Below the pieces are notes generated by a model. The model saw only the letters and a list, made by a program, of their open reading frames with translations, was not told the origin of the DNA and ran no database searches. From contig CM060854.1 in NCBI GenBank assembly GCA_030737835.1, positions 7,326,860 to 7,390,859 of the forward strand: a stretch of 64,000 nucleotides of DNA, given 5' to 3'. Positions 1 to 64,000 of the stretch are shown one piece after another (the stretch's first letter is position 1; every line of letters starts with the position of its first letter). This DNA comes from Acorus gramineus. Lineage: Eukaryota > Streptophyta > Magnoliopsida > Acorales > Acoraceae. The position numbers were made by a program, and so were the translations under genes.

Positions 1-242
1 AGTGATACAGTTCGATTTTCATGTGATCCAGTTCAGTACTGACCGGATCCAGTCTGATGGATTCCCTTTCTTTTCCTATGATGGGAACTATGATGGCTCC
101 AAAAGGAATTCTCATTTAATTTTGAAAGTGATAGATGTATAACTTTAATATATTTTTGTGCATATTTTGTGTGATAATCACAAAAAATTTCTTCGCATCC
201 AGAACATAAATGATGTGTACACCAAAAAAAAAAAAAGAACAT
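1..242. other. Unassigned left edge
   Basis: No gene recognised. The stretch ends in two short copies of an ACATAAATGATGTG motif separated by an A-run, the second of which leads directly into the first unit of the tandem array. Confidence 0.4.
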
Positions 243-259
243 AAATGATGTGGCTAAAC

Positions 260-1181
260 TAGGCCTGTCAACGGGTTGGGTCTGGGTTGGGTTGGGGTAG
301 ACCCGGACCCGACCCGTGGTAAGATCCAGCGGGTCCGGAAAAATGTGGACCCGGACCCATCGAACCCGGGTCAGGTCCGGGTCGAACCCGAACCCGGATG
401 GTTGGTAAAAAAAAAAAAAAAAAACAAGAAGAGCTCATGTATTTGTTTGTCTTATCATTCTATTTGAAATTTTTTTTGTAATAAAACATTATTATTAATG
501 AGACTATGTTTGAATATAATTTTATACAATTCAAAAGAAGTAAATGAATTATTAAACAACATCCAAAACAATAATCACTAACATAAAAAATATATTAATC
601 TAAATAATAAACATAACTAATTATACAAACATTCAAAATAATATTAACCTAAACAACATTAAAACAATAACTACTAACATATTAACATAAATAATAAACA
701 TAAATCATGCAACAAACTAATTAATTATACAAATTTAAAAGCTAATAAGTTAATTGTCCAAAACAAACCGACGACAATACATTACTAAGTTTATTACATA
801 TTAAACAATCAAGTTCTTGCAAGTTACAACATCAACACAACAAAAAAAATGTTATGATTATGATTATGACTTATGATTTATGGGTTTGTTATGATTATGA
901 TTTATGAACTTGTGGATACAAAAATAAGTTAAGTAAGAAATAAAATTATGTATCAACTAATACTAATGGTCTTATAATATATGAGCATATTTTAATAAAA
1001 TAATCGGTCTCGAGTCCAACGGGTCGAGGCATGGTGGACCCGGACCCAACCCATTTATTTATTTGGGTCCGTCGAGTCAGGTCTAAATCGGATCAGGTAT
1101 ATTATACATATAATCGAGTCCAGATCGGATCAGATCCAGGTCTGGACTCGACCCGTTGGACCCGACCCGTCGACGGACCGA
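260..1181. mobile_element. Non-autonomous hAT-like element, unit 1 copy
   Basis: Starts TAGGCCTGTCAACGGGTT and is flanked by an exact 8-bp duplication GGCTAAAC (252-259 and 1182-1189), the hAT signature. Ends are rich in ACCCG/CGGGT steps; the core is AT-rich and has no transposase. In this copy the right terminus has diverged from the expected inverted repeat, while the target duplication is perfect; in units 2 and 3 the reverse holds. Confidence 0.85.
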
Positions 1182-1775
1182 GGCTAAACCATTGCAGTAG
1201 CCTTTCTGAGATGTGAAGTCACCCATGGCGTCATACATATGTTACTCATATTTGTGAGAACTATTCCAGTCTTGTGGGCCATAGTCTGTTTTAGATTTAT
1301 GTTGATCTTTGTCTACATTAGTAGCCGTGAGTCATCATTATTTGGGATTGTTATCTATAAAAAAAAAAAAAAAAAAAAAAGTAGAAGAAGAAGAAGAAAG
1401 TGTATTATTATACTCAATTTTTTTTCAGTCTAAAATGCAGTTTCATATATATTGTTAAAAATTCAACGAAACATATACATCGTTAAACGAGAAATATATC
1501 TTGTTAAATTCTTTTACATCAATTAAAAATAAATTTATTTAACTAAAAAAAAACGATATACACTTCTCACTTAATCATATATCTTGTTAAATAAAAAACA
1601 TATATATTTTACATTTTAGATTAAAAAGTATCAAGTCTAACATTTTCATATATATATATATATATCAATGATGGTCTACTTAACACATGTGACAAAACTA
1701 TTAAAATCGACACCGACGTTTAGAAAACAAGCTATGCTCATGTTCATTTTCAACTAGGTTGCCCATGTGTTTTTC

Positions 1776-1910
1776 TTTCCTCCATTGATTTAGTCCAGAA
1801 GGAACTATGACATTACCCCATCTTTCCTCCATTGATTTAGTCCAGAAGGAACTATGACATTACCCCATCTTTCCTCCATTGATTTAGTCCAGAAGGAACT
1901 ATGACATAAC
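1776..1910. repeat. 47-bp tandem triplication private to unit 1
   Basis: Three copies of a 47-bp block beginning TTTCCTCCATTGATTTAGTC (starts at 1776, 1823 and 1870). Units 2 and 3 have a single copy. The block contains the TTA target site later used by a MITE in unit 2. Confidence 0.9.
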
Positions 1911-2622
1911 CCCAACCTCCATGTGAGCAAGTCATTATAATTCCATGAACTCATTTGATGCACATGATTGACTTTGAGCAGATTTTTTTTTTTTTTTTTG
2001 AGCCGACATTTCCATATTTATTATTATTATTATTATATTGTTTTCAGGTTTTAAAATGGGCAAGATCTAATCTAACAATATGTTCTAAACTTAGAAGTCG
2101 ATCACAGATATGTGAATTATTTACGGTAGAAACTGTGGTTTTTTTTTTTTGTTTTTTTGAATTATTATTTGAAGCATAAATATATCTAACAAATCTTAAG
2201 TCCAGTTTGAATCGGCGTCTAGGTGAATTCTGCGATGTAAACATTGAACGCAGATCCAAACATAGCTTTCCAGCATTTCCTACATTTTATATTCAATAAA
2301 ATGGCCGCATTACAAACTCCCGAGAAACAACGCTTTTAAAATACAGGGCTACTATTTTAGAAACTATTGTTTAAAATTCACATCCAAACAAAACTTTTAA
2401 AGTTCCCTTATTTTTCGAGTTCCTGTCCATCTCCATCGAATCAATTGCGCACCCAAATTGACACCAACGGATCACGCAACTTGGAGAATTACAATTCCAA
2501 TTTCACTCGATCCCTCAAATCCAACCCCATCATAAAAAAAAAAGTATTATCAATATAATTTAACACAAAAAAAAAAAATTCCAAACACTTTCACCTCTTC
2601 TTCTCTTTCTCATATAGAAGAT

Positions 2623-3134
2623 TAGGGCTGCAACTCGGACGGGTTGGATTCAGGTTGATCTCAATCCGAACTCAACTCGAATTCTAAACTACTCAACCCT
2701 AATTCGATTCAACCTAATTTTCAACCTGAATTGGACCAACCCAAACCCAACCCGTAATTAAATAAACTAACCCGACCCAACCCGATTTTCAACCCGAATT
2801 GGACCAACTCGACCCAACCTGAATTTCTAACATGATATGCAAATTAAATAAATCAACCCGACTTAACCCATAAGATTAGCTATGTTTACCTAAACTTTGG
2901 ACTACTCATATTAAAATCTACAATATGAACGGCCATGATCTTTTTTTTTAATTATTAGTTTACGGGTTCGGGTTGAGTCGGGTTGTGAGTGAGGTCAATC
3001 CAAACTCAACTCGATTTATAAGTCAACCCGAATTGGTCAACCTAAACCCGAACTCGATTTGATCAACCCAACCCATATAAAAATCGAGTTCAATCCGACA
3101 TATTCGAATTCAATTCGATCCAAGGTGCAGCCCT
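2623..3134. mobile_element. Small hAT-like foldback element, unit 1 copy
   Basis: About 510 bp, opening TAGGGCTGCAACTCGGACGG and closing in GGTGCAGCCCT, with inner runs of AACCCGA/TCGGGTT on alternating strands. The flanks TAGAAGAT and CAAAAGAT look like a decayed 8-bp duplication. No protein. The family is assigned only by termini and flank length. Confidence 0.6.
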
Positions 3135-3211
3135 CCAAAAGATGCTAGTGGAATTTCAATCACTCATCATAACAAAAGTAAATAAGAATAAAGGCTGCAC
3201 ATTTATAAAAT

Positions 3212-3436
3212 GTGGTGAGAGAGAGAGAGAGGCCCACATGCCTGAGATTCCGCCGCAATTTTCCCCTCAAATCATATGGCCGCCATTTCATACAAAAATC
3301 TGAAGCTCTATACGTTGTCGGCAAGACTCGCAGGATATCTCAACAGAAATTTGTTTTTGGAACTTTAGATCTCACAAGGACATACAATGGGCTTATCATT
3401 AATGTAATCACACTAGGAATTTGTTGCAATAATTAA
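3212..3436 (+). other. Conserved 74-codon open frame of unknown status
   Basis: An open frame of 74 codons starting MVRERERPTCLRF is kept in all three array units (also 8429-8653 and 14430-14654) with almost no change. The recent age of the duplication is enough to explain this. The stretch is less AT-rich than its surroundings and may be a captured fragment of host DNA. The start overlaps a GA microsatellite and I recognise no domain, so I do not call it a gene. Confidence 0.2.
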
Positions 3437-4451
3437 CTGGTGACCATTTAAAGAAGAAGAGCACACGACATGGAGTTTTTTTTTTTTTTTTGTTGAGAAG
3501 TTGAAAATATAAAATATAAATATAAATTTCTATTAAAATTAGGGCACACAGTGAAGTTTTAAAAAAACTCATAAAAATTCAATTATCATGTAAAATTTTT
3601 ATCGAAATTTAATATAATATTATGAGAATGTTCTTTCACCATGTAATTGTACGTGTAGATATTACAATCTTTATAAATAATTAATTATAAAAATAAATTA
3701 GTCTATGCAAAAGACTAAATTGCATTTTTAGAGTTTTTATGTTTTTTTATCTTTTACCTCGATATTGTTAGGAAGGGTTGAAAAATTTAAGATAGTTAAT
3801 TTAGTCATTTCGTTGTATGTGTTAGAATTAACTAGGATATGTTAAAGCATAGTTAAACTCTATTGACGACGTGGATGTACAAGGATTTTTTTGAGGTTTT
3901 AAGAACTCATTAATTAATTTTGTGTACCTTAATTGGGTTGATTGAATCTATCTATATTACTAATACAAAGACTTTTAAATTTCTTCCTTTTTATCACCCT
4001 AAAGATTCAAACCTCTAAAGCAACCTAACGAATTGAACTCAGGTTGCCTTTCAAGTTGGGTCGATCATCACCTAATGTAACCCTTTTTTTTCACATGCAG
4101 TTCTCCTTCTCTTTTTTATTTTTTTAAATATATTATACATCACCTAATGTAAAATATATTTTTATAAAAAATAAAATATTGTTCATTTATAAAATGTGTA
4201 AAAAATTTAATAAGATATAAGTATCTTATTAAAGTACGTGTAATGATTAACTAAATACATGATAGAGAAAGATGGATAAATTACAAATGCAGACAGACAA
4301 AAAAATAAGGATATTAAACCTTCATCTGGATCTAATCGCGCAGCTACATTTTGTATATACGTGTGGGTCCATTTCTCACGTTTCTAGAATTCATATATTT
4401 ATCAATATTTTATAAAATATAATTGTGAAAAAGTTGTGGTTCAATCTCTTA

Positions 4452-4572
4452 GCCCCGCTTGGAATGGAAATAAGTCTCAGGATAATTTCGAATAAAGGAG
4501 AATAAAAGATAAATGATGTTTGGAAATATAGAATAATCAGGGATAAAATATGTCAAAATAAACTGGTATATG
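4452..4572. mobile_element. Truncated Harbinger-type MITE, unit 1
   Basis: Left 120 bp of the 433-bp element that is complete in units 2 and 3. It starts GCCCCGCTTGGAATGG after TTA and breaks off after GGTATATG, where about 1 kb is missing compared with the other units. Confidence 0.85.
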
Positions 4573-4956
4573 CTCACATGCAGTTCTCCTTCTTTCGAGA
4601 ACATAAAGCAAATGATGTGCACCACACGTGGAATTCCTGGGTGGAATGAACAAACAAATCTACCATACACTCTTTATCTTGTCTTATCATGCATTGACTG
4701 TTACAACAATATTACAATATATATATTTATTGATTTAAAACATTGTAGGCAACCAACTTTAATTAATTTACAACAAAATTTAATTTTAAAAAAGTGATCG
4801 AATGTTTAAAAATCCAAGGATTACTTTTCACAGTGCTTGTATTAGTTACTCGTATATCAACAAAAGAGATTAATTAAATATTTTTTATTTGTTAATCAAT
4901 GCTAAATACATATCCAACAAAATCTCTTGTAATTGTGTGAAATGATGTGGCTAAAC

Positions 4957-5870
4957 TAGGCCTGTCAACGGGTTAGGTCTGGGTCGGGTTGGGGTGGACC
5001 CGGACCCGACCCGTGGTAAGATCCGGCGGGTCAGGGGAAATGTGGACCCGGACCCGTCTGACCCGGGTCGGGTCCGCCCCGACCAGGATGGTTGGAGTAA
5101 AAAAAAAAAAAAAAACAAGAAGAGCTCATGTATTTGTTTGTCTTATCATTCTATTTGAAATTTTTTTTGTAATAAAACATTATTATTAATGAGACTATGT
5201 TTGAATATAATTTTATACAATTCAAAAGAAGTAAATGAATTATTAAACAACATCCAAAACAATAATCACTAACATAAAAAACATATTAACCTAAATAATA
5301 AACATAACTAATTATACAAACATTCAAAACAATATTAACTTAAACAACATTCAAAACAATAAACACTAACATATTAATCTAAATAATAAACATAAATCAT
5401 GTAACAAACTAATTAATCATACAAATTCAAAAGCTAATAAGTTGATTGTCCAAAACAAACCGACGACAATACATTACTAAGTTTATTAAATATTAAACAA
5501 TCAAGTTCTTGTAAGTTGCAACATCAACACAACGAAAAAAATGTTATGATTATGACTTATGATTTATGGATTTGTTATGATTATGATTTATGAACTTGTG
5601 GATACAAAAATAAGTTAAGTAAGAAATAAAATTATGTATCAACTAATACTAATGGTCTTATAATATATGAGCATATTTTAATAAAACAATCGGGTCTCGG
5701 GTCCAACGGGTCGAGGCGGGGTGGACCCGGACCCAACCCATTTGTTTATTCAGGTCCGCTGAGTCGGGTCCAAATCGGGTTAGATCTAAATCGGATTGGG
5801 TATATTATACGTGTAATCAGATTCAGATCAGATCAGATCTGGGTCTGAAATCGACCCGTTGACAGGCCTA
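4957..5870. mobile_element. Non-autonomous hAT-like element, unit 2 copy
   Basis: 914 bp. Left end TAGGCCTGTCAACGGG and right end CCCGTTGACAGGCCTA are perfect inverted repeats. The flanks are GGCTAAAC and GGCTATAC, an 8-bp duplication with one mismatch. No coding capacity for a transposase; short open frames in the GGGTCGGG-rich ends are low complexity. Confidence 0.9.
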
Positions 5871-6283
5871 GGCTATACCATTGCAGTAGCCTTTATGAGA
5901 TGTGAAGTCACCCATGGCGTCATACATATGTTACTCATATCTGTGAGAACTATTCCAGTCTTGTGGGCCATAGTCTGTTTTAGATTTAAGTTGATCTTTG
6001 TCTACTTTAGTAGCCGTGGGTCATCATTATTTGGGATTGTTATCTAAAAAAAATAAAATTGTATTATTATATTCAATTATTTTTTCAATCTAAAATATGA
6101 TTTTATATATATGATTAAAAATTCAATGAAACATATATATCGTTAAACGAGAAATATATCTTGTTAAATTCTTTTACATCAATTAAAAATAAATTTATTT
6201 AACTAAAAAAAAACGATATACACTTCTCACTTAATCATATATCTCGTTAAATAAAAACATATATATTCTGCGTTTTAGATTAA

Positions 6284-6620
6284 CCGTTTAAAAACACAGA
6301 TTGAAAAGTGACTTTTGGAATAAAGCTGCTTTTGAAGATGATTTTAGACCTTGATTTTTTTAGAATGTTTTTTTTAATTCAGGAATCAATATTTGAAAGG
6401 AGTTTAATGTTTGACAGAGAAAGTTGCTTTTCAATTCAAAAAATCGATTTCGACCAAAAAGCGTTGTTTTTTAGCTTTTTAAAACACAAATTTCAAGGAA
6501 AAAATTAAAAGGAATCCAGCTTCTGATTCTGTAAAAAGCTGCCTCGTTTGGCTGTACGATTTTAGCTTTTCAACTTTTTAAAAAGCAAAAACGCATTCAA
6601 ACGCGCAACCAAACGGAGTC
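6284..6620. mobile_element. Harbinger/Tourist-type MITE, unit 2
   Basis: 337 bp flanked by TAA on both sides (6281-6283, 6621-6623). Left end CCGTTTAAAAACACAG and right end CAACCAAACGGAGTC are imperfect inverted repeats of the CCGTTTGG type. Unit 1 shows the empty site with one TAA (1622-1624), which confirms insertion. The 3-bp duplication fits PIF/Harbinger elements. Confidence 0.85.
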
Positions 6621-6809
6621 TAAAAAGTATCAAGTCTAACATTTTCATATATATATATATATAATATATATTATATATATATCAATGATGGTCTACTTAA
6701 CACATGTGACAAAACTATTAAAATCAACACCGACGTTTAGAAAACAAGCTATGCTCATGTTCATTTTCAACTAGGTTGCCCATGTGTTTTTCTTTCCTCC
6801 ATTGATTTA

Positions 6810-7150
6810 GGGTCCGTTTGGAAACACATATTGAAAAGTAGCTTTTGGAATAAAGCTGCTTTTTAAGATGATTTTAGACCTTGACTTTTTTATGATGCTT
6901 TTTTTAATTCATGAATCAATATTTGAAAGGAGTTTAATGTTTGACAGAGAAAGTTGCTTTTCAATTCAAAAAATCGATTCCGACCAAAAAACATTGTTTC
7001 TGAGCTTTTTAAAACACAGATTTCGAGGAAAAAATTAAAAGGAATCCAGCTTCCGATTCTGCAAAAAACTGTCCCGTTTGGCTGCATGATTTTAGCTTTT
7101 CAACTTTTCAAAAAACAAAAGCGCGTTCAAACGCGATACCAAACGGGGCC
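6810..7150. mobile_element. Harbinger/Tourist-type MITE, private to unit 2
   Basis: 341 bp, same family as 6284-6620 but with better termini: GGGTCCGTTTGG at the left, CCAAACGGGGCC at the right. Flanked by TTA (6807-6809, 7151-7153); units 1 and 3 keep the empty site. It is therefore younger than the duplication that separated units 2 and 3. Confidence 0.92.
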
Positions 7151-7868
7151 TTAGTCCAGAAGGAACTATGACATTACCCCAACCTCCATAAACTCATTTG
7201 ATGCACATGATTGACTTTGAGCAGAGATTTTTTTTTTTTTAAGTTGAGCCGACATTTCCATATTATTATTATTATATTGTTTTCAGGTTTTAAAATGGGC
7301 AAGATCTAATCTAACAATATGTTCTAAACTTAGAAGTCGATCACAGATATGTGAATTATTTACGGTAGAAACTGTGGTTTTTTTTTTTTGTTTTTTTGAA
7401 TTATTATTTGAAGCATAAATATATCTAACAAATCTTAAGTCCAGTTTGAATCGGCGTCTAGGTGAATTCTGCGATGTAAACATTGAACGCAGATCCAAAC
7501 ACAGATCCAAACACAGCTTTCTCACATTTCCTGCATTTTATATTCAATAAAATGGCCGCATTACAAACTCCCCAGAAACAACGCTTTTAAAATGCAGGGC
7601 TACTTTTCTAGAAACTATTGTTTAAAATTCACATCCAAACAGAACTTTTAAAGTTCCCTTATTTTTCGAGTTCCTGTCCATATCCATAGTATCAATTGCA
7701 CATCCAAATTGACACCAACGGATCACGCAACTTGGAGAATTACAATTCCAATTTCACTCGATCCCTCAAATCCAACCCCATCATAAAAAAAAAAGTATTA
7801 TCAATATAATTTAACACAAAAAAAAAAAGTCCAAACACTTGCACCTCTTCTTCTTTCTCATAGAAGAT

Positions 7869-8352
7869 TAGGGCTGTAACTTGGACGGGTTGAATTCTGG
7901 TTGACCCCAACCCGAATTTCAAAGTACTCAACCCTAACCCGACTCAACTCGATTTCCAACCCGGATTGGACTAACCCGAATCCAACCCGAATTAAATAAA
8001 TTAACCCGACCCAACCCGAATTGGACTAACCCGACCCCAACCCAATTTGCAACCCGAATTGGACCAACTCGACCCAACTCGAATTTATAACATAATGTGC
8101 AAATTAAATAAATTAACCTGACTTAACTCATAAGATTAGCTAGGTTTACCTAAAATTTAGACTACCCATATTAAAATCTACAATATAAACGACCATGATC
8201 TTTTTTTTAATTATTAGTATACGGGTTCGGGTTGGATTGGATTATGAGTGAGGCCAATCCAAATCCGAATCCAATTTGATTAACTCAACTTATGTAAAAA
8301 TCAAATTCAACACGTCATATTCGAATTCAATCGGACCCAAATTGCATCCCTC
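7869..8352. mobile_element. Small hAT-like foldback element, unit 2 copy
   Basis: Positional equivalent of the element at 2623 in unit 1, opening TAGGGCTGTAACTTGGACGG and closing TTGCATCCCTC. Slightly shorter and more diverged at the right terminus. Confidence 0.6.
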
Positions 8353-9735
8353 CGGAACATGCCGATGGACTTTCAATCATTCATCAAAACAAAAGTAAAT
8401 AAGAATAAAGACTGCACATTTATAAAATGTGGTGAGAGAGAGAGAGAGGCCCACATGCCTGAGATTCCGCCGCAATTTCCCCCTCAAATCATATGGCCGC
8501 CATTTCATACAAAAATCTGAAGCTCTATACGTTGTCGGCAAGACTCGCAGGATATCTCAACAGAAATTTGTTTTTGGAACTTTAGATCTCACAAGGACAT
8601 ACAATGGGCTTATCATTAATGTAATCACACTAGGAATTTGTTGCAATAATTAACTGGTGACCATTTAAAGAAGAAGAGCACACGACATGGAGTTTTTTTT
8701 TAAAAAAAAAAAAGTTAAAAATATAAAATATAAATATAAGTTTCTATTAAAATTAGGATATAATTTAAAAAAAACTTATAAAAATTCAATTATCATTCTT
8801 TGTGAAAATTTTTATCGCAAATTTAATATAATATTATGAGAATATTATTACACCATGTAATTGTCCGTGTAGACATTACAATCTTTATAAATAATTAATT
8901 ATAAAGATAAATTAGTCTATGCAAAAGACTAAATTGCATTTTTAGAGTTTTTATGTTTTTTCATCTTTTACCTTGATATTGTTAGGAGGGGTTGAAAATT
9001 TTAAGATAGTTAATTTAGTCATTTCGTTGTATATGTTAAAATTAACTAGGATATGTTAAAGCATAGTTAAACTCTATTGACGACCTGGATGTACAAGGAT
9101 TTTTTTGAGGTTTTAAGAACTCATTAATTAATTTTGTTGTACCTTAATTGGGTTGATTGAATCTATCTATATTACTAATACAAAGACTTTTAAATTTCTT
9201 CCTTTATCACCCTAAAGATTCAAACCTCTAAAGCAACCTAACGAATTGAACTCAGGTTGCCTTTCAAGTTGGGTCGATCATCACCTAATGTAGCCCTTGT
9301 TTTTTCACATGCAGTTCTCCTTCTCTTTTTTATTTTTTAAAATATATTATACATCATCTAATGTGAAATATATTTTTATAAAAAATAAAATATCGTTCAT
9401 TTATAAAATGTGTAAAAAATTTAATAAGATATAAATATCTTATTAAAGTACGTGTAATGATTAACTAAATATATGATACTGTAAAATAAACTATGTTTTA
9501 ACAGCGCTGATTTTTTATTTTTTAATATGCTTCCGTTCTTCCAAGGTAGAGAAAGATGGATAAATTACAAATGCAGACAGACAAAAAAATAAGGATATTA
9601 AACCTTCATCTGGATCTAATCGCGCAGCTACATTTTGTATATACGTGTGGGTCCATTTCTCACGTTTCTAGAATTCATATATTTATCAATATTTTATAAA
9701 ATATAATTGTGAAAAAGTTGTGGTTCAATCTCTTA

Positions 9736-10168
9736 GCCCCGCTTGGAATGGAAATAAACCCCAGGATAATTTCGAATAAAGGAGAATAAAAGATAAATGA
9801 TGTTTGGAAATATAGAATAATCAGGGATAAAATATGTCAAAATAAACTGGTATATGGATTACAACCAACTTCTGGAATTAAAGTTATCTTAGGTTATTTC
9901 ATTCAAAGAATATGTGGGCCCACTGTCACATCAACTGTCATCACCTCTTATAAATCATATGTCAAATCAATTATCATTATTTTTTCATCTTTTATAAATC
10001 TTTATCCATACTTTATTCACATTTTACCCGAACAACAAAACATTTATTCTTACGTTTACCAACTAGAATAATTTAAAACACAACCAAACACAAAATCACT
10101 TTATCCTCACTTATACCGGAATAAAAGTATACCCAAGAATAAGTCATATTCCCGTTCCAAACGAGGGC
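9736..10168. mobile_element. 433-bp Harbinger-type MITE, unit 2
   Basis: Left end GCCCCGCTTGGAATGG and right end (reverse complement) GCCCTCGTTTGGAACGG, flanked by TTA (9733-9735, 10169-10171). A diverged independent copy lies at 33096-33525, so the family is dispersed. No coding capacity. Confidence 0.88.
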
Positions 10169-10171
10169 TTA

Positions 10172-10391
10172 GGTACCGTTTGATTACACGATTTGACAGC
10201 TTTTACGTTTGCAAGAAGCTACTTTTACAATCGTGCAACCAAACAATTTTACTGTAACAGTTTTCTGCAGATAAATATTATCCAAAAGCTGCGATTTTCA
10301 AAAGCTGAGAGGTAAGCTTCCCGCAGAATCAATTTTAAAACCTACATTCCTGCAGAATCAATTTTGCAATAGCACAACCAAACGCACCCCA
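10172..10391. mobile_element. 220-bp MITE with CCGTTTGATT-type ends, unit 2
   Basis: Directly abuts the 433-bp MITE. Left end GGTACCGTTTGATTACACGA; right end read in reverse GGGGTGCGTTTGGTTGTGCT. No clear target duplication. Unit 3 has the same element at 16179-16397. Likely Harbinger-type, judged only from the termini. Confidence 0.55.
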
Positions 10392-10394
10392 AAT

Positions 10395-10870
10395 TTCCAT
10401 TTGTACAGGGACATACTATTTTAAGATAAATACCTATTTCAGAGTAGATAAAGAATAAAATATTTTTCGATTGGTTGTGTTTTTAGTCATTTTCATTAGA
10501 AAATATTATAATAAAATTTTTGTTATATGATTGACTATGTATAAGTTATAGATAAGAAATTATATATAAAGAACAAAAATAAAAAAATAAAAAATGCAAT
10601 GAGGTCTCTTGACTTATAAGAGATAATACCATGTGATTTGGCATGTGGGCCCCCCTGTACCAATAGAATAAATTATATATGTAAATTAAAAATAATTTCA
10701 AGACATCTAAAATATCAAATCAGTTTATTTTCACATATTTTAATACAGTTATATACCAACTTATTCCTTGTTAAAAAACAATTTTTTAAAAAATAAAAAA
10801 TAATTTTTTAAACTTATTCATCTTTATTCCACTCTATGCTTCACCTATTCCGCCGTCCAAGCATGAAAAA
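10395..10870. repeat. Interspersed repeat of the 31.8-kb type, unit 2
   Basis: The stretch around 10450-10500 (GATTGGTTGTGTTTTTAG followed by CATTTTCATTAGAAAA) matches, with divergence, blocks at about 31840 and 28670, so it is a third member of that repeat family. Unit 3 carries it at about 16400-16880. The outer ends are uncertain. Confidence 0.4.
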
Positions 10871-11279
10871 ATCTCCTGGGGATTCTCCTTCTTTCGAGAA
10901 CATAAAGCACATGATGTGCACAACACGTGGAATTCCTGGGTGGAACATGGTGCAGAATGAACAAACAAATCTACCATACACTCTTTATCTTGTCTTATCA
11001 TGCATTGACTGTTACAACAATATTACAATATATATATATATATATATATATATTGATTTAAAACATTGTAGGCAACCAACTTTAATTAATTTACAACAAA
11101 ATTTAATTTTAAAAAAGTGATCGAATGTTTAAAAATCCAAGGATTACTTTTCACAGTGCTTGTATTAGTTACTCGTATATCAACAAAAGAGATTAATTAA
11201 ATATTTTTTATTTGTTAATCAATGCTAAATACATATCCAACAAAATCTCTTGTAATTGTGTGAAATGATGTGGCTAAAC

Positions 11280-12193
11280 TAGGCCTGTCAACGGGTTGGG
11301 TCCGGGTCGGGTTGGGGTGGACCCGGACCCGACCCGTGGTAAGATCCGGCGGGTCAGGGGAAATGTGGACCCGGACCCGTCTGACCCGGGTCGGGTCCGC
11401 CCCGACCAGGATGGTTGGAGTAAAAAAAAAAAAAAAAACAAGAAGAGCTCATGTATTTGTTTGTCTTATCATTCTATTTGAAATTTTTTTTGTAATAAAA
11501 CATTATTATTAATGAGACTATGTTTGAATATAATTTTATACAATTCAAAAGAAGTAAATGAATTATTAAACAACATCCAAAACAATAATCACTAACATAA
11601 AAAATATATTAACCTAAATAATAAACATAACTAATTATACAAACATTCAAAACAATATTAACTTAAACAACATTCAAAACAATAAACATTAACATATTAA
11701 TCTAAATAATAAACATAAATCATGTAACAAACTAATTAATCATACAAATTCAAAAGCTAATAAGTTGATTGTCCAAAACAAACCGACGACAATACATTAC
11801 TAAGTTTATTAAATATTAAACAATCAAGTTCTTGTAAGTTGCAACATCAACACAACAAAAAAAATGTTATGATTATGACTTATGATTTATGGGTTTATTA
11901 TGATTATGATTTATGAACTTGTGAATACAAAAATAAGTTAAGTAAGAAATAAAATTATGTATCAACTAATACTAATGGTCTTATAATATATAAGCATATT
12001 TTAATAAAACAATCGGGTCTCGGGTCCAACGGGTCGAGGCGGGGTGGACCCGGACCCAACCCATTTGTTTATTCAGGTCCGCTGAGTCGGGTCCAAATCG
12101 GGTTAGATCTAAATCGGATTGGGTATATTATATGTGTAATCAGATTCAGATCAGATCAGATCTGGGTCTGAAATCGACCCGTTGACAGGCCTA
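11280..12193. mobile_element. Non-autonomous hAT-like element, unit 3 copy
   Basis: 914 bp, same ends and same one-mismatch 8-bp flanks (11272-11279, 12194-12201) as the unit 2 copy. It was multiplied by the array duplication rather than by separate transposition, because all three copies share flanking sequence. Confidence 0.9.
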
Positions 12194-12607
12194 GGCTATA
12201 CCATTGCAGTAGCCTTTATGAGATGTGAAGTCACCCATGGCGTCATACATATGTTACTCATATCTGTGAGAACTATTCCAGTCTTGTGGGCCATAGTCTG
12301 TTTTAGATTTAAGTTGATCTTTGTCTACTTTAGTAGCCGTGGGTCATCATTATTTGGGATTGTTATCTAAAAAAAAAAAAATTGTATTATTATATTCAAT
12401 TATTTTTTCAATCTAAAATATGATTATATATACATGATTAGAAATTCAATAAAACATATATATCGTTAAACGAGAAATATATCTCATTAAATTCTTTTAC
12501 ATCAATTAAAATTAAATTTATTTAACTAAAAAAAAACGATATACACTTCTCACTTAATCATATATCTTGTTAAATAAAAAACATATATATTTTACATTTT
12601 AGATTAA

Positions 12608-12944
12608 CCGTTTAGAAACACAGATTGAAAAGTGGCTTTTGGAATAAAGCTGCTTTTTAAGATGATTTTAGACCTTGACTTTTTTAGAATGTTTTTTTTA
12701 ATTCAGGAATCAATATTTGAAAGGAGTTTAATGTTTGGCAGAGAAAGTTGCTTTTTAATTCAAAAAATCGATTCCGACAAAAAAACGTTGTTTTTTAGCT
12801 TTTTAAAACACAAATTTCGAGAAAAAAATTAAAAGGAATTCAGCTTACAATTATGTAAAAAGCTGTCATGTTTAACTGCACGATTTTAGCTTTTCAACTT
12901 TTCAAAAAATAAAAACACGCTCAAACGCACAACCAAACGGAGTC
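12608..12944. mobile_element. Harbinger/Tourist-type MITE, unit 3
   Basis: 337 bp, TAA-flanked, at the same site as 6284-6620 in unit 2; inherited through duplication. Confidence 0.85.
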
Positions 12945-13852
12945 TAAAAAGTATCAAGTCTAACATTTTCATATATATATATATATAATATATATTATAT
13001 ATATATCAATGATGGTCTACTTAACACATGTGACAAAACTATTAAAATCAACACCGACGTTTAGAAAACAAGCTATGCTCATGTTCATTTTCAACTAGGT
13101 TGCCCATGTGTTTTTCTTTCCTCCATTGATTTAGTCCAGAAGGAACTATGACATAACCCCAACCTCCATAAACTCATTTGATGCACATGATTGACTTTGA
13201 GCAGATTTTTTTTTTTTTTTTTTTTGAGCCGACATTTCCATATTTATTATTATTATTATATTGTTTTCAGGTTTTAAAATGGGCAAGATCTAATCTAACA
13301 ATATGTTCTAAACTTAGAAGTCGATCACAGATATGTGAATTATTTACGGTAGAAACTGTGGTTTTTTTTTTAGTTTTTTTGAATTATTATTTGAAGCATA
13401 AATATATCTAACAAATCTTAAGTCCAGTTTGAATCGGCGTCTAGGTGAATTTTGCGATGTAAACATTGAACGCAGATGCAAACACAGATCCAAACACAGC
13501 TTTCTCACATTTCCTGCATTTTATATTCAATAAAATGGCCGCATTACAAACTCCCCAGAAACAACGCTTTTAAAATGCAGGGCTACTTTTCTAAAAACTA
13601 TTGTTTAAAATTCACATCCAAACAAAACTTTTAAAGTTCCCTTATTTTTCGAGTTCCTGTCCATATCTATAGTATGAATTGCACATCCAAATTGACACCA
13701 ACGGATCACGCAACTTGGAGAATTACAATTCCAATTTCACTCGATCCCTCAAATCCAACCACATCATAAAAAAAAGGTATTATCAATATAATTTAACACA
13801 AAAAAAAAAAGTCCAAACACTTGCACCTCTTCTTCTCTTTCTCATAGAAGAT

Positions 13853-14352
13853 TAGGGCTGCAACTCTGACGGGTTGGGTTCATGTTGACTTCAATCTGAA
13901 TTCTAAACTACTCAACCATAATCCGATCCAACCCGATTTTCAATCCGAATTGGAATAATCCGAACCCAACCCGTAATTAAATAAACTAACCCAACCCAAC
14001 CCGACCGAACCCGAATTGGACTAACCCGACCCCAACCCGATTTTCAACCCGAATTGGACCAACTCGACCCAATTCGAATTTATAACATAATGTGCAAATT
14101 AAATAAATTAACCTGACTTAACTCATAAGATTAGCTAGGTTTACCTAAAATTTGAACTATCCATATTAAAATCTACAATATGAACAATCATGATCTTTTT
14201 TTTTAATGATTAGTATACAGGTTTGGATTGGATCGGGTTGTAAGTGAGACCAACCTAAACCCGAATCTGAACCGATTTGATCAACTCAACTTATGTAAAA
14301 ATCAAATTCAACACGTAATATTCGAATTCAATCAGACCCAAATTGCATCCCT
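13853..14352. mobile_element. Small hAT-like foldback element, unit 3 copy
   Basis: Positional equivalent of the copies at 2623 and 7869, opening TAGGGCTGCAACTCTGACGG. Flanks TAGAAGAT and CGGAAGAT match at 6 of 8 positions. Confidence 0.6.
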
Positions 14353-15742
14353 CCGGAAGATGCCGATGGACTTTCAATCATTCATCAAAACAAAAGTAAA
14401 TAAGAATAAAGACTGCACATTTATAAAATGTGGTGAGAGAGAGAGAGAGGCCCACATGCCTGAGATTCCGCCGCAATTTCCCCCTCAAATCATATGGCCG
14501 CCATTTCATACAAAAATCTGAAGCTCTATACGTTGTCGGCAAGACTCGAAGGATGTCTCAACAGAAATTTGTTTTTGGAACTTTAGATCTCACAAGGACA
14601 TACAATGGGCTTATCATTAATGTAATCACACTAGGAATTTGTTGCAATAATTAACTGGTGACCATTTAAAGAAGAAGAGCACACGACGACATGGAGTTTT
14701 TTTTTTTTTTTTTTGAAAAATTGAAAATATAAAATATAAATATAAATTTCTATTAAAATTAAAACACAGTTTTAAAAAAATTTATAAAAATTCAATTATC
14801 ATTCTTTATGAAAATTTTTATCGAAATTTAATATAATATTATGAGAATATTATTATACCATGTAATTGTACGTGTAGACATTACAATCTTTATAAATAAT
14901 TAATTATAAAAATAAATTAGTCTATGCAAAAGACTAAATTGCATTTTTAGAGTTTTTATGCTTTTTCATCTTTTACCTCGATATTGTTAGGAAGGGTTGA
15001 AAAATTTAAGATAGTTAATTTAGTCATTTCATTGTATGTGTTAGAATTAACCAGGATATGTTAAAGCATAGTTAAACTCTGTTGATGACGTGGATGTACA
15101 AGGATTTTTTTGAGGTTTTAAGAACTCATTAATTAATTTTGTGTACCTTAATTGGGTTGATTGAATCTATCTATATTACTAATACAAAGACTTTTAAATT
15201 TCTTCCTTTTTATCACCCTAAAGATTCAAACCTCTAAAGCAACCTAACGAATTGAACTCAGGTTGCCTTTCAAGTTGGGTCGATCATCACCTAATGTAGC
15301 CCTTGTTTTTTAACATGCAGTTCTCCTTCTCTTTTTTATTTTTTGAAATATATTATACATCATCTAATGTGAAATATACTTTTATAAAAAATAAAATATC
15401 GATTCATTTATAAAATGTGTAAAAAATTTAATAAGATATAAATATCTTATTAAAGTACGTGTAATGATTAACTAAATATATGATACTGTAAAATGAACTA
15501 CGTTTTAACAGCCCTGATTTTTTATTTTTTAATATGCTTCCATTCTTCCAAGGTAGAGAAAGATGGATAAATTACAACTGCAGACAGACAAAAAAATAAG
15601 GATATTAAACCTTCATCTGGATCTAATCGCGCAGCTACATTTTGTATATACGTGTGGGTCCATTTCTCACGTTTCTAGAATTCATATATTTATCAATATT
15701 TTATAAAATATAATTGTGAAAAAGTTGCGGTTCAATCTCTTA

Positions 15743-16175
15743 GCCCCGCATGGAATGGAAATAAGTCTCAGGATAATCTTGGATAAAAGAGAATAAAAGA
15801 TGAAGGACGTTTGAAAATATAGAATAATCAGGGATAAAATATATCAAAATAAACTGGTATATGGATTACAACCAACTCCTGGAATTAAAGTTATCCTAGG
15901 TTATTATATTCAAAGAATATGTGGGTCCACTGTCATATCAATTGTCATCACCTCTTATAAATCATATGTCAAATCAATTATCATTATTTTTTCATCTTTT
16001 ATAAATCTTTATCCATCCTTTATTCGCATTTTACCCGAACAACAAAACATTTATTCTTACGTTTACCAACTAGAATAATTTAAAATACAACCAAACACAA
16101 AATCACTGTATCATCACTTATACCGGAATAAAAGTATACCCAAGAATAAGTCATATTCCCGTTCCAAACGAGGGC
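15743..16175. mobile_element. 433-bp Harbinger-type MITE, unit 3
   Basis: Same site, length and TTA flanks (15740-15742, 16176-16178) as the unit 2 copy. Confidence 0.88.
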
Positions 16176-17267
16176 TTAGGTACCGTTTGATTACACGATT
16201 TGACAGCTTTTACGTTTGCAAGAAGCTACTTTTACAATCGTGCAACCAAACAATTTTACTGTAACAGTTTTCTGCAGATAAATATTATCCAAAAGCTGCA
16301 ATTTTTAAAAGTTGGGAGGTAAGCTTCCTGCAGAATCAGTTTTAAAACCCAGATTCCTACAGAATCAGTTTTGCAATAGCACAACCAAACGCACCCCAAA
16401 TTTCCATTTGTACAGGGACATACTATTTTAAGATAAATACCTATTTCAGAGTAGATAAAGAATAAAATATTTTTCGATTGGTTGTGTTTTTAGTCATTTT
16501 CATTAGAAAATATTATAATAAAATTTTTGTTATATGATTGATTATGTATAAGTTATAGATAAGAAATTATATATAAAGAACAAAAATAAAAAAATAAAAA
16601 ATGCAATGAGGTCTCTTGACTTATAAGAGATAATACCATGTGATTTGGCATGTGGGCCCCCCTGTACCAATAGAATAAATTATATATGTAAATTAAAAAT
16701 AATTTCAAGACATCTAAAATATCAAATCAGTTTATTTTCACATATTTTAATACAGTTATATACCAACTTATTCCTTGTTAAAAAACAATTTTTTAAAAAA
16801 TAAAAAATAATTTTTTAAACTTATTCATCTTTATTCCACTCTATGCTTCACCTATTCCGCCGTCCAAGCATGAAAAAATCTCCTGGGGATTCTCCTTCTT
16901 TCGAGAACATAAAGCACATGATGTGCACAACACGTGGAATTCCTGGGTGGAACATGGTGCAGAATGAACAAACAAATCTACCATACACTCTTTATCTTGT
17001 CTTATCATGCATTGACTGTTACAACAATATTACAATATATATATATATATATTTATTGATTTAAAACATTGTAGGCAACCAACTTTAATTAATTTACAAC
17101 AAAATTTAATTTTAAAAAAGTGATCGAATGTTTAAAAATCCAAGGATTACTTTTCACAGTGCTTGTATTAGTTACTCGTATATCAACAAAAGAGATTAAT
17201 TAAATATTTTTTATTTGTTAATCAATGCTAAATACATATCCAACAAAATCTCTTGTAATTGTGTGAA

Positions 17268-17610
17268 AACAATCAATTTTTTTTTTATCATTATTACCGA
17301 CCGTAATGACTTATATACAGATATATATGTCCCATGTGCCATGTCCATTGCCTAGGCAGGCTTGTCATCAACCAATTGAGGACCCCAATCCTTCATTACC
17401 AATCAAACAGTCACACAATTATCACGTTTCTTTTTATCAATTCACACCCCACCCCAAAAATACATCCCCCCCTCTCAACTCTCAATGCCCCACCAATTCT
17501 CAGTTGTCTTCTTCATGTTCCGGTCAGTCATACATGTTATATATGTGTGTGTGTGTATATATAGAGAAGGGAGAGGATGAGTTACTATGACTGCAATTAC
17601 TTCTTCTTGA
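17268..17610 (+). promoter_or_regulatory. Proximal promoter and 5' leader of the dioxygenase
   Basis: Unique sequence between the end of the tandem array and the start codon. A (TG)n run at about 17543-17555 runs into TATATATA at about 17555-17563, a plausible TATA box some 50 bp upstream of the ATG. No exact CACGTG G-box was seen, although jasmonate-responsive genes of this family often carry one. Any further control element would have to lie inside the repeat array. Confidence 0.5.
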
Positions 17611-20600
17611 ATGGATTGCCTGAAAGACTGGCCGGAGCCTGTCATATCGGTCGAGACCCTGACTGGCCTCCTGACGATCCCGGAGAGGTACATCAAGCCC
17701 CCCTCACAAAGACCCAACATCACCACCACCTCCTCCAACCTAAACATCCCAACCATCGATCTCGCCGCCCTCCGACAAGGCCTAGACGACCATGAAGCCA
17801 TGGAAGGCATCCGAAAGGCGTGCCGAGAGTGGGGGTTCTTCATCCTAGTGAACCATGGGGTGGAGCCTGAGCTGATGAGGGCCATGAGAGGTGTGTGGAG
17901 GAGGTTCTTCTACCTCCCCCTCAAAGACAAGAAGAGGTACGCCAACTCTCCGGCCACCTACGAGGGGTTTGGGAGCCGCCTTGGGGTCGAAAAAGGCGCC
18001 ATCCTTGATTGGGGGGACTACTTCTTCCTCCACATCCTCCCCCCTTGCATGAAGAACCATGAGAAGTGGCCTGCTCTCCCCACCTCCTGCAGGTGTGTGT
18101 GCTAAATTTTATTCACTTAAAAGACAATTCATTTTTTTTTTTTCCTTTTTTGGTAGGCCCCCTTGTGCTTGCAATTAGCGAACTAATAGTTGGCCAGTTA
18201 GACCTTATATTCGTACTTCCTGTCTCCCTCGTACTATCCTTCACATGCATTTCATGTTTCATGTGTTTGTTGGAATAATACTACTCCATTCATATACGTG
18301 GACTCTCGTTTTTCTAATAGAAGACTGACTTCATGACTGATCAATCCTGATTGGAGCTTTAGATATGTCTTTAATTTGAAATTGTTGGGTGCAGGGAGAT
18401 CACAGAAGAGTACAGCAAAGAACTAATAAAGCTGTGTGGATTCTTGATGAAGGTGTTTTCAAGGAATCTAGGGTTGGGGGAGGAGAGGTTGCAAGAAGCA
18501 TTTGGAGGGGAGGAGGTGGGAGTGTGCCTTAGGGTGAATTACTACCCTAAGTGCCCACAACCTGACCTAACCTTAGGTTTGTCACCTCACTCGGACCCCG
18601 GCGGCCTAACCCTCCTCCACGTCGATGACCACGTCGAAGGCCTCCAGGTCCTTAAGGACAGCGAGTGGATCACCGTTAAACCGGCACCAGATTCCTTCAT
18701 CGTCAACATCGCCGACCAATTACAGGTCACACACACATATATATTTCTCTTTCTCTCTCTCTCTCTCTCACACACACACTCTTTTAACTGTGTTTCTGTT
18801 GGATATTATATCTCTATAACACACATGGTTGGGACTGTTAAAGAGTCATCAGACAATTTTTGTTTCTCTTTTATGGACCCACCTTTAATGGGTGTGGATG
18901 AATGAACAATTCAATTGATGGACTACTACACCAAATTAAAGTTTGTGGAGGAGGAGGAGAAGAAGAGGCAAATGTCTTGATTTGTGTTTTTCTTTTGGAT
19001 CCATTAGAGGTGTCTTAGGCCTACATATTAAATTTGGGTTCTTTCTTCTAGATTATACAAGTCTTCCCTACCAACCAACTTTTCATAATTTTCCTTATAT
19101 GGAAAGATAGTGTTCTTGTTGGTTACAAATTCAAACATAAATCTAACAGTGTACTCTCTTTTTTTTCAAGATCGGTGTTCCCTGAGCCGACTTATCAAAA
19201 ACACGTTTTTACTTTAGGTTCATTATTCATGTCGAGAATTGTTTTTTAGGATATAAATATATTTTATGGAGTGTAAACTTATAAAAATGTTTTGGAGTGT
19301 ATAAGTTATATTTTTCTCAACTTTGGTTATTTAAAAAAAAAAATGGAATTAACAGGGAATTGTCATATATGGAAAATTAAATTTTATTTTAAAAAAAACC
19401 ATTTCCAGTGGATGAAATTGGATGAACTGGGAAAATGAAATTGTGGCAAAGAAATATAAGACATGACCAGAATTTTCCTAGAAAAATATAAGCAATTTTT
19501 GAAGTGGAAAAGAAAAAATCCTTTAATTTTCATTTCAGGAACTTAAATGGCCATTTAAAAATGCCATTTCTAACTTGCAATCATTTATTTTTAGGGATTT
19601 TTATTTTTAAGCCCCCATAAACCATAGGATTTAGTGATCGGTCTCTTATTTCTTCATATTTTGGTTTTAGTTCCCAGATTTAAAAGATATGTTCCTTTTT
19701 AGTCCTTAGAAGGGACCTATTCCTAAATTATTTGGTTTTGTTTTTAGTCCTTGGGAGGGACTAAAAAGGAAACATTTCCTTTAAATCTCATAACTAAAAC
19801 TAAAATAAAAAGAGGTGAGAGATCGATCTCTAAATAGATATGTTTATAGGGGCTATAAATTAAAAAACCTTTATTTTTATTCTTTTTTATAAAATAAGAA
19901 TTTAATTTCTTTTCATAGTATCCATATTTATGTTTTTCTTCAGGAATTATTTTCCATATGTTTTGCAACCTATTTAATTCATCTGAACTAAAAATAATGA
20001 TGTTAAACTTTTTCCATTAAACGTTTCTTCAATATATATCAATAAGTGGAAAATTAAAAAAAAAGCAACCTAATGTTAGGAAAGGCTGACTTCCTATCAT
20101 CACAATATATATAATTCTTATCTTATGTTGATCTTGTAAGTTATAATAGGTGCCCTGAAAATTTCAAACCCCACGTGTTTTTTAGGGGAATCTATATATT
20201 ATTGATATATAATTCATCATTGATGGGATGACATTGGAATAGTCTCTGTTGGTGCACCAATTGGCAATTAAGATAAGGTTGGACAAAAACTTGAGTACGT
20301 GGTTTTTTTTTTTTTTTCTTCTTTTTGTGCACTAGTTTTATAGGGCCATTTTAAACAAATGGATAGGAACAGAGTCCAATAGTACACCAACAGAACCCAA
20401 TTCAAAGATTATGATCACTTTTTTTTTTTCACCAGTACTGCCATCTTTTCTAAATTCTTCTCGTGGCTATTATGCTTTCCTGCACTATATACAACACAAA
20501 GCACATCAATTCCAGATTCTTCAGCATTGAGTCATTAATTATCCCCCAATATACTATATCAGGGTTTATCATTTATTTCAAAAAATAGCGTGATAGTAAT

Positions 20601-21900
20601 TTATATTTGATATTTAATTAAGATATATTTTCAATCACATCAATCATTTTTGCAGTGTCTTGCGTAGGCTACTCCACTTTTCATAGTAGTAATTTACTTA
20701 GGTTATATTATCATATGATTTTTATATAAGAAGATATGTATGAAGTTTTATTAGACAAGTGAATACTGCAAGAATGATTGTTTCTTGTCCCTTTTAAGTA
20801 GGGGTGGTAAATGAGTCAAACGAGCTGAGTTTTGATCTGCTCTGGCTTGGCTCGATTTGACTCAACTCAGGATCGAGCTTCATTTTGTATTCAAGCTCGA
20901 CTCGGCTTGTTTGTTAAACAAGCCAAGCCGAAGCTCGAATCAAAGCTCAGCTTGGACTCGTTTAGTTAAAAAAAAATCTTGTTTAGCAGTTGAGAAGTCA
21001 CATTTCACAAATTACAACACCTTATACATGTGAAAGAAACATAAGCTTGGGCTCGGGCTTGACTTGTTTCCTTTTTTCTGTTAAGTAAACGAGCTCGTCT
21101 AGGCTCGGGGTCAGCTCGTTCACAAACTGAGCTTTAAAAATTGTTCAAACTCGACTAGTTTGTTTAATCGAATGAACCTGAATGAGTTTTAACCGGCCAA
21201 ACCTAAGCAGAGCCTGAGCTGCTCGACTCGTTTACCGGCCCTACTCTCAAGTCTATCAGTGTCTAAAAAAAAAAAGGCAAGATGTGATGTTTTGATATAA
21301 TACCAAATAAAATTTCTTATAATTACTATTGGTTGTGATAATATAAAAAAGAAAAACATTATTAAATCTTTTGAATGGCTTCCACATGAAACATGTCCCC
21401 CACACAACATGGATTCTAAAATAGGCTAAAATAACCACATAAAAAAACACAGAATGCACTGTTGATTAAGTTTTTGATATCAGTTTATAGTGGCTGATGA
21501 ATGCACTGATGGTTATGTGCATGTGCAACAACAGCTATCTTACTTGTACATTGTGTTGCATGTATCCATACATATATATGTCTAGTATAGAATGCAATGT
21601 CAAACCTTTATTTTTTGTATTAAAAGTGATAGTTGGTATATGTATCATCAGATCCTAAGCAATGGAATCTACAAGAGTGTGGAACACAGGGTGATAGTGA
21701 ATTCTTCACAGGACAGAATCTCCCTGGCCTTCTTCTACAACCCGAAGAGCGACATCCCGATATCACCTTTCGGGGAGCTCGTGACGCCGCCGGAGAGGCC
21801 GGTGATGTATCAACAGATGACCTTTGATGAGTACAGGCTCTCCATAAGGAAGAGGGGACTGAAAGGGAAATCACTTGTGGAGGCAATCAAGCCTACATGA
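17611..21900 (+). CDS. JOX: Jasmonate-induced-oxygenase-type 2-oxoglutarate/Fe(II) dioxygenase
   Basis: Three exons: 17611-18092, 18395-18725 and 21652-21900, with GT-AG introns and matching phases, giving 353 aa, the normal family length. The start MDCLKDWPEP matches the usual N-terminus of this group. A DIOX_N domain (about 47-150) contains WGFFILVNHGV and the signature SRLGVEKGAILDWGDYFFLH. The catalytic domain has the iron ligands H226, D228 (HSDPGG) and H283, and the 2-oxoglutarate-binding R293-x-S295. The family hydroxylates jasmonic acid and so dampens jasmonate-isoleucine signalling in the cytosol. The LGVEKGA, LSPHSDPGG and ILSN-YKSVEHRVIVNS blocks separate it from flavonoid dioxygenases such as anthocyanidin synthase, the nearest alternative. 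Intron 2 is 2.9 kb and packed with transposons. A possible poly(A) signal AATAAA lies at 22014. The reading frame is intact. Which numbered JOX paralogue it is cannot be decided. Confidence 0.93.
19594..19870. mobile_element. Mutator-like foldback MITE in JOX intron 2
   Basis: 277 bp with GGGATTTTTATTTTTAAG against AGGTTTTTTAATTTATAG at the ends and a perfect 9-bp flank TTATTTTTA (19585-19593, 19871-19879), the Mutator-type duplication length. The inside is a long imperfect inverted repeat with TTTAGTCC/GGGACTAAAA blocks. Related copies are at 50568 and 53573. Confidence 0.8.
20245..20394. mobile_element. 150-bp foldback MITE in JOX intron 2
   Basis: Ends TCTGTTGGTGCACCAATTGG and, on the other strand, TCTGTTGGTGTACTATTGGA. 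No convincing target duplication; family not assigned. Confidence 0.5.
20799..21243. mobile_element. hAT-like foldback element in JOX intron 2
   Basis: 445 bp, opening TAGGGGTGGTAAATGAGTC and closing GACTCGTTTACCGGCCCTA, with GAGCTCG/CGAGCTT-rich arms. Flanks CTTTTAAG and CTCTCAAG match at 6 of 8. No protein. Confidence 0.7.
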
Positions 21901-23763
21901 AAAACTTACACCACCATATATCTGTTACACACAGTTTATGTGACCCCACGTTAGGTTGTTGTTGTGGAATATGTTAGGTCTCCTCTCATTTCCACCCCCA
22001 ACCACCCAGGACAAATAAAATACAACACATGCATGATTCTATTTGTATCATTAATAATTGTATAGATCATGTTCTTTCATTCATGAGCAGTGCTGTACCT
22101 TCCTGCTCCTGTCTCAGATGTCTGTTGACCAACATTATTTAATTCCTTTGAATGATTGTTGAGGGTGTTGATACAGTCAGTTAATCATGCAATAGTACTA
22201 TTTACTGTATTTGAAAAATGCACAAAAAAAATTGTGTTCATTACATTCAGAAGCATACTTCATCTCAAACATGTAAGAATGATTGCTTGTAAAAGAAACT
22301 ACAAGAATTATTGAATAAAGTATATATGTTTCTTATAATATTATAAGATACTTTTACAGCTTTCCTTAGAAATTATATATATTATTACTGAATAAAGTAT
22401 ATATTTTTACATTTTTTAAATTCAAAAAATGAAAACTTTATTTTTCATTTTTCTTGCATTTTTTAAAGCTCAAATGATATATACTTTATTCAATAATAAT
22501 ATATATAATTTTAGATAAAATCAAAACATTTTGAAAGCTGTAAAAGAAACTACAAAAATGATTTTGTTAGAGCTTTTAAGTGAAACCTATATCAATGGAC
22601 TGGGGAGCCAATTAGCCTGTTATGAGAACTCAGACATGGTTTAATTGGTTAATATATAGTGAGCAACTTTCAATCTATTTTTCCATAAAAAAAACTTTCA
22701 ATCTATTTAAAGATTTGTGTCTATTGTCTTTTCATTACATTTTTTTTAAAATAAAAAATCCACGCCCTGACCTTAGATAGGCTAGACGGCCACCAACTCC
22801 ACTCAATGAGGACCAAAAAAAAAAAAAAGATTTTTATTTTATTTTTAAATTATCTCATCTTCTAAATTAGTACTAGTATATATGCACTCCTCATTTATTT
22901 GGATTTTATCTTCTTTATTTTTTATTAACAAAGAAAAATCTTACTAGATTATTCTATTGTTTTTATGATTTTTTTATTAGGATCCTTTTTTAATTAGGTT
23001 CAATTAATTAAAAAAAATCACTCAAAACCTTCCGTGATAGTAATCATCGGGTGAAATCAATTACACATTATAAGAGTTTGCTTAGGATTTCATCTTTTTC
23101 GTATAATCTTAAAGCCGACCTTGAAAATAAAATTTATTGTAATAGTTTGATAAGAGGTTGCTGAGGGAGATTATTAAAAGTTATCTCTATAACTATCCAT
23201 GTGTAGAGAAGACTTTGCAGAGGATACCATGGAAATGGATTTACAGAGAGACTTATAGAGAGATTCAAAGAGAGGAATAAAAAGTTCTTGGAATTATGTC
23301 ACTCTTATGTCTCAAATGTTCCATGTTATATGTAGACTTAAACCAAACCACGAAAATCTAAGTTTTTCGTGTGATTTTGTTCTATATTTGATCTGAGATT
23401 TGTTGCATGCTTTTGTGGTATTGTGCAACAAGTAATTTTTTGAAGAGAATTGTAAGCCTTTTATATCTTGTGGAAAGTTACAATGGTCCGAACTGGGAGA
23501 TACACAAAACATGAGATGAGTCACAAGAGGTTTGCAACCCTTCCTATAAATACAAAATCAAAAGAGGAGGCCCTGCAGCAGGTTGCATCAAGGGAGGGGG
23601 GAGGAGAAGAAACAAAAGTAAAACCCAAAGTTATTGAGTGTGGGGGATTTTATGATTAATATTTGATCTCAAAGTCAGTAATTTTTTAACCTACATCAAA
23701 TGATTGTTTTTCTAAATTGAAAAAAAAAAAAACAATCAGTCACATGCACTCCTTGTTTGTAGA
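21901..23763. other. Downstream of JOX: 3' UTR, foldback, unassigned DNA
   Basis: The first 120 bp are the likely 3' untranslated region. A long AT-rich inverted repeat occupies about 22350-22545 (arms near CTTTTACAGCTTTC and GAAAGCTGTAAAAG), probably a foldback MITE. I recognise no gene in the remainder; the short open frames have no domain or codon signal. Confidence 0.5.
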
Positions 23764-24569
23764 CAGGGGCGGCGCCAGCCTTTATAGGATGGGGGTCAAT
23801 TGACCCCATCAAAATTTTAATTTTTTAAAAAAGTCAGTCTGCCCAAAGTTTATAAAACCATTAAATCATGGAAGAATGATGTGCCAACAACAATTGCAGT
23901 TCACACTAATTTATATTTTTTTTAAATCATACACTCTCCGATTGAAGTACATGTAGTTATATGAAATAAAGCATATACTAAAATATATTAGTGTATTTTT
24001 TTTATACTAAAAAAATGATAAAAAATTTTGTGTCATACACTATGATAGTATTTTATATATTATGATAACACAATATATACTACGTTATCATAGTATATAG
24101 GACTACAAAATAGACTAAGTGTATCAACGCTCTTAAACCATATCATTGAAAACTCTACCCCACATTAAAAAAGAAAAAAATTGTCAAACATGATACATCT
24201 GTTCCGAGCATGTATGATATTTTTGTAGTTCGTGGGAGATCACCACGTGGTGCACCACAAATTACAAATTTACACCATTGTCGTGTTGAACTATTCTATG
24301 TAGTTATAGATATGTAACTTCAGGACATTATCGTACAACAATATCAAAATATGAAATCTTGTCGAGGACAATTGTGAAAGTTTATATATTGAAAATCTTT
24401 AATCTCCTTTTTATGATGATTGATTTTTTTATTAATGTAAGTTGTTATTCTATTTTCAAAGAAAAGTTTATGTTATTGATAAATATATGAAAAGAATAAA
24501 TTTTTTAAAATTTTGTGAAATTTATTTTTTTAATGACCCTACCTATAAAAATCCCTGGAGCCGCCACTG
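23764..24569. mobile_element. Non-autonomous hAT element, Tip100-like ends
   Basis: 806 bp. Left CAGGGGCGGCGCCAGCC, right GGAGCCGCCACTG; perfect 8-bp duplication TTTGTAGA at 23756-23763 and 24570-24577. The AT-rich core has no open frame for a transposase. The CAGGGGCGG terminus resembles the Tip100 group of hAT elements, as known from other plants. Confidence 0.92.
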
Positions 24570-25575
24570 TTTGTAGACCCCACCCCCATCCTCATGCAGT
24601 CATGTACCTTTATTGAGATATGTGTTTTATTAGTTGAAACATGTAATCTTTTCACTTTTTTTGTAAGTAGGTTTCACCGGAATCATGAGTGAAACATACA
24701 TGTGATGCCTCGAAAATCCTGACCATTAGATAGGGTAGATTTTCAGTTCGTCACCTGAATAAACCTCAAATACTTCTTCTCACTGTTCCCACCAACCAAT
24801 TAAAATTTTAGGTGGAGGGGGGGGGTAGATGCTCCCAAAGATTTTTTTTTAAAAAAAGGTACATATTTGCTACCCGATTCCATTTCTGAATTCGAATTAC
24901 AAATTCTGAATGGGGGGAGAATAGAGATTTAAACAACGTAAAGGAAAGACAATAAAAAAAAGGATAACTACGCACGTCCTTCCCCGGTTAGAAGAGGTAT
25001 CTAATCGAAGGAGAACTTCCACCAGTACTCACTCTACAATCCTTATCCGGCCAGTGCTCCCAAAGATGAAACATCAAATTTAGAGTTTGGAGGCCATCAT
25101 GAGATATATTTTCTTTCCCTTTATTTAGATGTGTAATGTGCTGATGTTTATGCTAGATTACTCAAATGGTATGTTTTTGTATTATCAGTTTCAAAACTAT
25201 TCTGAAAATTATAATGTGTGATAACAAAGTAAATACTCTTTAACTAATGAGTAACTAGTAGAATATTTTTAAGGCATGGAAAAAAAATCCAATAGACCAC
25301 TGTGTTCCTAAATTTGTGTGTGTATGTTTTTTTTTTTTTTTATGGGTAAAGACGGGTTCGAATCCGTGACCTCATCTCGACCACTCCGCTAGGGGTTTGC
25401 TGCTATTTAAGAAATACTTGATTAGAATTCTTGTATGCTTTTTGTATGTGCTCAAACTTTGTTGTAAACTCATTATTTTGTAGGAATCAAATGCATTTAT
25501 ATTAATATTTATTTTGTAGAAATCTCTTTATAAATCTTCCTAAAGTCTATTCCCCCACTAAACTGAAATCCTGAC

Positions 25576-25608
25576 CAGTGGCGCGGAGCCACGTTGGGGG
25601 GGGGGGGT

Positions 25609-25675
<67 letters not shown>

Positions 25676-26588
25676 GTGGTGCACAGGACCCCTGAATTTT
25701 TTTATTTATTTTTAAACCCTTTTAATTTTTAGGTGATAGAATGATTTTAATTAGGACTATAGGTCATGGACCCCACCAACATATGTAATTTCCTGAACAA
25801 AAACAACCCAACACATCCATTTAGAACATCCACGTGTATAGTGTACCCTCACCCCTTCTTTTAATTAACCATCCCCTCCACATAAAATAAAAGTCTATTT
25901 TGATTCTACATTTTCATTGACCCCTAAGCCTCTTTCAATATCCATATCCTACACACAGCCATGGAGGCATGGACCCCTCTGCTTGGAGTCCTCACCCAGG
26001 TGCCTATCTTGAAAAAATAAAAATTTTAATCTTTTTTTTTTTTTTGTATCTCAATTGTTCTTAATATCAATCACCATCTTTAAAAAATCTTTAATTTTAC
26101 TTTTGGTTTCATTAACCATCCCACAATTGGGAATCTGTAATCAATAATCTTCTTCTCTCATCCATCAACATTTCGAAGGTATATAATTTTTTCTTTTAAT
26201 TTATTATATTGTTATTAATTTATTTAAAGTTTAAAATATTTGTGTAAATATCTAAAATAATCAAATCATTCAACATTTTCATAATATGAAACCTCTTTGA
26301 TGTCAAATTTAAAGGAATGTATTGATTTTTAAATTTAGATTTTGACATTTTTTGTTGTATAAATCATCGATATAAAATTTAACAAATCGTTTTAAAATTT
26401 AATAATTATCTTTTAAACTTATTCAGAGATATGTTTTATGTGAGTATTTTTATTTTATTTTATACATATTCACTTTTTAAGCTATGCTATTGAAATTAAA
26501 AAAAAAAAACATAATGATACAACTTTAAAAAATATTTACATAAGTCACGTTAGGCCCCCCCTTAAAAAAAATCCTGACTCTGCCACTG
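25576..26588. mobile_element. Non-autonomous hAT element with a giant poly-G tract
   Basis: 1013 bp. Left CAGTGGCGCGGAGCCACG, right CTGACTCTGCCACTG; perfect 8-bp duplication ATCCTGAC at 25568-25575 and 26589-26596. Just inside the left end lies a run of 66 G (25609-25674), preceded by 12 more G and a single T. Same terminal type as 23764-24569 but a different interior. No protein. Confidence 0.92.
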
Positions 26589-26658
26589 ATCCTGACTATA
26601 CCACTAGTGAAACAAATTAATCTATGCACACAACGAACAGTAACGTTTTTAATGTGTA

Positions 26659-28028
26659 TGTTAGAAATAAGAGAGAGAAAATAATAATGAAACCCTAAAA
26701 CCCTTGTACTTGTTCTATCAGAGAGGGACTAAAACCCTTTATATAATAGTACAAAATAGTGTTACACATGTAACACACTAACAAACTAATATAATAACAA
26801 ACAAATATAATAACAAACTGATATATAATCTAACACATTTAACACCCTCTTCCAAACTCTGAAAGGTAGTACCCTTAAAGTTTACACAAATATGATAAAC
26901 TAAAATCCCAACAAAAATAAGTATTATTAGACTAAAATCATTAAAATATCCTAATACTTATTTAACATCCCTCCCAAACTCTGAAGGGTACTTTTGAGTT
27001 GCGGTCTATGTTTTGGAATATCACTTCGCTCCCGCTCTTCTTGACTCGGAGTCGCTCCCGCTTCTTGATTCAGTCGGAGTCGCTCCCGCTCTTCTTGAGT
27101 CAATCGGAGTCGCTCCCGCTCGTTGAGTCAGTCGGAGTCGCTCCCGCTCTTCTTGAGTTAATCAGAGTCGCTCCCGCTCGTTGAGTCAATCGGAGTTGCT
27201 CCCGCTCGTTGAGTCAGTCGAAGTCGCTCCCGCTCTTCTTGAGTCATCCGGAGTCGCTCTTGTTTGTTGAGTCAGTCAAAGTGTTGGTGGATGGAGATGA
27301 CTGTGCGCGAATAGACGACGGCGATAGTGGTTCTCAAGGAAGAAGGAGATCCAAGGATGAGAGGAGTCGTCCGTGGTTCTGCGCCTGCGGTTGACGATGC
27401 TCGTGTGTCGAGTCGTGGAGGAGGAGGAGATCTACGATGAAATCTAGAAAACGAAGAATGGTTGTTGGTGGAGTCAAAAGTCCTCCTCCATCTGTCACAT
27501 CCGCGATTGGTGAATGATCCCATAAATACCAAATTAATCCTCTCTGGACAAAGAGGGAATCAATCAAATTTGATGAACATCACCATAGGACAAGAAATAG
27601 GATTTTTTTTTTTTTTTCGATCGTTCTCTTCCCTTCGATCTGAAGAAGAAATAATGGGACGAGAATATCCATCTTGCGTCGAGGATCGCCTCCAAGGAGG
27701 CCGGGCCGAGATGACAAAGGCGATAGTACCACGAGATGACAAAGACTAGAATGCAAATAGATATGGTTACTAACAGTCCTCCCTCGCTCCGATTGAAGAC
27801 ATCTCAATCGGAGCGGAAAAGAGAAAAGAAAAATTTTATATATTTAGGATTTATGAGGTGGCTCTGATACCATGTTAGAAATAAGAGAGAAAAAATAATA
27901 ATGAAACTCTAAAACCCTTGTACTTGTTCTATTAAAGAGGGGGACTAAAGCCCTTTATATAATAGTACAAGATAGTGTTACACGTATAACACACTAACAA
28001 ACTGATATATAATTTAACACATTTAACA
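26659..28028 (-). mobile_element. TRIM-type non-autonomous LTR retrotransposon
   Basis: 1370 bp, read on the minus strand. LTRs at 27873-28028 (5') and 26659-26844 (3') start TG and end CA. The primer-binding site next to the 5' LTR reads TGGTATCAGAGCC (27860-27872), complementary to initiator methionine tRNA as in many copia-like and TRIM elements. A purine-rich tract borders the 3' LTR (about 26845-26856). The 5-bp target duplication GTGTA is perfect (26654-26658, 28029-28033). There is no gag or pol; structurally it looks whole for a non-autonomous element. The similar LTRs suggest moderate age. Confidence 0.9.
27015..27290. repeat. Minisatellite inside the TRIM element
   Basis: About eight imperfect copies of a roughly 30-bp unit built on GAGTCGCTCCCGCTC and TTGAGTCAGTCG. 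Much richer in GC than the surroundings. Encodes no recognised protein. Confidence 0.8.
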
Positions 28029-28588
28029 GTGTAATATAAAAGACAATGGACATGGTCCCCTATCAAATTGCACCAGGTAATTAACTATTAATTATTTACC
28101 ACATGTCAAATTAGATGACTCCATACTCCATAGTTTATACATGAAGTATGTCCACTTGTTAAATTTAATTAAAGCACTATATGCACATTTCATGGTCTAG
28201 ACTCTAGACACTACCGATTCCCACGCGTAGAAAAGACATGAGAGCAGCAAAGAAAAAACAAATGTGTCAATTACACTACTCAAACTCTTACAAAAGCAGA
28301 GAATCATTTTTATTTAGGATAATTCTGGTATGTATGTTTCTAAATTTTTTTTAAAATAATATACATCATCTAATGAGTTATAGGTACATATTATTATAAA
28401 AAAATAAAATATATACATCAATAAATAGATTGTATGAGTGCATTAATAAAAATGTGAAAATTTTTTAACGATATTAATATATGCTCAGTTGATTTTTTAT
28501 CGATGTATATCGAATTGGAATAGGGGTTGGAAAAAAATATTGTGTAACAGTACTCTTTTATATAATACTAAAAAAATTTCTCCCGTGT

Positions 28589-29705
28589 GATGTAGAGTTA
28601 TTCGTCTCTAATAATCATATTAAGATAAATAACGATCCATGCAGAGTAAACAAATATTCTTCGATTGTTTTTTTAGTTTTTCTCATTGAAAAACATAAAT
28701 TGATTTTTTTTATATTCACCTTGAATAAAATGAAGATAAATGGGAGGTAAGAAATAGATAAAAGTTTATAACTTTTAAGGGTTAAAGACATTTGAGTTCC
28801 TGTAAATATCCACAAATCCATATAAGTCCTTACAAACTTGGAGTCGGACATACAGGTACTTTAAACTGTTATGGTGGGTCAATTTAATCCATAGGTTAAC
28901 TTTTTATCTAATTTGATGATATATTCTCAAAATATTCCATCTGTATGAAATTAAACACTCATATAAATAACTGAAAAAATAGAAAAAAAACATATATATC
29001 CTTTTAAATGACCATCTTGCCCTTGATCAAACTCATTTTCACTTTTTTTTCTTTTGCGGATTTTGACTTTATTGTTGCGTACTACTCCATTATTATTATT
29101 TTTTGCTTCTATTTCAAACAATTATAATTATGAAGATGATTTTGTTTATGTATTATATTTATTATACTATAGATATTACTTAGATTTTTTATTTTACATT
29201 TTCATGAGGTGGTTACACAAATTAAAAAGCTCACATTAATCACCGTGTTATGTATTGTGGATGGTATAATAGTAAAATCATACTTATGGTGAATTTTAAC
29301 CATGATAAGTTAAAAAATGATTTAACAGTAGGGATGTATTAGACATGTTCTGTATTTCTGGAGATGTAAATATCCATCCCCAAGTTTATAAAGACTTATA
29401 TGGATTTATAGATGTTTATAGGGACTCAAACGTCTTTAAACCCTACTTTTAAATAACAACTATATTTCGGGATAAATTGTTTGTGATTGAAAATAAATAT
29501 ATGAGGTGTGTGGAATATGATTGATATGACATGTTTTAGGATGTGTACGGGAAGTGTAGGTGAGATGGTTTTTTTAAATGACTAAGAATTCTTTTTATCA
29601 TTTGACATAAATAAACTATATAAATAATTTCAACATCTAAAATAGTTATCGGACTTTATTTTAAATTATTTAAATATATCTATTCCCAAATCAAACGGCT
29701 TCTGT
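28589..29705. repeat. Interspersed repeat split by a Mutator-like element
   Basis: The parts 28589-28778 and 29444-29705 align in order with the uninterrupted repeat at 31779-32235 (for example AGTTTATAACTTTTAA against AGTTTATGACTTTTTAA, then ATAACAACTATA against ATGACAATTATA). The join falls exactly at the ends of the 665-bp insertion. Family unknown; it may itself be a MITE. Confidence 0.65.
28779..29443. mobile_element. Mutator-like foldback element, nested
   Basis: 665 bp with inverted repeats of about 70 bp opening GGGTTAAAGACATTTGAG and GGGTTTAAAGACGTTTGAG. Flanks AACTTTTAA and TACTTTTAA form a 9-bp duplication with one mismatch. A 61-codon open frame inside (29054-29239) shows no domain. 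Confidence 0.85.
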
Positions 29706-29794
29706 AATTTGCAATTTCATCACAAACCTCAATCACAATAACAATAATAATAATAATAAAAAATTGGTTACTTGATACAAGTTACAATTGGTAT

Positions 29795-29920
29795 TTGTTT
29801 TTTTGTTGGAATTTTTTTTTTCTTGATCAAATCTTTCCCTGTTAGCAGGTGACAAAACTCAAACCTAAGTCCGCTCACTAAAGAGAGGGTACATCTCCCA
29901 TCCTATCAAAAAGAGATTCG
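29795..29920 (-). mobile_element. Short SINE-like retroposon
   Basis: 126-bp insert between direct repeats GTTACAATTGGTAT and GTTACAATTAGTAT (29781-29794, 29921-29934). T-rich at its left side, which reads as an A-tail on the minus strand. Pol III boxes are not clear, so the class is tentative. Confidence 0.5.
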
Positions 29921-30031
29921 GTTACAATTAGTATCAGAAGTTGATTAAATTTCTAAAAAATCTTTGTGTATCTGATTTTTCATGCAAATTAAGACTTTTT
30001 TAATTTCATCAAACTCTAGATGCCTCTTTTG

Positions 30032-30236
30032 TCCCCACACGCTCAAGCGTGGTGACAGGGACACCCTCCGTTTGTGAGAGGTTAAATCCTCGATTCTTAT
30101 CGGGTGCAGGATGAGAAGAAAAAAAAATCCTCTGAACTAGTTGTTAAAACCCATTGGATTGGTTGGTAAAGGGCCTAATAGCCCCATTTCTCTCCTCTCG
30201 ATACAGTCTTTCCTACCCAAAAAATAAATAAATAAA
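30032..30236 (+). mobile_element. SINE with perfect 17-bp target duplication
   Basis: 205 bp between perfect copies of TCTAGATGCCTCTTTTG (30015-30031, 30237-30253). It ends in an AAAAAATAAATAAATAAA tail and has a B-box-like GGTTAAATCC near 30083, fitting a tRNA-derived SINE. The perfect duplication points to a recent insertion. Confidence 0.82.
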
Positions 30237-31057
30237 TCTAGATGCCTCTTTTGGTGGGCATGGGGGTGTTTTTGCATCCTATAAATATAAATTTTACAAT
30301 AGCTGTATGCAACAAAATTTTACAGAATAAATCTTCTAAATTTACAGAAGTTTCCATTAAAATTCACAAAAGATATGTCATTGATTAGATTCTTTCCTTT
30401 TTCGCATGCACACAAATACACAATGGCGCATGCCATACACTAATTTTGGATGTAATATATTATCAACCAAATTAAACTAAATGTTGGTCAATGTCCACCA
30501 CTCAAGGCAAATCACAGGCAAATAACAAGTTCTTCTTTATTCCCCAAAAATTAATAAAATAATTAAAAATTATGCTATATTTTTTTTTATAGTGACTTTT
30601 ATATACCTCACATGATTTGATTTTTTTAAAAAGTATATTTGGTTAATAAAATATATATAGTTAAGCTCGTATGAACTGAATGCATGTATATTTACGTTTT
30701 TATGATAGAGTATATATATAAACTTAGTGAAATATGTGTTGGCTAGACAATTTTATATTTTATATATTAAGTTAATAATGTTGCGTTGTAAAAGTGATGG
30801 TAAAAATGATAGAATATACCAAATGTTTCACACTTTCACTCTATGTCAAGAGGTTTTCGCAGTCCATCTGTCTTTGTACATATGTTAATATGAATGAATA
30901 TGCCGGGGGATGTCTGCCAACCATTCTTTTCTTCTTTTTTTTGCTGAACAAAATTATAAGCCAGTATCCATTCCAATCGTATTCAAAATAGACACTATCT
31001 GCACCATTATAGCCATTTCAAAATAGAGGTCCCTCCTTCCCGCTGATAGGACAAGTT

Positions 31058-31119
31058 TTTTGAACTTATTAACACGTGTATTGACTTAGGTTACATTTAA
31101 TACACGCGTTAATAAGTTC
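31058..31119. repeat. Short perfect-type hairpin
   Basis: Arms of 22 bp with one mismatch (TGAACTTATTAACACGTG... and its complement) around an 18-bp loop. It may be the core of a small MITE or an expressed hairpin; I see no wider element. Confidence 0.6.
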
Positions 31120-31778
31120 ATAAAAATTATTTGTTTCCTAGGAATTAGGTGTGTACTATATTCCCTCAAAATTGTATATTAATACACGTGAAAAAAGTTG
31201 TGCCGGTATTCAACATCCCCTCAAAATTGTATTATTTCACTGGTACAAAGAGATTCACACATTTTATTATGTTTTCTAACAATAATAACTAAAACATAAT
31301 AAATAATAAAAAAAATTATTACAAAAATAATTATCTATTATCAAATAATGCATACGAGACTATACATGAGATTAAGTATAATAAGATACTTTAAAATAAA
31401 TTCCATCCCCACAAATTAACTTCCACTTCCACGTCAAATGTTCTTGATATTAGTATGAACAAATGTGAAAGGGATCATCCCTTACATCCACTTTTTTACT
31501 TTCACCTCAACCAGTGAAAAAAATATTTATATTTTCCTACCTATTATTGATTGTTTGTAAAGACTAGAAAGATATTTCAGGCTAGCATAAGCAGCACGTG
31601 TAAAATGATTCAATGAAATATCAATCAAAATAATTTAAAGGCACCCCATTTTCAAACAGTAGGAGACAAAAAAAAAAAAAACAATAGCTTAATTAAATGC
31701 TACAAACACATTTTTATAAATAAGTATCTAAAAAACTATTTTTTCATAATTCCTAACCCCCCTATGGGTGTGACATTG

Positions 31779-32235
31779 GGTTATTCGCTCCTGATAGCTA
31801 TACTGGGATAGATAACATTTCATGCTGAATAAGAAACTTTTTGTTTGGTTATCTTTTCTGTTATTCTCATTGGAAAACGTAAAAATGACTTTTTTGTTGT
31901 TTGGTTCACCTTAGATTAAGTGATAGATAAATGGTTGATAAGGGATGAATAAGAGTTTATGACTTTTTAAATGACAATTATAGCCCCTGAAAATAGTGTG
32001 AGAGATATATGATTGATTTCATAGATGTGACAGTTTTTGAAATCTATGTGAGACTGTTAGGTGAGATAAATTTTTTAAAATGACAGAGAAGAGTATTTTT
32101 ATCCATTGGCATAGATAAGCCTTGATAAGCAATTCCAACATTTCTTTAGAATAGTTATCAGGTTTTATCTTAGCTTATCCAGACATAACTATCGAAGTTT
32201 ATTCTATCAAAACAAACAACTTTTTTGAGTTATTC
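31779..32235. repeat. Uninterrupted member of the 28.6-kb repeat family
   Basis: Aligns with 28589-28778 plus 29444-29705, and more distantly with about 10395-10870. It provides the unfilled version of the site used by the nested Mutator-like element. No coding content recognised. Confidence 0.6.
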
Positions 32236-32379
32236 CCATGTATTCTTCATTATTCTTACCTTATATTCCACGCCATACGGGGGTAAAGAGACAGCTTCTT
32301 AAAAACTTAATTTTAAACCCAGCTTTTAATAAAAAGCTAACTCTCAAACTCGTAATCAAACAGGACTTTAGCCACCTAT

Positions 32380-32445
32380 CAATCACACATATTCCCTATG
32401 CCGACATGGATTTCATCACACATATTCCCTATGCCGACATGGAAA
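32380..32445. repeat. 33-bp direct duplication
   Basis: ATCACACATATTCCCTATGC followed by CGACATGGA occurs twice in tandem. No function seen. Confidence 0.85.
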
Positions 32446-33095
32446 TCCACCTTCTCTGTTTTCATTAGTCCATTCTGAATATACCCACCAAATTATGCTT
32501 TCACACATGAGAAACAGATTCCATGAATTTAACTCTTCCACCAATTCCATCTCCTCAGAATCAATCCCAATCATTGTACCATATTGTTTCCTTGGACCAT
32601 GTGTCTGATTAAGATGGAGACTTGAAATTTCCACTGCAAAACATCTTTAGATACATTGGCAAGTTGTTGGTACTATTGTCCACTTCTAGGAACATAGTCT
32701 ACTTTAAAAATCTAGTTTTTAAGTAAGCTCGTTGTACAAACATTTATTATATTTGATAACCTAACTAATACAAATAATTGTGAAATATGCACAACTACTG
32801 TAGTGTGAGACTTCTTGTATGTTTTTGCTTCCTAAGTAAAATGTATAAAATGCAAAGATTCACATATACAGCACTGCAGCATTAGGGATGGACATGCATT
32901 CTATCAGGTGGAGGAGAATTCATTCTCTTGGCACGTTGATCTCTTCTTACAAACGAAAAGACACAGATGGAGCGGGTGGCGGCGATGAGGCCGAACCTTG
33001 GTGCCGCCGACACGCTCTTTTGGAGAGCAAAAGCAAGCAAACCTCCCATCTCTGAGAGAAATTTATGCAAATTTGGAAATCAAAGATTCCCGTAA

Positions 33096-33525
33096 AACCG
33101 GTTTGGATATGAAATAGCTCAGGGAATAAGTAAGAATAAAGCAGATTAAGTATTTTTTGTTGTTTGGATGCAGGGAACACCTAAAATTAAAGTGGTATAT
33201 GGATTTTAACCAACCCCTAAAATTAAAGTTATTACAAGTTATTCCACCCAAAGAATATGTGAACTCACTGTCAAATCAATTGTCATCACCTCTAATAAAT
33301 CACATATCAAATCAACTATCATTATTTTTTACATTTTATAAATCATTATCCACACTTTATTCACATTTTACTCAAACAACAAAAAATTTATTATTACATT
33401 TCCCAACAAGAATAGTTCAAAATATACAACCAAACACAAAATCACTTTATCATTACTTATATTCACTTATGCCAGAATAAATATATACTAAAAAATAAAT
33501 CATATTTTGTATCCAAACGGAGGTT
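33096..33525. mobile_element. Dispersed copy of the 430-bp Harbinger-type MITE
   Basis: 430 bp flanked by TAA (33093-33095, 33526-33528). The ends read AACCGGTTTGGATATGAAAT and, reversed, AAACCTCCGTTTGGATACAA. The interior (GGTATATGGATT, CAACC, TTGTCATCACCTCT) matches the 433-bp element of the tandem array, which confirms that family away from the array. Confidence 0.82.
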
Positions 33526-33539
33526 TAAAAATTAAGGTC

Positions 33540-34020
33540 TTTCTTTGGTTTCTTTACTGAGAAAGGCTCTTGACAACCACTTGCGTCATATGTTTGGCGG
33601 AATCAGAGACCATTCACCACCTACTCTGCAAGTGCCCAAATAGCAATGCACCTTTGGTGAATTATCGGGGCATGCACCGGTCTCAATACCGCATTTCAGA
33701 ACCTTGAGGAATTGTGGAACGCTGGCAAAGCAATTGAAAGGACAAGATGCTCGACGCAAGTCGTCAAGGATATCTCAAGCAGTGGTTCTCACAAGAGCGT
33801 GGGCAATTTAACAGACCCGCATTAAAGCTATCTTTCGAGGTACAACATGTGAGATTCTCCTAATCGATAGGAGACTGGTTATCAAGGAGTGAGGATGGGA
33901 GTTGGAAGCCGATGAATCCTCCTGAACTTGGATATCTCTTCTAAATGAGGATCGTTCAGTATTTTCTTTTACTTTTTCATTTTTCTCCATTTCCTCTCAT
34001 CCCCATTCAGATTTGTACTA
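33540..34020 (+). pseudogene. LINE remnant: reverse-transcriptase zinc-binding end
   Basis: One frame at about 33582-33665 reads CVICLAESETIHHLLCKCPN, the CxxC...H...C pattern of the zinc-binding region that follows reverse transcriptase in plant LINEs. Further traces (LLIDRRLVI) continue in other frames. It is short, frameshifted and without upstream reverse transcriptase, so it is a 3' fragment. Confidence 0.6.
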
Positions 34021-34972
34021 GGTTATTCGTAACGAAAACGCAGTAACAATATCTTAAAAAAATAAAATTAAACGTATAGAATGCAAAGTTTCACACAGGT
34101 AGAATTTTGAAGAAGATTTCAGAACAAATACTAAGGAGCAATTTGATAACTCCAATTATTCAATGAAGTATATAATTTTTAAAAATGAAAGTCCACTAGG
34201 ACTACAGAGGTTGTCCCTAGACTTATCCTTTCTTTTTGTTATTGCCCATTAATTAAATAATGGGTCTGCTCATGTTATTTAGAGAATCCATTTATCAATA
34301 AACATGTTTTGTATCATGCACGACCATAACACATACAAAACACAATTGCAAGTTTGTATGCATTGTTTACATAAATATACATTGGATTGCATAGTGTTAA
34401 CTCATGAATGATTATATTGGATTGAGTAAGATAACTCATGAATGATTCAGTTTGATTTATGGAATATTAAGCTCAACTATTAATTATTCAATTCAATTTA
34501 TGGTTGATATAAATAAGCTCAATCAATACAATGTCCATTTTAGTTCAATTTAATTTGGTGTTACGAATCATATTATTTCCATTCATGTATTGTTAAATTT
34601 ACTTCATGAACGGTTTAGTTCAGTTTATTTTAAATCAATACATAAATTATTCAATTTGATTAAAAAAATAATATTTCTCCATGAAACGACACCTCACAAC
34701 ACAGCATGAGATATCTGGTCAGTCCCACTACCCCTGACTGATGAACACAGTTCTTTCTACAAATATAACTAGGAATTTTCACATACAACATCTTCATAAC
34801 AAGAATGATAAAATTCAGGCAGTAAAACATAACAAAAGTTTAGAACTTCTAATACGACATAAAAATTGTTCTAGCTATAAAAAAAACATGACCAGTCCAA
34901 AAAGAGTTAAGAGAGGGTGTAAACTAATTTAATAAACTGGATATGTAATTTTACCTTCACTTTCCACACCTT

Positions 34973-37900
34973 TCACTGCCTGCTTTTCTTCATACTGCAA
35001 TTAGGGCATTTGTACTGCTTTATGCTCTCAGCTTTCGCTGGTGTAATCTTAACACACTTCCCATGGAACCACCTTTCACATATGTCGCAACCAATCCAAA
35101 ACTCTTCGGCGCTGTAACTGCCTCCGCAAGTCCCACAGAGGGTGTCACTGTGCTCATCCTCATCTTCTCCGTATCCCTCGTCTACGTGCTTTGAATTGCT
35201 TTTCACCTGTCCATCGCTTGATCGCTATGGAGAGAAACGCAGAATATTATTAGATGCAAAGTTTAAAGAGAAACATTAGATGAAAGACTTTTTTTTCAAA
35301 ATAATCTCTCACCTTTGTTGACACTTTTGATTTACTTCCAATGTCCATCACGGGCTTGTCTTTCATGGGAGTCTTTCGTGTGACTACTTCATAAACAGTA
35401 GGCAGTTCATTAATCATGCCAAACAGGCGCTTCCTGTAGAGTGGAAAATGTGATATCTAACATGAAATCTCAATAAACAACTTGCAATTCCAACAATAGT
35501 AGTTAGAGAAGCAGCAGATTGGTTGATCAATCATGAATACATATATGATCACATTGATAAGCAGCAGTCCTAATTTTCCCTCGCTTTTTTCTTCTTCTTT
35601 TTTTCTTTTTTCTTTTTTTTTTCCCTTTCTTTCTCTGTGTTTTTTTTTTTTTGTTAAAAAAAGGTGGGACGTCCATCCAATTTCCAATATAACAGGGGAG
35701 AGAACCCAACACACAAAAACAATGCACAAAACACCACTCCTTTACAACAAGATAACAAAGATTTCATTCCCCTCCCTGGCTACAAGCCTACAACCATAGT
35801 TTAAAGTGCGGCCGCACGTACTTCGCCATGTGCGCCCTCGGGCGCACTTGGAACCCATGTGCGACGCACATGCCTTCAATGTGCGGCATGTGCGCCGCAC
35901 ATGCGGCAAAATGGCCGCATATGCGCCATGTGCGCCGCACATGGCGCCAACGGCTAGTTTCCAACTAGCCGTTGGAATTTTTTTTTGGGTGTTTTTTGAG
36001 GGTCCCCACTATAAAATAGGTTCCATTTGAATCCCAAATGCACCTAAAACAATTACAACATCTCTCCAAACTCTCAATTCTCAAAACTCTCAAATTCTCT
36101 AAACTCTCAAATTTTTCCAATACTCTCAATCCTCAAAACTCTTGATGTTCTTTCAAATTTTCCACTTCAACTTGTTATTCTAGTGTGTGATTCATTTAGT
36201 TTATTATTGTAGGGGTTGTTGAAAAAGGCTTAAAAGAATCTTGAAGGCATTTGGAGGAGACTCTTGAGGAGTTCATCATTTGTTTGCATCTTCTTATCTC
36301 AATCTCTTGTGTTTTTCTTTTTTCACTAGTCACTAGACTCTCTACACTGGTGGTTTAGCTTGGTTTAGAATGCATTTGATTAGGATGCCCAATTCAAATG
36401 CTCGTCAATGTGTGAATGCCACCACTGAAATTAAAAAAGAAATTCGTGATTATTATAATACCCAATCTAAGGCTTCTAGAGTTACTGCTAGGTACCAAGA
36501 TCCCTACTTAAGACCAAATACCGAAGAAGAGGATGAAGATGATGTTGTTCCCCTTGAATCAAACCCCGGCCCTAGTTCTCGCCCCGATCCATCCCAACCC
36601 AAAAAAAGAATACGTGATCGTTCTAGGGGACCTCTTGATAGAATGTTTTCTAGAGGTAGTGAAGCTAGGAATCCATCTCAAACCCAATCATCCATAGAGA
36701 GCCACTTCAAAAAGGATGAGATGAATGAGACTTATCGTAGCATTGCACAATTTTTCTATCACGCTGGAATTGCTTTCAATGCTGCTGCTACAGCCCCATT
36801 CAAGAAAATGATAAAGAGGATAGGTGATTTTGGCCGAGATCTCAAACCACCCACCCCATACCAATTGGCCGGACCTTTGTTGGATAGTGAAGTAGAGGCA
36901 ACAAGGGAATTGGAACAACAATATAGGAAGAGTTGTAAATTATATGGGTGTAGTATCATGGCTGATGGTTGGACTGCACGGGATGGTCGGAAATTCATTA
37001 ACTTTCTGGCTAATTGTCCCACCGGCACATTATTTATCAAATCTATTGATGCTTCATCACACTCACAAATAGCCACTTACTTTTATAATCAATTGATCAA
37101 TGTCATTGCACAAGTAGGTCCGGAGCACGTTGTCCAAGTTGTCACGGACAACGCCGCTTCTTTCATTTCTGCGGGTGAGCTCCTCCAACAAAGGTGGCCT
37201 CACCTATTTTGGACACCTTGTGCCGCACATTGCATTAATTTGATGATTAAAGAAATTTGCAAAGAACACATGTCCACCATAGCTAAAGCACGTAGGATTT
37301 GTGTACTCATGTATAAACACTCACAACTTCTTCATCTCATAAGGGAGAAGTTAAAAGGAAATCTTGTAAGGGCGGAAGTCACTCGATTTGCCACCCATGT
37401 CCTATGTGTACAAAGCCTCTATTTTCATAGACAAGCTTTGAGACAATTAGTCGTTTCTTCCGAATGGAACAATGGACATTGGGCAAAGGGTAGGGAGGCA
37501 AAGAAGGTGGTAAGGATAATCCTTGAAGATAACTTTTGGAAGAGTGTCCAACAAATAATGAAGTTCACAACACCATTAGTACAAGTATTTGAGGATGGTG
37601 GATGGGGATGAAAAACCCTCACTTCCATATGTTTGGCATGCGATGGAAAATGCAAAAGCCAAGATTAAAGAGAATTTTAACTATAGGGAAAGAGATTATA
37701 GGACCGTTATCTCTATTATTGATAGGAGATGGGAACATCAAATGAGAAGTTCCCTTTATCATGCCGCTTATTATCTTAATCCCTGTTTATTTTATGGTGT
37801 TGACAGGAATGAAGTGGACAACACCCATTTCCGGGGATTCTTGGATGTATTGGAGAAGATGGTCCCAGACGTCGCCACACAAGATGTCATAAGCATTCAA

Positions 37901-40900
37901 CTAAACCAGTACCGGGACGCGGTAGGCGTGTTCGGGAGGGACATTGCAAGAAGACAGCGAGCTACGATTAAGCCAACCTAATGGTGGTCCTACTTTGGGG
38001 TAGATGTACCTGAGTTGAAGATGTTGGCAATGAAGATTCTAAGCCTCACGTCTTCAGCTTTCGCATGCGAACGATGTTGGAGTACCTTTGAGCAGCTTCA
38101 CACGAAGAAGAGTAACCGTCTAAAACAGAAGAGGTTGAATGATTTGGTGTACGTCATGTACAACCAAAAACTGAAAGAGCGTTTCTCAAAATTGCATGAG
38201 AAGCCCGGATTCTATGATCCAATCAGCACAACTGTTGAAGATGATGAAGAGTGGATCACGGATGCCGGAGAGGAAAGAGTTTTTGATGATGAGGGAGAAA
38301 GCTTGACAAGGAATGAAGTCGAGCGACAAGCCTTTGGAGATGATCCGGATGGCTCGCCACCAACAAGAACATATGTTCGTAGAGGAAGCGGAAGTGGATC
38401 AACGATAAGAAGATCAACACAAGAGGAAGCGGCCGCGGAAGAAAATGTGCAAGAGGAAGATGAAGAAGTTCCAGTGCAAGCCAATGTCACTGGAGAACTG
38501 CCCGGAGTCTACATCGACGAGGACGATCAGAACGAGAATGAAACAGATTTTCCCCAATGGGTGCGAGAGGGAAATGTTGAGTTTGCCTCCTCTTTACTAG
38601 GATATTATTATCAGTGATGTAATTCAATGCTTTTTATGTAACTGAAAGAAGTTATTATATATTTTCTTCATGGGAAATGTAGAATTTTATGATCTTTAAA
38701 GATTTTTATGATCTTCAAATAAACGTTAGGAATTTGCTCTAGCCCTAGAAAAAAGCCCCAGAAAATACCGTTCGATTACCGTTTGAACCTTGTTCGAACG
38801 ACAAGGGAACGTTTGAAGCACGTTCGAACGTGAATTCGAACGAGCAGTTACGGTTTGAACACCGTTCGAACGGTATTCGAACGTCAGAACCCCGCTCTGA
38901 CTTCGAATTACCGTTCGAACAACGCTTCGAACATCAAGGGAACGTTTGAACAGCGTGCGAACGTGACTTCAAACGAGCAGTACCCGTTCGAACCCCGTTC
39001 AAACGGTCTTTGAACGTCAGAACCTCGCTCTGACTTCGAATTACCGTTCGAACAACGCTTCGAACGTCAAGGGAACGTTTGAACAGAGTGCGAACGTGAA
39101 CGTGACTTCGAACGATCATGACCCGTTCGAGCCCCGTTCGAACGGTATTCGAACGTCAGAACCCCGCTCTGACTTCGAATTACCGTTCGAACAACGCTTC
39201 GAACGGTCCAGGATCGTTTGAATAGAGTTCGAACGTTTATTCGAACGATCAGATACCGTTCGAACATTACTTCGAACGGTCTCTTAAAGTTCGAAGACCG
39301 TTCGAACGTTCTTCGAATGGTAAGAGCACGTTCGATTACCATTCGAACGGTTAGTTTGAAAATTCAAAAAACAGCCACTATTCAGTGGCCGTTTACAACC
39401 CTATCAATTCATAAACTATTCAAACAACCCTATCAATTCAAACAAATTATTCGAACAATTCATTAACAAACAATTCATATACCATAATTCATAAACCACT
39501 ATTCATAAACCATACAAGAGAGATAACACATAGTTTCATAACAAAAAGAAAACTAGTTTCATAACAACCAAAAACATATTTTCATTGTCCGGGCCCAGGA
39601 TGCTCTTCTTGACCATCATCACGAGGAGCAGAGAACGTTGGCAAGCTTCCCGTCATCATTGAATTGTAACCGGGCATGACAAGTCCCAAAGCACGCCGGA
39701 CTTCAGATAATCCGTCATCAACATGATCGAACCGGGAGTTCATGTTAGCTTCGAACGTGTCCATGCGGCTTTCAATTTTATTGAACCGCATGTCAATGGT
39801 AGAGTCCAAGGAATCAAATCGCTCACACAATAGAGAATACATCTCGCCGGTGGACATTTCATGATCCGGCATTGTCATGTCATCATCACCGAATGGCATC
39901 GTCGGGTTATTGGTAGCTTGTGTGGAAGCGGCCGCAGCAGATGTTGATGCACCGGCACCCAATTTCTTCCTTAATTGCCCCTCGCTCCTCTTCACAGTAG
40001 AGTCATCGATTGGAGATTTGGAGTATGATTTGGGTTCATTTGGGGCGATTTCAATCCCAATAGATTTGATCATGTTACTAATGAACACACTGAAAGGAAG
40101 AGAGTCCGTGGATGATTGGGAAAGGGATGCTTCAGTGATGACATCAAAAATGATGTTAGGAAGATCAATCGGGGCGCTCGTTCCAATCATGTAAAGAAGC
40201 TTTGCTCTGTCTTCAGTAACATCGCTCTTATGCCCCATAGGAACGATATTATGAGAAATAATGGTATTTAAGAGGCGGTAGATAGGTTTGAGAAGAGATT
40301 GTTGAATGACGGTATGGTATTCTAGTCCCGTTACGCATATCTTTTCAGATATGGTGGTTTTCATTGCAGATAATTTCCTATAATCTATAGCATTAGGCAC
40401 ACGAGGAAGTGTAAGTTGATCAGCAATGGTTTGGGTGGAAATGGTAAAATATTTTCCATTCAAATAAGTCCTGAAAGTGCGATTATGAGGAAGTATATCA
40501 TGAATGTTGGCATAGAACAAATGCACATAATGAGGGTAGGCTACACTACCAAGTGAGGCAATGTCCATCCAACCACGGGATTCAAATATGGTCCATATGT
40601 TGTGATATGATGGTATATCCCTGAATTTTTCTAAGATAATTTCGCGCTCAAGGATCAAAGAGCGTTTACAAAATAGTTTTTCAAAGGCCTTCTTCGCCTT
40701 ACGTTCATAGAAAATATTGGCATCGGACGAAGAAAAAGTTTCCCTAGCGCGTTTAGGCAATTTCTTATTTACCATCACGAAAACAAATGTAAGAAAAAGT
40801 TTGGTGGTATTGTGATTTTTGGACCTAGGGTTAGAGGTTGGGAGATGATTGAGGTTGGGACCTAGGGTTAGAGGTAGGGAGATGAGAAATATCCTAGAAT

Positions 40901-43900
40901 TCAAAAAAAGGAATGATTGAGGTTGCAAAACAAAAGAATATACAACAATAAACATCATTCATCATTTACATTCAAAGATTAAACAAAAAAATTAAAAAAA
41001 TTTGATAATGGAGATGAAAAAGAGTAGAAGCATACCTTAAATAGTGTTTAGAAGGATTTGGGAGGATTTGGGAGAGGGATTTGATGGGAAAAATAGGGTT
41101 TGGAAGGATTTGGGGGCTTTGGGTTTAAATAGGGTTCGAATGGGAAAAATAGAGAGAGGGAATGAGAGGTTTCGGGCTGAACCTGATTTAAAAGGCCCGA
41201 GGCCGTTCAAACTCCAGTTTGAATGGTCTGTGCATTTTTTGTTTAAAAAAAAAAATAGGAAGGCGTTCGAACAGCCGTTCGAACGCCTTCCTAAACCTAA
41301 GTGCGGCCGCATGTACTGTACATGCGGCCGCATATGCTATGTGCGGACCCCACCGCACATGCGGTCCGCACACAGTTTGAAACTATGCCTACAACATACA
41401 TAAGGGTACATTTCATCATTTATAAAAAAATGACATGTCCCAATGCTACATAGCTCAATATTATTGCCCCAGAAAATGTATTTTCCCCTTTGTCTTTAAG
41501 AAACAAAAAATATATTCTCAAGGATTTTCACATCACATGCTTCTCTGTTAAGAACCCTCCCCATTACTCAGCAAAAATCTCAATCATTCTGCATGAAGGA
41601 TCATTTGACTGAAGTACCCCTTCCTGTTGCCCATTATATTGTAAGTGAAAAAATTCCCACATCCGCCGAAAGGGTATTAGGAGCTAGGTGTTCCAGTTAT
41701 ATATGATATGGGGGCAAGTAGGCAACCATTTAGACTATAGAACCATTGTTTCTCCATGTTTAGAGGTTTAAGGATAAAGATTAGTGTCAGCTGTATTCCT
41801 GATGGTATGAATTCAATTTACTTGTGTAGCTGGTCTCTAGGAAAACACTGAAAGATGATAAGAAATTAATGTTGTTATTGTATGTACCCAAATGTGCCTA
41901 ATTGTTAAGGCAGTGGATAGAATATTGAATTTTGTAGGTTAACACTATCTTGTGTATCTCTAACCATGTGCTCTTCATTTCCCTATTCTCTGCCACTTTG
42001 TCTTCTTCCTCCTATTGGCTTTCAAAAAACATCTTACTTTCCCTTTTGTCAGACTTTTTCATCCAATGCTTTTCCTCTACATAATACTCTCAGGCTTTCT
42101 TCACTTTCATCCTTGAGAAGTCCAAAAAATTGAGAGTTGCCCAACTGTGTGTCACCAGCAATATCAACATAGCACTCTGGCAAGTGGACTGGACCAGCAT
42201 TATACCATAGTATCCCTGATCATTTTCGTATAGTTTCATGTAAAATTCCCATCCCTGATCATTTTCATACTTTTATCTCTGATAGAAACTTGTACAGAAC
42301 TTCTGCTCAATTCACTTGAGATTTTTTTGCCATCTGAAGACGATTGATCCACATATTCCCCATATTTTACCTCAGCATGACTCATATCTGTCTCCTTGGT
42401 TTATCTCCTTTGAGTCCTACTGAGTCCACTGATCGGTCCCATAATACATTCATGTCTGACAATTAACTTTCCTAGTTTTATACATCACCTACTTTGACTT
42501 TATTTCATAAAAATAATAATAATAATAATAATAATACAAACCCTGACAACCTTAACTTAAACCAGCCTTGGTGCTTCCTATACAGATTTTTCACTTTCAG
42601 CTGCAATGATTCAATCACACAACATACCAAATGCACAAACCTTCAAATCATCCAACAAGTTTTAGATCCTATTGAAAATATCATCCATCTCACCACTTAT
42701 TTTATATTGGGTACTGCTTGCATTTCAGAGAAAATTGTTAATTCTGCCTAAACTTCATTCCCTCTGAAGCCTTTATTCCATATAGTTCTCAATCTCCCTC
42801 TAGGTTCTATTCCATACAGTCGATCTTAGTGTCTAAATCTTACCACATATTCCAATTGGTGCATATCCATTTTTTTGGCATTTAAATCCCTTGCCCCATC
42901 CCCCAAAATCAGCACATAGCAGGATAAATCACTGGTAGATGAATATTACATTCAATACATCAGTTCTACCTCCCTGCATTCTTTTTCCTCTTTTATTTTT
43001 TATTTTTTATTTTTTTAAGAGAGAGAGAGGAGAAAATTTATTAGAAAATGCCCCTGAACAAGGAAGGAGATGAGGGATCTCCGTACAAAATTTAGTTAAA
43101 TAGAAATAAAAAAGGAAAACGAAGGGGAAAGAAACCCTTCAAGCATCGCCTCTGATTCGTCACCTCCCGAACCTATGGTTTCCCATAATTGATGATGATG
43201 GAAATAGCAACTCATGTGTTCTCCAATTAAAATCTCTTTATTGGAATACACGTTCATTATGAGTGAGCCAAATACTTCAACATACTTGAGAAACTGCATC
43301 CCTGCATTCTTAAATCACTTTAACCAACAAACAAGGGGTTTAAAGACAGATTGACAAGGAATGAAGGCCTGTCTCAAAAAAAAAAAAATTACGTTGAAAA
43401 TATTTGGACGGCCATTATGGGGCTACTTTGAGTTTGGGTATATGTTCATATTGGAGAGAGCTTCATCTACTCCAATATAAGGACTAAGTGGAAAGGGTCA
43501 TGGATGTAATCAACTGACCTCTTTTTTTACCTTTTCCTCAGCTCTCTGTGTTTTGTTTTTATTTTCGCTTTTGTCTCACAGATTTCTTTTTTCAGAGATC
43601 CATTGTTTCCATTTTGTTCGAGGAGTGACATTTTCTTAATAGAAAGCTTCAATCTTAATTCTCCAAAAAGACAGATTGGCGTGAAGCAAGTAAATTCATG
43701 AAAATAAAGATAATTCACAAATACAGAACTGTTCCCATGGAAAAATACCCCCCTCCAAATGCGAGGATCCATGGCTCAATAACAGATTTTCTAGGGAAGC
43801 ACACTCCAAAACCTCTGATCTGGAGCAAGTCATGTTGGAGGAACACCGGTTTGGTATTTATATCAGACCAGCATATTTTTTAATTCAACATATTATGCTT

Positions 43901-46900
43901 TAAATTTCAAGCACAAAGAGTCAGATTCTAAAGCATACAAAAGTTTGATTTTATTAGTAATTAAAAAAGACGTAGATGTGCAGAGATGCCACTACAAGTT
44001 GGGGAAAGGACACAGGGAAAAGATCTGTATGTCTTTTGTAGTCAACAAGACCTACGCGACATGAGAGAGTACATGTGATGCATGAAGGGTCAACAAAAAG
44101 GAAAGAACATCACCTAGAGTGGTCCCACATACAGGGCTGACACAACTGCAAACAGCCGGACGAGATCCTAACCAAACTCTTGAAATGGCGACACAAAAAA
44201 AATATTTGTGAAGTACCCCCACAATTTTTTAAATCAAATACATATACAAAATGTGAGACAGGGGACCCTCCCTGGATTGGGGCCCTACACGACCACCTAG
44301 GGTCAGGATCAGATGATCGGTCATGCCTAGGGATGCTAGCAGGAGAGAGGTACTAACCGAATACTTCACAACACTTCACCATATAAAAATTCTCGTTAGG
44401 GGATAATGACCACAGATGCTGCTATGCAACAACATGAATTCGGTGCTTGACATGGGCAAGAGGCATTGGACAATTTTGCTAAGCAGGTCTAACACAAACC
44501 CTTTTCAACAAGCTTTTCCAGAAAAGTTGAATATGATTAAAACTTATTGGGTTAAGATTTAAACTTATCGAGTAAAGATCAAAGAAACCATTCACCATGT
44601 CCACAACTCACTAGATATATGTGCTGGTATCCAACACATCTCTCTTATGGGTGTTCCAATCTACAGGGTGCCTTACGGAAATAGGTGAAAACATTCAACA
44701 TCAACAACTTTAGCTCTATTTTTCTTCAAAATAATAATAACAAAAAAATAATAATAATAACAACAATTGAGCTATGCTTCATACATCATATCAACAATTT
44801 TCTAGTAACATTATTCTACATTTCTACTTTCACTTTGTCTAATACACCAAAGCTTCTCTAGCACATTTGAACTAACCTATTACAGAGTCCATGAAGGAAA
44901 AAGATCATTATCAACATAACAAATGAGAACCCAAATTTATCAGTTATTGTTAATTTTATTGATCAAGTTCATTTGTTCTGTCAGAGAGGAAGATCCTCAA
45001 TCCCTCATCACATCATCAAGTGCTTTTGTTACTCTCATACAATCATCTTGAATCAAATTTTTAAAATAATCAATCTTGGATGCCACTGTGGAATATGCAT
45101 TTGTGTCCAAGTCCAACCTTCTCCATACATAAACACATACCCACCCTCAAACACAAACACACCAAAAAAAAAAACCACCCACATGCTGCATTTATTTCTT
45201 GCCCCATCAATGTTTTAAATATCAAATTTATCGATATATCGAAGTCGGCCCCAATCGATATATCGATTGGCTTTTTTTTCCCAAAAAAATGGGAAAAAAA
45301 TGAAAAAACAGCAACAAAAAAGGATAGAAATTGTGAAAAAAGGGAATAGAAAATGAATAACAATAATTTTAATATTTCATATTAAGTTATGAATATTTTA
45401 CAATGGTGTTGGTTTGAAATAAAAATGCATAACTAATTAACTACAACATAAAACTACAAAAGTGAGGAAATTTTTTGCTTCTTTTGGGATTAAGGGATTT
45501 TGGGAAGAAATTGTTTGCTAAATGAGAGAATAAAGATTGTATGAGAGTCATTAAATGGTAGAGAAGATGTTTATTGAGTTGTTGTGGTGAGAATGGGGGT
45601 TTGGGGGAGTATTTATAGGATTGGGAAAAGGACAAAAAAATAAAAAATAAAAGTTGTTGGGGGGGGGGGGGTGTTTCTGCAAAAAAAAACCCCAAAAGGC
45701 TATAAAGCCGTTTGGGCCGGCCGAAATTCTAAATAAAAAATAAAAAATTTAACAGTCGGGTCAAGCTGGCCTGATATATCGACGATATATTCGATAAAAC
45801 CCCGAGATTTCTGTCGATTTTAGCGATTCGGTTGGCGATTTCGATATATTGAGATCGCGATCGATATTTAAAACTATGTGCCCCACCCGCCCCAACACAC
45901 ACACCAAAAAAAAAAAAACACCAGCCACATACTGCATTTATTTCTTCCCTCCCAAAAGCCTGATCCAAAATAAACTGAACCTGGCGATTATGATGAGCTG
46001 ATCCTTTGAATTTATATGGAAGTCTCAAATGTCTGAAGTTATTGATGACACATAAAATCATGTATCCAGATTGGGATACACCTTAAGGCTCCTTTTTACA
46101 GTGGTATCTTGATCGTGGTATAAAGCTAAAATGGTATTCTAATACCAAACAGAGATGTGGGTATATCTATCTTACTAGAAACATATTTTTTTTATCATCA
46201 AACAGTGGATTAACTAGTCCACCTGAGACATAAAGTATGAGTTATACCATTTTTCACTAACTAGTAAATACTTTTACATAAACTATTAATCAAAAAATAG
46301 GTGAATCAATCACCTTTTATATTACTACACATTTCACTTAGAGTAAAATTAGTATGTTAAAAAAACAATTTGCAGTCCAAAGATAAAAGTGGGTTAATTT
46401 CATGAGTATTATAACACCGTGCATTGTGATATACTAAGTCAAAAATTTAGCCCACTACAAAAGGGGTCCTTAATTTCAACCAATTTCCCATAGTAGACAT
46501 GTAGCACAACCTTATAACAACACCCTTTTATCCCAAAAAAAAAAACTATGGACCTGTAGACAGAGTGACAGACAACTATGAATAAGTAATTTTGACACAC
46601 TATCAGTATCCAGAATCCATATAGTGCCAAGAACCTAATGATTTTAGAAATAATAAAGCTCTATAATATGATAGCCTAACTTTTTACAGATACAAATTGA
46701 AATTTTAAAATACAAGAAATGCCCATGTGACTTCAAGCTTCATGTTTATCAGCCAACAGAGTTTTCCATTCAACTGATACGCTTGTAAGTAAGAATGCAA
46801 TGTATTGATATGAAACAGAAGTTCTAAAATATTTCCCATATATGTTCTTTACACAAATTTTGGTATGATTTATGGGATAGGCAGATAGCCAAAGAATCAT

Positions 46901-47224
46901 TGAAGTATTTTAAATCAGGCATGAATGAAGTGTTTTGCATGTTTTCAAATAATATAACAATATATAATACGGCACAATCACTCTCAGACACAAAATTTCT
47001 CACGCATGCTTACCCATATCCCAACCAGCTGCCATACCAGTGTCATATCTAGATAGTATGTATGTGCCCCTTTACAAGGATCTAAGAGACGTAGAATTCC
47101 TTTGTTGCGTCATATTGAGAATGTCTTCAAAAGGGAGCGTTCATCACCACCCGCCCTTCATGCACCCCAAAAAATTCAGGGTGCGGTGAATGACTGGGGA
47201 AAAAGAGAGGAAGAGAGAGAGAGA

Positions 47225-47257
<33 letters not shown>

Positions 47258-50200
47258 GGGTGGAGTCGGTGGTCGGGGGAGGAGGGCAGTTTATCAATTG
47301 CCAAATATGCACAAAAAATGCTCCTTCAGAAAAGGAAAACATTAAACAGCCACATACGCACTGTGATTTTATCCGAAGAAAAGAAACTAGTTCAGAAAGG
47401 CATTGCAATTTTTCCTTGCAATTTCACCATGTCATATTCCTACACAAGTACACATCCTACCAAACATTCAAGCTGAATGAAGGCCTATTTGGAGCTTTTT
47501 TTTAAAGAAAAGTTGGAACATTCATATATAAAGATAATGCCCTTCCATCAAAGGAGATGAGAGATCTCCTACTTACAAGAAATTAAAACAAAGCAAAGAA
47601 AACTCAACATTAACTTCCCAAAGGAACTAACACCATCACAATAAAGACTACAAAACCTACATCCCCCTCCAACTTATCCCCATAATCATTGATGTCGAAT
47701 ATTGAGCCATCACCCAATTCCAAAGGAGAGACTTGATCAACATCAATGTATTTTCAATGTACATCCATTTCCTTTGGAAAATTAGTCCATTCCTTGCTAG
47801 CCAAATTCCCCAACACACCGCATGGGGTATCAATCCATGTGGGCCTGTACGGGCCTACCTTATAGTGTATTGAACATCTAATTATTACTGGTGACTCCTA
47901 TGACTGGGTCAAGAGAGCAGTTTTGAATTGAAGCTGAGAGACTGGACTTGCTGTATTGAAACTGATGATGGAATAAAGTAATCCGTTATATGGATGATTT
48001 GGAAATAAAGGAACACCCAATTGTGCAAAAGAATCAATAAGTATGTACACAGAGTTCTCTCTTTGATCTTCAGGTTTATCAAAAGAATGGGCATCGATCT
48101 CAAATTTCTTATGGGAAGGAGTCATCTTACTTAGCAGGGTTGCTGAGTAACCCAATAATATTACCGAAAATCCTCCTAACTCCTTGTAGTGTTCATGGAT
48201 TGTCAGGAACCTAGGGAATGGTTGTTACCTAGGTGATTTTCTAGGGTTTTCTTCCTATCTTTTATCATATATGGTCCAAACATCATATATGAAATTAAAA
48301 CTAAAAAACCTCATAATTGTGGTAAGTCCTTCAGGAAAATTAAGTTGAGAATATGATTTTTTTTTTCCAATTCGTTAAATTACTAGAAGACCAATAAAGC
48401 ATAATGAAATTAGTCATGATGTAGGACCTATTTCCATTTTTTTTAATGAAAAAGGCAGAAATTCCACATTGTTGAAATATAAAATTTGTAAACATGCCCG
48501 ATGACAATGTCCATCCAGATTATGGAAGAAACAGGAAAATGTTGTATTGTGGGCCAACGTCAATTGATCTTTATCATAATAGAAATCAATCAAATCTAGA
48601 TTTTGTTTACAATTGACAAAAGTTATTATTTCCTCTAATCTGACAAAAAGTAGGAACTCTTAAATCTATAAAATTTATGATACCGAGTATGAATGATAGT
48701 TTCTGTTTTAAATGGAAATGAGCAAAACTTTTTCTATTCTGCACAACTCGGAAGTTGGATGAATTTGTATAATTTACAAGGACGATAATTTTCCTTATTT
48801 CATTTTTAGTTAGTGGGTCATTCTGCTCTTGCTATTGTATTTGAACTATGGATTGGAGATTGCAGAAATTCTGTGGAAAGCTCTCAAGAAATCATGAAGA
48901 ATCTGCCGTTAATTGTTGTTTTCTATTGTGTTCTTGAGATGTCCTTCTGTTCTTCATTGTTAATGTTGTGTGACACCCATTTCATATAGTTCAGGAAGCG
49001 TGACTCATCCATTTTTTTATATGTGCATCTGTTTGGTCGGCTGATTGGTTTATTGTCCAGCTTCATCCTGCTTTCATCTATCCAGGAATATTTATAAGAC
49101 CAATTTGATAGAGAAATGACCCATTTATGCATAAGTACATACCGAATCACTTCGGTGCTATCAACTAGGTAGGATAGGACCATGTGAGTTGAGTATATGA
49201 AGGATTTTTGTCTCCTATTTCATTGCAGAGGGATATTGCCACTGCGCATGCTTACAGATTTTATATATCTTCAATACTATGTAGATTGGCTCTACATCTT
49301 GACAGATGTCAATGTGTTTTCTCATTGGTATGATCAGGATAGCAATATGGTATAATCAAACAACAGGCATCAAGAGCAATCTCAAGGGTTTGAATATGAA
49401 TTTTCCAGTCTCACATCATTATTGTCCAACCTTTGTCCCAAAAAAGTTTGAGTTGATTTTGTTTAATCTTACTACAATATATAATTTCAAACCACATCAC
49501 CAAAAGTAATCTCCTAATCGCATTGCACCTATTCGTATCCAAATTAAATTGATGATCACATATCAAAACATTCTCTGATCCATTCCAACCCCTTCTAAAA
49601 CTTCCACGCCACACAAGTTCATGAACCTCACAAAAGTCAACTCCACCATAAAACAGACTCACAGTATGAAATTATTGCAAAAAAAATCAACATGATCCAA
49701 AAAGAGAGAGGCCAATTAGACTACCTGTCATTGCGGTTCAAGCGAGCGCCGAGGTAAAACGCGACCGACAGCAGCCAAGAATCACTGTGGACGGCAACAA
49801 GTGAGAGCCAGTCCTTGCGGTCCATCCCATCCCTGGCGAAGTTGATACCCAGCGCGGGCTCCGGCAGCTCCGGCGGCACCTCCTCCGCCGGCAGCGTCAC
49901 TTCCCACATGTCATTCGGGTGTCCATACAAGCACAAGTTCTCCTTCTCTACAATAAACCCCCCCCCCCCCCCCCAAAAAAAAAAAAAAAAAAACACACAC
50001 ACATCAAAACAAAACCCAAACACACAAGTTCCCCCAAAATCACAGAGATTCGTTACCTGGGTCACAGAGCTCGTAGACTTCGTGGACATCTGAGAAAAAG
50101 AGGAGAGAGAAACACGAAGATCGATCAGATATTGAAAGTTCTTTTAGGGTTTCTATGAGAGAGATGGAGAAAGGGTTACCGTAACAGAGGGCGCGGACGA

Positions 50201-50276
50201 TGCCGGCCCTTCGGCCGCTGTAGTCTCTGAAGATGTCCTCGACGGATTTAGGGTTGGACGGCATCTCCTGATTCAT
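34973..50276 (-). CDS. AL: Alfin-like PHD-finger histone reader
   Basis: Five exons on the minus strand: 50276-50180, 50089-50057, 49947-49725, 35433-35313 and 35224-34973, all with GT-AG junctions and consistent phase, giving 241 aa, normal for the family. Residues 1-130 form the Alfin N-terminal domain ([70 protein letters not shown]). A linker carries [17 protein letters not shown]. The C-terminal PHD finger has C4HC3 ligands (CGTC, CDIC, WFHGKC, CPNC) and the aromatic FWIGCD strand. These nuclear proteins bind trimethylated lysine 4 of histone H3 in Arabidopsis homologues. Intron 3 is 14.3 kb and contains a 5.6-kb hAT transposon; the exons themselves are intact. [10 protein letters not shown] was taken as the start; the second methionine, four residues on, is equally possible. 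Confidence 0.93.
36010..36369 (+). promoter_or_regulatory. TATA box and leader of the hAT transposase
   Basis: TATAAAAT at 36010-36017, followed by a CT-rich leader with repeated AAACTCTCAA-like words to the ATG at 36370. The spacing fits a transcript start near 36040. A short intron in the leader is possible but not resolved. Confidence 0.5.
36370..38617 (+). pseudogene. hAT transposase (DUF659 and C-terminal dimerisation), decayed
   Basis: From 36370 the frame gives a basic/acidic N-terminus, then a DUF659-type block ([48 protein letters not shown]). From 37589 it continues in another frame ([30 protein letters not shown]). The last part from 37982 holds the hAT dimerisation motif [20 protein letters not shown] and an acidic tail ending at 38617. 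There is one frame change near 37588 in a short T-run and one in-frame stop at 37979. No BED zinc finger is visible at the N-terminus, where relatives usually have one; it may have lain in a separate exon or be lost. The rest is well kept, so decay is recent. Confidence 0.88.
38768..39352. repeat. Array of TTCGAA-centred palindromes, period about 133-139 bp
   Basis: Between the two convergent transposon genes. The marker GCTCTGACTTCGAATTACCG recurs starting at 38894, 39027 and 39166. Each period contains several CGTTCGAACG-type palindromes spaced about 10-25 bp, including GTTTGAAC variants. It may serve as binding sites or as a bidirectional 3' region. The same word occurs again at 41263-41286 near the right end. 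Confidence 0.85.
39582..40775 (-). CDS. Transposon-borne protein, putative plant transposon protein domain
   Basis: Open for 397 codons from [14 protein letters not shown]; the frame stays open upstream to 40958 but that part looks like leader. Basic N-terminus, then about residues 55-265 resembling the 'putative plant transposon protein' domain ([74 protein letters not shown]). A low-complexity linker ([12 protein letters not shown]) and a coiled-coil-like C-terminus follow (repeated F..I/M..R.D..E). Biochemical role is unknown. It lies wholly inside the hAT element, convergent with the transposase. A TATTTAAA on the minus strand near 41125 and a possible donor AAG/GTATGC near 41036 suggest a spliced leader. 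Intact while the transposase is broken. Confidence 0.75.
   Translation of the reverse strand: MVNKKLPKRARETFSSSDANIFYERKAKKAFEKLFCKRSLILEREIILEKFRDIPSYHNIWTIFESRGWMDIASLGSVAYPHYVHLFYANIHDILPHNRTFRTYLNGKYFTISTQTIADQLTLPRVPNAIDYRKLSAMKTTISEKICVTGLEYHTVIQQSLLKPIYRLLNTIISHNIVPMGHKSDVTEDRAKLLYMIGTSAPIDLPNIIFDVITEASLSQSSTDSLPFSVFISNMIKSIGIEIAPNEPKSYSKSPIDDSTVKRSEGQLRKKLGAGASTSAAAASTQATNNPTMPFGDDDMTMPDHEMSTGEMYSLLCERFDSLDSTIDMRFNKIESRMDTFEANMNSRFDHVDDGLSEVRRALGLVMPGYNSMMTGSLPTFSAPRDDGQEEHPGPGQ
41388..45207. other. Alfin-like intron 3, middle part, unassigned
   Basis: No gene recognised. An (ATA)n run lies near 42512-42534. A block at about 43020-43310 resembles, in one short stretch (GGAGATGAGGGATCTCC), a block at about 47555 and may be an old retroposon end on the minus strand. 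Confidence 0.4.
45208..45878. mobile_element. 671-bp hAT-like element with CATAGTTTTAAA ends
   Basis: Ends CAATGTTTTAAATATC and, reversed, CATAGTTTTAAATATCG; flanks TGCCCCAT and TGCCCCAC give an 8-bp duplication with one mismatch. Subterminal arms are full of ATCGATATATCG palindromes. No transposase. The terminal word is close to that of the 5.6-kb hAT element in the same intron. About 50 bp outside each end a similar ACACACC-A(n)-CTGCATTTATTTCTT stretch occurs, so the site was already a local duplication. Confidence 0.75.
45879..49724. other. Alfin-like intron 3, right part, unassigned
   Basis: No gene recognised. A 30-bp G-run lies at 47227-47256 after a GA stretch. About 47520-47830 read on the minus strand gives LINE-like traces ([10 protein letters not shown]) in broken frames, probably an old 3' fragment. 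The remainder is ordinary AT-rich intron. Confidence 0.4.
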
Positions 50277-50470
50277 GGCTTCACACGGAGAGAAAGAGAG
50301 AGAGAGAGAGAGAGAGATTCACGGATCCGAAGAGATGGGAGGAGATGGAGGAGAAGAAGAGTTGGGAAGAGAGGGTGGAGAGTTAAGTGAGCACGAGCTT
50401 TACATACAACGGAAGAATGGTTTGACAGAGAGAGAGAGAGAGAGAGGATCCGGATCCGCTGTTTCCAAGG
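50277..50470 (-). promoter_or_regulatory. GA-rich leader/promoter of the Alfin-like gene
   Basis: Directly upstream of the Alfin-like ATG: (GA)n at 50291-50314 and again at 50428-50446, i.e. CT-rich on the coding strand, common in plant 5' leaders. No clear TATA box. Confidence 0.45.
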
Positions 50471-50567
50471 AAGGAGGAACTACACTCGGAGGTTTGCCCA
50501 AAATAAATTTTTCCAAAGTATCTAACGTGTGTTTTTTAATTAATTTATTAATATGTATTTTTTTTTT

Positions 50568-50838
50568 GGATTTTTAGTTTTAAGTCCCTGCAAACCATCA
50601 TATTTAGTGATCGATCCCTCCCTTCTTCGTATTTAGGTTTTAGTCCCCCGATTTAAAGGATAATTCATGGATAGGTCCCTCACAGGGACTAAAAGTAAAT
50701 TAAATAATTTATGGATAGTCCCTCTCAGGGATTAAAAATGAACTATCATTTAAATCTAGAGAATAAAACCTAAATACAAAAAAGGGAGGGATCGATCACC
50801 AAATATGATGGTTTGTGGGGACTTAAAACTAAAAATCC
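50568..50838. mobile_element. Mutator-like foldback MITE, intergenic
   Basis: 271 bp, ends GGATTTTTAGTTTTAAGTCC and its near-perfect complement; arms of about 130 bp. Flanked by T-runs on both sides, so the 9-bp duplication cannot be read precisely. Same family as 19594-19870 and 53573-53816. Confidence 0.8.
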
Positions 50839-51149
50839 TTTTTTTTTTTTATCTTACTGGTCATCTGCAAACTGTAACATCAAATTTTATTAATAATTTG
50901 CTTGAATCTTTTCAAAAAAATTTATTTTCTATCTTAGCTTGTATTTCAAACTCTCGAGCGAGTAATATATATGATCGGGTTATAAATTATCTATCGTCTC
51001 TCAAATAAAAAACACTTACAAACATTTAAAAACATTTGTTTATGTTGATTAAGATAATCTTTAACAATATAATTAGATTATTCTATTTATCAAGAATCTA
51101 ATAAAAAGTATGGGATGACGAGATAGAGGTAGCTGCAACGACCATAGAA

Positions 51150-51440
51150 TGTTAGAGAAGGAGTGTGGTAAGATAGTGAAAGGGAGGAGAGGGGGCAAAG
51201 AGTGTGGAGGTGGGCGACAAGAGAGAGAGAGAGAGAGAGAGAGGAAGAGTTGCGTACTTTTGCCTTCTCCATCTCGCTATCCTATCCTCCCCTTCCCTCC
51301 TCTCTCTCTTTCTCTCCGCCCCTCCTCTCTCGTCCATGTAACTCGCTCCTCTTCTACGTCCTCTAACCGCCACCCTCTCTCTCCCTCTTATTTTTTTTCT
51401 CTTCCCCCCCCCCCCGCGCCTGTTTTCTTATGGGTTTTAA
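51150..51440. repeat. GA then CT low-complexity tract
   Basis: A purine-rich strand (51150-51245, with (GA)n) followed by a pyrimidine-rich strand (51290-51420, with CTCTCT and a C-run). Low complexity; the open frames here are not genes. Confidence 0.7.
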
Positions 51441-51622
51441 AGTTTGGGTGAAAGAATAACCCCTAATATATCTATTTGAAAACATATATAGATATACATT
51501 TGTAAATAATGTTTACTACTTTTAACAAAATTAAACCGCGAGTGGACTACGTGTGAGACTGTAAACAGGGTGGTATCTAGCATTTTTTTTTGTTATATTA
51601 TTCTACATTATGGTATATTTAA

Positions 51623-51824
51623 GGTGGTGTTTGAAAAATAAAATTTTGAATAAAGTGGCAAAAGCGCATTTTCTGCGCTTTTTTTAAAAAAAATCTTTTT
51701 GTACAAAAAAATGTAACTTTTTTTTATTAAGTCTTGCTTTCGAAAATGCATTTGGTAACACGTTTAAAATTTCTGTTTAATTAAAAAACAGAATCACCTT
51801 CAAACCTTGTTACCAAACACCACC
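51623..51824. mobile_element. Possible 202-bp Harbinger-like MITE
   Basis: Ends GGTGGTGTTTG and CCAAACACCACC are complementary; the interior has AAAAGCGCATTTTC-type words. A TAA precedes the left end but the right flank is AAC, so the target duplication is not proven. Confidence 0.5.
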
Positions 51825-52429
51825 AACCTAAAATCTTTTAACATGCTACTAATGGAGCAGTGATAATAGATTAAAGAAATGAGTCTTGCTACACAGGCCC
51901 CAATTCATAGGCCCCACTCACAAGCCCCAATAGGTGTCAAATTATCATTTGATGCGTGATTGATTTTGACAAAATAGCAAAATACAAAAGTACCCTCATT
52001 TAAAGTAACACATTTGAATGCCCAAATCCCTCTTTTTTTGGGGTTTGTTTTTCTCTTCCATCCCTCTCTGCGGTTGTCATTTAATTTCAAAATCAATTTG
52101 TTTCCCAAAAATTAAAAATCAACTGAATTTTTTCATCATTCTCTTTTATTTTCTATCTAAAATATTGAAGAATACCTAGAATTTTTGGAGGATTCGATTT
52201 CAACTTGATTTTTTCAAGTTTCTTTGTCCGATTGCTATTCATTTGCAAAAATATGGGTAAGCGATGATTTTTTTTTTCAATTTTTCGAATCACACGTTAT
52301 ATTGACGATTTTCATAATGCAATTCTATGAAACAAATTTTTTTCGATTCTTATATTGATTTTGTTCCTATATATGATCTGAATGAAATGTTTGCGATTGT
52401 ATATACTAATGTAATTGATTGTATGAACT

Positions 52430-53060
52430 GATTTTATGATTTTTGAGTACTTTGTAATGTATAAATGTAACTGACTATTTGACAAACTATTCAATGTTTG
52501 TGGATTTTGAAGATTCATATACAAAACATTTGTTTAATTTTTTTTATATATACAAATGTAACATAGTATAATAAGAATGTATCTAAATAAATGGTATTTT
52601 TAACTGACTATTTGTATCTGACATTTAAAATGTAACTGAGAATAATGAATGAAATCAACTACTTAATAATGTAACTGAGTATTTCAGAATATAATTTATA
52701 ATATTATCTTAAGTTTTAATAAATGTAACTGACTATGTGTATCTGCCCTTCAAAATGTAAATATATTTGACTATTTAAAAATGGAACTTACTACTAACAA
52801 AATGTAATTGACAATTGTAACAGAGTATAATAACAATGAAACTGACTAAATGGCTGAATATAACTCACTATTGTTAAATATAACTGATTATTCGTATCTG
52901 ACTTTTTATATGTTTTTATTTATATGTAATTAAGCATAATAAAAGTAATATATTATTTGATAAATGTAACTGAAATTTTTAGAATTGAATTTACTCCTTA
53001 TTAAATGTAACTGACAAAATCAAATATATGTTTCTTTGTATATGACATAGAATTGAATGT
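52430..53060. repeat. Degenerate TGTAACTGACTATT-type repeat
   Basis: At least ten irregularly spaced variants of AATGTAACTGACTATTTG, several followed by TATCTGAC. Spacing runs from about 20 to 60 bp. No gene recognised across 51.9-53.5 kb; a GGCCCC word near each side of that range hints at a larger element. Confidence 0.6.
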
Positions 53061-53572
53061 TAAACATTTGTAATTGGTTTCAATATGTATATTTTCGTTG
53101 TGTAGGACCAAAGAAAATATAAAAACCGAAAGAGATATGGAGATATAGTGCTAGGTGTTCTTAAAAACAATAATGGTGTTTTAAAAATGAAATTAACTAT
53201 GATTATGTATGTATAAATAATTCATTTGGAATGAATTAAAAAACAAAACAAGAAACATAAATTATATATGAAAATAATTCATTGTCACCGTCATTAATTC
53301 TGTATAGATAGAAGAGAGAGTAATTATAACTGTTTATTTGATTATAAAAATAATTACCAAATAAAGAAAAAAACAACAAAAAAAAGATAAAACATGTATT
53401 ACGCATAGCTTACTTGGGGCCATGTGAATCATTTTCCTAAAAAATATCATGTACAGTCTCATTTTACATTCTAATTTGAATCCATGTGTGTTTATATAAA
53501 AAATAACTTAAATTATCCAGTGATTTAAATGTTATAATAATATATTATATACTATATATATATATATTAAAA

Positions 53573-53816
53573 GGGAATTTTACTTTTAAGTCCCTACAAA
53601 TCATCATATTTAGTGATCGATCCCTCCCTTCTTCATATTTAGGTTTTAGTCCCCATATTTAAATGATAGTTCCTTTTTAGTCCCTGAGAGGGACTATCCA
53701 TAAATTATTTAATTTACTTTTTAGTCCCTGTGAGGGACCTATCCATGAATTATCCTTTAAATTGGGGGACTAAAACCTAAATACGAAAAAGGGAGGGATC
53801 GATTACTAAATATGAT
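53573..53816. mobile_element. Mutator-like foldback MITE, right end missing
   Basis: Starts GGGAATTTTACTTTTAAGTC and follows the 50568-50838 copy closely, but stops after CTAAATATGATAATA, without the closing GGTTTGTGGGGACTTAAA arm. A truncated family member. Confidence 0.75.
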
Positions 53817-54144
53817 AATAAATTACATGAATTTATTTATAAAATATAAAAAATTTACTTAAGCATATGATGCTGGGTGTATAACTATAGATGATGGAGA
53901 TAACCCTACATACGACATATTTGGTCCCCATAAAGGGGTCCATGAGATTCACATACCCTCTCTCTTATTTGTCCGGGAGCCTTTTGTGTTGGTGAAAAGA
54001 AGTTCGGGAGAGAGCAACAGCTCCAGCGGTGGAAGCGGCTGAACTCGGCGGCGGTGAATCCGAGAGCCTTGACCGTGGCGGGCGGCGTTTGTGGTGGCGG
54101 AGGTCCAAGGCGTTGCAGACGAGAGAGAAAGAGAGGAGCCGAGC

Positions 54145-57100
54145 ATGGCGTCGCCCTTCCAGGCGGCGTCGCTGGTGGCCTGTCCCTCCTATCCGAACTC
54201 CATCGCTTGGTCCGAAGAGAACCTGATCGCCGTCGCCTCCGGCCATATCGTCACAATACTGGTACAAAAAGCTTTTATCTTTTCTTGTTCCCTCCTCGTT
54301 TTCTTCTGTATTCTGAATCCCTCATTGAATTCACCTTTTTTTTGGACGCGTTGCAGAACCCTAATTCTCTTTGTGGCCCTCGGGGGCTCATCAATCTTCC
54401 GCCGATCAGGTCTTTCCCGATCGGCGTTGTTAACAGAGAAGGTAAGGCTGTTGAATTCTCTCCATGTTTTTTTTTTTTTTAGGGTTTAGGAAAAATTATA
54501 TACTGCTGAAATCATAGTAACGAAGTACTCTGAAACTTTTTTGAATGTTCAGAAAAGTTTGAGGATTGGATGCCTGTTGTATTTATCGGTCGAAGGTGTC
54601 CATTTAGTTTGGATGATTTATTGCACTTGCAATTTAAAAAGCTAATTCTAATTGTCTTGCTGCCTTCACACACAATGTAGAGGTTTTTGCATACATTTCT
54701 CATAATAATGATCTCATTACATCTAAAAAATGAGTGTTGTTACATAGTGTCATTTTTTCAGCTTCAATTCCAGTCTCATATATTTCGTTAGCTTTATACA
54801 CTCACATTTAACGAGGTATATACCTTGTTAAAGTTTTTTAAATTTTTATAAATGGATCCATGCAATTTGTTAGAGTATGTACTTCAGTTTTTTATAAAAG
54901 CATATACTCATTGGATGTGGTATACTATTTTAAAAAAAAAATCAAAACATGTGTCGACGAGAATTAGGGCTGGAAAAGGGACGGTGCGTATTATTTCTAG
55001 AAAACAGTTTAATTATCTTCGTGTTTTACTATACTTACCGTATGATCTACGAATGTGCATGTAAAGAGTCCTGCCATACACGAACTTTTTGACTATGACT
55101 GAAATTGATTGTTTTCTGTAAAATGTTTCTTCTTCATACACACCAAAAAATTGATGCTTTTGTAGATCTTCTCGCCAGTTGTTTGATTCCAGCATGCTTG
55201 TCGCGTGACACCCGTCCATGTGTTCGATCAATCTCGTGGTCACCTATTGGGCTCGCTCCTAATGGGGGGTATGTGATTCTTTGTTTGATACTGAGCTACT
55301 TGTTTAATGGGATCATATAGTATATTTTATATTTTGTTTATTTATATAGAACTTTAGGGTTCTTCAGAGGAGAACTTATTCAAAATAATTAACAGTTTGA
55401 TCCCTGTCCAGATGTTTGCTTGCTGTCTGCACTAGGGAAGGACGGGTGAAGATTTACCGTTCGCCCTACTGTGAATTCTCTATCGAGTGGGTTGAGGTAT
55501 GCCTTATGCAGAGATGCTATTCGTGGCTTTGAAATACATCAAGTTTATGTGACTGGGTCTTTTGCCAATAGGCAATTGACCAATTGGGACAGTTTTTAGC
55601 CAGTTTGAGTTCATTCGATTTTCAGTTATCCAGTCCAAAGTTTTTCCTACGACTGTCAAACCTATTTCTATTATTCTAGTTGTGCACTGGTTTTCTATGG
55701 CGGCATTGCTTTCATAGAGGAGCGTTAATATACTCAGTCCGTTTTGCAGCCCAAAAGTGGTCCCCTTGGCACCTATACACTACGATAGTGCAATACAGTG
55801 TATACTGCATTATTGCAATGTATGAAAATTAAAATATTTTTATTTTTTTTCAAATAAAAAATATGCTAGTGTATTTCAATATACATTTAACTTTTTATAA
55901 CAATATGTATTTCAATGGGTGAATGTATATTTTTTTTTAAAAATAATAATATTGGTGAGGGTTGTGGACGGGGCTGCACACAGGGCTAGACATATCATTT
56001 TCCTTCATAGGAATGTATGGGGCATTTGCTAAATTAGCTAGCATTCTATTTTTTTATTTTGATGGGGGGAGGTTTTTATTTTTTATTTTCTATTATTTTT
56101 TTTTGGTTTTGTGTGTTGGCGAACTGAAGTGGGAAAGCAGAGTATGATTGGTACTGTCCTTTTTCTCTTGCGTGATTGCAATTTTGAAATTTCTGAATTT
56201 CACATTGATATATGCTGCCTTTGATGGGTCATTTCCTTGAACTGTAGTGATCTGTGAAAAGAACCTGTGGAAACATGTTTGGCAAAACAAATGTGTCAAT
56301 GCAAATTTAAACAACTTAAACACATAACGTGCTATACTAAGTCTCTATTTGTACTGAATACTGGGTAATTGTATTGTACTATGTCATCATTGCACCAAAA
56401 GATTTAAGCTCACTGTTATACTGTTGACCATTTCTGTTTAGAGCCCATCTGATATGGATGAGATTCTATACATAATATATTTTCTTAGGTAGCATTATGG
56501 CTGGAAAGAAATTGTTTTTGTCTATTTTTTTTTCTTTGCCTGTTTAACTTGCAGATTCCATTTCTGAATATTGGAAAAAACCCAATGAAGTTTTTAATCC
56601 TCATCATGTTTTCTTTCTTATGCTTGTCATTATCCTCAATAATTTTTCATTTTGCAGATTTTAGATGTAAGTGATATCCTCTGTAATCACTTACAAACTA
56701 TCAACTTTGGGGAGCTTGACAGGTCCTGTGCAAGCTTTTCTCAGGTATGCCATCTTATATTGCATCATTTTTTATTAGCATCTGGGATGTGCTAATCTCT
56801 TCTGAGACTATTGTGCCACTAATAAGTCCTATTTATCATTTTCCAGCAACATAATGATGCAGCTTTCTAGAACCTGAATACTAGGACCCTTGTTGATAAT
56901 TTTGTTCTGATTAATTTGTTTAAAACTCTGGTTGCATATTTTCAGGTTCATGAGATAACATCTGAAAAATTCACAAAGAAAAAAACCCGTCTTCAGTCTT
57001 CATCTGTGTGTGAATCTGATGGCAGAGTTTTCAAGAAAATGCGACAGCATGGTGGTCTCCCATTGATAACTCCACAACAATATTCGACTCGTAGTGCGAT

Positions 57101-59590
57101 GCTGTCTTCCCTTGTTGTTTCGTGGTCACCAATTTTGCAAATTCCATATGGGGAGGACCCATATCCGGTCAATTGTCCCTCCATTGATCGCTTTTCTGTG
57201 TTAGCTGTTGGAGGGAAGGCTGGTAATCTTTCTCTTTGGAGAATCAATGATCCTCAATGTTACACTATTGAGCACGACCAGGTTTCTTTGGATGCGAATC
57301 TCATTGGGTTCCTCCAGGCTCATGATGCATGGATCACTGCAATAAGTTGGGGCACATGTGCAGCAACTGATTTGAAGTTTCATTTGATACTGATAACTGG
57401 GTGCTCTGATGGCAGGTATGTGAGCTGAACCACTGTATATCCATAGTAGTTTGCTTTGCTTTACTCACATGATATATGTAGGTTATGAGGACATTCTTTT
57501 TGAGTATTTTAAATAATGATTCCACTTTTACCTGGTAATTCTTGAAAGGTTAGTTCTGTATGAGGTCAGGGTGGGAATGTTTCTGATGAAGCAGATATGT
57601 ATGCCAATTTGAAATAATGTCAGTATCTCTGATCCATATCACTCAATTTTTTTTTTTTTGCTTGGTTATCTGTATTTTTTTTTAAACGCTAGGCCATATT
57701 ACACAAATGAATTATATTACCTCCTCTTCTAATTGTTTTTCCACTATAAATAAAAAGAATAAAAAAAAGCAACAAGAGCAGCATCAAACAAGGCACTACC
57801 TGAAGCCTGAACATTGAAAAATGACTATAAAACGGTATATATTCTGCACAAATAATCAGAAATCAAACTAGACCTGGCTTCTGCTACCTGATTTTAGATA
57901 GTTGAAATAAGGAGTAAAATATTTGTTCAGGAGATGGCTGAATTCATGTTGGCGTCTTATGACAGAATAGAGGGTTTTGCACCAGTGTGGGCACATTTTA
58001 GATATAAGACTCAGGGATCTGGATTTATTTAACATTCTCAATGGAACATGGACTTCATGATTCTGTAACTTGAATATAAGACTGGATTGATCAACACACC
58101 CAACCGGGAGGATTTGGGGGGGGGAAGGGGTTGTCATGCAAAATCAGACTCAAACAATAATATTTGACCAATAATGGTCCTAAATCATAAATTTATAATT
58201 TTTAAAATAAAATTTGCTTGGTTATTTTTGAATTATGCTCATATAAGGATTAGATTTTTCCAGGATGATCCTGTGTTGATTATTATTTTCTCTGAACTAA
58301 CTGAACTTAGTAACTATATTTTGTATACCACCGTTTTCACTGCTACAAAGTAATCAAATCGAGTGGGAATTTTTTTGCTCAGCCTAAATTGTCATGCGAA
58401 GCTTATTCCCCACATGGGTTTTTTGAGTTGCTCAATTTTGATGCTGACATTTTTTGTCACTCTATTGGTAAAGCATTGAGAACAAATGATTAAAAGTAAG
58501 TCTTTATTAAGAACAAAGTCTTTATTAAGAACACTTATGTACCTAATTTATTATAACAGTGTCAAGCTTTGGCTTGGAGATGTTGAGGGGTTGATAAAAT
58601 CTTCTTCAAAGGTTAATTGTGCTTCTTTTTCCTTGCTGAAAGAGGTAAATAATAATTATATCCACTTTTGTTGACTCCATTGACACTATAGTTAGAGAAT
58701 ACTTAACCATGGTTTCTACTAATACATGTCCATACTAAAACAGGTGAAAGCCGTTGGTGCTCATCCAATCTCTGCAGTTTCTTTGGCTGTTCCAGAGAAA
58801 TCTCTGCATAAAATTCTTTTGGCTGTTGGAAAAGGATCTGGTTCACTAGAAGTATGGACCTGCAAGACATCGATTAATGATTTTCAGATGGCTGCAGTTT
58901 CTGATGCACATGATCAAGTGGTATGTTTGTTATTGGAGCCATCTTTTGCTGTGTTATAATGATGCCAATTTTTTTTACTGACATCTCTTTTCATAGGTTA
59001 CAGGCCTTGCTTGGGCATTTGATGGTCGTTTATTGTATAGTTGTGGCCAGGTATTTAAGTGACAACCTCAAGTGATTGTTTGAGTTTTAGTAATCCTCAA
59101 TTGTCAGTTAAAATCAGATTGTTTCATTGTCCTAATATTCATATGCATTAGATTTTTTTTCATCTACTTGTGTGATCCTAAATATATCTACATACATCGA
59201 TGATTCCTTATATCCTTAACTAGAATGTTGTATAACGAACTGGAGGGGAAAAAAAAAACCCACATATGCATTGTCTCTATACATCAAGTTCATGGTTTGA
59301 ATTTGATAGTATACTGATATTTTTTTTGGTAAGAGTATATTGTATTTATCTTGATAATGTACAAGAAATAGTCATACATCAAGGTTAAAGGGGTCACATT
59401 ATCAAATGAACTAAGGTGAGTAGTAGCTGAGGCCAATTGCTTATGCCATTGAACAGCTACAAAAACACTATTCAAAAGCGGAGTTTGAAACATGAGACTT
59501 TAAGAATCTCAACATTTCAATCGTTCATCTAAGCAAGCCCTTAATGATAGGTGATATATAGATTCCAAGCTTTAGTTGTTAAGGAACAAA

Positions 59591-59637
<47 letters not shown>

Positions 59638-62600
59638 AAATGTTCATATGGTCCTTATTGCCTTTCTTGCAGTTTTATCCATCACATGTTTCTTGCAATT
59701 GAACAATGAAATTGATCTTTTATAATGAAGAATAAGTGATTTGTTTGACCAATATCTCCATAACTTTTTGATGATAGGATAATTCTTTGCGCAGCTGGAT
59801 TTTAAATGGAAGAAGTCTTTGCGATGTGCCTTTTTCTTCAAATGTTTCAGAGCTCAAATTCACAAATGATGTATGACAAACTTCTTGGCAATGTTTCTCA
59901 TTTTTTGTATATTATCTCCTCTATCATGACAAGTGAAACTTGTTCACAGCTTCCTCAGGCATTTGATTCATGCTTTGGTCTTGTGCTGTCTCCAGGAAAC
60001 TTAATTGTTGCTGTGGTAAGATGTTGATATGTAGGTTATCATTTTATTCCCTCAATTATGGTATTTTGCTTTAGTTTTCTTTCTTATCTTCCATTTGTGT
60101 AGTTCATTTTCTGGTTATATATACAGGATTTCTACATCCATTGTTGAGTGCATCATGTTCAATGCACAAAGAGAATTGCATCAAGGCAACTTCTAGTGGA
60201 GAGTTTGAAATGACTACTCTCAAGTTTACGCACATAAAAATTGACTCCTTGTTTCATCATTGACATTCACATCACCATATGCATTTCATTTTTTTTTTTA
60301 TCTGATTAGTTTTCCATTGAAATGACTATTAGAACAGTTAATCTAGATCTCAATGTAGAAACCGCCAAAACAATTTGTGAAGCATCTGTTTCCTTTTAAA
60401 TTATAAGAGGCTGCCATGGTTAAAATCACAATGGAGTCTATTCTTGGAGGTATTGCTCCAATAAAATCTTCTCTCAAGTAGTCACACTATAATTCACAAG
60501 TAACTTTATCTGTACCCGAGAGTTAACTGGGTAGCCCATCTTCTGTGTCTGTGATATACTTATTCAAAGAGTACTCCCAAAACCCTGGGTTGTGTAATTA
60601 GTTAAAAAACCATGCACCAAATGTTTAGTTCAAAGAGAAATATAACATGGAAACTGTTATCATGCTCAAAACTTATAGTATATGCCAATAAAAAACTCTT
60701 TGCTGGTAAAGTTCTATCTTGTTCTTTCAAATTAGTTGATTGCACGTCCTCGCATTTAAATGTGGGGAAGATAAAGAAAAGCTCAAAGAAAATTCTACAT
60801 AAATTCATCCCTGCGTTTTTGCACCTTTATTAATTGATCACAAGTATCATAATCTGTAAAGGATTCCATTCGAGGGATGTGAAGAAGAATGGATAAAGAG
60901 GGCTACTTGGTTGGTCCTAATGAATTCTTTATAGGGAGATGAAGAAGAATGGATGAATTACATGGTGACGGTCACGGAGATTAAAAAAATAGGTAAAGAG
61001 TGTGAAGTTGAATGGATAAATATGACTGGTGATGGTTACCAAGATTATAAAAGAACAAGTGTGATGGTTTGAGCGCAAGGGTAATGGATTGGTCTGATCA
61101 AGGAGAATTTTTGTCAGTGTTATTCTGGTATGGCAATTGAAAAAATGCCTTGTATAAGCCATCTCTCTTTTCTTTTTAAATATTTTATGGATCTTTTGTT
61201 ATCGTTTTCTTCTGTGATTTGTGTAATTGCGGTCATGATGAATCATTCTCTTTCTTCTCTTGAATTTATAAACTAGGAATTGATTGACAGAAGTGTAACA
61301 TCCTCTTATATTTGGTTAGCATTTTCAGTTGATGCTTTTCCAAAATTTACCTATTGGGTGCTCACTGAACAAGAGGTATTGTTACTATGTTTCTAGGTGC
61401 GTGGCTTTGATCCTGATCTCTTGAATCCAATGTATCAAGCCAAGTAAGTCCATTATCCATTTAATCTTCATGATGAAATTGGGAAATGTCAGCTATAACA
61501 ACAAAATTTACACTGACAACACTACTGAGGCCCATATTTTCCCATGCATCACATGCAGGGCCCAGAAAGCAGCTGTAGAATTTTTTTGGACTAGTGGGCA
61601 GGCTCTAGAAATCCTGTCACACATATACCCGGATTATGATAGTCAATCTTCCACCAACTTGTCAGGAAAGGATTCAGTGTTCTGGGAACCTAATATTTTA
61701 TGGTCTCTGAGACAGTATGAACATGTCGATAAGCCTCTTGTCCTTTGGGATGCCATATCAACATTAAGAGTTCTACAGCAATGTGCACCTAATGATGTGG
61801 AACGCCTAGTACTTGAATGGTTTTCAAGTTGGACTTCATGCTCTGGTTCAGGTCTTTCACTTAAAAAGTTTTTAGTCAGTGCCCTGATTTGGTTGTCAAA
61901 ACTCACTCTTCGTCAACTGCACCTTCTCAACATCATCTGTAGATGTTTAAAGATAACCGAGGTGGAGGAAAATATGCTTAAAGGAAGAGAGAGTGAAATT
62001 GGGAGAATGAATGGTGGAAAGCATGATGAATTAAATTTGTGGAATGAACTACTCATTAGAAGTGAACGAGAAGTCCGGGAGAGGCTGGTTGCTTTTACTT
62101 TTAAAGCTTTTTTAACCCAGGCTTCTGTTTCTATCACAAAATTTCCCATGGGCGAGTTTTGGCCTCTAGTCGGGATAGGACAGATGGAACGTTGGGTATC
62201 CATCAACCATGGATTGATTAACAATCAGTTGGAAATTCTTGGATCAGAAGTTGGCAAGCTCAGGAAAAGGTACACAACTATTGCTATCTTTTTTTTGTAA
62301 GTATTTATTACAATCTTGTCAGTAATGTCAGTTAATTACACTGTAAAATGTACTACTTGACATGCATATTCAATCTTCAAATAATATTCAGATCTTGAAA
62401 TTTAAAATTTGAGTTGAGTGGCATTGAAAGAATTCTCAAGAGAATGCCATTGGATGCATTATTAGCGGAAAAGAAATTGAATAGTTTTTAAGATATGACA
62501 ATTGAACCATAGAGATTCCTATAGCATTTATTTTCTTGCCGATCTTTCACTTCAACAGTTGACCACACTTTGTAGAGAAAGAGCTAGATAACCTGAATTG

Positions 62601-63272
62601 AGTTGTGGCAAAACACCATTCTACTGTGAGAGACAACAAAAGAAGCTTTGTGAAATTTCTCGTTTCAGAACCACAAGGAGAGATTTGCATTTCTTATTTC
62701 AATAACTACTGAAATTCGCTTGTCAGCCATGCTACCACTCAATCACAACATATAAAATAACATATCCTAAAACCATTTTTATGGATGAGTCAAACATACT
62801 TGTGCCTACATGCATTTCACACGTATTTCTATTCCACTTTCAATGAAGCACCATGTTTCGACTCATATTTCCCTCGCCCCATTTTTTCAGGCTTTGCACT
62901 GCTAGTGAACGCCAAGATGAAGAGAAATGTAGTTTCTGTTCCGCATCAGTTCCATTTGAATCCCCCGAGACAGCCTACTGTGAAGGAATAAAGCGCGGTG
63001 TCGAGGTTGGTCAAACCCATAAGCTTTCTCGTTGTTTGGTTTCCATGCAGGTCTTGCCAATTACGCCACAATGGTTTTGCGTGTGCTGTCAGAGGTGGTC
63101 TGCCAAGCTCTTTCCCGTGGCTTTCTTCACGTCGTCTGGATCTCCATTAGATGTAGAATACAAAGTTGGACATCGTGCTTTACCAGTACGCTCTAAACCT
63201 TTATGTCCCTTTTGTGGTATACTTTTACAAAGATTACAACCTGATTTTTTACTCTCGGCATGGCCAGTGTAA
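54145..63272 (+). CDS. GTF3C4: TFIIIC subunit 4 (delta/90 kDa-type) WD40 and zinc-finger protein
   Basis: Fourteen exons, all GT-AG and in phase, total 853 aa: 54145-54261, 54357-54441, 55166-55268, 55412-55496, 56658-56744, 56946-57415, 58560-58644, 58744-58920, 58997-59050, 59778-59870, 59950-60015, 61397-61443, 61559-62269, 62891-63272. The first part is the TFIIIC delta N-terminal beta-propeller (SIAWSEENLIAVASGHIVTIL, VRSISWSPIGLAPNGG, DAWITAISWG, GCSDGSVKLWLGD, VTGLAWAFDGRLLYSCGQD). A helical middle region follows. The last exon (about 727-853) has the TFIIIC zinc-finger ligands C740/C743, then CVCC and CPFC, ending LLSAWPV. In yeast and human the homologue is part of TFIIIC, which binds tRNA-gene promoters and recruits TFIIIB for RNA polymerase III in the nucleus. 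All frames are intact. Minor splice choices, especially the short exons, should be seen as predictions. Confidence 0.92.
59597..59631. repeat. (AT)n microsatellite in intron 9 of the TFIIIC gene
   Basis: A run of more than 15 TA dinucleotides followed by an A-run. Expected to be length-variable. Confidence 0.9.
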
Positions 63273-64000
63273 AATAATTTATTATGTTGATCTTTTCCCA
63301 TGTTTTAATAGTAATAATAATGTTCTTTTTCCCAAAAAAAAAAAAAATGTTAGTTTCCATGAAGTGTCAACAACTGACAATTGAGATATATGGTGTGCCT
63401 TGACGAAATATAAAAAGTATGATATCAATGTCATCATCATTAATAATGTTGAACTATATTTCAGTGTGCAAATTGAGTGGGGTGGGATTTCAGGCCTAGG
63501 AACCATTTTTGACTTATAAAATTGGATTTTATAACCCCCCCCCCCCCTCAAATTTTTTTTTTCTCGAACGGTTAAATTTTAATATAGGAAGAAGTTTGGA
63601 CATCAGATTTTGGAAAGGGGTCTTATCATTAAAACTTATATTGCTTAGCCAAAATTAGCTTCAATAACAATAATTTTAATTAGATATTGTTTTTTTTTCC
63701 CTTTGATCTCTCATAGAGGTGAGAATTTCTAGTGCCATAGTTTCTCATCTTTAAAGATGGAGAAGTGAAGATGCATCACCACTTTCCATTTTGGGAGGTC
63801 AGCCTGATATTCCTCTCGTGGGAGTTAGCCCTTAGTAGGCTTGATTTGTTGGTCTTGAGCTTTGAAGTTATACTCATCTTTGTGGGCCCTTTTTACCAAA
63901 AAAAAAGGAAGAAAGAAATGTTGACGCTTAATTTCGAATTGAATTAACTCATTTTTAGTACGTGTAAGAAAAAATTTAACGAGGTATATTTGAATATAAT
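63273..64000. other. Downstream of the TFIIIC gene, unassigned
   Basis: Contains the likely 3' untranslated region, a C-run at 63535-63547 and AT-rich DNA. No gene or element recognised up to the window edge. Confidence 0.4.

Follow-up and report, generated by a model that had tools for sequence, protein, structure and literature searches.

Structure of the element in the window

The window, here the whole stretch of 64,000 nucleotides of Acorus gramineus DNA that was analysed, contains a hAT element at positions 35795-41387, which is flanked by the 8-bp TSD CCTACAAC and has the TIR CATAGTTT. An 8-bp TSD, short TIRs and a transposase with a C-terminal dimerisation region are all present, as expected for the hAT superfamily, and location of the CCTACAAC TSDs and the CATAGTTT/AAACTATG TIRs (Table 1) upheld the view, put forward in an earlier note on this DNA, that the element is bounded by perfect flanks. 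A motif common to both ends, GTGCGGCCGCA, differs from the CGTTCGAACG-type motif described below, and the subterminal AAGTGCGGCCGCACGTACT is likely to be a transposase-side motif.

Table 1. Features of the hAT element and its flanks (positions in the window).
Feature	Position	Strand	Remarks
Left TSD CCTACAAC	35787-35794	.
Left TIR CATAGTTT	35795-35802	+
Subterminal AAGTGCGGCCGCACGTACT	35804-35822	+	Repeat family D15; near-identical copy at opposite end
Transposase piece 1, DUF659 part	36370-37611	+	PF04937, E 9e-50
Transposase piece 2	37589-37981	+	Different frame; terminates at in-frame stop
Transposase piece 3, hAT C-terminal dimerisation region	38015-38617	+	PF05699, E 1.5e-6
CGTTCGAACG-type site array, flanked by the two convergent genes	38760-39351	.	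Tandem period ~133-139 bp
Accessory gene, PF20167 (Transposase_32), 397 codons	39582-40775	-	Intact, no internal stop
Small second cluster of the same motif	41204-41295		Some sites degenerate; upstream of accessory gene, near right end
Right subterminal copies of motif GTGCGGCCGCA	41299-41338	+	Repeat family D15
Right TIR (AAACTATG on + strand)	41380-41387	-
Right TSD CCTACAAC	41388-41395	.

The transposase of the window element matched the Pfam profiles PF04937 (DUF659; 168.7 bits, cut-off 34.7) and PF05699 (Dimer_Tnp_hAT; 28.3 bits, cut-off 21.4). It is interrupted by a frameshift around 37590-37611 and by an in-frame stop at 37979-37981, and ~148 bp are missing near 36346. The missing stretch is present in all seven other two-gene copies compared, where the frame begins within it (ATG in six copies, ATA in L039). 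These seven copies also include a segment that we take, by eye, to be BED-finger-like, and its first half falls inside the ~148-bp gap of the window element.

The second gene is oriented convergent to the transposase. It had been described as a convergent 397-codon gene with a 'putative plant transposon protein' domain, and a profile check identified this domain as PF20167 (97.3 bits, cut-off 45; E 1.2e-27; profile positions 2-175 of 177). The contrast drawn earlier between an intact accessory gene and a broken transposase likewise stands, as the former has no internal stop and the latter has the three defects above. A sequence search of the window protein against PDB chains gave no match at E 1, and no homologue of it was confirmed in IMG/VR contigs or GTDB genomes. 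A single-sequence AlphaFold2 model of the window protein minus the first Met (396 residues) had a mean pLDDT of 39.7, and its quality does not suffice to reveal a DNA-binding fold. The coiled coil of the earlier description, which would lie at the C-terminus, is backed only by a sequence pattern and by one long helix (model residues 308-373) of this poor model, and is therefore treated here as putative.

The accessory gene is under purifying selection. Twelve other copies that differ from the window copy by dS ≥ 0.3 gave dN/dS of 0.23-0.47 when compared with it, and the median fell from 0.55-0.58 at dS < 0.2 to 0.33 at dS > 0.35. The median for the last transposase piece likewise fell, to 0.25, and that for the first piece stayed at 0.43-0.56. 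Some close pairs of accessory genes gave values up to 1.62 at dS 0.03-0.10, which is what dead copies would be expected to show.

A family of two-gene hAT elements

Seven further two-gene elements were found in 20 fetched regions of the genome, each with its own perfect 8-bp TSD (GTGCAGTG, TGTAATAC, GTTTCAGC, CTGGGCAC and ATTGAGAT, with GTTCGAAG at two separate places), bringing the bounded two-gene copies, window included, to eight. Overall, when up to one mismatch is allowed, the CATAGTTT 8-mer marks the limits of 10 elements, spread over 9 of the 20 regions. The pairing, for which recurrence of CATAGTTT-type ends and both genes with changing flanks had been proposed as the test, thus recurs in seven more copies, and this recurrence with individual TSDs, together with purifying selection, defines a true two-gene family.

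Members lacking the second gene, which according to the earlier note would speak against such a family, do occur in part. Among the close transposase places (≥ 75% identity; 58 places were checked, of 107 matches), 6 of 21 lack an accessory match within 9 kb. The one of these accessory-less places that was read (C61:1481876-1486155) retains both ends only 4.3 kb apart, and hence resembles a deletion derivative. Identity to the window transposase piece is 79-91% for all six, similar to the accessory-bearing places, and loss of the accessory gene would therefore be the simpler reading. A nested insertion was also considered, since clusters of the motif flank the gene, and was set aside: the clusters are made of many short sites with no single terminal repeat, and the alignment with copy L032 crosses the accessory block unbroken (element positions 551-5593).

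A palindromic motif accompanies the accessory gene

The motif CGTTCGAACG is a CpG-rich palindrome. In seven hAT arrays (those of the window and of six copies, with L034 left out) and in the single Harbinger-type array read (see below), CGTTCGAA is the most enriched 8-mer. The middle region of each of these seven hAT copies contains 27-45 TTCGAA sites, the final 700 bp 3-4, and the stretch between the two 0-2. It was not found in the first 2,600 bp of any of the seven, and the left end is therefore without a site.

Genome-wide, CCGTTCGAACGG occurs at 165 sites, as compared with 22 for another palindrome matched to it in composition and number of CpGs. Of the 165 sites, 50 were listed; 33 of these have an accessory homologue no more than 2.5 kb away, where 0.06 would be expected, and 17 lie further than 2.5 kb from any. 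All eight clusters (≥ 2 sites within 1 kb) on the two contigs for which clusters were listed are downstream of an accessory homologue.

Harbinger-type carriers of the same gene and motif

The same genome includes 23 distant PF20167 places (~33-47% identity). At 12 of these, a Harbinger-type transposase lies within 4 kb (2.4-3.2 kb start to start), and the two genes are convergent in every case; these 12 include all eight distant places with stop-free matched pieces. Three further places have a Harbinger-type transposase at 12-16 kb. The remaining eight, for which none was found within 20 kb among the 49 Harbinger places checked (of 172 transposase matches), are all decayed, with stops. Conversely, all eight of the checked Harbinger transposase places with ≥ 96% identity are accompanied by the accessory gene, and of 20 places at ≥ 76% identity, six have no accessory match in reach and two more have one ~12 kb away. 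With an accessory match absent at 6 of 21 hAT and at 6 of 20 Harbinger places, the gene is not needed in cis by every copy.

One Harbinger copy (L052, group B) was read, and arrays in the others are inferred from motif positions. The L052 transposase, in two pieces, matched DDE_Tnp_4 (PF13359; 29.5 and 41 bits, cut-off 24.8), which we take to be the mark of PIF/Harbinger. As to a Myb/SANT-like ORF1, the reading frame found upstream, which runs off the fetched edge and is 142 aa or longer, had no Pfam match at E 0.1. In both types of carrier, as judged for Harbinger from the copy read, clusters of CGTTCGAACG sit between the convergent genes and the motif recurs upstream of the accessory gene, and in one group B accessory gene the upstream sites flank a TATA-like CTATAAAAG on both sides. 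The possibility that the motif is a tRNA B-box was ruled out for the hAT arrays, as the B-box pattern GGTTCGANNCC had no match in any of the seven; the Harbinger array includes six matches, and hence may have other roles besides.

Proposed role of the cassette

The sharing of gene and motif by two superfamilies is well supported, and the PF20167 gene and the CGTTCGAACG array very probably constitute a cassette common to hAT and Harbinger-type elements. The earlier proposal of a second mobility factor or a captured passenger is thus too narrow, given a gene and motif shared with a second superfamily and the absence of the motif from the first 2.6 kb of the hAT copies. The PF20167 protein probably acts on the CGTTCGAACG-type motif. 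It would dimerise or multimerise, probably through the C-terminal coiled coil, and bind the palindrome both within the array and in the promoter of its gene. The bound protein would then keep the element unsilenced, or turn its genes on, as VANC does for VANDAL elements. By analogy, anti-silencing or activation is a plausible outcome, to which we would assign slightly less than an even chance, and the explanation as a whole, namely a shared cassette with a motif-binding protein and VANC-like anti-silencing, stands at about even.

Alternatively, the accessory protein could be a transposition co-factor which attaches to sites in the element and assists the transposase in joining the ends, on the model of TnpA of Spm/En or of the Myb-like ORF1 of PIF/Harbinger. 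Retention of the gene alongside the transposase under comparable constraint, and motif sites near one end of the element, would agree with such a role. However, the left end is devoid of TTCGAA in all seven copies, the ends share GTGCGGCCGCA instead, and one protein family with one motif serves two kinds of transposase. With no motif in the first 2.6 kb, regulation fits better than end-binding, and a co-factor is considered unlikely.

A further alternative is pure autoregulation, in which the protein binds its own promoter and the array, the latter soaking up protein and so setting the dose, with silencing unaffected. In favour of this, both carriers have motif sites upstream of the accessory gene, and in the Harbinger copy read these surround the TATA-like box. 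Such an autoregulator would give transposons no reason to retain and share the gene, and on this argument it is rather improbable. Sequence capture is frequent in plant transposons and gene-less copies exist, so that gene and array might be a captured passenger spread through hitch-hiking, but dN/dS of 0.23-0.47 in the 12 comparisons at dS ≥ 0.3 and the identical convergent layout and motif in two superfamilies already disfavour this reading, and its probability is very low. Finally, an array enlisted by host factors as an insulator or TFIIIC-type boundary, with the gene a separate matter, could account for the B-box matches of the Harbinger array but not for their absence from the hAT arrays or for the tie of the listed motif clusters to the accessory gene, and is the least probable.

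Returning to the anti-silencing reading, the cassette may have moved as a unit between hAT and PIF/Harbinger elements, freeing its carriers, and array-bearing derivatives in trans, from host silencing, although this portable form is put forward tentatively. If true, PF20167 would represent transposon regulators that act sequence-specifically, which Athila retrotransposons might have as well, and a sequence-specific tool to alter plant chromatin would be at hand. No tested role was found in the literature searched on the domain, the annotation being only 'putative plant transposon protein'. The same palindrome beside PF20167 in two unrelated superfamilies makes this annotation directly testable: does the protein bind CGTTCGAACG, and is silencing lifted?

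Comparison with known systems

A literature search on hAT elements with a second ORF and an accessory protein found nothing, and the TTCGAA motif did not appear in transposon literature among the matches listed. Single-gene hAT elements such as Ac have an 8-bp TSD, short TIRs, a BED finger, the hAT dimerisation region and subterminal repeats; unlike the window element, they are without a second conserved gene. In the passages retrieved from literature on PF20167, on hAT/Harbinger accessory genes and on anti-silencing, those of PMC12844716 included, no report of the gene-plus-motif pair was found. PIF/Harbinger elements have two genes, the role of the second, a DNA-binding protein, being described as unclear in the cited passage (PMC4482050), but that second ORF is Myb/SANT-like and the PF20167 gene is a different one. 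Another mobile element with Transposase_32 (PF20167) in an extra ORF is a sunflower Athila retrotransposon, and the paper relates this ORF to Athila ORF1 (PF03078); however, this is a Ty3/gypsy retrotransposon for which the cited passage mentions no motif array (PMC11728184), whereas the carriers here are DNA transposons. TET/JBP dioxygenase genes, found via transfer on fungal hAT, Harbinger and other superfamilies and thought to be anti-silencing, are similar in that a single accessory gene family occurs across several DNA transposon superfamilies. They encode an enzyme of known type, and the source passage mentions no motif array (PMC12730594), whereas PF20167 travels with a DNA motif.

The closest parallel in the proposed mechanism is VANC of the Mutator-like VANDAL elements of Arabidopsis, where an extra transposon protein is likewise combined with a short motif in non-coding tandem repeats (passages in PMC5735166, PMC10398659 and PMC13317346). 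VANC21 binds YAGTATTAY, which is tandem-repeated in non-coding parts of VANDAL21, and brings about loss of methylation (PMC5735166). Here too, the carrier has a specific short motif that is tandemly repeated in its non-coding DNA. The VANDAL carriers are of the Mutator type (MULE), whereas those here are hAT and Harbinger-type elements and not MULEs, the protein here belongs to PF20167, and the motif is a CpG-rich palindrome. If the proposed role is true, plants would own a VANC counterpart that passes between superfamilies together with its binding sites.

The two-gene hAT family

In the hAT element of the window, the transposase (plus strand) and the 397-codon gene (minus strand), here termed the accessory gene, are convergent. 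A Pfam profile search matched pieces of the transposase to DUF659 and the hAT dimerisation region, and the accessory gene to PF20167 (Transposase_32), the latter scoring 97.3 bits (cut-off 45). The transposase is broken by one frameshift and one stop, and ~148 bp at its start, present in all seven other two-gene copies, are missing, while the accessory reading frame is open throughout. Thus, the earlier note was right to describe a bounded hAT element with an intact convergent gene of the plant transposon domain beside a broken transposase.

Positions of the hAT element, the motif arrays and other features (window coordinates unless a region is named)
Feature	Position	Details
hAT element	35795-41387	5,593 bp; 8-bp duplication CCTACAAC; ends CATAGTTT/AAACTATG
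hAT tandem array	38760-39351	between convergent genes
Harbinger array	L052:2920-3665	between convergent genes
Large tandem repetition	243-17268	unit ~5-6.3 kb, ~three times; e.g. 7151-11265 vs 13131-17268, 95.5% identical; stops shortly before the ORFs in the next row
ORFs	17611-18905	2OG-oxygenase-like (named by eye)
G run	25596-25674	~79 G
GC-rich tandem repeat	27026-27282	28-bp unit
Inverted pair	50597-50843 and 53569-53816	~247 bp, 92% identical, 2.7 kb apart

The genome sequence (398.6 Mb, 137 contigs) gave at least 107 matches to the accessory protein, and 9 kb was fetched around 20 of these places. In nine of the 20 regions, ten elements were identified that have termini of the CATAGTTT type, with up to one mismatch, and are flanked by an exact 8-bp duplication; the other 11 regions had no bounded pair within the fetched stretch. 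Seven of the ten carry both genes, some elements having internal deletions, and the duplications of these seven are GTGCAGTG, TGTAATAC, GTTTCAGC, CTGGGCAC, ATTGAGAT and GTTCGAAG, the last of these at two separate sites. Of the remaining three elements, two are deletion derivatives (2,467 and 2,160 bp), and the third (~0.5 kb) is interrupted by the inserted copy of region L034. There are two right-end types, CATAGTTTCAAACT and CATAGTTCAAAAAT, each found with both genes. The hAT is therefore a two-gene family, its ends and both genes recurring with changing flanks, which was the check proposed in the earlier note.

The two-gene copies at L034 1577-6693 and L046 1706-7596 were both inserted at GTTCGAAG. 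In both cases the host sequence looks like another family member: in L034 the insertion lies inside a motif array belonging to a short element with CATAGTTT ends (outer duplication GTTCTCTG), and in L046 inside the apparent end of a further member. A preference for own sequence is possible.

Of 107 hAT transposase matches, 58 places were checked, and 21 of these showed at least 75% identity. Members without the second gene, which the earlier note had counted against its two-gene reading, do occur, as six of these 21 have no accessory match within 9 kb; the pairing holds for the other 15. The two ends of one of the six are separated by 4.3 kb, and this copy resembles a deletion derivative; at another (C5:16473126) the transposase frame is open over 822 codons. 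None of the 37 other places checked (<75% identity) has an accessory match within 9 kb. Because the distant hAT relatives checked (mostly 36-44% identical) are without the gene, it was probably gained within this hAT lineage.

Selection on the two genes

Codon-wise dN/dS was calculated by the Nei-Gojobori method; pairs of fewer than 60 codons were dropped, and those with dS ≤0.03 were kept out of the summaries. For the accessory gene, the median was 0.55 at dS 0.03-0.10 (23 pairs, range 0.23-1.62), 0.40 at dS 0.20-0.35 (88 pairs) and 0.33 at dS 0.35-0.60 (46 pairs, 0.23-0.67), and the window copy gave 0.23-0.47 in 12 comparisons at dS ≥0.3. In the 0.35-0.60 bin, the first and last transposase pieces gave 0.43 (4 pairs) and 0.25 (15 pairs), respectively. 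This shows that the accessory gene is constrained and, as many copies are dead, the ratio reflects constraint on lineages that kept moving.

Compared with the window element, L035 and L040 have dS 0.15-0.16 in the first transposase piece, and are more diverged in the last piece and the accessory gene (0.35-0.61), a pattern suggestive of recombination between subfamilies.

A second carrier of the Harbinger type

A genome search with the PF20167 profile gave 57 matches, all overlapping places found with the protein query (judged by eye). Outside the hAT group lie 23 distant places, whose main matches share 33-47% identity with the window gene. In one, L052 (C7:3206900-3210900), the accessory gene is adjoined by a non-hAT transposase, two pieces of which match DDE_Tnp_4, the domain of PIF/Harbinger transposases. 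The first piece as query gave 172 matches, and 49 places were checked. A Harbinger-type transposase lies 2.4-3.2 kb from 12 of the 23 distant places and 12-16 kb from three; the remaining eight, all containing stops, have none within 20 kb among the 49 checked. The eight distant places with stop-free matched pieces all have one close by. All 12 close pairs are convergent, like the hAT layout.

Conversely, all eight Harbinger-type places checked with at least 96% identity have the accessory gene. At 76% or above (20 places), it lies within 9 kb in 12, at ~12 kb in two and has no match in reach in six; below 76% (29 places), none has it within 9 kb and one has it at 13.6 kb.

The shared motif

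The hAT arrays (window and six copies, L034 left out) and the Harbinger array were analysed separately for enrichment against dinucleotide shuffles. The top enriched 8-mer was CGTTCGAA in the seven hAT arrays and in the single Harbinger array read, and CCGTTCGAAC ranked first or second among 10-mers in all eight. Each of the eight TTCGAA sites in L052 is the full palindrome CGTTCGAACG, and upstream of a distant-group gene on contig C7, motif sites flank a CTATAAAAG box on both sides. Given the rapid turnover of such arrays and the low identity of the proteins (~42%), the shared motif points to constraint rather than common descent alone. The second gene and motif array of the hAT are thus, in this genome and with one Harbinger array read, common to a Harbinger-type family, making the finding larger than earlier claimed.

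The tRNA B-box pattern GGTTCGANNCC is also matched six times in the L052 array, by tandemly repeated copies, and not once in the seven hAT arrays.

Genome-wide, CCGTTCGAACGG occurs at 165 sites, against seven for the same sequence read backwards and 22 for a control palindrome of equal composition with three CpGs. The 50 sites listed first all fall on contigs C1 and C2. An accessory homologue is found within 2.5 kb of 33 of them, where the length covered predicts 0.06, and the other 17 have none so close. All eight clusters among these 50 sites (at least two sites within 1 kb) are downstream of an accessory gene, three in the hAT group and five in the distant group.

TTCGAA counts in the seven hAT copies are 27-45 for the middle region, 3-4 for the final 700 bp, which lie upstream of the accessory gene, and 0-2 for the stretch between these; the first 2,600 bp have no site in any copy counted. 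This absence from the left end weakens the possibility that the accessory protein is a transposition co-factor, as does the presence of a different motif, GTGCGGCCGCA, at both ends of the window hAT.

Proposed function and comparison with known systems

By analogy with VANC proteins, the accessory protein may instead be a regulator. It would bind the palindrome both within the array and in its own promoter, acting as a dimer or larger multimer through the putative C-terminal coiled coil, and the bound protein would keep the element active. The structure model of the protein is poor.

A possible origin in Athila-type ORFs is suggested by the relation of PF20167 to Athila ORF1 given in PMC11728184. 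For accessory-gene transfer between superfamilies, including hAT and Harbinger, the fungal TET/JBP genes provide a precedent (PMC12730594, as excerpted). On the VANC analogy, the system would belong with transposon-encoded accessory regulators, a known kind. According to PMC5735166 and PMC10398659, VANC21 causes loss of methylation and binds YAGTATTAY, a motif repeated in tandem within non-coding regions of VANDAL21. VANC21 is the nearest tested model for the proposed action of the accessory protein on the motif array.
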